Assembly: GCA_951230915.1 (NCBI GenBank)
Contig: OX579641.1
Location: forward strand, 22,174,254-22,238,253
Source of the DNA: Antitrichia curtipendula
Taxonomy: Eukaryota > Streptophyta > Bryopsida > Hypnales > Leucodontaceae
DNA length: 64,000 nt
Direction: 5' to 3'
Positions within the stretch are counted from its first letter, which is position 1; each line of letters starts with the position of its first letter. Below, piece after piece: positions 1 to 64,000 of this stretch. Under the pieces are notes generated by a model, which saw only the letters and a program-made list of their open reading frames with translations, was not told where the DNA came from and did not search any database. A program made the position numbers and the translations under genes.

Positions 1-200
1 CTTCAAACGGTAATATCTTGCAATCTACACCAAGGAAATTTCTGAAATTTTTTCCACATCTTCTCAATCTGGTGTACTAAAAGATTCTACAATTTCATGT
101 GTCCAAAAATGATATTTTTCAAAAATTTGGTACTTGTACTCAAAATGGTAGTTTTTGAGCGTTTTTGGTGATAACATAGTCAAGGAACTTTAGGGGTTAA
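1..200 (+). mobile_element. Right end of a TTAA-flanked (piggyBac-like) miniature element
   Basis: The sequence up to the TTAA at 197-200 matches the right half of the elements at 34574-35519 and, inverted, 13796-14746. Shared blocks include the stretch on bases binding to about 100-200 that ends ACTTTAGGGG followed by TTAA. The left part lies outside the window. TTAA targets and CCC/GGG termini are typical of piggyBac-type elements. No coding capacity is seen. Confidence 0.6.
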
Positions 201-539
201 AGGGAGTTGGAAGCTTCTAATGATGATTTTGATGAGCAAGCTTTGATTCTAAGCCTTGACTTGATGTTGGAGGAGCTAGGATATGAAGCAAAAAAATCCA
301 CTTTTGGTGGCAATCCAACAATGCTAGTGTGTGAGCCTAGAAATGCAAGCTTGCAAGCCTTGAGTCTAGCTAGGTGTAAGTAGTTATTCTACAACCATTG
401 AAGGTGTCTAAACATACATATCTATAATGTAAGTACTCTACAACCATAGAGGGTACCTATAATGTAGGTATTTGTAATATATGCACTTACAATATAAGTG
501 CACTATAACCATGAAAAGTACCTATAATATAGGTGCCTA
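201..539. other. AT-rich intergenic DNA with short direct repeats
   Basis: There is no supported gene. Between about 380 and 540 a short phrase of the form 'tataatgtaggt...ctacaaccat' recurs imperfectly every 50-60 bp, and it resumes after the 152-bp CACTA element that was inserted into it. Confidence 0.5.
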
Positions 540-691
540 CACTAGAAGAACCCCGTGTTTTTTTTGACGTTTAAAAACTAAACGTCAAATTTTTTGAACA
601 TCAAATATAACATTAGGATGCTACTTTTGACATCCAAAAAATTTAACGTTCAATTTTTAGACGTCAAAAAAAACACGGGGTTCTTCTAGTG
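540..691. mobile_element. 152-bp CACTA (EnSpm-like) miniature transposon
   Basis: The element begins CACTAGAAGAACCCCGTG and ends with the reverse complement, giving terminal inverted repeats of about 30 bp; much of the interior also folds back. It is flanked by a 3-bp duplication, CTA at 537-539 and 692-694. CACTA termini with a 3-bp target duplication are diagnostic of the CACTA superfamily. It encodes nothing and would have been mobilised by another element's transposase. Confidence 0.9.
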
Positions 692-694
692 CTA

Positions 695-2869
695 CCCCAT
701 AAAAGGTGCCTTATAAAATACATGTCTATAATATAGACGCACTATAATCCTCGTCGAGAGACAAGCAAGCCACAAAGAACCTACAGAAAGATAAAACTAT
801 CCTCCAGACATTCACAATGGATATACTAGAGGCACAATACTATGAGGTGGTAGCTAGATGGATCAAGAATAGCAACCATTGCACCCTGAAGTTCTTCTGA
901 GTATACAAAGATATCCACAAGTACACACATATTTTCCAATTGGTTGTTGGGGCGGTGTTGCTTGATTAGCAAGCAAGGGTCAGGACAGTGACCTCATTCT
1001 GTACCAAGTTTTATATTGAGGAACAAGAGTCTTGTGAAGGGTTGGCCGCCCGTTGCCAAATCCTAGAGAGCTACCAAGAGTAGTCACGGAGGTTTAGAAC
1101 TGACACTTCTCCTCCCAAGTAACGCTCTTAGAATTGCAAGATGCCCTTAGGGATCTCTCGACGAGTCACACAGCAAGGATTGATGGCATACCTACAGACT
1201 TCCTTAAGTTGTACACGGACGCCATTCAAGACGAATTGCTTGAGGTTGTTGTGAGTGTTTTAATCTCCCCCCTTCAGAGGTAAAACGTGCACACGGATTC
1301 TAGCGGCATGAAAAGTAATTTCTAGGGGATGAAATTAAACGTAGTGTTCTTTGGCCTTCCAAGCAATGGACACTTTGTTATGTTGATTTTACCTAATTTA
1401 AATGCTTCAAAACACACTAATAGTTAAGAAATAAAGGTTGTTAAAGGTTGATTAAATGCGATTAAACTTCTAGCTAACTAAAATTCTACCTAATGTAAAT
1501 CAAAGAATACAATTTGCCCTTTCCAAAATGGTAAAGCAAGCTGGATTCTGATATTCCTAGCAAACGTTATGCATGGATGAAATCCGGCCCTAATTCTATC
1601 CTAAAAACTTCATCCGTCAACTAAAAATAGCAAAATAATGTGAAATAAATCTAAATTTCAGAGTTAAAAGGTTGATTAAGTTAACTAATGGAATTTTGAG
1701 AAAAACCTAATTTTAACCTATTTTCGGAGTTTTCATCCAAATTTAGGTCAAATCTTCATCCACACTTTTATCTTTTCAAATTAAAGTAATTTTAAAAGTA
1801 AAAGGTGGATTTGGAATCTTCAAAAGATTCTCTAAAAGATTATGGTTTCCAAAGATCCCCTAGTTGTTCCTTGAGAATATTCCTAATTGTTCTTTAATTA
1901 AGCCTAATTCTAAGTTATTATTCTAAATTTAGTGATTTTCTATAGTTTTATGGTTTTTTATGGGTAAAGTGATAAATTACTTCTTATAATGGTAAAAAGT
2001 AAGAATTTTGGACTTCTAGGTAAAAACTTATGAATGAATGAAAATTTCCCTTAGTTGGATGGAATTCGGTTTCAAATAAGTTTTATGTAGAATTTAAGGG
2101 ATAAATTAGGGTTTAATCTCCCCAATTATTCTAATATTTTTTAGATTCTTAAATTATGTTAGATTTCTTTTGAAATTCTTTTGGATGAAATTACTATTTC
2201 GGTTTCCAAATTCACTCAAAGTTAATCTAATTATTACTTCCACGATTATAGTTAAGTTTTTTAAGGTTTTCCAATGATTATAAATTTTAACTAGCTATCG
2301 GATTCCTAATTTTGTTAATTTTAGTTTTCTAATCTAATTTTTAAAGAATGAAAGCAAAAGAGAAAACAAAAGAAAAGTTTGGAAATTCATACTTCAGTAT
2401 CGAGAATGTCAATCGTCCCATCATCGCAAAACACCATCATAATCGTCTCCTCGAAATTCTCCATTGCCTTTCATGTATTTGGAAGAAATCTTAGTATTAT
2501 TATTTCTAAACCTATCTAAAAAGTCCAAGTTTGTTAGTTTTGGCAATTTAAAACTAATCCTTTGATTTTAGGAAATTAATAATAAATTTAATTCATTTTT
2601 CCCAAGTTTTCAATGAATAGTAGTTTATTTGATTGCCAATTGTTTAATAGTTATTTTGTTAAATATTCCAAGATATTAGTTGGTGTTTGTTTGTATCTAT
2701 TTGGCTTATTAGGCCTAATAAAACAAAACTCAAACAACAAAACAACCACTAATTTGTCTTTGGAATCCTAATTAATAACTAAAATCAACCGAATGAATAG
2801 TAATCTAATAAAATAAGCTAAAATAATCAAAACAAATCTATCGATGAATAGTAAAAGGAATTTTGCAAT
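695..2869. other. AT-rich intergenic DNA, no gene recognised
   Basis: The segment from about 740 to 1250 is less AT-rich and reads like decayed coding sequence, but it is broken by many stops and I could not assign it. The rest, 1260-2870, is AT-rich without a coherent reading frame. Confidence 0.5.
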
Positions 2870-3062
2870 CCAAACAATCTAACGTCAATAGTAAGATGCT
2901 AACAAAAATAATAGAATAATCAAAACAATCCAAACTTCAATAGTAAGATTCTAACGAAAAGAATAGAATAATCAAAACAATCCAAATTTCAATAGTAAGA
3001 TACTAACGAAAAGAATAGAATAATCAAAACAATTCCAAAATTCAATAGTAAGATACTAACCT
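2870..3062. repeat. Tandem array, about 52-bp unit, four copies
   Basis: A unit containing CAATAGTAAGAT, a 'CTAACGAAAAGAATAG' block and 'AATCAAAACAATCC' is repeated. The CAATAG anchor falls at 2886, 2938, 2990 and 3043, so the period is 52-53 bp. It is AT-rich and non-coding. Confidence 0.85.
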
Positions 3063-3534
3063 TAACTCCTTTATTCTTCGTCCTTCCTTGTTAACCTTCT
3101 TATGATCTCGCTTTCTTCCACTTCTTATGATGTTGTTGTTGTTTGAATCCTTGGCGATGGCGGAAAGAGAATTTGAGAGGTTCAAGAACTGAGAGCGTTA
3201 GTTCAAATTCTCGGTGTTCAATTTTAGTTTTAAAAATCAAAGGTTGGGGTGGCGAGCAACGGCCTACCCTTCTTGTAATTGAAATTACAAGTTTTGTATG
3301 ATCACTTAGATTTTATAAATTCAAGAGATGTTGTATGATATTGCTTACCGCAATGTTGTTTGAATAATCAGACTTTGGACTCCAGTACTTGTTAGACTCT
3401 TTTCAGAATCTTTCCCAACTGAATGATCGTCCAGGCTTCACTTTCGAACTGGTTGTGCTGGTTGCACTCACCTTCCGATACCCTCCTTACTCCAAGAACC
3501 GGCCGCTGGTACCCGTCCCCTTGTCTGAGAACCG

Positions 3535-3609
3535 CCGCAGTCGTTCCCGCAGTCGTTCCGCAGTCGTTCCCGTAGTCGTTCCCGCAATCGTTCCCGCAGT
3601 CGTTCCCCA
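3535..3609. repeat. 12-bp minisatellite (CGCAGTCGTTCC)n
   Basis: About six imperfect copies of a CGCAGTCGTTCC unit are present. The array opens a short frame on each strand with Arg/Ser-rich or Arg/Glu-rich repeats, but neither frame has gene-like flanks, so I read these as by-products of the repeat. Confidence 0.8.
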
Positions 3610-4073
3610 GCTGCCTTGAACTGTATGGCCTTTAAACTGAAATTTAATAGACTGAAATTTTCAGAAATAATCCAATTAAGACTGAAAATTTTGGAAATTT
3701 CAGATATTGAATTTGTGACTATATGGATCAAATACTGAAAAAGAAAATAACACTAGATTAGGACTAAATAAAAGGCGAATTAATTCTCAAACTGAAATTA
3801 CGAAACAACAATAATAATGAACTTTATGACTTCTTCAAAATAAAACTAGAATCTAGCAAATTAAAGGAAAAAACAAAGCAACAATTGTCAAATTAAAGGC
3901 AACAAAATGGCCACTTGGAGGCGAAAATACCTTCACCATGTGCCCATGCAAAAGAGAAATGAAACAACGACTTTTGGACTTTAAATAAGGTTCAAAAGAA
4001 CCTTATTTTGAGATTCCAAGTCAACGCTTCGCCGTATGAGGTAAATCTGAGTTTTAAATGGCAAATCTTAACT

Positions 4074-4369
4074 TTCAAAAAGTCAAAGCTTCGCCGTGCG
4101 GGGGCAACCCCAGGTCAAATCGAACAATTTTAAGTTTCAAGTATCCGTTTCCAGGGTTCAAAAAGTCAAAGCTTCGCCGTGCGGAAGCAACCCCAGGACA
4201 AACGGAGCTTTTTAAGCCAATTTAAGTATTTCGAAAGTTAGATTCTAAAGGAGGTACACATGAAAGTGTTTAACCGAACATTAGAAATGAATCTTTCGAA
4301 ATTTCAAGTCAAAGTCAATCAATTAACTGCTAAAGGAGGTACACATGAAAGTGTTTAACCGAACATTAG
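4074..4369. repeat. Interleaved short direct repeats
   Basis: A 28-bp segment at 4074-4101 recurs at 4157-4184, each followed by a similar 'gcaaccccagg' tail. A 40-bp segment at 4245-4284 recurs without change at 4330-4369. These look like a local duplication of about 85 bp in non-coding sequence. Confidence 0.8.
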
Positions 4370-5595
4370 CAATTAAACCTCAAATTCCGTTATACAACGA
4401 ACTTTGAGTAGGAAATTAGTCTAAAATACTTTTGGCAAGGTCAAGCCTCGCCGCTTTCAGTATTTAGTACCAAATGCGTTCACGTGCTACAATGGATTAG
4501 TATTCAAGTAATCTTAAGCAAAGAATCAAAGTTTTGGGGCTTTCAACCTCCAAATTCAAAAGGAAAGCAATATGTTTTGAAGGGACCCTCTAGTCCTTCA
4601 AAACACAAGAGAATTAGTGAAGAGTACAAAGAATTTAGAAGGAATTAGCCAATTTTTGGCTTAAAAGTGCTCCAACAACGTGTTGGTAGCACAGCGGAGC
4701 AATAATAAGGAAATGAAAATAAGGTTTGGTTTGACAACGTGTCAGTACCAAGAAAATGAGAGTGAGGGTATAAGAATGAGGGTACCGACAACCTCGAGGG
4801 GAGGCCTTTTATACTCGAGCCAAGCCCTCCCCGGTAAGTTGTCGGTTAAAAAACGTTTAACTAACTACCTAACTAAATTCTAAACTACTATGAGATATTT
4901 TGCATTTAATCTTTGTTTAATAGGAAGGAAGGTCCTCAAGCAAGTTCCTTGAAGGCTTTAATTAGCCTTGAAATCTTGCCTAAATCAAATCCTTGATTGT
5001 CCCCAAAGATTTTATGAAAATAACCCTAATTAACCTAGATATTTTGCAATTTAATCCTAGGTCAATTCCAAATATTCTTAGTTTAATCTAAATTGGCTTT
5101 TAAAGGAAAGATTTGACATCTTAACTAAATCCAATCTTCGATTTTTACCAAGATATTTTGTTAATTAACCTCGAATTACTACAAATTACTCTAAAAAAGT
5201 CAAACTAAGAGCTGACCCTATCTATCTTTTAGGGAAAAACTCCAATTTGAAAACCGATTGCGCCATCGCGTTCCGAAGACCCCAATTAGTCTAAGGAACC
5301 CCCTACCCCCTTCTTCCAGGCTGTAAATATTTGTAAAAACCACTAACGGTAATTCTAGAGAAAAGTCAAAATCCCAACTAATGGAATTTGAGTTTCCCGA
5401 GAAAACTAATTGGCTATGGTTGCTTGGAAGGTTCGTGAAAGTAAGAAAACATTCCTTGTTTGCGACATTCGGATACCGCTAGCTCCTGGCTCGCCGGTCA
5501 ACTCGCCGTCGTGTTGTAAATTCTTGTTAAATTTGATGTTGTTGCCGATTCGGGTACTTCTAACTATCAGAAAGTCTTCAAACTTGACAGGTCGC

Positions 5596-6764
5596 CTTGG
5601 GGAGGTCACTTCCCCTTATGTTTTGTAACCATGTGCGTTAACCACCTATTTGTTTGGAGGCTATTTACTTAGTAATTAATTATAATCATGATTTTAAAAG
5701 ACCCTTTTAGTAGAAAAAAAGCTACTTGGTCTTAATTTTAAGCACCCTATAGGTAATTATAAATGAAACTCTAACTTAATTTTTGGCACACTATAGTATT
5801 TATAAACTTTAGAAATTTTGTTTTATTTGATAATGAAGGATTTTTGGGTGAATGTTGGGCATAAAAATATGCAACATACATAAAAAATTAGGATCAAACT
5901 TAACCCTTAACTTTCTGAACAACCAGAATGTGGTCAATTTGTTTTTTGAAGTGTTTTCTATTATTAAAAATAGATAAATGAAGTTGCACTTGAAGTGATG
6001 CTTTGAAGAATCAAGTTGGCCATCTTTATATGCGGTTAGATTTACATAATAAGCTATTGTTTTGTTTTTTTTAAATCCCAAAGCATAGGTGGTTGGATGC
6101 TTGGACAAAAAAGCCAATAGATTGGGGGGATTTGGCCAATGTAAGCGTAGCACATGAAAGGATAAGCCTAGCTTGTAAATGGTGTTTTGACCTTAGAAAT
6201 GCGCATTTTGATTCAATTTTCACATTATGTCTTTTGGGCTATCCTTTAATTTCATCAATTGTTTTTTATCATTGGAATTCTCGTAGTTTTATTATCTAAT
6301 TGACATTTCATATTACACTCACTAAAATATTTAATTTGAAAATATTGGTGTATCAAGGTCATAAACTTATGTTTTATAGGCCCAAAAATTATGAAATTTG
6401 TTATTATGAACTCCCAACTTGTAAACATTCCAATTTATAACAAGTTGCCAACTTGTATACATTCCAATTTATAACAAGTTAAAACATAATATTTTTCATT
6501 CATCCTTTAGAAGGACTAAGGATTATACTCATCCTAAAATTAATTTTTTTTTCTTCTATGATTTTATTCACACTAATTTATATCTACTTTTTTTTAAATC
6601 AAAAGATTTTTCAATACCCTATTTTATATATAATGATGTTTCAAGAATTAAATCCAGGCTAAAATAGATCTACATCATTTATAAATTTTTGCTCCAATGA
6701 ATAAAATTCACCCTATAGTTTAACTCACGTGGTTTTCTACTTTTCGCAAAGTGACCTCCCCGAG
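5596..6764. mobile_element. 1,169-bp non-autonomous DNA transposon with 8-bp TSD (hAT-like?)
   Basis: The left end reads CTTGGGGAGGTCACTT and the right end is the reverse complement of CTCGGGGAGGTCACTT, giving 16-bp inverted repeats with one mismatch. The same octamer, CAGGTCGC, flanks it on both sides (5588-5595 and 6765-6772). The interior is AT-rich and has no credible gene. An 8-bp duplication fits hAT but also some other superfamilies, and the terminal bases are not the usual hAT CAGGG, so the assignment is tentative while the element boundaries are well supported. Confidence 0.8.
6415..6480. repeat. 32-bp tandem duplication with palindromic ends
   Basis: Positions 6415-6446 and 6449-6480 are the same except for one base. 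Each unit begins CAACTTGT and ends ACAAGTT, so each can also form a hairpin. It lies inside the 1,169-bp element. Confidence 0.8.
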
Positions 6765-6772
6765 CAGGTCGC

Positions 6773-7559
6773 TCATTTAATACATAAAACTCTAATCTAA
6801 TTTTTAGTGAGATTTTACCGCACTCTGGATAATTTCTAAGAAATTACCATCAATTTCAAAGGTGGTTGACTTCCCATGGAGTCATTGTGGAGTTTTGTAA
6901 AATCCCGAAACTTTTGGGCAATCTTTTGGGAAGTGTCCAAAGGCCAAGGGCAAAACCAAACCTCCAATAAGGATGCTAATTTTAGCAATTTCTTAATAAT
7001 TTCCGCCCGGGGGGGAAATTATTCTTGTACCGGGGTTGTTGTGGATGATTAGCTTCGCTGTTGATCTCTTGGCATGCTTATACCCTAAAAGCACCTTTCT
7101 GTAAGCTCCAATCACCTCGTCTTTCTTCTACTTTGCATTCTGATTCATATTCTTCAACGTTTATAGGTCTTCATGTAACTAATCCATATTCTACATGAAT
7201 TGGATCGAGATACTTCTAAACCTTGATATAGACTTTTGCACTTTAGCCAGGATGTCACATGTATTCACATGTCAAGTGTTACATGGACAAGACACTAGAA
7301 CTGGCTAACTCTCACTTCCTCCCATCTCTCTAATACGTTAATATGGACTCTAAGACACTGAACTTAAGACATAAACATAGAAAAGCATAGTATTTTGTGC
7401 TTTCCATGAATTTAGGAAGGTTCCTTACTAATCTGGTAGGGACTTCTACCAAACTCCTCTCAACTACTAATTCATGCTATTTTGCGTGAATTAACACTAA
7501 AAACTAACAATAAATCGCGAAAAATAAATCCAGAGCTTCAAGTGATAACTTGAGGGCTC
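6773..7559. other. Intergenic DNA, no gene recognised
   Basis: No frame, RNA or repeat structure could be supported here. A G-run (GGGGGG) occurs near 7010. Confidence 0.4.
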
Positions 7560-9410
7560 ACAGTTGTCCAAGAGGTCCATACATTAGGAGAGCTCTTGAG
7601 AAGGCACAACAAGAGAATGATCAATCTAATCCCCAATTCCATCACAACCTAATATAGATATTTGTAAGCTTAATCACAAAGATAATAGACTGAAGCAAAT
7701 CCTCCTAAAAGTAGTCCGGACCAATCAGACAGGTTTTGTTTCTGGGAGTTGCATCATTGATAACATCTTCATGGCGCAAGAGTCAATGTAGTACACCGAG
7801 GAGACAGACCAAGACCTCACGCCACTCTTTCTCAACTTTGAGAAAGCCTACAATCGCATTTCATGGCCATTCATAAAAGCGGTCCTAGAGAAGCAAAGCT
7901 TCTACGTAGACTTTATATGAGGCATGATGGCACTCTACCGCAACGCCTCGTCAGTCATGTTGGTAAAAAGAGCAATTGGAGATGAATTCAAGCTTTTGCA
8001 TTCAGTCCGCCAAGGCTGTTCCTTGGTGCCATTCTTCTTTGTTGTGATCATGGACACATTAGGCTACATGATGACGGATCCACGCTCCGGACTACGTGGG
8101 TTGATCTTCCTAGATGGGTCAGAGATATTGGACATCGAGTACGTAAATGATGCATCACTTTTCCTATTGAAGACGGAGCAAAATCTGCGTAACATGTACA
8201 CAATGTTGTCCATATTCTACTTGGGGCTAGTGCCAAGATGAATTGGAATAAGACCTTTGCCATATGGGCATCCACCTTCTCCGGGACTCCAACACAACTC
8301 CATTGATTGCATTAATCAAGAAGAAGCTTTGAGCGTGGGCAATTAAGACAATCTCACAAGCCAACTGCATCATCATCATAAACCAAATTTTATTTTCTAT
8401 GTGTTGGTACATAGTGGCATGCTGTGAGATATTGCTCAAGAGTTATAACACCATTATGTGCCTTAGGATACAATATTTGTAGATTGGTAAGGACGAGGGG
8501 CGGTACATTGCCTGGATCAAATGGAATGCATATTTGCTCCCACACCTTAAGGAGGGATCAAACTACTTGACCCATTCCTTCACACTCAAGCTTTACTTGT
8601 GAAGCTCGTTGTCTGGGGACTCTCCCTAGGAAATGAGCCTTGGAAAATACTCATGCGCGACATGATCGAGTTGTAGCGTCCTTTAGGGGAAGCCAAATGG
8701 CACCCTTTTCCCCATTGGCTTTTTAGGAGGAAATTTGGGAGATCAACTACTCACCAATCATTGCTACATGCTTCAAGGCCTTTCTGTCAATACAAGGAGG
8801 CCTTGTACAGAGAGCTTTAGAGCCAACATATAACATTGTCAAATAGCTCCTATTTGAAAACCCTCTTATTAATGAGGTAGAAAGTGTCCCATTAGGTATG
8901 GGACCGAATATGGAGCTTCACTTATGGGCTCAGGCAGGGATCAATATGATAAAGGACTTATGGAATACCAAAATGTCTAGTTAGTACTCAATGGAGGATC
9001 TATAGAGGAAGCTCCTAAGGAGAGGAACAGTGTCAAAGAAAGAACAAAGTTGCTACTTCAAAATAATCTCCCACATCTTGTGGGATCCCAGAGCTTTCCC
9101 AGACAAGAATCATACCACATGGCTACCCGCACCCGGGGCTCAGTACTTCTATTTGCATACAACCTTAGATGGCGGCTCTAGTGTGGCTCTGAGATTTAGC
9201 AGGGATGTTGACAACGGGCTTCTCACACAAGCCAAGGGAGACCATTGCTTACCAAACATGGAGCTCAAACTTGCAAAGGTGGTAATATGGAAAGCTAACT
9301 CCTGCACATTCAAAGGTTCTAATCCCAATGAGGCTTCTAAGAGACTCGATACAACATCATTTTTAGTTCTAAATTGGTACATACCAGAAGATGTACAAGT
9401 TTAGAAAAGA
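7560..9410 (+). pseudogene. Decayed LINE-type (non-LTR) reverse transcriptase
   Basis: Conceptual translation on the plus strand gives a recognisable non-LTR reverse transcriptase with interruptions. A GFVSGSCIIDNIF block is at about 7730-7775 and a FLNFEKAYNRISWPF block at about 7830-7870 (family: DFEKAYDRVSW). A VRQGCSLVPFFF block is at about 8007-8040, and YVNDASLF at about 8140-8165 stands where the family has YADD. Stop codons interrupt it near 7790 and 7918. The usual catalytic second aspartate is changed in 'VNDA'. A further open segment at 9030-9404 may be the downstream part of the same element, but I cannot match it to a domain. It is a dead fragment with no identifiable ends. Confidence 0.75.
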
Positions 9411-9980
9411 TGAATGTCGTGATGTGGGCCATCTACTAGTTGAATTAGGCATCTTACTATTATTAAAAGTTGAATCCAAGTTGTAAGAGGGTTAGGCTTG
9501 ACAAGTGGATAACTCCATTGTGGGGTTTAGTTCTTCAAGCATTAGAAAGAAAATGAGGCATCAAGAAGGCCGCTAGAAAGTGATCAAACTAGTCTATTAA
9601 TTGAAAATAGGCAGCTTAACAAATCTAGCTACAGTGTATTGTCAACTTGTGTGAATTTCATGAAGGACATTGGGACTCAAAAAAAAGGGTGTAGCAAAGA
9701 TAAGTTTAATAATCAACGGCATCAAATTACACAAAGATTATTTGGCAAATGAAACAAATTAAGGTAAATGATGTGATTTTTGAAGGTAGTTGCCAAAAAA
9801 AATTAGGAACAGTAATGAATTCTAAATAATTCCATAAGCCACTTAAATTAGCATGCTTGAAGTTGAGAAGGAGAGTTCTTTATACAAGTGGGGTAGTGAG
9901 TAGATAAAACAATCCATGTGGGATATGTAAACTAGGAGGAATAGGAGCACAACCGCTCATAGTTAAGTAAAAAATCAGAA

Positions 9981-10350
9981 ATTGAGTTCAAAGTCAAATT
10001 TCAGACCTTATTTAGGCACAGTAGAATATATATTTTTTTAAATCTTTGAACTAAAAAAAGTTGTAGAATCAATCTAGTTTCCATCTCCAAAAATCATTTT
10101 GGAGTTTAGAAACTCTAATAAAAAGTTGTGGACTAAATTTAGAGAGGGTGTTTAAATGTCAAAGAAAATTTTCCATCCAATTCCTTTTAGATTTTTGTCC
10201 ACAACTTTTATTGGAATCTCTAAACCTCAAACAGATTTTTGGAGATGAAAACTAGATTGGCTCTTCAACTTTCTTTAGTTCAATAATTTATTTTTTACAT
10301 TATCTCTATTATGCCTAAATGGAGTCTGAAATTTGACTTTGAACACAATT
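9981..10350. mobile_element. About 370-bp fold-back element
   Basis: The left arm (from ATTGAGTTCAAAGTCAAATT at 9981) pairs with the right arm that ends at about 10350 (TTTGACTTTGAACACAAT). Similarity extends through most of both halves, including a 'TCTCCAAAAATC' block and a 'GTTGTGGAC' block on each side. The spacer is under 60 bp. No clear target duplication was found. Confidence 0.7.
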
Positions 10351-13300
10351 TTTGCATTTGACAATGAGTGATCTCTCTTCAAAATATCCCATATCCTTTG
10401 AGGATTCACCATGGGCAACTGATTTTTCTATAAAATCAACCACTTCATCTTGCATTTAGACCATTTGTCAATGAATTGTGCCTAACATTGCCATTAAAAA
10501 TGCTACTAATGGTGAATGTCGTTGGATTGATTTCGACACTTGTTTTTTCCTCCAAAATTTGGTTAGAGTACAAGGTATGCAATAATCAGGGTTAATGTGC
10601 ATTACAATACCTGAACCATGATTACTTAATATCTTTTTCTCAAATTTTGAAACACTGACAGTCATTTGATGCCACAACGCAAGGTGAACAACTATAGGGG
10701 AAAAAATAGTCCTTAAGTAAATTTAAAAATAGTCCTTGAGTTATCCTAGGGTCCTTTCAGCTGCTTTGGAGCGTCCCTTTGGAGGCTTGAGATTTTCTGT
10801 AATAGATTTTGCCTCGTCAAGAGGTTAGGTTTTAGGCAACTAACCTTGTAATGAGGTTAGGGTTTGGGATGGGTTTTTTGTCCCATATTGTTTGCAGCCT
10901 TGTGACCTTTGTGGAGGTACTTAAAGTCTTGGCTCCCTTTTTGGAGCTCTCTTGTGTTCTTGGGGTTTTCAAGCACTAAATCTGAGATCTCTTTTTGTTT
11001 GGATATTATTCTTTTCGTTGTGACAATAGTATGTTGTATTCTTTTCGTGTGAGTTGTATTTTTTTTGTATGAGTTGTTCTTTTATTTAGTATTCTTGTGA
11101 GGGTTGTACTTATGAACTTGAAAAGGCACAATAGGCAACTTGAGAGGGTTTCAAGTGCTATTGCATTCGATAGGGTTCGAGGATTGAGGTTTGAAGTTGA
11201 GTTGTGATTAGTTTGTTGAAACTAGTTTCTTTTGAAGTTTCTGGTACTTGGTTTAGGTGTAGGATTAGGATTTCCTAGGTCTTTGTTATTTTTTTTTTAT
11301 TCACAAACTTTTACCACAGCTAGGAGCCCCATGCTTTTCCGGATAGGCAGCGAAACCTCACAACACCGAGGAATGGTTACAGGGGAATGGTTCTCGCTAT
11401 AAATCCCCACAGCCCAGACATGGTGCTCTATGTGTCCATGTCCTTTTGAGAACTCCACCCACTTCTTTTGGTCTTGCTTTGCCACTTGGGAGTTATGGAA
11501 GAAGTATAACACACTTGCTTCAACCTACAATGCTTCCAAGGTGACCTCGCTAGAAGAAGCCCTTTTGAGTAATGTCTTCATTTGAGATTTAGGCAAACAT
11601 GTTTACTCACACCAACCATGGAACCTTATGCAAACATGTTTACTCACACCACTATGGGACCTTATGCAAACCTTCTTACTCTGGTTTACTTGGACAGATA
11701 GATGTTCGGAAAAATATGCCTCCCAACCGGTCTGTACCAAACACATCCTAGGAGTGACGTAGGTAGCCACTTTGCATGTGAGTAAGTCAATATGGCACCA
11801 TGACTATGTGGTGATTAGGAACCAAGATAAACTAAATAGCATAAAGAAAGCATTCATAGTGGTTTGGACCTTATTGTTTTGTAATAACAAGAACGGGACG
11901 AGGCACTTCTTTGTGCTACACTTGTTCATCTGAGCCTCATTTTTGTTGGTTAATTTGAAGGGGGTGCAGGTGTCCCCTTCCTCACTCCTCGTAGCGTTAC
12001 AAGTATAGGTGGAGGCACCCTTTTCAAGAAAAAAAATATTTTTGTAGTATTAGCATTTGAAAATCATAAATTTTCAAAAGAAAAAAATAATTTTTTTGGA
12101 TAAGACATGTACTAGTTTCTATGAAATTTTCAAAGTAGAAGTTTCCTAGACCTCTGAAATTGTCACATAGCTTGGTCATAAAACCAAAATTTAGAGAATA
12201 AGTAGTCTATCAGTCACAATTAAGTATGGAGACGGTTTAATTGCACTTTTGGAGACACTTTCAATAGAAGTCTAATTGTCAAAAATGGGTACATGGATGA
12301 TTTGGGGTGTTTTCACCTTATATATTTCATGGACTTTGGTGATGAGGATTTTGTTACCACAAAGAGAACAAGATTTTAAGTCCCTGTCACCATGATTTAA
12401 CCCTTCATGTACCAAGTGTATTGCTAGATGGTCAAATATAATTTATGAGTTCATTTTAGATTTGTAAATTATATTTGAGTTTCAAATTTATATATTTATT
12501 ACATGAGACTATGTGTAAATAATGTAGTATCTATTAACATGAAAATATTCTATTAGCTTTGTGGAAAAAATTCATTTGTTATATTTTTATAGTAACAAGT
12601 GAAAACTAATTGATAAATATTCAAAGACAATCCAATCAATTTTTAAAATCTTTTTAGGATACTGAAGTAGAAATGAGATATAGTATGAAGAATTCTCCAA
12701 AAAATTCTTTTATTTCTTACACCTAATAACTACCTTACATCTTTGGCAATGTCTTTGAAGTCAAATTACAACTATCAAGCTAAATTTTCTACATTAATTT
12801 CTACATATTTTGAGCATTCTATGCACAAACTATAAGTTTTTAAAATATTGAAAATAGATGTATACAAAATCATCCAAAGGCTTTCATAAATAGAGATTGT
12901 ACATTTTTTTTAAATCTTTAAGGGTGGTTTCAGTAAGGAGTCATAAGTAGATGCAATTATTTTATACAACATGATAATAAGAAGTGAAGTTAAAAAATGA
13001 AGGTTTTATTGTTGGCACTGCAAATCAAAAGTGAGATTTTAACTTTAAGATCTTAACAAGGGTGCAATTTTAACCTTAGGATTTTAACAATATCAATGCA
13101 TCATGTTTATTAAATTCAAAAGATTTATGTATACTACATCCCAAGAGCTAAGCAATTGCAAATGATTTGCTTATGAGAACATTGCAATACAAGCTTAAGG
13201 GTATCATGGATATATAATTTCCATCATGTTGAAGGAATTTTCATACATTTGTCTTATGCCTCTATGAAATGAGGTCATACATTTTATGATAATATATAGC

Positions 13301-13795
13301 CACATTGGTGTGAATACAAAAAAAATCATATACTTTGTAGTTTTAATGATAGTATAAGGCCACACTAGAAGAAGCCAAATACTTTTAATAAAAGTGTTTG
13401 GAGGGATTGCATAGGAAGCCAAATACTTTCAATGAAAAAATTTGAGGAAAACACCACCACAATGATACAAATATCCAAATATCTATTAGAATTATTGTAA
13501 AATGTAATTGTTTATTTGTTTTCTCTTTGAATTTTTATTTCAATTTGTTGAATTTTGATTCAACTTGGAATTTTTTTGGAATGACAAGAATGCATGATTG
13601 CACACATTCATGCCTTCATAATCACTAAGATTTTAAATATGTACACATAACAAACTACCTTCACTTCACTAAACTTCAAGGCCTACATCTTGGAAATAGC
13701 AACATGATAGATGATATTGAAGAACATCAACCAAGCAATGTACCTTGGCAACATAAAATTTCAAGAAATTAAAAAGACGGTTGCAGATTCAACTA
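10351..13795. other. AT-rich intergenic DNA, no gene recognised
   Basis: No frame longer than about 75 codons has gene-like support. The segment 10720-11280 is less AT-rich, with several 'GAGGTTAGG' repeats, and could be part of an old retroelement, but no ends or coding region are visible. An isolated CACTAGAAGAAG at 13363 lacks a matching partner. Confidence 0.4.
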
Positions 13796-14746
13796 TTAAC
13801 CCTTGAAGGTTTTTGACTATGTTTTCACCAAAAACACTCCAAAACTGCCATTTCTAATACACGTACCAAATGTTTTGAGAAAAAACATTTTTGGACACAT
13901 ATAACCAAAGAATCTTGTAGTACGCTGGTTTGAGAAGATGTAGAAAAAAATTTAGAAAATTTTATTGTGTAGATTGCAAGATATCAGCGTTTGAAGTGAC
14001 AAAAATCTTTTTTTTGTCCCTGCAAAAAATCAAGTAGCTGTACTTCACAAGGTCATATCTTTATGATAAAATTTTCAAAATGGTTGTAATTCTTTGGATT
14101 CATTCTTCAAGGCAAGTTGGCTACATGCTTGAAAATTTTTAGATCATTTGGAATTGTACAACATATAGGAAAAAATTAGTAAGTAGAAAGAAGTAGAAAA
14201 TGATTCAAAATACTAAATTGTTAACCATTTATTTATGGAATTGAAAATTGCCAATTCCAATGGTTGTAATGTTGTAATAAACAATCTAAAACTAATATTT
14301 TTATTTTTATTTTAAATATTAAAAATTGAGTAAAATAAAGGACTTCAAAGTTTATTTTAGAACAGAGATTTCATAACTACTTGTAAACTACCAACAACTA
14401 AAACTCCTTATAACTTTCATCTCATTAATCAAAATGGAATGATTCAAAGTTTTCCATGTATATAGAATCCTAGAAACCAATTTCAAATTTTTAATTTTCA
14501 AAAAAGTGATTTTTAAAGAAATTTTTTTGCTGCCCGAACTACCCACCGAGCAATGAAAACTACATATCATTCAATAACTTTTTGACAATGTAGTCAAAAG
14601 TTATGAAAATTGTTGAGCCTTAAAGCTACTCCTTGGGATAATGTTGTGTTAATATTTCAAAGAATAAAAATAAAAATTCCATTTGTAGTGAGCTGTTCAA
14701 AATTGCTATGTTGCCAAAAAGCACACTTTGGTCCTTTAGGGGTTAA
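13796..14746 (+). mobile_element. 951-bp TTAA-flanked (piggyBac-like) non-autonomous element
   Basis: TTAA at 13796-13799 is followed by CCCTTGAAGG, and the right end is CCTTTAGGGG followed by TTAA at 14743-14746. An inverted copy occupies 34574-35519 and a same-orientation relative occupies 32652-33599, with colinear similarity through the interior. TTAA duplications with short CCC/GGG termini are the piggyBac signature. Short frames inside are not conserved between copies, so it is non-coding. Confidence 0.75.
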
Positions 14747-15115
14747 CCAGCTTCCTGTACATGCTAGTCGGTGGTACATGAACCTACAAGAGAGCCAGTC
14801 TACGACCACAAGTATCAATTTTTCCCACCCTGGAAATCAAACAAACAAAGGCATACTTTTCATGGAGTCAGCGAGAAAATTGTTGGAACCTGCCTAATGT
14901 CAAGGACCAATCTGCTCTACGTCCAGCTAGTTCAAACCTCATGCAGGTTGCTGCAAAACTTCATCAGATAGAGTGGCGGAGTACTGGTAGATCTGGAAAA
15001 TCACATAAGAGTGAAATAATAATTTCCATACTCTAAATCAATTTGATCACAGTAGATAGTTTCGTCCTCGCGTGTCAATGACAAAGAAACCCAAGTTTTT
15101 CTCCGGTGCCAAGGC

Positions 15116-16316
15116 TCACTTAACCATACCATAACTGCCAGTAATTTTCAGTACACCCCCTTCCTTTTGGTAGGCAAAGTTCAAACCCTTGGTCAACTCC
15201 AACGTTGCCCCAAACCGCAACGACTTGGACACGCTCTTTTCAAAGAGCATCTCCACCTCTTCATTCGTGGCAATAACCTTCAACTGCTTTGGTCCCGATA
15301 CAGCTTCCTTCATGAGCGTTTCTCCAAACATAGTCTTGAGCACGGTTTCATCAACGTCAAAAATCTCAACAGGAACTAACTTGGCTGAGCCAGACTTGGA
15401 ACTAGGCTTGTACGACATTTGATTCACGACCTGTGACCGGATCGACCTCCTGAGCTTGTTCACCTGCGTCTCCAGTTGCTTAGGGGTGAATGCTTTCGAG
15501 GGACCTCCATCTGCGCCTGCTGGACTGGAATCAGCAGACTTTTTGGCTGATTTCAGTTTCCTCTCAAGTGCTGCTATTTGCATGTCATTCTCAGTCACGA
15601 CTCTCTGAAGTTGCTCATCCTTCTCGTTCAGCATTCTCTTGAGCTCCTCAATGTTGTCACAGTAGTCCCAAGGGCGAATGCGCTTGACAGCCATGTTGTC
15701 TCCTGCGTTGCATCTACATCAACCAAGACAATTGATGCTAAGTGAATCAAGTAAAATGGAAGAATCTACCGAGCAACTATTAAGGAAAGTAGACGATACT
15801 ATTTGGGTCACTTTAATTATTTAACATGGTTAGAAGTGTGTTTTTTGGAAGATGTTAAGAGATGAGGAGAGATCACTTTTCGTATCACAGCCAAATCTCT
15901 TGAGATCGATTCTTTTTCAATACGTATGAATTTCTTAAGCAATTTCGAAGTGGGAAGTTGGAGACAACTATAAATGACAGTACGCAATCCCATTTCCATT
16001 CAAAGATAGACATTAAACCGAGAGTTATGGTTACAGCACTTGCTAAAAGAAGCCAACGAAATTTATGCATAGGTGAGTTATTGTTGGTAACAGGGGTGAG
16101 AGGGGATCCCTGGATCAGATCCCTAACAATTTTAGTATCCTCTACCCGAAGGGAAATAAAACAGAAGTTTTGTTACTCACCTTTGCGTTGGAGATGGCAG
16201 TTCCTGCGCACTCCTCTTCAAAGCATTCTTAAACCTTGGCGAGGGAAAGACTGGCGGTTCCACTTCTCTCGAGACGTTCACTCCACCTTCGTTTAAGCTG
16301 GCCATTGGAGTGCAGT
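15116..16316 (-). CDS. 240-residue coiled-coil protein of unknown function
   Basis: I do not recognise the family. Two coding exons fit: 16316-16181 (start ATG at 16305) and 15713-15116, with donor AAAG/GTGAGT and acceptor GATGTAG. The phase-2 junction keeps the frame, giving 723 nt and 240 residues. Residues 1-45 are basic and Ser/Pro-rich. A heptad-like charged helix follows at about 60-95 (IEELKRMLNEKDEQLQR..., IAALERKLKSAKK). A linker comes next and then a compact C-terminal domain from about 150 to 240 beginning VPVEIFDVDETVL. An acceptor at 16317-16318 shows an upstream untranslated exon, whose donor is GTAAGT at 16979. The coiled coil plus end domain suggests an oligomeric structural or adaptor protein; that is inference. 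Confidence 0.75.
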
Positions 16317-16544
16317 CTAAAAGACAAACCCAAATCAGCGTCATAAGCAGTCACCAAGAGATTGAAACACCATCAACAGCACACGTAATCTAAGCCCGAA
16401 CAAGAAAACCTCTTCACAAGGATCACTGGCACGAACAGAATAGACACTCAAACATGGAAGTTCCGTAATAATCCTATATTAGATACCCTACCCATATTCT
16501 ACAGATACAATGTCCTACATGCTCATTCATACAAAAGAAAGTAT

Positions 16545-16684
16545 GGGAAATTTCGTTAAAATGGCGGTATTCCATAAGCCATTTTTCCATTCATTTTTTT
16601 GACAGGTATTTCAGACCGCACGGTCTAAACGTCTAAACGTGCAAGTGCCAAGTTTCTGGAATACCGCCATTTTAACGAAATATC
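16545..16684. mobile_element. About 140-bp miniature element in a 5' UTR intron
   Basis: The left end, GGGAAATTTCGTTAAAATGG, has its reverse complement at about 16660-16681, and the inverted repeats extend through CGGTATTCC. An internal TTCAGACC...GGTCT block is shared with the element at 18404-18696. It sits inside the inferred intron 16317-16979 of the coiled-coil gene. No clear target duplication was seen. Confidence 0.7.
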
Positions 16685-16979
16685 GATTAGTACAAAACAC
16701 CGCTCTAATTCCTAACAAATCTACACATGCCGGCCCATTCAGACGACGCTGGCTCCGAATCCTGAACAAACAGGAAAATCTCACGCAAAAGGAAAAGGGT
16801 ATATTTGCAAGGATAATGAGCAATTGAGCTCCAGCTCTCCAATTCATAAACACACAGCACCAGATCTTCACTATCTGGCGATTAGACAACGATAGTCTTG
16901 AATCTGCACTACTTGGGAAGAAATTTACAGCCATCGAATGAAATACAAAAGAGTTCAAAATGCAGAAGGGTGCACTTAC

Positions 16980-17153
16980 AAAGTAAAATGTGCAATCGAT
17001 CACGTCTGCAAGCTCTCTGAGAACTGAAATTCTTGCGGATAACGGTAGAATGTAAGTCAGAATGTTGGATCGGGCGATCTCAAAGGATTTCTTGATCCAT
17101 ACAATGGAAGAAGACGGCGGGTTGCGGGTTTCCCGCCAGTGGAATCTTATCAT
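16980..17153 (-). other. Probable 5' untranslated exon of the coiled-coil gene
   Basis: A strong donor (TTT/GTAAGT) at 16980/16979 would splice to the acceptor before 16316. Reading the long open frame of this exon through that junction meets a stop after a few codons, so I treat it as untranslated. The transcription start is not determined. Confidence 0.45.
17129..17137. promoter_or_regulatory. E2F-type site TTTCCCGCC
   Basis: TTTCCCGCC matches the canonical E2F consensus TTTSSCGC. It lies near the likely transcription start of the minus-strand coiled-coil gene. In plants such sites commonly mark S-phase genes, so cell-cycle control is a reasonable inference. Confidence 0.4.
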
Positions 17154-18403
17154 TGAATGAAAAAACGGCGCGGATTATTTCAACTACGGTTTGGAGATAT
17201 TCATTCGTATAAGTAGATTCTCAAAAGTCTGGAATGTTCATCAACTCCGTTTTGTTGAAGCTTGTTTAGGGTTGGCTACAGTAGTTGCTGGTTGATTTTT
17301 TCCATCGTGGAGTACCAGGGCAGGCAATAAACCCACTTCAAACTTTGAATGCTTGTTATAAATGGGAAAATGGGAATCCTATGCACAAATTGAACATGTT
17401 AGAGTACACAAGACACATTTCCCACTTTGACTTAGATTTGATAAAAAAAATTACACAACAACTTGATTATTTTTTTCAATCCATTTTCTTAACAAAGAAT
17501 TGACTCACTTTTTGATTTACAAATGATGCACTAAACACTTAGTAAAAAGAATGGAAATCCTCTTTTAAAATCATGAATTTAGGAGTTTTACTAATTGAAA
17601 TATTAGTTTATTAAGATTTACCTTTAGAATTGCAAAAAATTTAACTAAGTTTTCCAATTTTTCAAAAAATCACCTAAAAAATTCAGTTAAAAAAAAATAT
17701 TGAGCTATTTTATGCAATTTTGGATACTTGATAATATTTTTGCACCATGAGTACTTTGGATACATCACTCTTGCATTTTTAATGAAAACTATATTGAAGT
17801 CAACTTTCATGTTAGAGTTGAATTTCAAATAAATTAAAATTTCCATAGAAATTTGTCATCATCATCCTGTGAGGGTTAGCGTTGTCATTGCAAAGGGCAG
17901 CATGTTGATAATTTTTTTTCCAATTGGATACATAAATCAATTTATATCCAATTGAAATTTTTTTGATGTATTGGTTGACATCTAGTGTACAATAATTGTG
18001 TTGCAAATTCATTCAAAATTACCTATGCCTGATATGAAAGGCAATTCATTGATTTTAGTAAAGACCGATAAGTCCTACAAGTTTGTATTCTTTTTGCAAC
18101 ACCAATTATTGAAAGTATCCTTCTCCTTCTAGTAACTAATGCAAGCAGGTGCAGTTTTTTAGATAAGTTAATTGGATCTCTCCACATTCAATTAAAAATA
18201 TCTCAAAATCCATTCATCTTATTGTTCTAATTATTTTTGCTATTCTATTTAGAATTGTTGAAGTTCAAAATCTTATGGTTACAATATATTTTGAGTTGTT
18301 TGAATCTCTTAAAGCATATCTTTTAAAATGTGAAAAATGAACTCCTAAAACACCTAAACAAGGCTTGGACATTTAGAGGTTAACATTGATAACTACTAGC
18401 AAT
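17154..18403. other. Intergenic DNA, no gene recognised
   Basis: The sequence is AT-rich; open frames of up to 72 codons lack coding character. Confidence 0.4.
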
Positions 18404-18696
18404 ATGGGCAATTTCATTAAAATGGTGATATTCCATGTGCCATTTTCAAAGTGCCCACTTTGAACCATAAAAGTGACATCTAGGATAGGTATAGATTTCA
18501 AAATCTATGACTATTATAGATTTTTGACCGCACAATTTGAAAAATCTAGGACTTTTATAGATTCAGATATCTAAGACTAGTGTAGATGTCAAAAATCTAA
18601 GGTCGATGTAGATTTCAGACCATTTTAGAGTGCATGGTCTGAATTGTTAAAATTGCCAAACTAACAGAATACCACCATTTTAACAAAATTGCCCAT
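18404..18696. mobile_element. About 290-bp miniature element, same family as 16545-16684
   Basis: The left end GGGCAATTTCATTAAAATGG matches the reverse complement of the right end (AACAAAATTGCCC), and the terminal repeats include GGTATTC. Shared internal TTCAGACC/GGTCTGAA blocks link it to the shorter element at 16545. A run of 'TATAGATTT'-like repeats fills the middle. It does not code. Confidence 0.7.
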
Positions 18697-19147
18697 CAAT
18701 ACATCTTACGGCCACGGGAATGACTTCCTACCTCATGTGATCATATTTGGAAAACTATGTGTTGTCTAGAGTTCAATGCTAATTTGTTGCTAGACCATGT
18801 GAACAAGGAATTGAGAAAGGCAGGAGACCAAAATTATACAAAATAATCTAAAAATATAATTTTGAACGTACGGGTATCAATGTTTTGGTCTAATGATGTT
18901 ACAAATGAGATCGTTATGATTACAAGCAATCATAATGTACAGAGATGGAATTTTTTGGGAGGCTTTTCTAGTTTCTCAACAATAGCTACATGCTGAAGCA
19001 GCTTGACAGGAAGTTACTCTACATAAATATTCTGAAAAACTACTCATACGCTAAGCTGGAAGTGCAACACGTGGTCGGCCGTGGCATGACACAATTCTAT
19101 GAAGAAGCTAGGCCAGCGCACCGAAATCACACCAACAGAGGGAGGAA

Positions 19148-22100
19148 TCATGAGAGGGAAGCAGGAGGATGTCCATCTTCAACGGTGTGCTCATACAGTT
19201 TGATGTACTGGTCGATCGGAGCAGCGTCCCAGCTCAAATCTATGCCCATGACCTTGCTCATAAGATCTGCCCACCATTGCGGCTGCTCATTGTAGTAAGC
19301 AAGTGCTCGGTCCAAAGCACTTGCCAATGCCTGCAACGAGATCCCCATTTCAAAAAAATTAGCACCTACGGAGGGTGTATCACTTCTTTCACTTAGATGT
19401 TTTGTAGAAAAATCACTTTCCGAGCTTTTCACAAACTTTTCAATATTGATCACTGATTCTTGAAGTATGTATCACTTACTTCCTCGGTCGGCTCATTGAA
19501 TGTAAAACCGTTTCGCTTCTCCTCAGTGACAATGTCTCCATCCACGTCGAAGACACTGACATCAAAGTCCACATGACATTGACATCAATAAGCTTCATTT
19601 TTGTGATTAGAAAGGATAATCAACAGATTATGAGAAATTGAAACAGGAAACTATGGTCATGTGTGCGAACGCATACTGGATTGAGTCGGTGAGTTGTCAC
19701 TACATACCTGTCAGCCAATCCGCCAGTCTTGCGAACGACAGGTATGGTCCCGTACCTCATGGCATACATCTGCATTTGAGGAGTTCTGTGCTTAAAGATC
19801 AACGGAGCTCAGGACAAAGAGGATTCTATTGTCTAGGTCGTGCTCTTAGTTTTAAAGCAGATATTACAGGGCAATTGCTTCCCATAGGAAGTCGAAGTCA
19901 CTACAGCACTCACATATTTCTGCTTAGACTAAACAGCGTTTTACCAGCCAGGCGTTCGAGGGATTCAAACTGACCTGGGTCAGACCGCAAGGCTCGAAGA
20001 TAGACGGTATCACAAACAGATCCGCTCCCGCGAAAATGTTGTGTGTGAGGGTCTCTTCACATCTCAGGACAAGCCGCACATGAGGATGGTTCTCAAACTG
20101 GACTGCAAGCGCGTCAAACTCCTCCTGCAAATGAAAATCTACTTCAGTCTCGATCAAGTGGCTACTGGAATAAATTGCTTTCAAGGGCGATAGTTTTGAT
20201 GGAAATTTGCAAGATTCAATGGCAGAGGTTTCGAGTGCCTTCATCCTCATGGAAGAAGTTCAAGAATTCTTAATCTATGTGAAGATTATTTCGATGACTA
20301 TCATGCTCCAAGAGGATGAATCACGGGCACTAAAAATACGTGACCAGCACAACCATACCTTGATCTTAGGAACCTGGCTGGTGCCTTGCAGAATGAATTG
20401 GCCACCACGGTTGAGGGTATGGAAGATGGCCGCACGGAGGAGGTAGACACCCTTCTGCGGTACTAATCTCGATACACAGCACACCTGTGGAAAGTGTGTA
20501 ATTGCATGTTATTATCTGATTGCCTTTCGTCAGTGGGCATATCCACATCGCCCGCATCATGAAATCTATGGAACGTCATCAGTGCTATGGTCACTGCATT
20601 TTTTCTGGTCACGTAATAGGAGACGAAGGACATTCAAGCGTATTCAAAGCTTACGAGAGGTTTTTCCGCATCACTGCCTTCCATTGAAAGGCCAAGGCAA
20701 CGCTTGAGATTTTTCTTGATCACTTTTTTATTCTCCATATTGTCTGAGTTGTAGTGGTACTCCAGATGGCAATCGGTAGCAGGGTCCCACAGCGTGTCAT
20801 CGATTCCATTCACGATTCCATGAAATTTCTTGGTCAAATTTCTTAATGTCGTATGCAACCCTTCGCCTCCCTGGACATCCCATGAGAAGGTTTCGTATGA
20901 ATTCTGGTGGGCAAGATGAAGTCTAAGGATTGCACGTGGAAGAAAGTCAGTTTTATGATTATCCAAGTCTATCTGGAGAGGGTGTTTCTCACCTCTGGAG
21001 TGAGAACCTCTTTTGCATACGTTGGCGATACTGTAGTGATGAAGTCCGAATGTATGAGCCCACCCTGAGCAGACACAACAATTTCACCCATGAGTCAGAT
21101 AATCATTGCCAACTGTGAACTATCCTGCAATCCTGTCCTGGCGTTCCTCCCCAATGACCCTACCCATGTCAAATTCCAATTTCGCTACAAGACAGGGCTC
21201 TCTCACCTTCAGGACGTTGATTTTGTCAGCTTTAATATTGTCCTGGAAATCATCCTTGTGCAAAGGCGCTTTGAACTGAATGCCGCAGGACTCGAGAGCT
21301 TCCATCGAGTCCTTCCCCTGTGGCTCAAAATTGTGACATGTGAAAGCAAGCTTCGCGCTCAGACCCAAGGCAGCGTAATGGGTCTTGTACAGGGGTGCCT
21401 GCGTGGCAAGGAGACAGGGATCAGACCTTTCGCCTTTGTGTAATGATATAATATTGAATAGTCCTTGGAGTGGAGATTATAAATCTGTGGTTGGTGAGGA
21501 GAAATTAGACAATTTCTTACCACAATAGCGACAGGCCAGTCATGGCAGTGAATAATGTTTGGTCGCTTGCCGAACTGCAATAGAAACTCGAGAGAAGCTC
21601 GCGCAAAGTATGTGAAGCGCTTGAAGTCGTCTGGCTGGCAGTAGACGGAATCGCGATTGAAGAACTCCGCAGGATGTTGCGGGTCAATGAAGTACAGCCA
21701 AAGACCTGCACCAAAATGGGGCTGTTAAAACCAACTGTTCTCATGGCCGAGAGAACAGCACAGAAAAAATGTGAAAAAATTGCGGGGGAGGGATTACCCT
21801 CCACGACGCCAGTCCACACCACGTTCTTGTGCATGGCCCCCTCAAAATACGAATAAAAATGCTTGTTCAGTCTCTGCACAGTTTTCAATCGAGAGCTCCG
21901 TTCAAACATCGAACATAGAAAGTTTCTCTCACTTTGGAACCAAGGGAATCGGCGCTGATAACACAGGGAACTTTGGACGATTCACTGGGCAGTGAATGGC
22001 ACAAAAAACGGGGTGAAAGGGGGGTGAAAGTTTACTATCTTTAGACTTGTCTAAAGATAGTAAACTTTCACCCCCCTTTCACCCCGTTTTTTGTGCCATT

Positions 22101-23371
22101 CACTGCCCAGTGAATCGTCCAAAGTTCCCTGTTAACCGCGACAGAACGTTTGAAGTTTGTGAACTCGAAAGAGATTGGAAATGGGATGGAAGACAAACCT
22201 TGAAATTCTTGACACAGCTCATATCCAGCGTCGAGTATTTTGGGATAATGATCTCCACCCGGTGGCCTCTCTTTTGGAGAGCCCGGCCAAGTCCGGTCAC
22301 TACGTCTCCCAAACCTCCCACCTGATGAGAGAGTGATCGTGGATTTAGCCTTCTCATGAGATGGTTTCTCTTGAGCAGTGTGCATAAAATTGTATGTGCA
22401 ACTTGTGACTTCAAATCGTTCAAAGGTTCAAGTACCAAAATACTTTTCGTAAAGTTTTCGCATCGTCGCAGACGTACTGCAAGAGACTAACTACATAGGC
22501 TGACACTGAAGCCTTTTTGCATATTTAATCATTACTGTAGTTTAAGTGTCCCTACCTTCGCCACAGGGGCCATTTCGGTGGCAAGATGCACGACATGGTA
22601 CCGAGGCCTGCGATTTCACACAAGAGTTTTTAGCAGATCCCAATAGCTTGGACATAAGAAATTGCAATCATGCAAATTCTGTATTTCTAAGATCTGTGAT
22701 TTCTGTGCTTTCATCTCGGCTTACAAGTTACTCGAGCATTGTATGCCTCAATCCGAAGTGGCAATAACCGCCAGCCTGCATGGCATAATCGGATCCGGGC
22801 CACATACCGTAAGCGACATATATCAAAGAGACAAAAATAGTGCCGGCGACGCTGTAGGAAAAGGAGGAGATCACTGATCAAGTGAGTGAATATCACGTTC
22901 TTGAAAATTAATGGCGCTACCTTTTCACGGCTGGCGGGCGCTCAAGGGAGCCAAGAAAGCCAGCAACAAGATTCTCCACCTGCTTCTCGGGTATGGCACC
23001 GGCATAAGTGGCAGGCGTAATGTGTCCCCGAGGAGCTTGCGTTTCAAGGCGACAGCCAGATGCGTATCGCGATGAGAGCAGGACGTTGTTGCTCATGATT
23101 AGCTGCAATCAGAAAACACTTCGCATGAATTTGCTGCCTCCCTTCCGAAGTGCAAAATATTCTCAGCGACTTTTGTCCATCTTTCAAGTTTTATTCGAAG
23201 GCAGATCAAAGAGGCCGCCGAAATGCTTTCTCTCGACGAAACTCCGTAATCTGGTGACTGTAGTTCACTTGTGACTTGAGCATTAGGGTGTGCAAATTAC
23301 CTGGTCGCCTGGGAGAGTCTCCTGTGTACGCTGCGGCAAAGTCATTTCGAGACGTGTTGCGGAAGGGACTT
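19148..23371 (-). CDS. Starch synthase, GT5 family, SSIV-like
   Basis: It transfers glucose from ADP-glucose to the non-reducing end of alpha-glucan, normally in the plastid. Fifteen exons fit with GT-AG borders and consistent phases: 23371-23301, 23102-22921, 22851-22732, 22607-22556, 22321-22199, 21873-21798, 21705-21521, 21398-21207, 21064-20993, 20870-20655, 20484-20359, 20124-19975, 19769-19708, 19555-19480, 19330-19148. From the ATG at 23345 this gives 619 residues. EMAPVAKVGGLGDVVTGLG carries the KxGGL ADP-glucose motif (K133). Later come DPQHP, HCHDW (about 252), TTVSPTYA, NGID, SRLVPQKG, PSIFEPCGLTQ and KTGGLAD. The DPQHP segment and overall wording resemble SSIV more than SSIII. It is shorter than the roughly 1,000-residue SSIV: no long N-terminal coiled coil was found. 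Residues 77-94 are unusually hydrophobic. The start is uncertain; ATG at 23093 is an alternative. Confidence 0.9.
21964..22131. repeat. 168-bp near-perfect palindrome in a starch synthase intron
   Basis: Two 83-bp arms meet at a 2-bp loop (22047-22048); I saw no mismatch when reading them against each other. It lies wholly inside the intron between exons 22321-22199 and 21873-21798. Each arm contains a smaller palindrome, CACTGGGCAGTG. It could be a fold-back transposon or a hairpin RNA source. An assembly fold-back is also possible. Confidence 0.85.
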
Positions 23372-25170
23372 CTGTTAGATAACCATGCACATACGAACAC
23401 AACATGAGATTCAATGTGTTTACCCTCCCTCGTCAAACCTAAAGTGCATCTGAGTTCCCACTAAGACAGGGCTATTCCAAGAACTATCGCGTTTAAGGCC
23501 AAAGAAAGAACAAACAATATCAAACAGAAATAACAGAATCGCAAGCTCTTCCTCTACGGGTACTTAAAGAGTTGGAACAGAGTGCATCGCCATTGGAGCC
23601 AGGACAGAAACAAATTTACGGTCGACATTGAGGAACAAATGCGGCCGAACCGGAAAACACACACCAAGAAACAAAGAATGTGTTCAGCACCATTTTAATT
23701 AGGTACCTACAACTGATCACTGCAAAGCCCTAGAAGCTGGTAAGTCGACCGCAAAGGCGAACGCCATCGAGTGCCTCTACCGCCTAAACATGACAAACCA
23801 CCTGAGGCAATATATTTTCTGCAACTCAAACTCCTAAGATCGACCGAAACTATTTAAGTCCTTTCCACTGTTGTAAGAAGACGAGAAAAGCTGATCGTCA
23901 ACAGCCTCTGCGACGCAAATCAAATGACTGACAAAACACGGCTCAACTCAAACTGTGGCATGTCAGCATGTATTATCAAGACCGTGGAAACCGCGGGCTC
24001 ATTCATGCAACCATGCCAGCTTATGCACATGCATGCACAGGTGACGGTGACAGATATTATTCGGGATCGGCTTGCATGTTAGCGCGGTGTCAACCCTCAC
24101 ATGCAACAACCTCGAATACAGGATAAGATGTCAATTTCACAGGACCTCTTAATCATACAGGATCGCTTTGGAATTAGATAATTCCTTCATTGTTCCTTTC
24201 CATTATGATAGGTATGGTACACAATATAAAGAACTTCACAAGCGACCGTCCAAGAGTCATCTGTTACTTACGCACTGGCGACGACTCTTCAACACCAGTG
24301 TTGCGGAATCGCGTAATGTGCTCCATTGCAAGCCCCTTCAACCACTCTCCTCTCGCACTTGCACTTCCGAATCAAAGCCTTTCAACGACTGAATTCGACG
24401 GGGTTTTAAGTCACCAAATGGAAACTCTCTCTACAAATATATCTCGATGGCACCAAGCCAGCATGCACCCGAGCAAAAGGTGACACCACTTCAAGGCTCA
24501 AACCAGCCAAATTGTGAGTCTTGACAAGAGAAATGCAAGAGTGTTTGCTGATTGAACGACGCAGTGTTTTTGGAAATTTTCTTTTTCGACAAAAATTCTT
24601 ATGAACTGAATTCAAAGATTGACTTAAAAAACTGAACTCTCTCGCAGTCTTTCTGAATATTTTTTTCGGATTGAATAGATCAATTCTGGTGGACTGAACA
24701 ATAAACGGAAACTCGCTGAGTGACGGGTTTTTTTTTTCAGATCAACGGATGGAACGAATTCTTAGCTGGAACTGTGAAAGAACGAGAGCTTTTCTACGAC
24801 ACTTGAGACGTGAGAATTTGAAATTTTGAAAACGAGAGATTCTTCTACACGTACACGACGAGCGGAGCTGCCACTGCGATCACTTCAAACTCGACGGACT
24901 AACAATATAAACTCAAGGCAGTGAACAAAATAGGAATTAGTTGAAGCCAAAATGCTGAACGCGCTCAGGAAGCAGGAACGGGGTGGCTATGGTGAGAATT
25001 CGAACAGAGCTAGAGAATTTGAACAGAGCTTACAGAACACTGGAACAATGGCAGCTGGAGTAAAGAAACTCAGTGCGAGCTCGAGCTCCTCAGCTGCAGC
25101 TCCTGCAGACACACACTCTCTTCAAACTACTCACTCGCTGCACTGCATGTTCTAACATAGCCGGAGTCTG
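23372..25170 (-). other. Probable 5' leader and upstream introns of the starch synthase gene
   Basis: No conserved coding exon was found here. The composition is more balanced than the surrounding intergenic DNA, and the segment lies between a minus-strand TATA box at 25171-25178 and the first coding exon. Exon 1 starts in phase 1 after an acceptor at 23372-23373, so at least one more upstream exon exists. Its exact position is not resolved. Confidence 0.4.
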
Positions 25171-25178
25171 CTTTTATA
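25171..25178 (-). promoter_or_regulatory. TATA box (TATAAAAG) of a minus-strand promoter
   Basis: On the minus strand the sequence reads CTCTATAAAAGCAGACTC, with a pyrimidine- and GA-rich initiator zone about 25-45 bp downstream. It is the best candidate promoter for the starch synthase transcript about 1.8 kb further on. Confidence 0.45.
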
Positions 25179-28001
25179 GAGCCCATAACGTTCTTGAGCA
25201 ATATTGTAAGGAAAACTATGAGAAGTGTGTGTAAAGTTAGAAAAAAGGAGGGGGAGATACACATGAAAATGAAATAAAGTAGTGTTGAAAAAGTAACAAC
25301 GCCTGTAACAGACATTAAAAAAAAGTCTGTTCATGACTCCTATTATTAAAATGTCTTAGTTTTGTTTATTCTTGTTAATTGTTTTACCGGTATAACATCA
25401 AATGACTTGTAATATACATTTTACAGTTGATAACTACCATAAAATGTACACGACAAGTCATACCAATTATACAATGTTGGTCTTTTTGGCAATTAAAAGG
25501 GGTCTTCAAATTCTCTTAGCAGAAGTTTTATGTTTAAAGGAGCTTTATGTTTTGCCCAAGGGAGGAGGTTTTGCATTTAGAAAAGCTACGTTATAATGAA
25601 TGAGAAGAAGTTTGAGTAGGAACTTACTCAAAAGGCGTGCCAATGCTATAGGAACAAAGCCTCTTGTAGCCTAGCTTCTTGTTGTAGTCACTCCTACTAT
25701 GCTAAGAACATTGACATGAGGTCTTGAACAAAGTCAACAAATAGATTCTCAATTCACACCTAAATGGAGTTTTTCTTCTTTTTTATAGCAAATGAAGAAT
25801 TCACTTCATTAAAGTGAACCTCTCCTTAACATGTTGCTACTTCACAAGAGGCTTTGTTTGTGAAGGACTTACTTTCAATTAAACAAATTCTTCACATTGC
25901 CATATAGCTTTTGTCAATGCTGTAATCCTTAGAAGACTGGTCAAACATCTATTTCCTTGTGATGCTATTGAGGCCCATCTAAGAATAAAAATTTACACAT
26001 CTAGTAATAACATGGGAGCAATTAGAAAGTAGTTGTACAATTTACTCAAATTGAATTTGACATGATCCCCATGTTGTAGAGTATATGTTCATGACATTAT
26101 TAACCAACGTTGGGGTCCCTTTTACTCCCCTAGAAAGTGGGAGCTCCCAACATGGCACTTCCCAACTACCCAATGATTCTTTATAAATTAAATTCACTTC
26201 TGGGGATCCAAGGAGGGATTATCCCAATCTTCAAGGGGGAGTGGTTTAGGTTGGTTAATAATCAATAATGGTTGCGCATTACTTCATTTACTCCAAATCA
26301 TTAGATGAGATTTCGAGGTTCTAGAGGGCTGCAAGATCCCGCACTGTTGGGAACGCGGAAACTACTCCAAATTAGCCCCAAATCAGCAGTTTGATGTGGC
26401 AAGACTATTGCCACATCAAAAATATATATTTAATTTTTTTTTTTTAATTATTATTTTTCAATTAAATTTTATTTTTTTAAATTCTAAACAACAGTGGCTG
26501 GTTCCCAACATTGGGAACAGGTTTGAAACATTCCTCTAGAGGAGCTGAAAAACATCTAATGAAATGCTAAACTTGACAATTATTAGAGGTATGCAACAAA
26601 ACATGAAATATTGCCTTCCATTTTACAAGAAAATTGAGTGCATTCCTTGATTGAAAAGACACTGTTATTTTTTCAATGAGCATGATAATTTGCTTTGGAC
26701 ATGTACCTAGTGAAAATGTTGTCGTAGTGATTAAGTTCACAGTCCTTCAAGATTCTCTGGAACAATCTTTCGATTACATTTGTTGGTCCAGCCTTTGGCA
26801 TTCCCTAAGTTTTTAAATAAACATTTGGAAGTATAATGGGGGTATATTATCATTGCTCTAAGAATTGAATAGAACTTCCCTTGATGTACATCTGAGGCAA
26901 AACCACATTAAGAAAATAGATTGGGGATCCCAAACTTTTGGGAGAAGCACAACAATTGCTTGCCAACCTAAAATTACAATGAGCTACAACACAACAACTT
27001 GAATATTTTGATGATTTTGAAATACTATGGCGTGCTTAAAATAGAATTAAGAATGTCTTCAAGGTTACTTTCCACTTGGAACTAAACCAAACCAAAATTT
27101 TAAAAATTCTAAGGGCTCTCATTGGTCAAAATGGACCATTTCTATGTTCATGTCCCCTCTAAGTAGACTCCCTTATAATAGTCTTACGAGCCTATTCCAA
27201 ATTTTTAATTAAGAAAAACTATGAGAACAAATTATGTACTACAAATTATAAATTTAGAAAATTTAGAATTCATATTTGAAATCAACAATCCCAAAGGCCC
27301 AAAATATTTTGCAACTTTTACATCTATTCCCATTCCCTAGAAAACTTGTAGGACCTACAATAGTGTAATCTCCTCTCCAATAAAATAAAAAAATAAAAAT
27401 TGTCTTGCCTTTCAAATTTGTAAAGAACTCCCAACATGTTGCAAAGTAGTTCTAGTATCTTTAAAAAGATGTTTAGCCTAAATTAAGTTTGATTTATACC
27501 AATGCTGGACCAACGGTCCTTTAGAATTATCAAAGCAATGATTGGTAGAGAGGTAGGTGTGGTCCAAGTTGGGTTTACACTTTGCCATTTTTCGTGGATG
27601 AGAAGTCCATTTGGAATCCTACATGGCCGAAGTAGATAACCTTTTGTTAGTTTTTAGAAGCTTTTTTCTTTGACCACCTCTTCAATGAGGTAGGTCTAAT
27701 GGGTTTCTAAGAGACCATGAAGGGATAAAAACTCACAACCGTAGATTTTGTCTATTTAATTGATCATGCAGTTGACAATGTCAGATCTAATAATAAATAG
27801 ACATGGCCTAGCTATAATCTCTCTTGGATTTATGTCAAGACCATGCAAAGTGCCATAACTATTTTTTGTCTTTTTAAAACAAAAATCTCACTTTGCATGG
27901 TCTCATCTAACAAAGCGGAGTACCGTGGAGTGCTTCTCGTCCTTGGTCCGGCCCTAGTGTGAGGATGTGGCTCAAAAAGAGACACAAGGAGGAGACCGAG
28001 C
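25179..28001. other. AT-rich intergenic DNA, no gene recognised
   Basis: No gene or RNA could be supported. A T-rich/A-rich stretch lies at 26420-26480. Confidence 0.4.
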
Positions 28002-28265
28002 TAAGGTGGGTATTTCCAAAACTGATTGACCTAAAACCGCCATCATCACTCTCAATAAAATTCCAAATTGAATATGTATAGGACAACGATTTTAGAGCCT
28101 CTACCAAAAAAAAACTTTTGCATACGGTATCCAAATGTTGCATTCATCGTTGCGTTGTAACCTCCTTTCACTTGCCAATAAGGAGCTGAAAAAAAGGTTG
28201 ACCAGTGTAATACTAGTAAGTAGGCAGAGTAGCAAAATAGGGCGGTTTTGGGAATGCCCACCTTA
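28002..28265. mobile_element. 264-bp TA-flanked miniature element, copy 1
   Basis: It runs from TAAGGTGGGTATTTCCAAAA to CCCACCTTA, so the ends are inverted repeats (AGGTGGG...CCCACCT) bordered by TA. A diverged relative of the same length lies at 30345-30610, sharing AACCGCCATC, CTTTTGCATACG and ATCCAAATG blocks in order. TA targets suggest mariner/Stowaway-type mobilisation. Confidence 0.75.
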
Positions 28266-30344
28266 ATGTTGTACTGGTTGGAAGGCCATGATTTTCAGTG
28301 TGTGCTAGTGGGTCCATAATATATAAATATTGACAGTAGGATTGGGGCAACAAAAACTGCAGTCCATGTATGTTTCCAGAAGAATCATTTGATTCACTGA
28401 TCAGCCCCAAAGTAAGTAGTCTTGGAAACAGCCACCCCTTGATTATGTGATGAGTAGAATCCAAGCTTCGATGTGCACAGCTTACAAAGCAATTTCCCTA
28501 GAAGAGGGGCAAGAATTGTCTCCTCTCCTACTTGCCCCAATGTTTGTGCGTATGTTTGTGTGTACCTTCTTGTGTGTCTGTTTGGTCACATTCTTCATGA
28601 AAGTCTCCAAACTCCAAGGCTTTCAAGAAAAAACAACCTCTGGGTTATAACATTGCCCGGTTTGTTTCTCATTTTGGTTGTTTCTCATTTGTTCAAAATT
28701 GGATCACAATATTGTTTATGGACACTAAGGTATAAGTACCCATTCCCATACTTGCACCACAAGTAGATCTTTAGAATATTTAGATGTTAGGGAGTCCAAA
28801 TTGTGTAGGACACATACATGAATGAAGAAAACGATTTGGATACATAATGCAAATGAACACCAAGAATTCATAGAATATTCGTACGAGTTCAAAAAAAAAA
28901 TCTCTTTTTTTCTTTTCTTTTTTTAAATCATGATTTTCAATTGCCAATGTAGAATTAAGAGTTTCTTGTGTTCACTCCACCTCAAGGTATATAGAATTGA
29001 TCAAAGGTGATTTTGTTGTAGGTGCTTTCATTGTCATGCATCTCAATAGATTAATTAATTAGTGGATGTATGTTGAATAATCTTATGTTGTTACAACTGG
29101 TGTAAAAGGAAAGATTTATTAGAAAAACAAATTCAAAGAAATGATCTATGTATTGGTTTTAGACTACTTGAAGATGATGAATTATGCACTAGATTCAAAT
29201 ACCTCTCCGATGTAATGAAATCCGCATTGAATTAGGTAGTTCAAAGGTGATGATTTGTGCACTAATCAGAGTTAGTCACCTCTATTGTGGTGATATTTGA
29301 GACAGAATAGGATAGCTTGGAGCAAATGATTTTTGGGATGGAGTTAGAGAGCCTCCAACCAAATTATCTTTGAATAATAAATGATTTTTGATAGAATCAA
29401 ATATAGAGCACCAAAAATAAAGAATATAACATTGTTCACCAATGTAGGAAGAGGAAGGAGTGTTTTGCTCCTCCACTGCACAAAAATCATTAGTTGGATT
29501 ATGCCTTTGCCAAACTAACTAACTATTGGTTGTGCCATTTAATTCAACTTGACCTCGTGTATTCTAGAGAAGCATATTCTTTCTACCTTTAGAAATATGT
29601 TAACTTGATTTAGCAATGTTATGAAAGGCTTTAACTCCTAAAAACTAAGCAATCATTTTATGGATGCTATCCATTTTGAGCAATCACTTTAAAAGTCTGC
29701 AAACTACTATAATAGTAATTACCTCTAAAAAACATTTCTAGTCTCCCTTCCAAAAGGATGACTTTTGTTTCCATTCTTCTAAAAACATACTAAAATGTTG
29801 AAAAAATTGATGAGTTAATTATTGGTTTCAAACACTCTAATATCATAAAAAGAGTCTTGACAAGAATGAAAACTAGATATGTTTTAAAACTTTTGTCAAA
29901 AAAATTGTCAAAGATAACACCCTTTGGAAGAAGTGTAAACTTTAAAAATGCCCTATCAATCATAGATTATTAATAAAAACTATGTTATGTTCTATATAGA
30001 CAGTCCATCCAACATGGTTGGAACTGCAAATAGAATCTCAAACTAGTCGCAGCAGATTTGGGTACGGTAGACTCCTGTTATGGGAACATGCATGATTTCT
30101 AAGTTAAAAATAATCATACATACTAACCAAAATGTCAATAATTTAATTTGTTGGAACAAAATAAAGGGCCTGAACGCTGTACTGGTTGCACAATCAAATC
30201 CATGACAAGGCACATCAATCCATGCAATAGAAAGAAAAAAAATCCTGAAGCTTCTTCCCTCACTCAACATGTGCAGGTAATCACTTACAATTTATTAAAC
30301 AATGTTTTGAAAGCACCTCAGGGAGTCCTGGCCTTCCATCAACT
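28266..30344. other. AT-rich intergenic DNA, no gene recognised
   Basis: Short frames such as 28447-28650 lack coding character. Nothing else was recognised. Confidence 0.4.
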
Positions 30345-30610
30345 TAAGGTGGGTACACTCAAATGTGCCACTGACCTTAAACCGCCATCTTTACTCTGTG
30401 TACATCTTCAGAATCAATTCTGTACTTATGTGAAAGAAACCATTTTAGAACCAAACTTTGTTCCTTAATAACTTTTGCATACGTTATCCAAATGCCATGT
30501 TCTCTGGTGCGTTGGAACCTGCCAACAAAAACATAAGAAAATTTGGCCAGTCTAATAATAGTAACTAGGCTCAGTGGCAAAAAGTGACGGTTTTGGGTGT
30601 ACCCACCTTA
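30345..30610. mobile_element. 266-bp TA-flanked miniature element, copy 2
   Basis: The ends are TAAGGTGGGTACACTCAAA and TTTGGGTGTACCCACCTTA, again bordered by TA. Internal blocks AACCGCCATC, CTTTTGCATACG and ATCCAAATG are colinear with 28002-28265, so both are members of one family. Confidence 0.75.
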
Positions 30611-31718
30611 CAGGTATGTGTGGGCAATGGGGTGCTTCACCTTTTGCGTTTTTATGTTATAACGTCATATATTCTTCAACGTAGGGTCACAATTAGCAGG
30701 TGTGGTTACTGTTCTACCTACCAAAAGTGTGTGTACTTTGTTGGTATTGCAGATTTGCAAGTTGCTGCCTTACAACTGATTTTTCAATGCAGCATAACAT
30801 ACATTGGTGGAACATGCATTGTCAACATGCAATCAAAAGTGGTAGTCACACTGTGGCCTGGATCTACAGTAAGCTAACTACAACTAAAAGCGCATGTTTC
30901 CTAAAATCGCACACTACAAATTCTTGCCTAAAATGTACTTCCACTGTTCACGAGAGTCTATGATTACTTTTAGGAACACCTATTTTCAGCACTTTGAAAA
31001 TTCGTTGTTTATTCATAAGGTCTTCAAAAAATGTATTCTAAGAGAATCTATAAATCTCCTTTTCACTACCAACAAGATTTCACAAAAAGAATTCCAATAT
31101 AATAATGGGAACCATGTTAAATTGATTATTTGTGTGATTTTAGGTGTAGTCATTTTAGATGGTGTGGAATATTACTTCATCAATAGCTAAGTGGATAGGG
31201 ATATAGTAGAACTACCCATTGTCGACTACTTAAGCAATTTGTGCATGTTTTAGAGCAGTATAAGGCATGTAAATTTTTTTTTCATGTAGGAAGAAATAAA
31301 TTATAGGGATTGCAATTTTTTTTGTAATTTTATGCCTTGAATTGAAATTACTATGAATTTTGGAAGCCATCAATTGGTCCAAATCTATAGCTGACATGTA
31401 GAGTCTTCCAATGCCAATCATTCAAGAACTATTTTCTACTCACTGCTTTAGGACATGTGTCATGACTCGATTAGTCTTAACTTTGAAAAGGAAAAAAACA
31501 ACATTAAAAGCTTTGGTTGAATATTTATTGCAACCTTGGTTCAACATAGTACACCCTATAGGTTGGGGATGGGTCCCAAGTCGACAATGTGTGGTTCTAC
31601 TATAGGCTCAATATGATGAGCACTGTGCATGAAGGCTACTAAATGTTTGTGAGTATAAAAAATACTACAAAATATGAGAATATTTTGCAAAATGAACTCC
31701 CCAATGAAATACTACCTA
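30611..31718. other. AT-rich intergenic DNA, no gene recognised
   Basis: Open frames of 60-98 codons overlap each other in different phases and show no family resemblance. Confidence 0.4.
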
Positions 31719-32260
31719 TTAACCCCTAAAGTCCCAAAGTCCCTACAGGGGACTCTTGGGATTTGGGGTAGGCTTGTGTGATTTCAATTTTTGACATTAT
31801 TTTTTGAATTATTTTTTGAAGATAGAAAACTAGATTAGCCTTATGGGATTATAATTTTTATTTCAATCGATGCCCAGGAGCAAAAGTTACGCAACCCTAG
31901 GTCCATAAAGTAGTTTGAGGGGCAGCCCCCAAAAAATCACAAAAAATTGAATTTTTTAATTTTTAATTTTTTTTCTCATATATTACATTTTTGTCTACAT
32001 CTGAAGCTTTGAATCATTCTATTTGGACTAATGATGAGAAATTTATGGACAATCTTGTTTTTCCGGCAATCTAAGCATCTTTTCTTCACTTTAAATGCAA
32101 ATATTTTGCAATCTACATTGTGAAAGTTTTTTTTTAATTTCTTCCATGCATTCTTATACTAGTCTAGTTTAGGATTCTATGGTTAGATATGCAGAAAAAA
32201 AAAATTTAAATTTTTTTGCTCTTTACAATAGAAATGGCAGTTTTGAGTGGTCTTGGATGG
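31719..32260 (-). mobile_element. Truncated TTAA-flanked (piggyBac-like) element
   Basis: TTAA at 31719-31722 is followed by CCCCTAAAG, the terminal motif of the family. Downstream blocks 'TATTTTGCAATCTACAT' and 'GAAATGGCAGTTTTGAG' match the right half of the copy at 34574-35519. The right terminus with its TTAA was not found, so the copy is rearranged or truncated near 32260. Confidence 0.55.
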
Positions 32261-32651
32261 AAAAAAGACCTTCGGACTTTAGATTCTATGAGGATGCAAA
32301 ATTTGAATATGCACAGCCGTCCCATGAGAATATATTAATATATGGAAAGGGAAACGTCTGGATTCTGAACCACTTGAGTTGACAGGAGAAAGCATACCCC
32401 TTATAACTTAGTCAGTTATTTCACTTTCCTGCCTGGCCAAAATCTTGGTTGCAATTTTATGGTGAAGTACAGTACTCTGTCCGAAAGTTCAGTTTGTTTC
32501 ATCCTAGAAGTACCCTAAATTTTTATTCTTTTTTCATTGCTTAACATTTACGCAAGTAGCAACAAAAACCCACCCACAGGCACTCAGCAGTAGCAAGTAT
32601 TTCAGGGCAATAGTGGAAATATAGAATTAAAACAAAACTTTCTGGCCTCTC

Positions 32652-33599
32652 TTAAACCCTAAAGGAGTGTGGGGAGTGTGGGGCGTGTGGGGCATGGGGG
32701 TGGTGGTTCCAGGGAGACATTGTAAAAACTGCAGTTTTTTGGTATGTTATAAAAATGAAAATTGAAACTTTTTTTTGAAACTCCAACCATACAAAAGTAA
32801 ATAAAGTTATTATACTAGTTATTCAGCCCATTTGACCACGCGGTTTAAAGCTCATAATGTTTGAAGTGAGAAAAAAACACTTTTTCTCATTCTTGCAAAA
32901 CAAGGTCAGCAGACTTCAGGCCCATTTGGAGTAAAGTTTTTGCTCTACATGAAGATGAGAATTTTGATCACTCATAAGTATGTGATATGAGGTTCACACA
33001 TGAAAAAATTTAGAAGCAAATATGGAGTCTAGCTTATTCTAAATCACCTTGCAATGCAAGGAGGTTAAGTGAATTGGCAATACATTAATCATTTTTTGAT
33101 GATTTCTTGTGAAGTGAGGAAATATTTTATTTGAAATCCAAACGGTAAAAAGTTAGAGACATACATTTGGAATATGTGGAAAATTTTCAAGAACTTTGAC
33201 TTCACAAATTGAAAAATAATAGGACTTGAAGTTAGAATAAAATGTTTTTTCTTGAAACTTCCCAACATAGCTAACAAAGTTCAACTCCTCTTAGAATGTC
33301 ATGTGACGACTATATCTTTTCTTTTTTTTGACAATTGTATGCCAAAGTTCAAAAGTTGATGAGCTTTTTTGCAAAAGATTTCCAAAAGATTTCCAAATTG
33401 CCCGAGCTGCCTAAAAAATTTCAAGGTAACATAATTTCTGATTCATGCACATGATTGGAAAAAAATAGTTTTTCACCAAGGAGGTACATATTTGTACATT
33501 GTATCCAATTTTCATGAAAATCCAACTAAAAATGACTTTGTAGGAACCTACTTGAGAATTTGCATACGTTGAATGGACACTTGATCCTTTACGGGTTAA
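32652..33599 (+). mobile_element. 948-bp TTAA-flanked (piggyBac-like) element
   Basis: It runs from TTAA/ACCCTAAAGG to CCTTTACGGG/TTAA (33596-33599). Length and order of internal blocks match the element at 13796-14746. Near 32665-32700 it contains a GTGTGGGG repeat not seen in the other copies. Confidence 0.65.
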
Positions 33600-34573
33600 G
33601 GAAGACAAAAAGTAAAGAGATTTGTATATTTTGTACCACACATGGTAATTGTAATGCTCAAGAAGTCTACTACTAGTTTATACAAGATAAGATGTTGCAA
33701 TGTGTAACATGATGCAACTGTTATGCTTTTATTCACGGGTTCTCATTAGGTTGCCTTAACAATTAGTGTGCCTTATTTCAAGAAAATTACTTTACAAGCC
33801 TTCAAAGTCAACAAATATTTCTACAGATATTTTTGTTTATACAATTAGAGGTTTGTGAGTCCCAATTACAACAATACTTAATTCAAAAGTAATAAATTCT
33901 AGTAAAAAAACAATAAATATTTATATAGTGTAGAATGTTGAGAAATTAGTATGGGACAACCTAATATCACTATTCCGAGTAGTTAATGTGAAAGTAGAGG
34001 GCTCTTCTTTATGAGAATTAACATGGATTGTCAAGCCATGATAGTGGCATGGGATATTATTTATCATAATGAACCTATACTTTAATGTTGAGCATACATT
34101 GAGGTTATGTTACTAGGTCTACATAACCTCAATGTTGAATGTTTGGATCATGGTCAATCATGTTCAATCAAGAGTCTAAAAAAAGCCAATGTACATAATG
34201 CTCAACAACCCTAAATTATAGAAAAGAACATGTCGCTCCTCATCCATGGGGAGATTTTCATCTATACTGAAATGGGCTCCATTGAGATTATAGTTTCTAC
34301 ATGGTGTGTTGCCAAAGTATGAAATATATTGGTTAAAATGGTTAAGAAGAAATGCATTGTACATCCAAAAAATTATGGTTCCCCAACTTTAAGATTTGTC
34401 TACCAAATAGCATCTAAATAAACATATGAACATTGTTCTAGTCATTAAAATGCTATTTGAGGAAGCATGTCTTGGAAGTTAAAGAAGATTTTCATGTATT
34501 TTAGCATATTTTTTGGAGACTATATACAAATAAACTGTGAAATTCAAAGTATTGATTTTAGGCTTAACCCTAA
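33600..34573. other. AT-rich intergenic DNA with one small hairpin
   Basis: A perfect hairpin lies at 34096-34135: arms ACATTGAGGTTATGT and its complement around a 10-nt loop. Nothing else was recognised. Confidence 0.5.
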
Positions 34574-35519
34574 TTGACCCCTAAAGGACCAAACTGTATT
34601 TTTTGGTAATATAACTTTTTTAAGTAATTCACTACAAATGGATTTTTAATATTTTTCTCTAAAATTTTCACACAACATGTGGTTGAGGAATATCTTTAAG
34701 GCCCAAAAAAATTCATAACTTTTGACTACATGTTTAAAAAAATATTGGGTGATATGTAGTTTGTTTCTCAACTCGGTTAGCCTAGGCAAATCATAAAAAA
34801 TCACTTTTTTGTAGAAACAAAAATTTGAAATTGATTTTATAGAGGTATATTCACGTGGAAAGATTTGAATCATTTCATTTTGATTAATGAGATGAAAGTT
34901 ATGAGGAGTTTTAGTTTGTCAATAGTTATTTATTTACTCTATAATATAAAATTTGAAGTCCTTTAAGTTACTTAACTTTCAATATTTTTGAAAAATAAAT
35001 AAAAAATCATAGAATATAGATTGTTTATTACTCCATACAACATTGCAACCATTGGAATTAACATTTTTCAATTCAATAACTAAATTCTCAACAATTTAGT
35101 ATTTTGAATCATTCTCTACTTCTTTCTACTAACTATTTTTTCCTATATGTTGTACAATTGCAAATGATCTCAAATTTTTTAAACATGTAACCAACTTGAC
35201 TTGAAGAATGAATCCAAAGAAGCACCACCACTTTGGACATTTTTCATACAAATGTGAGCTTGTGAAGTGTAGCTGCCCGGTTTTTTGCAAGGCCCCCAAA
35301 AGGAGTTTTTGCCGCTTCAAATGCTAATATATTGCAATTTACATGGTGGAAATTTATGAAATTATTTTCACATCTTCTCAAAACAGCGTACTACAAGATC
35401 CTACAGTTACATGCGTCCAAAAATATATTTTTTTCTAAACCTTGGTGCTTGTACTACTGGTAGAAATGGCAGTTTTAGAGCATTTTTGGTGACAACATAG
35501 TGAGGAACTTTAGGGTTAA
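34574..35519 (-). mobile_element. 946-bp TTAA-flanked (piggyBac-like) element, inverted copy
   Basis: It reads as the reverse complement of 13796-14746 over its whole length. The left border is TTGA (a mutated TTAA) then CCCCTAAAGG; the right border is AACTTTAGGG then TTAA at 35516-35519. Confidence 0.75.
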
Positions 35520-35851
35520 AAGTCCTTTTAAATCCAAAATGGTTTTTGAATTTCTAAGTCATTGTAGGCAAATTGTATCAAATTTTGGTTTTCTTCTCTC
35601 ATATATTTAGAAAACAAAATCAAATGACCTTCTTGGGAATCTAATTTTTACAAAGATCCAATGCTTGATTTAGGTGTTATATTTTTGTTTAGTTTTGACC
35701 TCCTATTTGGGAAGGTAGAGCGGAGCATTACTTTGCTATGAAAATTTGAATACTTCTTTCTAACTAAGGCTATATTCAGGTCTAAAGTCCTTAGATCTTC
35801 TTGCAAAGTAGAATTTGAATTATGGGGCTTAAAATCTTGACAAAATCACAT
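35520..35851. other. Flank of the large transposon A
   Basis: No gene was recognised. It ends at the 10-bp target duplication TGTCAAAAGA (35852-35861). Confidence 0.5.
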
Positions 35852-35861
35852 TGTCAAAAGA

Positions 35862-35937
35862 CAACGACGCTAGCGTGTGAGCGTGGAGCGGCGAGCTTGT
35901 GAGCTGCGACCGTGGAGCTTGTGAGCCTAGAGCCCCC
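35862..35937 (+). repeat. Element A left terminal inverted repeat
   Basis: CAACGAC precedes GCTAGCGTGTGAGCG, followed by repeated GGAGC, GCGAGC and GTGAGC words, ending in a C-run. Only the GCTAGC part onward matches the other three termini; the outermost six bases differ. Confidence 0.85.
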
Positions 35938-36033
35938 CCCAAAAAATATTTTATTTTTTGAGGCCCAATTTTTCTTTCCAAATTTTTTTACTTTAAAAAG
36001 TGGAAATTTTACTATTTATAGTAAAATTCAGGA

Positions 36034-36046
36034 CCTATGACCGCGG
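36034..36046 (+). promoter_or_regulatory. Subterminal motif CTATGACCGCGG (element A left)
   Basis: One of four copies of CTATGACCRYGG, each near an end of elements A and B and each pointing inward. A degenerate second copy follows at 36049-36060. It is a candidate transposase-binding site. Confidence 0.5.
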
Positions 36047-36474
36047 CACCTATAACCGTGCAGGCAATTTATTTCAAAAGGTTTAGGGTGACAAAAGTAA
36101 AATTTGAATGTGTATAAAACTTGAACTTCACTCTGCAGTTCACCACTAAGTTCACGCACTACAATTGTGCTGAATACTGAATTACTAAATTTTATGGAAC
36201 AGAACAAACCTAAATTGAGGTAATCATCACAGTAGCAAAGGTGAGTATTACGTGGCCTCCACTTTAGTTGTTGTGGATGAACACTTAATACGAGACTTAT
36301 CATAGAGACTTTGCCCAATAGCTGAATTTGGGGCCTCATTGGATTTGGAATACGCACAGTCACATAGAAGTCTCATAGAGCACTCTTCAATGTATTCCAA
36401 GGGGAAGGAATGACTACTGGTCGAAAAAAATAAAATGCAGTATAGGTGTCCCTCCACCCCCCAAAAGAAGAGAA

Positions 36475-36605
36475 AAAAATGGAAAAAAAATGGAAAAGAA
36501 AATGAAAAAAAAATGAAAAAAAAATGGCAAAAAAAATTGGAAAAAAATGGAAAAAAATGAAAAATGAAAAAATTAAAGATTAAAAAAGTAGGAAACAGGG
36601 AAAAA
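36475..36605. repeat. Low-complexity (ATGGAAAAA)n
   Basis: An A-rich run with recurring ATGGAAAAA words lies just inside element A's left end. Element B has a comparable TGGATGAAA-rich tract just inside both of its ends. Confidence 0.7.
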
Positions 36606-36834
36606 AATGGGAAACCGAAATGGTAATGAAAGTATATTTGTGCATGACAAGTCGCAAATGTACTTCAAGGGTTTAGGTACCTTCTTCATTCAAAACATTT
36701 GGCTAATAAGGCATACTCCCATATGTCATGAAAATATAAATTTTTTAAATTCCGAATGCTTCAAATCATTTCAATCGTATATAATGTAAAATTAATACCA
36801 TACAAATTAAGTACATAGAAAAATGTGCACATCT

Positions 36835-39800
36835 CTACTCTGGAACGGTGATGATCTCTGCTCGAAGTAGAAGAAGCTTCAATTCGTTGAAGCTATAACT
36901 TGGTGCATGAATGAATTTGTCATCGTGGATGTCCATTTTGCAGAAGTACTTGTATAGGTAGTACAAGTGTTTGCAATTGACATATTGCTGACGACCTCCA
37001 ATAGCTGACACAACCATATTCGCAAAGTCTGGACATGTACAGGTGGGGAACATACCCACTGTAACTCGATAGACACATCTTTTATGCTCAGCCCCCGTTT
37101 TAAGCGACACTATCGCACCTAAGCCCGGAAAAGGAAGCAAGGTCACTTCTAGTATTTGTCCTTTCACGTTCCCAGCACTCTCCCACTTGTTGCGATGTTC
37201 TGGAGTTGGTGCATTTGGAAGTCGGCGTATGGATCGGTTGTTCCTCACCGTTGGATATACATCTGCATTATCTGGCGGCGTCTGGTCATATAGAACACTC
37301 TCGAATATCTTTGACATTTTAAAGAGACGACACGGTGACAATGTAGGTCGCTCTTGCAGACCGAATCCCGCGTGCTGCAACAACAAAGTCTCCTCCCGAC
37401 TTAGGTTTGTACCTGTCAAGACAGGCCATACCTCGGGCACCTCGGGCCAATCAAGAACCCACTTTCGCTTGTTTCCTTTGACACATCGTTCAATGTCATT
37501 CCCACAGAACCAGAAATCCGCGACTACCACCCGCTTACTCCCGTAATCTTCCTTTCTTCCACGATACGTGGGAGCTGGGGTTCCCTTTCGTCCTCTAGCA
37601 ATTTTGGCAGTGCACTTCAGATTTGATCCACGTTGTTGCGCTTGACATTTTGCGTTAGATTTGTGGCTGATTCTGGCAATGTGCCACTTTGATGTGTCGC
37701 AGTCACTTTCAAATGCAACCGTAACATGTCGTGATGGCTGTACCTCAGGCTGTTTTCTTTTGTCCTCGGAAGACTCTACTGAAACCGTAGTGGACCTTGT
37801 TCAAACACAAGGTTGAGAAAAATTGACCTTGTCCGGACGATGTGAGTCTCCTTCATCTCCAATGGGGACGTCCAACTTCCTCTTCGTACTTCCAAATATT
37901 TCTTCTCCTTCCAAATGTGGTATTCGGGATCCAACTCCCTCGGCTCCAGGTAATGTGTTCAGTGCTTCTGCCATTTTTTGGGGGTCTCCGCTTCGTCTTG
38001 CAGTTCTCAACTTCAACTCCCCTTTTGATGGACCTGATCCACTTGCATGGCCTTTTAAGTAAGCACGGTAGTTTTTCATTTGCATCCACGTACGGATACT
38101 ATCATCGCAGGTGACGTCAAACAAATTGTTTCCTCTATTTCCAGACATTTGAAGCCACTTGTTATGAACTGTCTCTGACAAATTGCATGACAGCATGTCC
38201 GCCATCTCTTCCAAATTCAAATCCTAATAATTCATCCACAAAATGAATGTCATACGGTCATAGAATACCTTATGTAATAATCCCACAAATTTGCATAAGT
38301 CATGGTAACTCACAAATCTTTTCATTGAACCAAATCATGTAGACCATCAAAACAAATTTTACAAAACATTTCTGTCTATTTGAACAGAAGTAGACAAAAG
38401 GAAATGTAGGAAATTCGAATTGAACATGATCTTACCATTTGCATGAAGCCCCCCCACTGGCGATACCTGAAATGCCAAAATGCAAGCCAGTGGTCTAAGT
38501 GATGAAGCGCATCTTCTGTGGCAGCTCCTGATGATAACCACCACGACCAAATAGCAAGGTAACGTGTCTCCGCCTCGTCGAGAGTCTTTGCATCTTTGTA
38601 TTGTTTGCATAATGTACTATGCTACTGATGGAATGCTTCCTTGATGTACTTCTGTGTGTGTTTTAGAAGAGAAGTACTCCAATGCAATAAGCATGTCCTC
38701 TCCCAATTTTCCATTTTCTTGTCTGTAGAACCACTTCCATAGACAATGCGGACCGCATTCCAATTAGCCATGGCGCTATCCGCCATGAATCCCTTGAAAT
38801 TTGGATGATCTACTCCGTGTTTTGACATGACCGCGTTCAAGCATCTCCAGAATTGTACTTGGATCTTGGTATCTTCAGATTGCATATCGCACGTTGATAT
38901 GGTCATCACCTTCTTGTACTGCGGGTCGTACACGTGGCACGCCATCGTGGTCCATTCCTTCTCGCGCTTCACATGGTCGAACATCATCCACGCATTCTGA
39001 AGATTCCTTCCGGATTGCATGCGTCTCACCAGGTCCATTCCACTTCCCGGTCCTTCAATGAGCATCTTGAAAATTTACACCTTCTCCTTCCCTTGGCCAG
39101 GGAAGACGCTGTCATGTATGAACTCAAACTTTGACTCTTTTTTCATCGTCATTATGTTGTCGATGACCCCTTCTCAGTTGTTTGATCAAAATGAAGATAT
39201 GACGTTCCGTATATTAGGACTGCTCAAGTACTGGAAACGGTCCATGACTTCCTCCAACTCCTCCCCCTTCAACATCTCCTTGTCTCCCTCTCCGTTGTGA
39301 AAGAGATAGCTGGTCAGGAACTCTTTGCTTGCAGACAGAGCAATTGCAGAGTTGGTTGCCTTTGGCGTCTTGGTTACTTGCTCTGCAATAAGTCCACATA
39401 TTTCCTCTGTGGAATCTCTGTACATGCCCTTTGCAACAAGATGAGCATGATCTCCAAAGTGAACTGCAGCTCTACTCATTTTTGGGTTGTCACTATAGTA
39501 GTAGTACATCCTACCAGTGCAGGTGTCCAGACATGAAGGTGCAATCTTGCAGACCTTGCAAACTAGAGTGCAATCTTTAGGTGAAGCGCTCCTAACTGCA
39601 AATGGGAAAGTTGTATAACCGCTCCACTCTGTCTCATTGCGTTTAGAAGACCTCTTCAAATAATCACAATCAGGATTCTCTCAGACAAGATGACTTGTGC
39701 AATAAGACTTACGGAACCTCAGATTGTTGGAGTTGTGAATGTTCGTGGTCAATACCTTATACCACGAGTGTCCATCGTACCGCCTGTCCATTCCTTCCAA

Positions 39801-40632
39801 GTTCCTAGCTGCCGCCGAAGACGGACATGAGCGACATGCAGGCAGTTCGAAGATGACATCCCCGTTGAATATCAGTGGCAGAAATTGTACTCGGTGATGC
39901 TTTATAGTGTTTAGATCCATTATCGACAATTCGTTCCTAGAGCGATGCATACTGGCAAGCCTCCTCAAGCACTCCATTATGCTCACACGGTCGACTACAT
40001 TTGGATGAAATGGAGGGCGAGTCACTAGTGACTGCGCTGGACAATTTGACGGGGTGACAGACACTGACTTTGAAAGCTCAACATCTTCCGATGTAGTTTG
40101 GATAGAGCATGTTTGCTTCCGAAGCGTTAAGTCAGGTGACTCTCCTTCTGATTCACTAGACAACTCTATGATAGTATCAAGTTTCTCAACCTTAACTTTA
40201 CGTAGAAGAGCACCTTCTGAAAATCTCAAAATTAAATCCGGCTGAGGAGTGAGGACCAGGTGAAATAGAATGGGTGACATATGGCATATCCACTGTCGAC
40301 GAATCTGACTGACGACTTCTAATCTCAGTTGAAGCAGCTAGTAAAGATAGAGGAAGGCCATACGCTCTGTAGTTTCCAGAAGCAAGGTACCAACAATCAC
40401 ATTCTGCTGACCTCACGACAGGAACAGACTGCTGTAATTCACCTGAATCTGACTTCCTCTCTTCTTCAACATAGATGGAAGTTTCCAGAAATCTAAAACG
40501 GACGTGAAGTAGGTGACTCATGACACGAGCATGTCCTCCGTCATCCACTGGGAAAACAAGGGGAACTTCGTGGCCATCCACTCGAATGCAAGCCATAGTG
40601 CAGAGTATGTACAAAGAGAGGAATGGAAGCAA
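36835..40632 (-). pseudogene. Element A SWIM-domain transposase-like gene (decayed)
   Basis: Two exons align with the element B gene: about 40596-38436 and 38223-36835, with donor CAAATG/GTAAGA and acceptor ATTAG. The SIM-like TIIELSSESEGE is at about 40150. Then come a Cys/His-rich zinc-binding region (CKVCKIAPSCLDTC...HFGDHAH), a core with FKGFMADSAMANWN and RTCLLHW, and a C-terminal SWIM finger (CTCPDF...NCKHLYYLYKYF). The order zinc finger, RNase-H-like core, SWIM is that of Mutator-like transposases; the role would be DNA cutting and joining in the nucleus. Lesions relative to copy B are a frameshift near 40200-40280 and in-frame stops at 39681-39683 and 39186-39188. More stops lie at about 39175 and 39072 and at 38622-38624 and 37801-37803. 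It cannot encode an active enzyme. Confidence 0.85.
38254..38263 (-). promoter_or_regulatory. Internal copy of the CTATGACCRY motif
   Basis: ACGGTCATAG, the complement of CTATGACCGT, lies inside the single intron of element A's transposase gene. It may be chance or a further binding site. Confidence 0.3.
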
Positions 40633-41199
40633 ACAAAGTCTCCCCTTAATGGAAAATGATAAGCAAAGAACTATTGTGAATCAGAGTAGCCTAGAGGATT
40701 CCCCTACCGGCAAAATAGAAAGAACCTTGCACGATGGAAGCAAATAGTGGAATATTTACTAATCACTTATAGGAAAGCTGTCACACTACGTGTCAATCAC
40801 AAATTTAACGCCGTCATCTGGCAATTAAATTAGTGCATAGTGAATATAGGGGCACGTTTAATAATTCCGCACCTCCTCCATATTCCGGACACTTCATTAT
40901 TACACTACGATTGACAGGAAAAGTTAATTCAGAATTTGCTAATGAAGATGTTGGTGAACTCTATTCAAATTTGACGGCACATTCATGACTGAAATTGATA
41001 GCTGTCACTCTTTTCAAATTCAAAAGAGAGCTACAAGAGTGAGCCTACTCTGGTCTGTGCCGTCTGTGCCTATGTACAGAAGGCTTTCAAAGAGCACAAA
41101 AGTCATATGCACTTACCGAGATCGCAGTCTTAGTGCCATTCTAGTTGTGTACCGTTTGCTTTGCCAAGTGAGAGTTAGGGAGAGGTAAGGTTTGACCAC
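40633..41199. other. Upstream region of element A's transposase gene
   Basis: It lies between the transposase start (ATG at 40596) and the first plus-strand open segment. No repeat or gene was recognised. Confidence 0.4.
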
Positions 41200-41505
41200 A
41201 TGCACTCAGGCAACCACATCTCTCTTTGTAATGCTTCAAAGTGTCCCAAGCATCGTATGAGGCGTATATCTCTGTATTTCTCGTCTTCCAAAGCTCTTAG
41301 GAGATCTAGGATGACTCGACCCAAGAGAGTAGTGTTTAAAGCGAGTCAGCATTCAGACGGGAACTTGAAGAAAGCCCTTCCCTGTGGAGGAGGTGATACG
41401 GGCCCAGAGGAGGCCGTTGGAACTCAGATGCATGATATTGGGCAAGGAATATCGGAGGATATCACAAGCATTCAACATCACTCAGAAGATGAGGGAGTTG
41501 TACAG
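41200..41505 (+). other. Possible 5' exon of element A's plus-strand gene
   Basis: An open segment that is basic at first (HRMRRISLYFSSSKALRRSR) and acidic at its end (DEGVVQ) stops at a donor CAG/GTTAGC at 41505/41506. No homologue was recognised in element B, so membership in the ParB-methyltransferase gene is only a guess. Confidence 0.3.
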
Positions 41506-41925
41506 GTTAGCATTTTCAAGTACAATTTGTTCTCATGCATGGAAAGCCTAAATATCATTTCAATGTAACGTGGAAAGCAGAACAGGGCGGTTGGCAGCTT
41601 CAGTTAACAAAGGTCATTCTTCATCATTTTGCTGATCTTCTAAATCATTCTAGAGGGCAGTCCACTTGCAATTTTACAAATCACCTAATGAAACGAGTAA
41701 TGAGGTAAATCCAAGGCAAATGTATGTTACTGCATGCCCGAGGAAGTCCAGATTCAGTACTAAAGTCATGACTGTTGGTTTAGCCGCCATTTTTAGCACT
41801 GGGAATTTCGAAATTTTATTGTGACTTCTCGTGAGTACCGGCCATTCACTCGGCTGATGAGAAAGGTGGTGATATCTGCTGAACTCGGCGGTTTCCCCAA
41901 ACTGAGCGGAGACACTTGCGAAACG

Positions 41926-42510
41926 AAACTACCCACCGATGTTCCCGTTGCACTCTCTTCCATTTCGGCACTGGGTGAGGGTTCCGGTCATCTTGCGAAC
42001 TAGTGAGTTTAGCGGTCAGCGAATCGGCTCCCGAAAAAGCTGTGTCTCTCTTCCATTTCGGCAATGGGCGAGGGTTTTGGTCATTGGGAGAACTGGTGAC
42101 GAGCGTAGTGAGTGAATCGGCCACCGAAAGGGCTGTGTCTTGCTTCCATTCCGGCATTGGCTTGGGGGTTCGATCATAGAGAGAACTGGTGATGAGCGCG
42201 GTGAGTGAATCAGCCACTGAAAGGGCTGTGTCTTGCTTCCATTCCGGCATTGGCTCGGGGGTTCGGTCATTGAGAGAACTGGTGACAGCGCGGTGCGTGA
42301 ATCGCCACCAAAAGGGCTGTGTCTCTCTTCCATTTTGGCATTGGTTGAGGGTTTCGGTCATTGAGAGAACTGGTGACTTGCGCGGTGATTGAATCCGCCA
42401 CCGAAAGGGCTGTGTCTTGCTTCCATTTCGGCACTAGCGAGGGTTTCGGTCATTGAGAGAACTGGTGACCAACGCGGTGAGGGTATCCGCCACCGAAAGG
42501 GCTGTTTCTC
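41926..42510. repeat. Tandem array, about 91-bp unit, six copies (element A)
   Basis: The anchor GAGAGAACTGGTGA (or near forms) falls at about 41990, 42089, 42180, 42271, 42364 and 42454, a 90-93 bp period. Each unit also holds CCACCGAAAGGGCTGTGTC and TTCCATTTCGGCA blocks. The array opens frames on both strands, which I read as repeat by-products. It sits between the two divergent genes. Confidence 0.85.
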
Positions 42511-42617
42511 CGCGTGGTCCGCGTCTGCGTCCGCGTGGTCTACGTCGGTTTTCTCCGTCGGTTTAGAGTTTAGGTTTTCTTGTAGTCGGTCTCTAAATCC
42601 AGACCCAGTCGTTGCAT

Positions 42618-42630
42618 GGTTTAGGGTTTC
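42618..42630. promoter_or_regulatory. Telo-box in element A's divergent promoter region
   Basis: GGTTTAGGGTTTC contains the complement of AAACCCTAA, the plant telo-box. Element B has one in the equivalent position. Confidence 0.4.
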
Positions 42631-42884
42631 TGGCTTACAAAATTTCGTAACCGAATCGCCCTGATTGTGCAGCAAAACCACAAAATCACGACGATGAGGA
42701 AACTCCGGAGCTGAGTTCAAGACGCGACCAGCCCGCCGGGGGAGATCCTCACCCCATCGCGGCGCCATCCGACATCAGCCACTCAAGAGCAGGTAAGTCC
42801 AAACGGAAATCCATTTACTTGTTTCAACATGGTCATCGGCGTGTGTTCATGGCCACTCTCCCATTCAATATGTTCATCGGTCTC

Positions 42885-43065
42885 GCGAAAAAAAAAATTC
42901 AGTCCCGCAGCGGCCTGTCACCCTCCCCGTACCGAAAACAGGGGTAGCGCAAGCTACCCCCAGGACCCCTGTCGGACCCGACGGAGGTCCTCGGGGTAGC
43001 TCGCGCTACCCCCGTTTTCGGTACGGGGAGGGTGACCGCCACAGCGGGACTGAATTTTTTTTCTC
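42885..43065. repeat. GC-rich nested hairpin 1
   Basis: Long arms (AAAAATTCAGTCCCGC outermost, then CACCCTCCCCGTACCG) enclose GGGGTAGC...GCTACCCC and a central GACCCGACGG palindrome. Three relatives follow within 1.8 kb with different outer arms but the same GGGTAGCGTGAGCTACCC-type core. Confidence 0.85.
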
Positions 43066-43079
43066 GGGATGGCTTCGGT

Positions 43080-43985
43080 TGTCAAGGCAGTTCTGCTTCC
43101 GTGACAAAGAGGACTAGATTTTTGTTCTCTCAAAACCAATTGAGTGGTCGTGTTTGGGCAATGGCTGTGTCTATGATAGCAGCGGGATATAATTCTTCTC
43201 TCTCGGGATGGCTGGAGGCTGTCAAGGCAGTGGCTGTGTCCATGACAGAAGCGGGACATAATTTTGTTTTCTCGAAACCAATTGAGTGGTTGGGTCTAGC
43301 TAGTGACCGTGACCATGGCAGCAGCGGGTCAGAATTTTGTTTTCTTGAAACCAATTGAGTGGTCGGGTCTAGCTAGTGGCCGTGACCATGGCAGTAGCGG
43401 GTCAGAATTTTGTTTTCTCGAAACCAATTGAGTGGTACTGTCATGGCGGTTGCTGTGACCAAGACAGCAGCGGGATTGAATTTTGTTTCTCGGGATGGCT
43501 TCAGGTTGTCAAGGCAGTTTCTGCTTCCGTGACAAAGCCGGAAAGAATGTTGTTTTCCCGAAACCAATTGAATGGTCATGTCTAGGCAGTGGTTGTGTCC
43601 ATGACAGCAGCGGGACAGATTTTTGTTTTCTCGAAACCAATTGAGTAGTCGTGTCTAGGCAGTGGCTGTGTCCATGACAGTAGCGGGGAAGAATTTTGTT
43701 TTCTCGAGACCAATTGAGTGGTCGTGTCTAGGCAGTGGCTGTGTCCATGACGGCAGCGGGACAAAATTCTTCTCTCTCGGGATGGCTGGAGGCTGTCAAG
43801 GCAGTTTCTGCTTCCATGACAGCAGCGGGACAGAATTTTCTTGAAACTAATTGAGTGGCACTGTCATGGCAGTCGCTGTGTCCAAGACAACAGCGGGATA
43901 GAGCTTTTGTCTCTCGGGACCCCTTGTGGCTGTCAAGGCAGATTCTGCTTCCGTGACACAGTGGGACAGATTGTTGGTTGCACAA
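43080..43985. repeat. Degenerate tandem array, about 72-bp unit with double units
   Basis: ACCAATTGAGTGG anchors lie at about 43134, 43278, 43349, 43423, 43562, 43637, 43709 and 43849, so spacings are about 72 bp or about 140 bp. Other recurring words are GGCTGTGTCCATGACAG, CAGCGGGACAGAATTTT and TCTCGGGATGGCT. It separates hairpins 1 and 2. Confidence 0.8.
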
Positions 43986-43989
43986 GTCG

Positions 43990-44109
43990 GTCCCTCTCCG
44001 TGAACCAGAAAGAAGGGTAGCGTGAGCTACCCCCCAGACCCCCTTCGGACCCGACGGGGGTCTGCGGGGTAGCTCACGCTACCCCTCTTTCTGGTTCACG
44101 GAGAGGGAC
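43990..44109. repeat. GC-rich nested hairpin 2
   Basis: Arms start GTCCCTCTCCGTGAACCAG and enclose GGGTAGCGTGAGCTACCC, then CAGACCCCC...GGGGGTCTG around CGGACCCGACG. Pairing is almost complete. Confidence 0.85.
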
Positions 44110-44419
44110 TGCCTTCTGCAAGGCTGTTTCTTATAATCCTACGAGGTATCTCACTGGGTTTGATCCAATTGGGCCATAACCCTTGCACAATCCCCACTCA
44201 CTAGATAGAGTTAATACGCATTTGTTATCACATTACATTAAAATGACCATGCTTGTCTCGGGTGTTGAGCAACACCCGTATTGGATAGCTCACCATAGAG
44301 ATTTAATCTCTGTGAGGGAAACACAGCTGACAATCTCAACACATCGTTTTTTGGTAAATCCGCATCGCTGCATCTTGTGAAATCCATCTGTTTACTATTC
44401 ACTTGGCCATTAGAGCATG

Positions 44420-44542
44420 TAGTACGTGTCTGTGAACAAAAAAGAAGGGTAGCATAAGCTACCCCCAAGACCTTCGTCGGGTCCGACGGGGGGTACGGGG
44501 GTAACTCACGCTACTCCTCTTTTTGGTTCACTGACAGGTACT
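44420..44542. repeat. GC-rich nested hairpin 3
   Basis: Outer arms AGTACGTGTCTGTGAACAA pair with the complement of CAGTACCTGTCAGTGAACC. The core GGGTAGCATAAGCTACCC and GTCGGGTCCGACGGG matches hairpins 1 and 2, with more mismatches. Confidence 0.75.
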
Positions 44543-44715
44543 GTATGCTTGAAGGCCTTCAAAAAGTGTAGAGTTACTTTTATTCTTCCTTTCTTAGTGA
44601 TGGTCGAAGTGCTTCATCATCCAAGTTGCACAACCATAATTAAGTAATCGTGAGCACACTTTAAGAGAGTTAGCAATTCTGCTTGAAGAATTGAAATGTA
44701 GAATCTCTCGTCGTC

Positions 44716-44776
44716 CCGATTTTGGGGGTAGCGTGAGCTACCCTCATGACCCCCGTCAGACCCGACGGGGGTCGTG
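44716..44776. repeat. GC-rich hairpin 4 (truncated)
   Basis: Only one side of the outer structure remains: GGGGGTAGCGTGAGCTACCC, then a GACCCCCGTC...GACGGGGGTC hairpin at about 44740-44772. Confidence 0.7.
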
Positions 44777-45018
44777 GAACTTGGACGTTAAAGCACTCGA
44801 AGTAGACATTTCAAATCTGAAAGGGGTATGCTTTTCAAATGTCCATCTATGTTTAATCTAATATGCACTTGTCGTGAATATAATCCTAATTGTATTTCTA
44901 AGAGTTTTAATTATGATTTTGAATTTATCTTAAATCATTATTGTGTCCTCTTAATAAGCATTCTCATGTTACTAGTTTCTTGGTTTTATTGATACAGTTT
45001 ACATTGTGTGTTGTTTAG

Positions 45019-45476
45019 ATGGAGGTAAATGAAGGTCCCAGAGGTCAAGGATCTTTATCCGATGCTGAGACTTTGAGTGTGATGGCCCTTGACATGGCGG
45101 GACCATCCTTACCATTGACTCCGATGGGTGCTAGCATTGAGGTGCCAGAGGAGTCCATTGCAAATGAGAATTTGGACTTGGTAAGCCTCGATGACATCTT
45201 GGATGCGTGTGACCGTGCCTGTGACTATGTGGAGCAGCCACATGAAAGCCATGTTAGTGGAGAGAGGACCCGGAAGAGGAATCCCGTGTCCTCCCCTGGG
45301 AGCTCCGGCACAGAATATAGCTCTAGATGTCACTCTTCAATCTCAATTTCTAGTCCTCCTTTTCAGGAGTTTTGTGACTGTGCTTGCAGTCACAATTTGG
45401 GCAAGCACAATGTGGTTATTATTCACCTGAGTTCTGACTCAGATGATGATGTTGATGTTGATGTTGATTCCATTTA
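45019..45476 (+). CDS. Acidic, Ser-rich exon upstream of element A's ParB gene
   Basis: An ATG directly follows an acceptor (TTGTTTAG). The 152-residue open segment contains a Cys cluster (CDCACSH) and ends with VVIIHLSSDSDDD, a hydrophobic-acidic stretch like a SUMO-interacting motif, then an Asp-Val repeat and a TAG followed by GT. It may be a first exon of the ParB-methyltransferase gene, with an earlier cryptic donor in the GTTGAT repeats, or a separate short protein. Element B has an exon of similar size, cysteine content and position (54221-53850) but little direct similarity. Confidence 0.45.
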
Positions 45477-46744
45477 GGTGGAATTCATATAATTTATTAT
45501 TGATATCACTTGTACGTTTTGATTTTTTATCTGTGTTTCATTGACATCTGTCATATTTCATACATGGACTAGCACAACATATTCTATGCATTTCATTATG
45601 AATTGTCTGACTTTATGATTTTCGTGGACGTCCATTATTTCGCAGATGGAGGAGTCACCTATTAGTCGGACCCAGGCTGAGAGACATACGGTGACACCAC
45701 CTACTGATGATTTGACACAGCCAGAGATTGGAGGTGAAGATGGTGAGGATTTGGCTATGGATGTTGTGGATGATGACGAGGAGGCCAAAGAATTGCTTGA
45801 GGATGAGCTTCGGAGATGGCAGAAGGTGGACTCGGTGTCCACCATTGCGAGTTTGAGGATGAAGCCAGAGAAACTCTCCCGACTGCGCATTCCACTATGC
45901 AGACTTGTGTCCATGCCAATGGTGAGGCCAACGCTTGCATCTGACCTTGTCAAACTAGAACAGGAGTTCATCTTTGGGTACCGAGAAGGCGCAGCGGTGT
46001 TCTACGTGTCCATAATCAATGAGGCTGGTGAGAGCTCGGACTTCACGGAGGAGGAGATGAACGGATGGGATACATGGTGGAAGAAAGCGAACCTGGATTT
46101 CAAGAAATATCTTGAGTCGGTTCCAAAGCTTCTGTTCATGAAGAACTTGAAGTTCTTCGTCTGCGATGGGAATCATCGCCTTCAAGCTTGGATGAATCAC
46201 ATTTCCAGGCTACATACGGCGAATCCGCTATTTCACTTTGCAGTTGACAGTATTATCTTGGATACGAAGGGGAGAATCGAATTGGTCATGCAGGTGATGC
46301 ATGATGTGAACAAGTAAGCATTATTGCTTCTTATGTTGTATATATATCCTCTATTGACCTATTATTTAGGAGTATGTGTTATTACGTACATGATTCACGT
46401 CACTAAACTTTTACATTCCATTTCAGATCAACAGAGGACTCTCACGTGAAGTCCAATCTTGTGCACACTCTTCACCGCGTGCAGAAGTACGGTCTTCTCT
46501 CCTTGGAGCAATTTAAGGAGATGTTAAGGCCTTCGGAGAGGCAATGGTGTGTTGTCCAGGCCGCGGGGAGGAAGACGTGGTATTCTATGCCCGTGGAAGT
46601 GTTTACGACATTTCTATTCCGGGTGAGCTTCTCTGATGGTCTGGGATCTAATATTGAGTACTTCCACCTTGAACTTCTTTACGATAGTAGCCTTTGTTTG
46701 TTGAAATGGTTGTTGATAACATTTATTTGCAGCAAGAGATTGCA

Positions 46745-46747
46745 TAG
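46745..46747 (+). other. In-frame TAG that can also act as splice acceptor
   Basis: After acceptor TTTGCAG (exon start 46733) the frame reads Q-E-I-A-stop; element B reads Q-E-I-A-S at the same place. The TAG supplies an AG, so splicing at 46748 would skip 15 nt, keep the frame and bypass the stop. Confidence 0.6.
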
Positions 46748-48238
46748 GCATCGGATGCAGCAGTGCGAAAATACAACGAGGGCACACCGATTGAGGAGAA
46801 ATTGGTAGAGGGAGTTGCAAATGCCATGAGATTGGGAGCGAAGGAGAGAGCCTCAAAGTTGCAGGTGAAAATGGGGAAGCTGATTGCGGTTGCAAACCCA
46901 ACTCATGGTCCCGGATTTCTAGAGGAGGTGAGAAGTAATTGCAAACCATCAATGTTAACAGTTCTTGTAATTGGATTTTATGTTCGGTTTTTCACTTGAG
47001 AAGTTTCGATTTTGTAAATTGAGAAGCAGTGGACCACAAATGAAGTCCCCAAAATGACCCTGGAGAAGCTACAGATGATTGCAACTTGCAATACAATGGC
47101 AGCACAGAAGTTGAAACTTCTGAAGTGGTGGAATTCCTCCATGCCCTCTCGAGATGCGAGACGGTTCCCAGCAAAGCCTGTTTCAGAGGAGAAACTGTTG
47201 CCATTCCTCAACAAGTTTGTCTGGTGGGCGGGGGTAAGTTCATTTATGAGTTTTTATTAAACTATTAGCATATCTGGTTTGATTTTTTAATTGATTTGGT
47301 TTTCCATTTTCAGTATTTATTTACTTCCAAGGCACTCAAATGGAACTTATTTATTGTTGATGCCACAGATTGAGAATGGTGCGTCGGAGTATTTCGAAAA
47401 TATTGCCAAGAAAGACAACCTCCAGGTCAACATGGCAACCCCGCTTGAGCCAGAGACACTCGCCGAGTACATTGAAGAGTGGAGGAGGAAAATTTGGGAT
47501 CACGGGTTTGGTCCCGTGATGAAGGGAGCAAATGCATTGAAGAAGTCAGACTCCTTTTCGAGTTATGACGGATCAAAGCTTGCTATTCAACGAGTTATTT
47601 TCCGGTATGTCTTTCACAGCCTACATTTTCCTCTTACTTTGATCAATGCGAGTGTCACACTAGCAATATGTTCTAGGTACATGTGACTATTCGCTAATAT
47701 AGTATCCACATACGTATTTGTTAATTACATGAAGTCGAAAATATATAGAGGGATGACTGGATATTATAATCCTTTATAATTTAGTGTAGGTTGAGTTCCA
47801 ACTGTATTCTTCATCTCATGCTTATGTAGCAGTATTAAAATGTGAATGAGAATGACTATTTGTTCGGCATGCCTAATGTTCTGTCTCTGTTTGTGTTTAT
47901 TGCAGTTACCTGAAGCATGAGCTTCTAGTTAAGGCCGCAATCGCTCGGGAGGATCTTCCTCCGTTCTTGTCTACTTGGCTGGACCGCAGTTCTGAAGAGT
48001 GCATGTACACCCAAAGCCAGCTTCGGACGTTTACGACAGCTCATCTGACAGGAGGAGGGTGGTATTTGGATTGTCACGTGACATTCACTCATCCTCTGGA
48101 GGCAGACCTTCGGAAGTCACTTGATGGAATTGGAGTGATTGACTTGGAGGTTGCAGAGTTCGCTGACCTCAGTGACCAAAAGAGGAGGAGGGCCATTGCG
48201 AGGAGTATTACTTCAGACAAGAAGAAAGAGACAACTCT

Positions 48239-48248
48239 GGAAGACATC
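48239..48248. repeat. Left target duplication of element B (GGAAGACATC)
   Basis: The same decamer stands at 61545-61554. Both copies lie in the same codon phase of the interrupted exon. Confidence 0.9.
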
Positions 48249-48320
48249 GGGGAATGCTGGTATGTGAGCGTAGAGCGGCGAGCGGTGAGCGGGAAGTGGG
48301 AATTGGTGAGCGTAGAGTAC
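48249..48320 (+). repeat. Element B left terminal inverted repeat
   Basis: GGGGAA then TGCTGGTATGTGAGCG, followed by GTAGAGCGGCGAGCGGTGAGCGG and another GGTGAGCGTAGAG. It pairs with 61468-61544. Confidence 0.85.
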
Positions 48321-48354
48321 AGAATTTTAAAAGTGTGAATTTGTGAGATGAAAA

Positions 48355-48660
48355 AAAGCTAAAGAAATAGATGAAAGTAGATGAAAAAGTGAATGGAAAA
48401 GTGGATGAAAAAGTAAATGAAAAATGGATGAAAAAATAGATGAAAAAATAGATGGAAAAAAGTGAAGAAAAGGATGAACTTTTCAGAAGAACTCATGAAA
48501 CTGATGAGTTGTTCAAGAGAACTAACGAAAATGACTTGGTGAAATGGATGAAATATTATTAAGGGTTTAGAAAACATCAGATGGATGAAAGTATGCCAGA
48601 GTGGATGAAAGTTAATGGCAGGAAAATTTGGATGGAAAATAAGGACAAAAGAATAAAACC
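48355..48660. repeat. (TGGATGAAA)n-rich tract, element B left
   Basis: Dense recurring GATGAAA/GGATGAAA words. The complementary TTTCATCCA words occupy about 61185-61300 near the right end, so the tract behaves like an extended subterminal inverted repeat. Confidence 0.75.
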
Positions 48661-48768
48661 AAGTGGACAAAATTACAGAGAGAAGGTTTGGTTATGGAAT
48701 CAAAAATCGTTTAAACCAGTTGTAGGATAGGATTTAGAGTACACCCATGGCTGTATACGTAACTTCTT

Positions 48769-48780
48769 CTATGACCGTGG
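48769..48780 (+). promoter_or_regulatory. Subterminal motif CTATGACCGTGG (element B left)
   Basis: It matches CTATGACCRYGG at the other three ends and points inward. Confidence 0.5.
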
Positions 48781-49061
48781 ATTTGATAGGGAGTTCCTTG
48801 TCTTGCCCTACCTATCACAAAAGGTGGATAGGGATCCAAAGAATTAAAGATACACAATGCATCAGTTGTTTTGTGGGATATGATAATTGAATTGATAAAA
48901 TTATAGAAGCCTCAGAATATAACACACCATCAATTTTGGAAGCATCGCCGTTCAAATAAGAAGTGAAATGCATACAATTACTGTAAAATAAGAGAGCAAC
49001 TTTGGCCACAAATCAACTATATCCGATTCGAATGTACAGCATCCTCAAAGAAGCTCATGAA

Positions 49062-52000
49062 CTAAAAGGCTGACATGGAACTACCCTCGCTATCCGAAGT
49101 ATGTGAATTTGACTCTTCTGCAATCAAATCTACAAACTGTAGAACACGGGAATCTACCAAATGGGCCCTAGAAGATGGCTGAGGGTTTAGGGCAATGAAA
49201 TCCTGGGAAAGAGCCTTAGCATACACAGGGAGATGAAACGGTTTAGGTGGACTCGGAAAAAATCGAGGATTTGCAAAAAAAGGAACTGCCTTCGAGAACC
49301 TCAAATCTTGGCCCTACCTACAGAACACGGTAATCCATATATTAGATGTTTAAAAAAACAACTGATGCATTGTGGCTAAATGGAAGAGTTCAATGGATGA
49401 CTTACTTACTGAATCGTGATGTTTTGACGACATGCTGGACCACTACTTCTTCATCGTCTAATTCACCGAGAACTAGCGTCGAGGAGTCTGGCTGTGCTTG
49501 ACCAACCACAGGTGGTCGAAGAATTGGAGCAATGAAGGCATCAAAGATGTCCTTATCTTCCTCAAATGCCAGAACATGGCGGCGTGTAGCGCGACATGCT
49601 TGAATGGTTGCACCTATGCACCAGTTAACACGTTAGGCAAAGATGTTAAAACGAGGTTGGACCCTATACAAATTGGATGAGGCAAATCCGATTTAGGATA
49701 GAGTCAAACCTGTTCCCGCTGTGCAGTCGACAACCATGTCCCCTGGTGCAGAACATGCCTCCACAAACATCTGCATGAACTGTCTCGCTTTCTCACGGGG
49801 ACCACGCCATGGAATGTTGCCATTCATGGTGATGTCCTCCTTGTTGCAGAAGTTCTGCAAAATGTCATCCCTAGCAACGTTCACACCCACAGCATCGTGG
49901 GACGGAACAAATTGGAATGGAAAGTCCCCAAGCGTCTTCGGACCCGACTCCTTCACGAGAAGAGAGATGGCAAACTTCATAGTCTGCAACAGAGAAACAA
50001 TGTGAGTGAAGAGAGATGGTGCAAACTGAAACAGTAACCTTTCAATGAACATCATGGAAATTTACCGTCTTTGTAGGGTCGGTTGGTGAAGTCAAATGAA
50101 GATGATTCATGCCAAAATAAGTTTCAAGAATGCGGAAGTTGTATTCCCGTGAACATCACAAAATGTGACTTCTGTGTGGAGGAGAGGGGGCAGGGTACAT
50201 CAATAGGAGGCCGCCATTGTCGTGGAGATACTCCTGCACAAAGTCAAAGACCAGAAGCAGATAGTCGTCCTTGAACTCATTCCACTTCGGAATGGGAGCA
50301 GGTGGGCAGGAAATGGTAGGAATATGGAGCCCTTCCGGTACATCCACAATCATCAAGTCCACTGCCTTGGTAGTTCCACTGACTCCATTGAAGGAGCAGG
50401 TTCTGTCACCGGAATGCTGCAAGGCGAAATAGACATGAAATGAAATTAAAACACAATGCAGTTGGCAACAATTCAAGTGACAGTTTGGGACATACTCATT
50501 TTTTATTTGATTTAAATGAATTGTGCACCACCCATACACAAGGATATATGTAAGAAAGAGGAAGACTAGGGAAATCACCCATCACACTTACCATTGCCAA
50601 AAATGATAGAACAGCAGCATAAGCCGGTGAGCCTAGGTCAAGACTACCTAGCGCCAAGTTCAGCACGCACTCGTCGATGTCAGGCACAGGTTGAAGATTT
50701 TGATGAGTAGGCGTCAATCCATGCACCAGATGCTCCTGCGTGAGGGAAAACCCGGATGAAGTAATGTTTCCATCAGCTGCACTTGTAGCTGGTTCAGGCA
50801 ATGGAGTCTCCTCTTTCCTTGAGCGACGCTTTTTCTTCTCTTTCTCCTGGTCTTTCTCACTCTGCAATACCAGTCTCTTCCTCTTGCTTTGCTCGGACTT
50901 TCTTGTGGCTTCCTCTAATTTATCCACCTTCTTCTTGTCAGATAACTCTCGCCTCTTCACGGCCTTGGCACGGGCTTCGGGATCCAATCCAGCAAATTCA
51001 TCGAACTCAGCATCTGCTACCACTGAATCTTTCATTGCTTGAAAAAGAGACTCCTCCTCGGGTGGAGTGATGCCAAAGTTGCACTCGAGGTACCAAGGAC
51101 ACGCCTGTAGATGAGCACTGGTCCACTTTTGCAACTGTGTTGGGGAGAACATACAATCTTGAGAGGATCGGTCCAACCAAGTCGTCAGAAAAGGCGGTAA
51201 GTCTTCCTTCTTAAGTCTTAACAGCTTTTTTCCCGTATAACTCAAACTTGAAATACTTATTGACAATAAGAGAGATTTTAGTGACAAAAATAAATAAGGC
51301 ATACGTCAATATAACCATACAAAATAGCCATTCAGTTAATAAAAGCCTATTACTGTGACTCTATTACAATCAGTGCCATCTTCAATAGTGAGGTGGTTCT
51401 GGATTAGGGACTAGAAAACCATGCATACAGAATATCGAACTTACTCAGTTACTCTCTCTCGGCACCGAGACCACATATGGATGAACAACCCCTTGCATGG
51501 TCTGGTATCAAGGAATGAAAATTGTTCAGCCCTGCCGAACCAAATCATCTCTCTCGATACCAAAACAACCAGGTTGCGAGAAAGAGGTAAACACAACTAA
51601 ACAATTTAAAGTTCAGCTAAAACATTTTTCACATATATATTTTTGATCAAAGGTGAAGATTAGGTATAAATACTTGTAAATCATACGCTTTACAGTGAGG
51701 TCGGATCCTCTATACTCCTTAAAGGTGTCCGACTTCTTGAAGGCATCGGCGCCTTTGAATACCCCCGTGTAGGCGTGATCCTATAGCTTCATCCGCCACG
51801 ACTCAATATACTCCCCTAGTGACTTAGGCTCAGTGGGGACGGTCATATCAATAGCTAAGTTATCCGACCTGGTGATGGAATCGAACATCTCCAGAGCTGC
51901 CTCCTCAATCTGCATGGACCATTTTGTAAGCGACAGTAGAAACGGCCAAGATAGCAAGCCTGCTCAGATTGATCCCTAGCAACATGAAGAGTATACCCAC

Positions 52001-54221
52001 AATACTATTAATTAACAACTGAAATATGATAATAAGGGTGGAAACTCATACCCCAGCATAGTAACAGGCTTTTGCAAGGAAGACAACTAACTTCTCTTCG
52101 TTCATTGGGCGGGGTGGAAACCGTCGTGCCTCTCTAGTGGGACCACTGGAATTCATCCAATTGAGCCACTTCACTTTAAATGATGGAGCAACGTTGGCTG
52201 TAGCAATGAGTTGCAACTTCTCTAGCGTAAGTTCCTGAACGGCATAGAGGCTCCAGTGCCGTTCAATCTGCAAAATGAAAGCGAGAACTCAATACAAGAA
52301 ATATATAATACATTTCAATTCATGTCAATTAGAAAATGAATGGGTCATACCTCCTTCAACCAGTCATCACCGAGTGCGGGATTAGCAACGGCCACTATCT
52401 TGGAGAGTTTTTTGTAGTGTCTCTTTGTAGCGTCCTTGATAGAGGATCTCATAGCCGCTGCCACCCCCTCATTAGTGATTTCATCTGCTGGGGTTTCCTC
52501 ATGGTATTTTCGTACACCAAAATCAGCCGCTGAGGCAATCTCTTGCTGAAATGATGAAAATACAATTACAATACAGGTAAATATGGTGAAGGATATATCA
52601 AATAATGCACCGACATGGACTCATGCCGTGGAACAAGATGAGCAAAATCAGTGAAGAATCAAGGAGATCATACCTTGAATATGAAGCTGGTGAATACGTC
52701 GAGGGGCATACTGCACCAAGTTTTCCGAAAACTCAGCTGACAGGTTTTGACTTCCTCCGCGCTCAGTAACTCATAGAATTTCTCGATCTCCATAACACCG
52801 TACTTCTGAACCCGATATAGCGTGTGGACAAGATTTGTCTTCACGTGCGAGTTCTCTGTGTGCCTGTCCGGTGAGTTCACAAAGTGAACCGTTAACATAA
52901 GAAATCAGTGGTTCAAGATAATAACAGTAGTGAGTGATGATACACATGTACACAAATGGGAAAGACGTAAGGAGAGGTTTACTTATTAATATCGTGCATT
53001 GCTTGCATTGCCACCCCGATACGATTCCGCGTGTCGAGGATAATGGAGTCCACGCTAATATGCCAGTCCTTCTCACTACTATGAAGACGATGGATGTGAT
53101 TCATCCAGGCAATACGTCTGTGGTTTCCATCACAGACGAAGAACTTGTAGTCCACAAGGTGCTTCAAGGCTGGAAGGGAGTTGAGATGATCATTGAAGCT
53201 ATCATTCACGGAATTCCATATGAGACCCCACTCCTTCTTCTCGTCATCAGTGAAGCTCCCTGTCTTCCCTTGCTCATCTGATATAGAAACGTAAAAAACT
53301 CGCGCTCCCTCTTCATATCCCCGGGTAAACCGGTTCTCAAGTAACGTCAAGTCCGACGCTAATGTCGGTCGAACCATTGGCATCGGAACCAACCTGCACA
53401 AAGGTATTTTCATCCGACAAAGGTCGTTTGTGGTGAGCTTCAAACTGTTGACGACGCAGACCGTATCCAGAGTTTGTGTCCTACTGATGTCATCTTCAAG
53501 AAGTCCAGGATCCACTCCGGGAATGCTATCATCCTGCGAATCATCTGCATCTGAATCTGAGCAAATGACAGGCTGCTCGTTGAATGTCTCAACTGCAGTG
53601 CCACTGGAAGTGGTACGTGGTGTTTTCATGAGACACACCTGGAAGATGATAAGTGGAGTTAATACAGAACAATGTCCCGTCGATTTTAAGACACAAAGTA
53701 CATCAAACACTATTATATGGTATGTCATTACAAAATATCCATTCCGTGATGCAAGATATAATCTGTCATTATACAAGTCCATGTAACAGTATATCTCAAA
53801 CTCTGCATTGACATGCCGCTGAAAGTAACCTATACGAACCGCAGCAGAAAATGAGGATGTCATCGTTGGATTGATAACCAGAATCCACATCCTCATGATC
53901 GCATGTGCAGTACTGAGTGCTAGCATCAGATATCGTAACAGTAGCTGCTAAGTCTTTGGACCCACATGAAGTGCAACAGGAGTCCGAGGAGGGCATGCGT
54001 CCCTCCCCATACGGTTCCCCCCATCCTAACTCAACATCAAGCAGATGAACGTGAAGCTGTACCGGCCGCGGTAGACTGGGAACGAGAACTATTGGGCCAC
54101 CTTTGCCACCATCAAGGTCGTCGCACTGGGGAAATACCTCCTCGACAGGCCTTGGACCCGGAGGAGAACTAGATCCGCCTAACTCCTGAGGTTGGATATC
54201 CATAGCAGCCCTTCGCAGCAC
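49062..54221 (-). pseudogene. ParB-like/methyltransferase gene of element B
   Basis: The exon order and phases parallel element A: 53638-52983 (ParB-type, with FFVCDGNHRRIAWMNH), 52863-52674, 52545-52351, 52267-52052, 51909-51674, 51240-50592, 50416-50066, 49983-49710, 49613-about 49406, then the terminal exon ending at 49062. A further 5' exon begins at ATG 54221 or 54203. The 51240-50592 exon encodes a highly charged Lys/Glu helix near KKVDKLEEATRKSEQSK. The C-terminal exons give the methyltransferase-like fold: DLMIVDVPEG, then NGGLLLMYP, then GDMVVDCTAGTG and ACRATRRHVLAFEEDKDIF. Stops interrupt it at 51783-51781 (TAG where A has Trp) and 50158-50156 (TGA). The junction into the last exon could not be matched in frame. 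It is homologous to A throughout but no longer intact. Confidence 0.85.
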
Positions 54222-54320
54222 CTACAAACGAATAATAGAGTCATTTATCTCCAATAGACAACTCAATAATTAAATTCGTGCCATGCAAACTAAAGTCCAT
54301 AATGAGGCAAGCCCGAGCTC

Positions 54321-55074
54321 ACCTACTGAAAATCCAAATAGAAATCCAAAAAAATATAAAAACAAATTCATCACACCCTAGTGCTAACAATGATAACCCT
54401 ATCCAAGCATAAGGTAGAGAGCGGAAATCCACTCTCGGTACCGAGAGGGCCCTTGGGGGACCTGTTTGATGCATAGGAACCGCACAGCCAGACAATGCTC
54501 ACCTTCTGAATTTCAAAAACAAAACCCAAAAAAATATAAAAGCGAATTCACCACATCCTAGTGCTTTCAGCTTTACCCCTGTCCAAGCATAAGGTAGAGA
54601 GCGAAAACCCTCTCTCGGGACCGAGAGGGCCCTCGTCCGACCTGTCTGATGCAGAGGAACAACAAAGCCTGACCAAGCTCACATTTTGAAAATCAAAAAC
54701 TCAAACCAAAAAAATATAAAAGCAAATTCTCCACACCCTAGTGCTTTCAGCTTTACCCCTGTCCAAGCATAAGGTAGACAACGGAAACCCTCTCTCGGGA
54801 CCGAGAGGGGCCCTCGTCCGACCTGACTGATGCATAGGAACAACAAAGCCTGACCAAGCTCACATTTTGAAAATCAAAAACTGAAACCAAAAAAATATAA
54901 AAGCGAATTCTCCACACCCTAGTGCTTTCAGCTTTTCCCCCGTTCAAGCATACGGTAGACAGCGGAAACCCTCTCTCAGGACCGAGAGGGCCCTCGCCGG
55001 ACCTGTCTGATGCATAGGAACAACAAAGCCTGACCAAGCTCACATTTTGAATATCGAAAACTGAATCCAAACTT
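54321..55074. repeat. Tandem array, 180-bp unit, four copies (element B)
   Basis: Identical anchors (CACCCTAGTGCT, CAAGCATAAGGTAGA) recur at exactly 180-bp steps (181 for the last). Each unit contains CTCTCGGKACCGAGAG, a near-perfect or perfect 16-bp palindrome (first at 54432-54447). It lies between the divergent genes, the position held in element A by unrelated 91-bp and 72-bp arrays. Confidence 0.9.
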
Positions 55075-55076
55075 AT

Positions 55077-55328
55077 GGCCAAATTCGTTAAAATGAGACA
55101 AAATGGTCATTTTGAGACTTCAACCCTAAAACCGTTTTAGTGATTTTATCCTCGAGTCGAAGATAAAATGCGAGTGCAACCTTTGGGCAATCAAAGGTTT
55201 TTATATATATTAACATATGAAAGTCTCAAATCACCAAATAGTCTCAAAATTAAATAGTTATAACGATTTATCTTCGAGTCGAAGATAAAATTGAGACTAC
55301 ACTTTGTCTCATTTTAATGAATATGGCC
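55077..55328. mobile_element. 252-bp miniature element inside element B
   Basis: Terminal repeats of 26 bp with two mismatches: GGCCAAATTCGTTAAAATGA at the left and its complement at the right. Two near-identical 23-bp palindromes, at 55145-55167 and 55267-55289, lie symmetrically inside. The terminal 'TTCGTTAAAATG' recalls the elements at 16545 and 18404. No clear target duplication was found. Confidence 0.75.
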
Positions 55329-55563
55329 TTACTTCGGTCCCTGTGGATTTCATGTTTCGAGCGCCAGCCGTCGCCAAATTAGTTGGTGCAGTTGCCGCCG
55401 CCATGTTCCCGTCCGCGCCAGTACCGCCCATCACCAAACTTCTCCCGCTCCGCAGAATTCGGCTTCCATCCATGGAGAGCTTTAAAAGGAAAACGAGAGA
55501 GCTTTGGACAATACAACAAAGGGAAGAGATCATGAAAGCAGCGGGTGAGAATAAATTCAATCT

Positions 55564-55576
55564 ACCCTAAACCCTA
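55564..55576. promoter_or_regulatory. Telo-box in element B's divergent promoter region
   Basis: CCCTAAACCCTAAG includes AAACCCTAA. It occupies the same relative position as 42618-42630 in element A. Confidence 0.4.
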
Positions 55577-56466
55577 AGTGTCTCCAGAATGATTGCTCGT
55601 GCGCTGCCTTTCGCACTACTTGGATAGTACGTTTCCCATTCGGTGGTCGGCGGAGGTAATTGGGGAATTTAATTAATTGAACTGGCATGCTTCGTGCTGA
55701 CTTCGAGGCATTTGTTTGAATTTTCTCTTCGTGCCGCCACCATCTCGTCTTCTCTAGGCGTTGTCATACCTGACAGTCGTACTGACTAATTTATTATTCT
55801 GGCACTTCGTCAACGTAATCGTGCAGTTCGCTGGACTACTTAATAATGTGGATTGCCCACTCCAAATTTCTGTTTCATTAGATTTTATGGCATTCAATGG
55901 TAAGTGAAGTTTCTGAACGCATTCGGTGAATCTGTTGTTGTATGCTACCGAATCCTTTCCACATTGTCGAGGATGTTTCTGATAGTTCGAGATGGGAATT
56001 GACTCAGACATCAAGTGAACAGCGGCTCCACGGGTGTGTTGAATACTTGTGGAATACGAGGCCAAGGCAATACATTTTCAATAACTTCCCCCACTTGCAT
56101 CTGAGCATTTCTAGATGAGGGCTTTATGTATACACCAATATCACGAATTTCCTTGTCTTTAAGGTCTAACAAATGTGAGGGGATTAACCTTAATGAGATC
56201 TAGATAGATCTGATGAATGCCTTAACTCAGCCGTCAAATTTCATAGGTTTTGCCGTACATTTAAACGGCTGAATGCGTGATTCAATTGCATCTGGTGTTC
56301 TTATATCAAGAATCTCGCTATTTCAATTTAGGGTGGTAGGGCCCATTGTTAGAAGCATTTGTCATTGTAGTTTAACTTAGGTGTTTCATAGTGTTTTTCT
56401 AACGTACTGTATGTTTTCTTTATTTCGAGCATAGATAGGTTTAGCTCCCGCCTGCGAACCTGGTCG
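55577..56466 (+). other. 5' region of element B's transposase gene
   Basis: No repeat or coding segment was recognised. It contains the presumed plus-strand promoter and leader. Confidence 0.4.
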
Positions 56467-59400
56467 ATGGAGGAAATGATGCATTCTTCGCAAAGGGTTG
56501 TTGTCAGTGCAAACGGCGAAAGAGTTCCTATATTGTTTGATGTGGACGAGAATGGACTTGTTGTAGTGTCAGCTTCTCGATTATGCCTACAGTTTCAATT
56601 GAAAGAGGGTTCGGTCCATTTGGACGAAGAAATCTATGATAGCGAGTCTGGCATACTCAGCCACACTATTGGTCAAACTCCCTCAAACGATGGAGTGAAT
56701 ACTAGGTGGATGCTCAAACCTGGAAGGTATAGAGCGTACGGAGTGTCGGAATTCAGTAGATTGACATCGTCGGAAAATGCTCCACTGTATCGGTCGTCGT
56801 CGTGTTCATTTCAAACCCCCCTCCTCAATCGTGTTAAAGTAGAACCATTGGAACAGAATGTCATGATCCTTAGTGATGATTCAGACGTAGATTCTCCAAC
56901 GAAGCCTCCCGCTACTATCGATTCCAGTTCGGGTCAATGTTCTCTCGCTCCAGAGTTTATTGCTCAAGGTTCTGCTGAGCCCAAGCCGGTCGTATCTATG
57001 ATGGACGGCTTAAGGGGACTGCATGGCCTGAAGGGATGTCGAAACATTTTGTCAAAGCTAAACTATGACGCAATTGACATTCACAGAGTCTCAGTACTGC
57101 CTCCATCTTTCAACGGCAATGTCATTTTCGAACTTCCTTCCCTACATGCCTCCGGTTCTACTTCCCAGGCAAGGCAAATGTCTGGCATGGATAAACGATA
57201 TGATGGACATGTGTGGTCCAAAACTGTGACCACCAATATCATTAATCCAATGGGATTAGTGTTTCGCACGTCAATTTGTGTAGGGCATTTGCGCTGTGTT
57301 AACCCTACTTGCGAGTTTCTATCTCGAGTACACCGAACCATGGATGTAAACGAATTAGAATGGGAAGGATTGGCATCCACATCACTTGATGTTGGTCACA
57401 AGCATCCTCCCGGATCAACTCTTGTCTGCAGGATTTGCAAGGAGCCTCCCTCTTGTATTGCTCGATGCGATGTGCGTGTTTACTATGTTGTAGGAAACCC
57501 GAAACTCACCCGGGCTTTCGTTCATTTGGGAAGTCACGAGCATCCAGTGAAGGATGGTGAGCTTAGAGACATGAAGGAGAAAACACGGTCTCTCATTGAG
57601 GAGCAGTTGGAGAGAACACCATCGGCAACAAATTCCTCCATCGTCATGGAGGCTACTAAGGAGCTTCTTGGAGGCTTACTCCTTTGTCCGGATGGAGAGA
57701 CTCCAAAAGCAATGGACTTCAAAGAGCTTGTCTCAGTTTTGGACAAGTGCAAACATCTGAGCTCACCTTCTATTCGGAACGAGGTAACTTCATTTAAGTA
57801 CGTGAGGAGATTTGGAGTGATAGATAGTATCACCAAATTGAGAGGATCCAGTACTTGGGCATTCGTCCAGGAAAGCAAATTTCCAGGTCAAGGTATCGAT
57901 GTGGATAAGGTTTTCGTATTTAAAATGTCAGAAGTTGGACCAAGTAGCGGAGTGGACTTGGTGAAACGCATGCAAACCGGAGGAGATCTGGTAGATGCTT
58001 GGGTAATATTTGACCATGTCAAACGTGTAAAAGGTTGGACGACCATGGCATGCCATGTTTATGACTCCATGTACTGCCGTGTCATGACTATTGCTTGTTG
58101 CGACATGCAATCGGAAGACTGTGCAGCACAAGTTCTGTTTTGGAAAAACCTAAACTCAGTCCTTAATAGGAATGGAGTTGTGGACATTCAGTTTAAAGGT
58201 TTCATGGCGGATAGTGCCCAAGCGAATTGAAATGTTGTGAGGTTAGTTTACGGTTCTGGTGATATTTGAGATCCAATGGACAACCGAGAGAGGACGTGCC
58301 TTTTTCACTGGACCCAATCCATAGAGAAGCACACTAAGGCTGAAATTAGAGGGGATTTTCAAGATCAGCACCGTTTGCTTTGCAAGCAATACAAGAATGC
58401 TACGTTGCCAGAGCAATCTGAAATGCGATACCTCGCCATCAAATCATGGTGGTTGTCATCAGGTGCCACCACACAGGAAGGAGTGCGAAGACTGGAGTTG
58501 TGGCTATCATTTTGGCATTTCCGCTATCGCCAATGGGGTGGATTCATGCAGCTGGTAAGGCGGTGTCTTTTGCCATTTGGAATTGTAATTCTTTGCTAGG
58601 TCTATTGTATTATGTCTACTGTCTCATCATTTCATTGCTATCAGATGGAATGCTCTGTTTTCCTAAATTATTCATTTTTTGTTTTTTAGTGCCATAATAT
58701 AATCTCCAATTATTGCATGGAATAGGATGTCCGTCGATGCCTCTTGGTACAGAGAGGATCTGATGGGGTTGCTAGAATATTTTTATTTCTATTTCCATTA
58801 TTGAAAGCATCAATGTACACTCAAGCATATCTTCATTCTGTTCTTTGAGTTTGCAACTTCTAGTTGCAAGTCTCTCGGTACCTAGAGAGGGTTGATTGTA
58901 GGATTGTGTTTAGGTTCAATGGACTCAATTCTCAGGCCCTCTTTAATTGCAATCGCCATTTTGTATGCACCTGGCTTAGCTGAGATGTCCCCTAAAACTA
59001 AATTTGTACTACTCCCATTTTTTGGCAGAATTTAACTGAATCCAAGTTGGCTGAAATGCCATCTTGTAACTTGGCGGAGACTGTTCACAATAAGTGGCTA
59101 CAGCAGTCTGGAAACCGGGGTAATGACTTATACATTGCCACGGTAGACGATTTTGTGAGGGCGTTCATGCAGATGGTGAAGTATTATCAATACTTGAAGG
59201 GTAACCAATCTAGAACCGGACCAGGAAAGGAAGAACTACTATTGCGAGTAGCCCAGAGGTCGGCCGAGCGAACTGGTAATCCAAAGGCACTAACTGAAGC
59301 TATTTCAAATATTCCAGGGGTGGAAGAATTTTTTGATCGAGAGCCCCACCTAGAAGGTGAAGAGATTTTTGGATCGCAGAAGAGGAAGGCAGACATGCCA

Positions 59401-60549
59401 TTAGGATGTGAATACGATTCGCACAGACCAGACAAGGTGAACTATTCCCATCCCCGCGTACAAACAAGATCAGGGAGAGCCAGTACAAGTGTTCCAATTT
59501 TGAATACAATTTCGGAAGATATTTCTCCAATTGTGGATTCGGGACCCCAACCAGTGATCTTAGACGACGGGACCCTAGGACAACATCAGCATCCAAATTT
59601 GATGCACGTATTTTCTATTCAAGAGAGCATGTGTGATGAAACGCAATGGCATATTGCACGATTGCCTAAGAATTCTGCGAAAGCGTGCTTTGCTCTTCAG
59701 GCAATTACGAAGAAGAAGTGCATTGCGCCGATTGTTCAGAACAACATTGCAACCACGGCCCCAACATATACAGGTATGATGGTGAATTATAGGAAAAACC
59801 GCAATGAACGCATGCAATTCTTCTTTTGCAATGACGATATTGAAAGGTGTGTAAAAGGGACGCGGAGGAAATGGGTGTTATCAGTACCACCTGTTCCGAA
59901 GATTTGGCCGATCAAAATGGGCACGAAACTCTCAAAGGCTGAGATTCTGTCTTTGGAAACGTTTGGTTTCCAACTTCCACAACGGGAAGTTATTTCACCA
60001 AGGAGACTCTTCGGCGGTGAAGCAGGAGTTGAATTGGTCCATGCTTATCCTATTCCAGCGTCCCCTCACGAATATCCGTCAATTCGAGCGGGTAAACTTG
60101 TTCGGAGGAATCCAAAGGCTCCAACAGTAAAGCACCAAAACAATTGTGCTTCAGCTTTAACATTGAGTAGAAGAATTCAAAAGGTAACTATGGTTCCTCA
60201 TCCGGGATTTGGGTGCATAGTGTCATTGAAGTCTGGTTTGGAGCCCCGTGAAGAACTGTACTTGTTGACAATTTCTTGTTTTCCTGACTGCACCTGTCCA
60301 AATTTCAAGGAGATGAAGCTGAAGTGCTTGGGAAAGCGCGGAACGTGGGCAAATTGCAAGCACCTTTATTTCATATTCACGGTCATTTGCAACTTGCAGT
60401 GTACAACAGATGGCTTCATTCATGCAGCAACATTCAGTTTTAATGAAGTCAAACATGTTCTTCTTAGCGGCATATTGAATCATTTGGAACGAAATGAGAT
60501 CTTGTTGACACGTAGTAGTGTCACTTCCCGTGTTTACTACTTAATTTAA
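56467..60549 (+). pseudogene. Element B SWIM-domain transposase-like gene (nearly intact)
   Basis: Two exons, 56467-58554 and 59029-60549 (donor CTG/GTAAGG, acceptor TTTGGCAG), give 1,203 codons. Residues about 130-147 hold NVMILSDDSDVD, SIM-like. Residues about 275-360 are Cys/His-rich (CVGHLRC, CRICKEPPSCIARC, HLGSHEH), probably zinc-binding. The core runs about 470-690: IFDHVKRVKGWTTMACHVYD, FKGFMADSAQAN, RTCLFHW and WHFRYRQWGGFMQ. A C-terminal SWIM finger, CTCPNF...NCKHLYF, is at about residue 1130. The layout is Mutator-like; the Asp residues of CHVYD and FMADS are candidate catalytic ones, unproven. Two TGA stops interrupt the core, at 58228-58230 (Trp in A) and 58267-58269. Otherwise the frame is open for over 4 kb, so decay is recent. 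Confidence 0.87.
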
Positions 60550-60786
60550 TGAAAGTGTAGTGAGACTACAAGGGCCACTACTTTCACTTCATTACCCTAT
60601 ACATGTTTATCAAATTTTTTTATTTATATATAGTAACTGTTGTATGTTCTTCTTTGTATTTTTCCATCTCTGGATTCCACTCTGCAAGCCCAGTAGTGGA
60701 AAAGCGCTGTAGACTTTAACTGTTTCGGAATTCTAGTTAGATCCCACATGGCACCCTAAACAGTATCCCTTAAATCCACAACGATA

Positions 60787-60800
60787 CCACGGTCATAGGA
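60787..60800 (-). promoter_or_regulatory. Subterminal motif CTATGACCGTGG (element B right)
   Basis: CCACGGTCATAG on the plus strand. A weaker copy (GTGGTCATAGG) lies at 60968-60978. Both point inward from the right end. Confidence 0.5.
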
Positions 60801-61184
60801 TACTCTCTACCATTGGTCACAGGAAATACTAGCCACAACTTAATGTATCAATAGGTCCAAGTCTTATTTTCATTTTTGGGCCTAGTCCCTAAACCATTTT
60901 CATTTTTGGGCCTAGTCCCGAACATTTTTCTCTTTGATATTGATCAATCACAGGAACTCCTAAATATGTGGTCATAGGGGTTGATGTGAAGGTCTTATAG
61001 TTTTGAAAGGTGAAAGACTCCTTTTTAATCTGAAGCTCATTTTCAAAACCCTAAAACCCTGAAGCATATGCTTGATGTAGAATTCTGAAGGCTTATCATA
61101 AATAATTTTCTCCCCGTAAAGGACTACTAAATTACCCCCAGAAGAACCCTAAACCAACAAGTTCTTGATGTATTGTCCCCTATT

Positions 61185-61300
61185 TCTCTATGTACTTTCA
61201 TCCATTTTCCATCTGCTTTCATTCATTAGTTCAAATACTTTCATCCATTTATTCATCTACTTTCATCCAACTTTCATCTACATTCATCCCTACCTTTTTA
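61185..61300. repeat. (TTTCATCCA)n-rich tract, element B right
   Basis: Recurring TTTCATCCA/TTTCATCTA words complement the GGATGAAA tract at 48355-48660. Confidence 0.7.
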
Positions 61301-61467
61301 ATCCCACAAATGTCATTTTTCTTTCATTCTTATCCCAATTTCAAAAACCCGTTCGTAAATCAAAATGAAACATTCGCCCAATTTTTTGGGAAATTTCACC
61401 CAATGTTGAGGTATATTTTATCCAATTTTTTCCCTTGTTTTATTTAATATCTGAAATTATGTTCCTA

Positions 61468-61544
61468 AACATACGCTCCCAGCTCACCATTCTACGCTCC
61501 CCGCTCGCCGCTCGCCGCTCCCCGCTCACATACTAGCACCGTTG
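61468..61544 (-). repeat. Element B right terminal inverted repeat
   Basis: CGCTCCCCGCTCGCCGCTCG words end in CGCTCACATACTAGCACCGTTG; it pairs with 48249-48320. Confidence 0.85.
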
Positions 61545-61554
61545 GGAAGACATC
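61545..61554. repeat. Right target duplication of element B (GGAAGACATC)
   Basis: It duplicates 48239-48248. Counting it once restores the open frame of the interrupted exon. Confidence 0.9.
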
Positions 61555-63447
61555 ATAGCAAACAGGGAGAAGAAAGAGGCGGACCGCTTGGCGAAGTTGG
61601 CTGAGAAAGAGAAGGAGGCGGAGTTGGAGGGGAAGGGAAATAGCAAAGGGAAGAAGAAGGTGGATGGAGGTGGCGAAGTGCCTGCAACTTCAACGGTATA
61701 CCAGGGCTCGGCTATGCAAGCTGGATCTGGTAGACGACTGAAGAGGAAGGCGGTACTGTCTGAGGTGACGACGGACTTGGTCACGCAAGGGATGGATGTC
61801 ATTGTGATTGGTGATGATGATGAGGTCAACTCCGAGGAGTTGATCTTGAACATCTCCATTGTGGATGTCATGGATAACGTGGATGCAGAAACGGCGACAT
61901 GCTACAGTGAGGTCATGGAGTTCATTAAAAAGGTAAGGTATTAGTATTTCAAATTTGGTAATTTGGTATTGCAATGATGAACTTGAACATTGTATACTTG
62001 TACATTTATTGATTGATTATTCATTCATTAATTAGAGGAAATTTGTTTTGTAGTCGTCGGCAGGAAAAGCACGCACACACGGCGGCATTGTGAGCCGTGC
62101 GCCACTAATGGATCTTATTTTTTTCGACTGCCAAGAGAATTTGCCCGTGTCGGACGTCTCATTTCCAGCAAATGCAGTGCCTACATGGAACTCAAACCCG
62201 GAGTACGATGACATTCAGCAGGCATTTCTTTTTGCAGAGGACCATTTGCAAGACCATGGCTGCATGGTAGTATTCCACTCATACTGCGCAGATTCAAAAG
62301 GCGTCATTAAGGGTTTATATGTCACATACCCGACGCTGGTGGTGAAGAAAGAGTGGTTGGGCATTAACCGTGTGCACTTGACCTCCCCATTGGATGAAAG
62401 CACTACGGTATGATTTTTGAATTAATGCTCGTTTGGTAAGTATTTGGCATTAGTGATGAAACTTCTTAATTTCTGACAAGTTTTTGGTTTTTGTGATTGC
62501 AGACTCTGAAGTTTGGAATCACCCTTTTGGTGAAGGACCTCGGGGCAAATGGAAAACCGAAGTTCTCTTACATGCACACAAAGTCCATGCAGAAGGCGAA
62601 AGTAGACCTTGCAAGGGACGACATGCTCATTAATTACACGACGGAGGAGACCATGTTGATGAACGAGAAAATACCATGGCGGGGGGCTCGCGAGAAGGAC
62701 CCTAGATTCTTTCAGTTCTTGATAGAAGGGACTACCATTGAAGGAGATTTAGTGGTTGATTGCACAGCATCGACTGGTAAGTTTTGAATTCAATGATGTT
62801 GCAGTTCATTTGTTTATCATGTTGTCGAATCATATCATTTACATGATTTCGAATCATTTCATTTACATTCTTCATCGCAGGTGCATCCATTACAGCTTGT
62901 CGCGGCACAGGCCGCCACATTGTGGCTTTGGAGGAGGACAAAGATATTTTTAATGGACTCCTTCTGCCCATAAAGAAGAGCACTCCGGTTGTAGTGACAG
63001 CGGAAGTGACAGAACCGCCAGCATCGGTTGAGGCCTCCCAAGATCCGGACGCCATGACGGTGGTGCCCCGGAAGTTTGCTCGGAAGAATAGAGCCAGTAA
63101 GTAAGTTTCTTCATTTATAAATATTTTGTGAATGCATGGTGCTTTTTTCTCTATGAGTCTAACATTGTGTCATTTATATTAGCAGTCGTAAGGGATTGAT
63201 GCCGACAGTTTCTTTGTTGAAGAAACGTAGACTTCTCATTAGTCCAGAGAAGTCTTTTCATCTTCCGGTGTATGCCGAGAAGATGGCATTGTCATTTGCG
63301 GATTTGTGTTGCTCAATTCCAAAGCCCCGTAAACCTTCTTACGCTAGAAATGTTTTAGAGTTTATTGATGGATCAACATCTCAGGGTAGAGAGACATCAG
63401 ATTCGTCTACGAACGAGGATTCTAAGACTGAGTCCACTGCCACTTAG
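61555..63447 (+). pseudogene. ParB-like/methyltransferase gene of element A, 3' part
   Basis: Exons are 61555-61932 (continuing the exon cut at 48248), 62054-62407, 62503-62776, 62881-63100 and 63186-63447. The first is a charged helix (ANREKKEADRLAK...) ending with a SIM-like DVIVIGDDDE. The next two begin the methyltransferase-like fold: LMDLIFFDCQENLP where N6/N4 amino-methyltransferases carry (D/N/S)PP(Y/W/F), then QDHGCMVVFHS. IPWRGAREK, GDLVVDCTASTG and ACRGTGRHIVALEEDKDIF follow, the last two resembling motif I and the following GR..IG.E strand. The motif IV-like segment precedes motif I, the beta-class permuted order. The DPPY position is degenerate (DCQE), so catalysis is doubtful. 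The last exon has a tandem acceptor (AGCAG at 63181-63185). The part has lost its 5' half through insertion of B. Confidence 0.85.
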
Positions 63448-63692
63448 ACTCATGAGATTGACATATCTTATGAGTTGAACTATTGTGTATTGATTTTCAT
63501 TGTGATTGGATTTGTGTGTTTTATGGCTACATTTTGGACGTCATTTCTATCCTTTTATTCTTCTAGAATGCGTGATTTCAATTCAATTGATATGAATTAG
63601 TGATTGACATAACTAAATTGAAAATGATTTCTAAGTAACATAAACTTCCAATATTTTCACTCACATTTATGGGAATTTCTAATTACCTACGT

Positions 63693-63705
63693 CCATGGTC
63701 ATAGG
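63693..63705 (-). promoter_or_regulatory. Subterminal motif CTATGACCATGG (element A right)
   Basis: CCATGGTCATAGG on the plus strand, the fourth copy of CTATGACCRYGG, 71 bp inside the right end. Confidence 0.5.
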
Positions 63706-63735
63706 GCCCGGCAGAAAAATTTCTCCAAAATAAAT

Positions 63736-63776
63736 TCCCGCTCACAGGCTCACAGGCTCACATGCTAGCAACCCTA
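63736..63776 (-). repeat. Element A right terminal inverted repeat
   Basis: CCGCTCACAGGCTCACAGG leads to CTCACATGCTAGCAACCCTA, directly followed by TGTCAAAAGA. It complements the left end from GCTAGC inward. Confidence 0.85.
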
Positions 63777-63786
63777 TGTCAAAAGA

Positions 63787-64000
63787 TTAGGCAACTTTGG
63801 AAAAAAAAATCCATTGCGTTGTTCTTTGCTTGGATATATTCACACATACATTATTTTTAGACCCTAATATTTTTAGGCAATAATTCTTCACTAGTCAAAA
63901 ATAAAAATCTTTTGGTTATAAATTTGAAAAGTGAATAAATTTTGATTTATATACCTATTTTTAGAAGGTGATGATTTTTTTTCAATTTTGGAAGTATTTT
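63787..64000. other. AT-rich flank beyond element A
   Basis: No gene was recognised in the last 214 bp. Confidence 0.5.

Follow-up and report, generated by a model that had tools for sequence, protein, structure and literature searches.

A moss Mutator-like transposon family with a ParB-like and methyltransferase-like accessory gene and a dyad between its genes

We analysed a window of 64,000 nucleotides of Antitrichia curtipendula DNA and found in it two nested members of a multicopy DNA-transposon family that, as modelled, encodes two divergent genes, one for a transposase of SWIM type and one for an accessory protein. The latter joins a putative ParB-like segment to a C-terminal domain whose sequence relationships are those of a methyltransferase with an altered motif IV, and in 11 of 13 elements the DNA separating the two genes contains a mirror-image motif, the dyad TCGGNNCCGA. 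Our preferred reading, which is a tentative one, is that the accessory protein acts as a self-recognition or anti-silencing factor following a VANC-like logic, its methyltransferase-derived domain working without ordinary catalysis.

Two nested elements and their genes

The preliminary description had treated positions 45646 to 63447 as one gene. A single 18-kb gene was ruled out because two nested elements are present: the region corresponds to gene A, which belongs to an outer transposon and has one exon split by a complete inner relative (48249-61545) carrying a diverged gene B. The features of the two elements are the following.

35862..63776, unstranded: outer element, 27.9 kb with the inner element, 14.6 kb minus the inner element and one duplication
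48249..61545, unstranded: inner element, 13.3 kb, complete, within a coding exon of gene A
36835..40680, minus strand: outer transposase gene, several exons, SWIM-like segment in 36835-37800
56392..60549, plus strand: inner transposase gene, exons 56392-58230, middle in 58270-58599, C-terminal 59002-60549
45646..46313, plus strand: gene A, ParB-like exon encoding IPLCRLVSMPMVRPTLASDL and FFVCDGNHRLQAW (IPLCRLV..., FFVCDGNHR)
46427..48248, plus strand: gene A, exons 46427-46622, 46733-46927 (in-frame TAG), 47018-47233 (splice acceptor apparently lost), 47369-47604 and 47906-48248 (interrupted by the inner element)
61555-61932, plus strand: gene A, exon resuming after the inner element (remaining exons 61555..63447)
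62054-62407, plus strand: gene A, exon with the motif IV-like segment DLIFFDCQEN
62503-62776, plus strand: gene A, exon with motif X-like segment and motif I, GDLVVDCTAST(G)
62881-63100, plus strand: gene A, exon with motif II, peptide GRHIVALEEDKDIF
about 63181-63447, plus strand: gene A, last exon
49062..53638, minus strand: gene B of the inner element, ten exons as modelled
53638-52983, minus strand: gene B, ParB-like exon
52863-52674, 52545-52351, 52267-52052, 51909-51673 and 51212-50592, minus strand: gene B, exons
50416-50066, minus strand: gene B, motif IV exon
49983-49710, minus strand: gene B, motif I exon
49613-49406 and about 49313-49062, minus strand: gene B, last two exons

The outer element is flanked by a target duplication of 10 bp (TGTCAAAAGA, at 35852-35861 and 63777-63786) and the inner one by a duplication of 9 bp (GAAGACATC, at 48240-48248 and 61546-61554). 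The inner element has terminal inverted repeats of 57 nt (82 % identity) at 48255-48311 and 61482-61538; the terminal ends of the outer element are related to them and shorter. The right ends of the outer element and of three fetched elements bear the repeat GCTCACAG, which differs from the dyad. By their ends and target duplications the elements are Mutator-like, a class characterised by terminal inverted repeats and duplications of 8-11 bp. The terminal repeats of one further element (C218) could not be paired.

A SWIM-like CxC...CxH is encoded in the C-terminal exon (59002-60549) of the inner transposase. Against the Pfam SWIM profile the best transposase score (E = 0.016) fell below the cut-off, and the Pfam profile searches of the element proteins gave no match to the MULE transposase domain. 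The accessory gene divergently adjoins a SWIM-type transposase in all five elements examined, i.e. both in the window and three out of three further loci fetched to test this linkage, so that the idea of a host gene that only happens to neighbour a transposon was rejected and the earlier view of a gene kept next to its transposase was borne out. In the host genome (400 Mb), each query returned more than 1,100 first-look candidates.

Decay and constraint of the accessory gene

As modelled, the accessory protein has about 1,000 residues; a ParB/Srx-like segment at the N terminus is followed by a long middle part and a C-terminal methyltransferase fold. The peptides on which the preliminary description was built were recovered in gene A (exons 45646-46313, 62503-62776 and 62881-63100), the motif IV-like segment does lie in an exon upstream of motif I, and a second, diverged copy in the window keeps this arrangement, since gene B, read from 53638 to 49062, has the same motif order and, as modelled, the same exon boundaries. 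Both window copies are decayed, gene B having two in-frame stops, in different exons, and a frameshift. No stop was found in the sampled exon in 11 of the 12 best-scoring family copies.

Genes A and B share 49 % identity in the ParB-like exon and 32 % in the C-terminal part, the motif IV exon showing the lowest identity among the compared parts (23 %). They differ at 62-67 % of third codon positions versus 30-42 % of second positions, a pattern of long-term constraint as read from the aligned codons. Relatives in the protein database were found using exon-sized queries; none of 7,996 scored candidates reached E ≤ 1 with full-length copy B (983 aa, with X at stops), and 192 pattern matches in viral contigs yielded no relative. 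Elsewhere in the window, an ORF at 20634-21083 on the minus strand, with motifs reminiscent of starch synthase, had no Pfam match, and no host gene was identified.

The methyltransferase-like and ParB-like parts

Profile comparisons identify the C-terminal domain as a beta-class N6/N4-methyltransferase fold, in which motif IV precedes motif I, and the resemblance is beyond chance in these comparisons. Copy B matched Pfam PF01555 above the curated cut-off (E = 2.2e-7); 10 of 11 members matched this profile at E ≤ 1, with copy A at 16.0 bits and L074 at 17.6 bits falling short of the cut-off. The PHROG DNA methyltransferase profile was matched by B (E = 1.6e-9) and A (E = 8.7e-6), and an 11-sequence profile aligned with CcrM colinearly across profile positions 15-232 (E = 1.6e-4). 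When compared using hhalign with six phage rows alone, the domain matched these phage enzymes at 97.9 % (E = 5.8e-13), versus 0.2 % (E = 0.39) for the reversed control. An hhalign comparison of A5 with A3 was discarded as evidence because A3 includes the two window sequences.

The motif I region is conserved. Motif IV is mostly D-x-[P/Q]-E-N-L in place of the catalytic (D/N/S)PP(Y/F/W): in the 118 covered rows of 129 aligned, the Asp is kept in 115, the fourth place is Glu in 112 and an aromatic residue occupies it in none. Enzymes altered in this way are expected to lose ordinary amino methylation, and the methyltransferase-derived domain is probably not an ordinary methylase.

In the ParB-like exon, the ParB/Srx superfamily motif, which is of the G[ED]RR / DGxHR type and follows a strand, is present as DGNHR. 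It is near-invariant (D in 134, G in 137, N in 137, H in 136 and R in 129 of 138 rows, 18 taken from A4 and 120 being the best of 552 matches in the database). PHROG 1033, 'ParB-like partition protein', was a weak recurrent match (best E = 0.012, 10 of 18 members; 0.039, 11 of 36, in another run). Pfam searches gave no match to ParBc, unrelated families scoring as well (KMP11, 0.0053); hhalign against three classical ParB sequences gave 0.2 %, no better than shuffled controls (20 shuffles, six of them listed), and the ParB-like exon of B had no match in phages at E ≤ 10. The fold predicted for the ParB-like exon had a pLDDT of 34 with two sequences and 53.7 with 18, and a structural search with this low-pLDDT model returned no match.

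Searches against Pfam ParBc and N6_N4_Mtase, which the preliminary description had proposed, thus matched on the methyltransferase side, with copy B, and not on the ParB side. A bacterial-type methyltransferase fold of beta order is well supported by the Pfam and phage comparisons; ParB membership is unproven, being suggested by DGNHR and the weak profile matches and lacking a significant ParB profile or fold match.

Dyads between the two genes

The dyad was first noticed in palindromes of four elements. It ranked first among 256 tested dyads, and 31 sites were counted in 13 intergenic regions versus 0.29 expected, the 11 regions and 31 sites not being independent, since common descent gives related elements the same sites and arrays multiply them. 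The exact core was found in six of eight regions picked before later results were seen; it is absent from two of the 13 (L083 and L084, the latter having one-mismatch forms). Genome-wide, GTCGGRYCCGAC occurred 478 times versus 24 for the reversed control pattern, a count that partly reflects copy number, and of the 50 places listed, which are all on contig C1, 42 lay no more than 10 kb from a scored copy of the gene (0.58 expected). The positions in the window are given below.

41953..44861, unstranded: outer intergenic region, arrays 41953-42510 (93 bp x 6) and 43042-43970
42972, 44045 and 44477, unstranded: outer dyads TCGGNNCCGA
54316..55071, unstranded: inner intergenic array, 180 bp x 4.2, dyads TCGGNNCCGA at 54435, 54615 and 54795
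51459..51468, unstranded: extra dyad TCGGCACCGA, in the gene B intron between exons 51909-51673 and 51212-50592

Some of the 10-12 bp dyads are dispersed, some mark the centres of palindromes and some recur in tandem arrays. Those at 42972 and 44045 are the centres of long palindromes (42883-43069 and 43978-44121), neither of the two outer arrays holds the dyad, and regular tandem arrays containing it were found in only 3 of 13 regions (C2, its close relative L088 and inner B). Its form is mostly GTCGG..CCGAC in the A lineage and CTCTCGG..CCGAGAG in copy B, where it was recognised only once the array had been seen. Written as a pattern, the copy B form is CTCTCGGNNCCGAGAG.

Proposed role and alternatives

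In the mechanism that we propose, the accessory protein would recognise the dyad in the noncoding DNA between the two genes, which would let copies of the element be told from the rest of the genome. At the dyads, it may protect or derepress its own element, or regulate both promoters, as VANC does for VANDAL. The methyltransferase-derived domain would be a cofactor- or DNA-binding scaffold and not an ordinary N6/N4 methylase; METTL14 offers a parallel for such a non-catalytic scaffold. Conservation of the dyad supports a protein that recognises its own DNA, although the dyads could alternatively be sites for the transposase or for some host factor. A more specific form, somewhat unlikely when taken by itself, is a parS-like self-recognition, in which an element-encoded ParB-type protein with a repurposed, non-catalytic methyltransferase domain would mark or shield the element's copies by binding TCGGNNCCGA, and protein and site would have co-diverged. 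Of the earlier suggestion that the protein recognises or marks its own DNA, recognition is favoured by the conserved dyad, and ordinary methylation as the self-mark is unlikely because the catalytic aromatic is absent from every covered row. The idea becomes concrete as two questions, i.e. whether the protein binds TCGGNNCCGA and whether its methyltransferase domain is a reader and not a writer; for these, the family supplies over 1,000 candidate copies of the gene, a DNA site that can be tested and an alteration of the active site that is conserved.

An unlikely alternative on present evidence is a transposition helper, a MURB-like second subunit acting in target selection or in synapsis of the ends, with the dyads as regulatory sites of the divergent promoters. 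The position of the gene beside the transposase in five of five elements and of the dyads between two divergent genes would suit such a role, but the dyads are central, not terminal, and the right ends of the outer and three fetched elements bear GCTCACAG. We consider it quite improbable that the protein is an active self-marking enzyme, its ParB-like part finding element DNA and its methyltransferase adding N6-methyladenine or N4-methylcytosine, as suggested for Ectocarpus Sola1-1: the motif IV aromatic is missing in 118 of 118 rows, with Glu instead in 112, even though the beta-class fold, the conserved motif I region and the retained Asp (115 of 118) point towards activity, and the proposal of the Ectocarpus authors is that the protein binds its own transposon and modifies it epigenetically (PMC12477816). 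Hardly credible is a passenger gene captured Pack-MULE style, without function for the element and with dyads as a host motif. Pack-MULEs are numerous in plants (PMC6446971) and both window copies are broken, but 11 of 12 best-scoring copies are stop-free in the sampled exon, two deep lineages retain the gene, its order and its partner, third codon positions are near saturation with the protein conserved, and the dyad tracks the element.

Relation to known systems

ParB-methyltransferase accessory genes have already been reported in algal transposons, with cases from green and red algae besides Ectocarpus, where self-marking is put forward as a proposal; the Ectocarpus protein rides a Sola-1 element, whereas a SWIM-type transposase and 9-10 bp duplications are found here (PMC12477816). 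Apart from this paper, a search of the open-licence literature by title and start of abstract found no prior report of the transposon family or the dyad. The idea of a transposon-borne ParB-methyltransferase is thus in print for algae, and the dyad is new here.

Likened by description, VANC of Arabidopsis VANDAL is also an element-encoded accessory protein (PMC5735166, PMC10398659), and its targets lie in noncoding DNA and 'often form tandem repeats' (PMC5735166), as the dyads do in 3 of 13 regions. If our preferred reading of self-recognition or anti-silencing is true, a sequence-specific element-encoded epigenetic factor made of bacterial-type parts would represent a second anti-silencing strategy beside VANC.

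Bce_0392, a bacterial ParB domain fused to an adenine methylase, for which nonspecific nicking by the ParB domain is cited (PMC5512222), has a domain architecture that is similar by description, with the ParB identity of the moss segment unproven. CcrM, DpnA and phage DNA methylases have motif order, fold and colinear alignment in common with the moss domain, which differs from them in its mostly D-x-[P/Q]-E-N motif devoid of the aromatic in all covered rows and in the long N-terminal part to which it is fused.

Nested elements and gene plan

The window holds two transposons, one inside the other, and a form of GCTRGYRTGTGAGC is present at all four of their ends.

35862-63776: outer element, carrying accessory gene A, flanked by TGTCAAAAGA
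48249-61545: inner element, carrying accessory gene B, flanked by GAAGACATC
45019-45477: possible first exon of gene A, uncertain

Insertion of the inner element has split one coding exon of gene A, the accessory gene of the outer element. The span 45646-63447, which the preliminary description had taken for one gene fusing a ParB-like domain to a permuted methyltransferase, therefore comprises gene A, rightly located there, and a complete second element that interrupts it. Both elements share the same plan, i.e. a central noncoding region from which transposase and accessory gene are transcribed away in opposite directions. The same transposase was found upstream and in divergent orientation in all three further loci fetched far enough to look, being 41-82 % identical to the two of the window (that of the further element C9 extends beyond the fetched stretch). 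Element ends and target duplications fit Mutator; the SWIM match of the transposase was below cut-off, and profile searches of this protein for a MULE domain found none.

A first look at the 400-Mb genome gave 1,315 candidates for the ParB-like exon of A, 1,131 for the motif-I exon and 1,270 for the copy B exon, three sets that may overlap and in which only scored candidates count as verified copies; 150 were scored in each case and all matched (54-100 % identity for the ParB-like exon). In public protein collections, 552 relatives of the ParB-like exon (E<=0.01) and 123 of the motif-IV exon (E<=1e-5) were retrieved, 120 being listed for each.

Conservation and decay of the accessory gene

Exon models were predicted by comparing A with B. 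As the modelled boundaries correspond between the two genes and codon differences over two parts reach 62-67 % at third positions against 30-42 % at second positions, the accessory gene has long been maintained as a protein in two lineages. NG86 yielded dN 0.76 and dS 2.9 for the C-terminal part; for the N-terminal part, dS methods saturated or gave no value. In addition to the insertion, gene A carries a TAG in frame and seems to have lost a splice acceptor, and gene B has one frameshift and two in-frame stops; neither copy, as modelled, can make the full protein.

A methyltransferase domain with an altered motif IV

The C-terminal part of copy B passes the Pfam N6_N4_Mtase cut-off of 26.7 bits (31.5 bits, E=2.2e-7), while copy A, with 16.0 bits, falls below it. 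The best matches among PHROG DNA methyltransferases reached 1.6e-9 for B and 8.7e-6 for A. A profile of 11 family members aligned with CcrM (E=1.6e-4) colinearly over positions 15-232, motif IV coming first, and with DpnA (1.2e-4), the best stretch being the motif-I region. Comparison with six phage methylases using hhalign gave 97.9 % and E=5.8e-13 (reversed control: 0.2 %, E=0.39), and in tblastn phage methylases matched across 91 % of the domain (E=1e-3). Taken together, these sequence comparisons bear out the permuted beta-class order, with motif IV before motif I, proposed in the preliminary description.

Where CcrM has DPPYN, the aligned segment of B reads D-V-P-E-G-L and that of most members of A's lineage D-C-[PQH]-E-N-L. 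Motif IV is covered by 118 of 129 aligned sequences, which were gathered by similarity to members with the altered motif, own genome included, and are silent on more distant relatives. Among these 118 rows, the first place is Asp in 115, the third Pro in 62, Gln in 43 and other residues in 13, the fourth Glu in 112, Lys in five, Asp in one and never aromatic, and the fifth Asn in 108 and Gly in nine; variants include DCQE (38), DCPE (29), DIPE (13) and DVPE (7). All 11 members compared share the T-G of motif I (x-A-[SGA]-T-G). Such conservation of a non-canonical motif IV argues for a changed function rather than mere decay. The aromatic residue of motif IV has a known role in methylation, because of which the alteration would probably abolish this activity.

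The ParB-like segment

Three segments are strongly conserved in 138 sequences, IPLCR[LM]V.MPMVRPTL..D, FFVCDGNHR and WH..VDSI.LD, and their order is that expected in ParB/Srx domains. The best recurrent match was PHROG 1033 'ParB-like partition protein' (E=0.012 in 10 of 18 members, 0.039 in 11 of 36). DUF1015 was also matched (0.0044 in 3/18, 0.057 in 2/36), the unrelated family KMP11 scoring 0.0053 in 3/36 in the latter search. Pfam profile searches gave no match to ParBc, nor did a search of PDB sequences with the 18-sequence profile give any; no structural match was found for the low-confidence predicted model of the exon, and hhalign against three classical ParB sequences (0.2 %) did no better than shuffled controls. 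The ParB label is a plausible lead, backed by the three conserved segments in their expected order but not by the ParBc, PDB, fold and classical ParB comparisons.

A conserved dyad between the two genes

Intergenic regions contain long palindromes and tandem arrays (units of 93 bp and about 73-286 bp in the outer element, 180 bp in the inner one and 160 bp in the further element C2). A common core is GTCGG(A/G)(T/C)CCGAC, of general form TCGGNNCCGA. It lies at palindrome centres in several elements and is dispersed in others; three of the 13 regions examined, those of C2, of the closely related L088 and of inner B, carry it in regular arrays. When all 256 dyads XXXXNNX'X'X'X' were compared over these 13 regions, which are not independent tests given the close relatives (C2 and L088, L081 and L082), with expectations from 200 Markov sets, TCGGNNCCGA ranked first, with 31 sites in 11 regions against 0.29 expected (Markov maximum 2); the next best dyad occurred in six. 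The exact core is absent from L083 (no form) and L084 (one-mismatch forms there), and present in six of the eight regions fetched after the motif was first noticed. Elsewhere, six sites were counted in 109 kb (other element parts and 35.85 kb outside), none of them outside.

Of 30 scored copies, 20 of which are near-identical A copies, 27 have a dyad with no more than one mismatch in the 1.5 kb upstream. Genome-wide, GTCGGRYCCGAC occurs 478 times, against 24 for the reversed pattern. Fifty of the 478 sites were listed, all on contig C1. A scored gene copy is at most 10 kb away for 42 of them (0.58 expected) and at most 5 kb away for 38 (0.34 expected); 16 of 22 scored ParB-like exons in the listed C1 stretch have an exact dyad at most 5 kb away.

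The dyad also occurs in the same gene intron of diverged copies (L074, about 2345; L073, 2404; window B, 51459), with one mismatch in L071 (about 2254). Between both genes of C2 (L075, 7366-8336), a 160-bp x 6 array resembles iterons in its layout, the dyad or a variant with one mismatch recurring at intervals of about 160 bp.

Proposed mechanism and known systems

The accessory protein would combine a possible DNA-recognition front part with a methyltransferase-derived back part, and a conserved dyad lies next to the gene that encodes it. Going beyond what is observed (gene linkage, the fold as recognised by sequence, the motif change and the dyads), we infer that the protein may bind this dyad, self-recognition of the element leading to derepression or self-regulation, and that the altered, presumably non-catalytic methyltransferase domain would serve as a scaffold. 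Transposon-encoded ParB-methyltransferase accessory proteins are already known as a kind, from algae; in the open-licence papers searched, we found no report of the present family, its altered motif IV or its conserved dyad. VANC of Arabidopsis VANDAL elements is described (PMC5735166, PMC10398659) as removing silent marks and as acting on noncoding regions arranged in tandem repeats. Taken together, the two parts of the present protein and the neighbouring dyad resemble VANC.

Other repeats and open reading frames

Subterminal repeats GCTCACAG are found at 63740-63762 in the outer element and at the right ends of three fetched elements (L076, L078 and L080), CGCTCCC-type repeats taking their place in the inner element (61472-61529). 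Both differ from the central dyad and are possible transposase sites. A CACGGTCATAGGT-like motif is repeated near element ends (36033-36060, 48767-48778, 60789-60800 and 63695-63706) and at the right ends of the further elements C2, C218 and C9, with some weaker matches at other positions of the window. The ORF at 20634-21083 (minus strand) looked like a starch synthase by its motifs; Pfam gave no match to it. Outside both elements, 21963-22132 is a 170-bp almost perfect palindrome (99 %).
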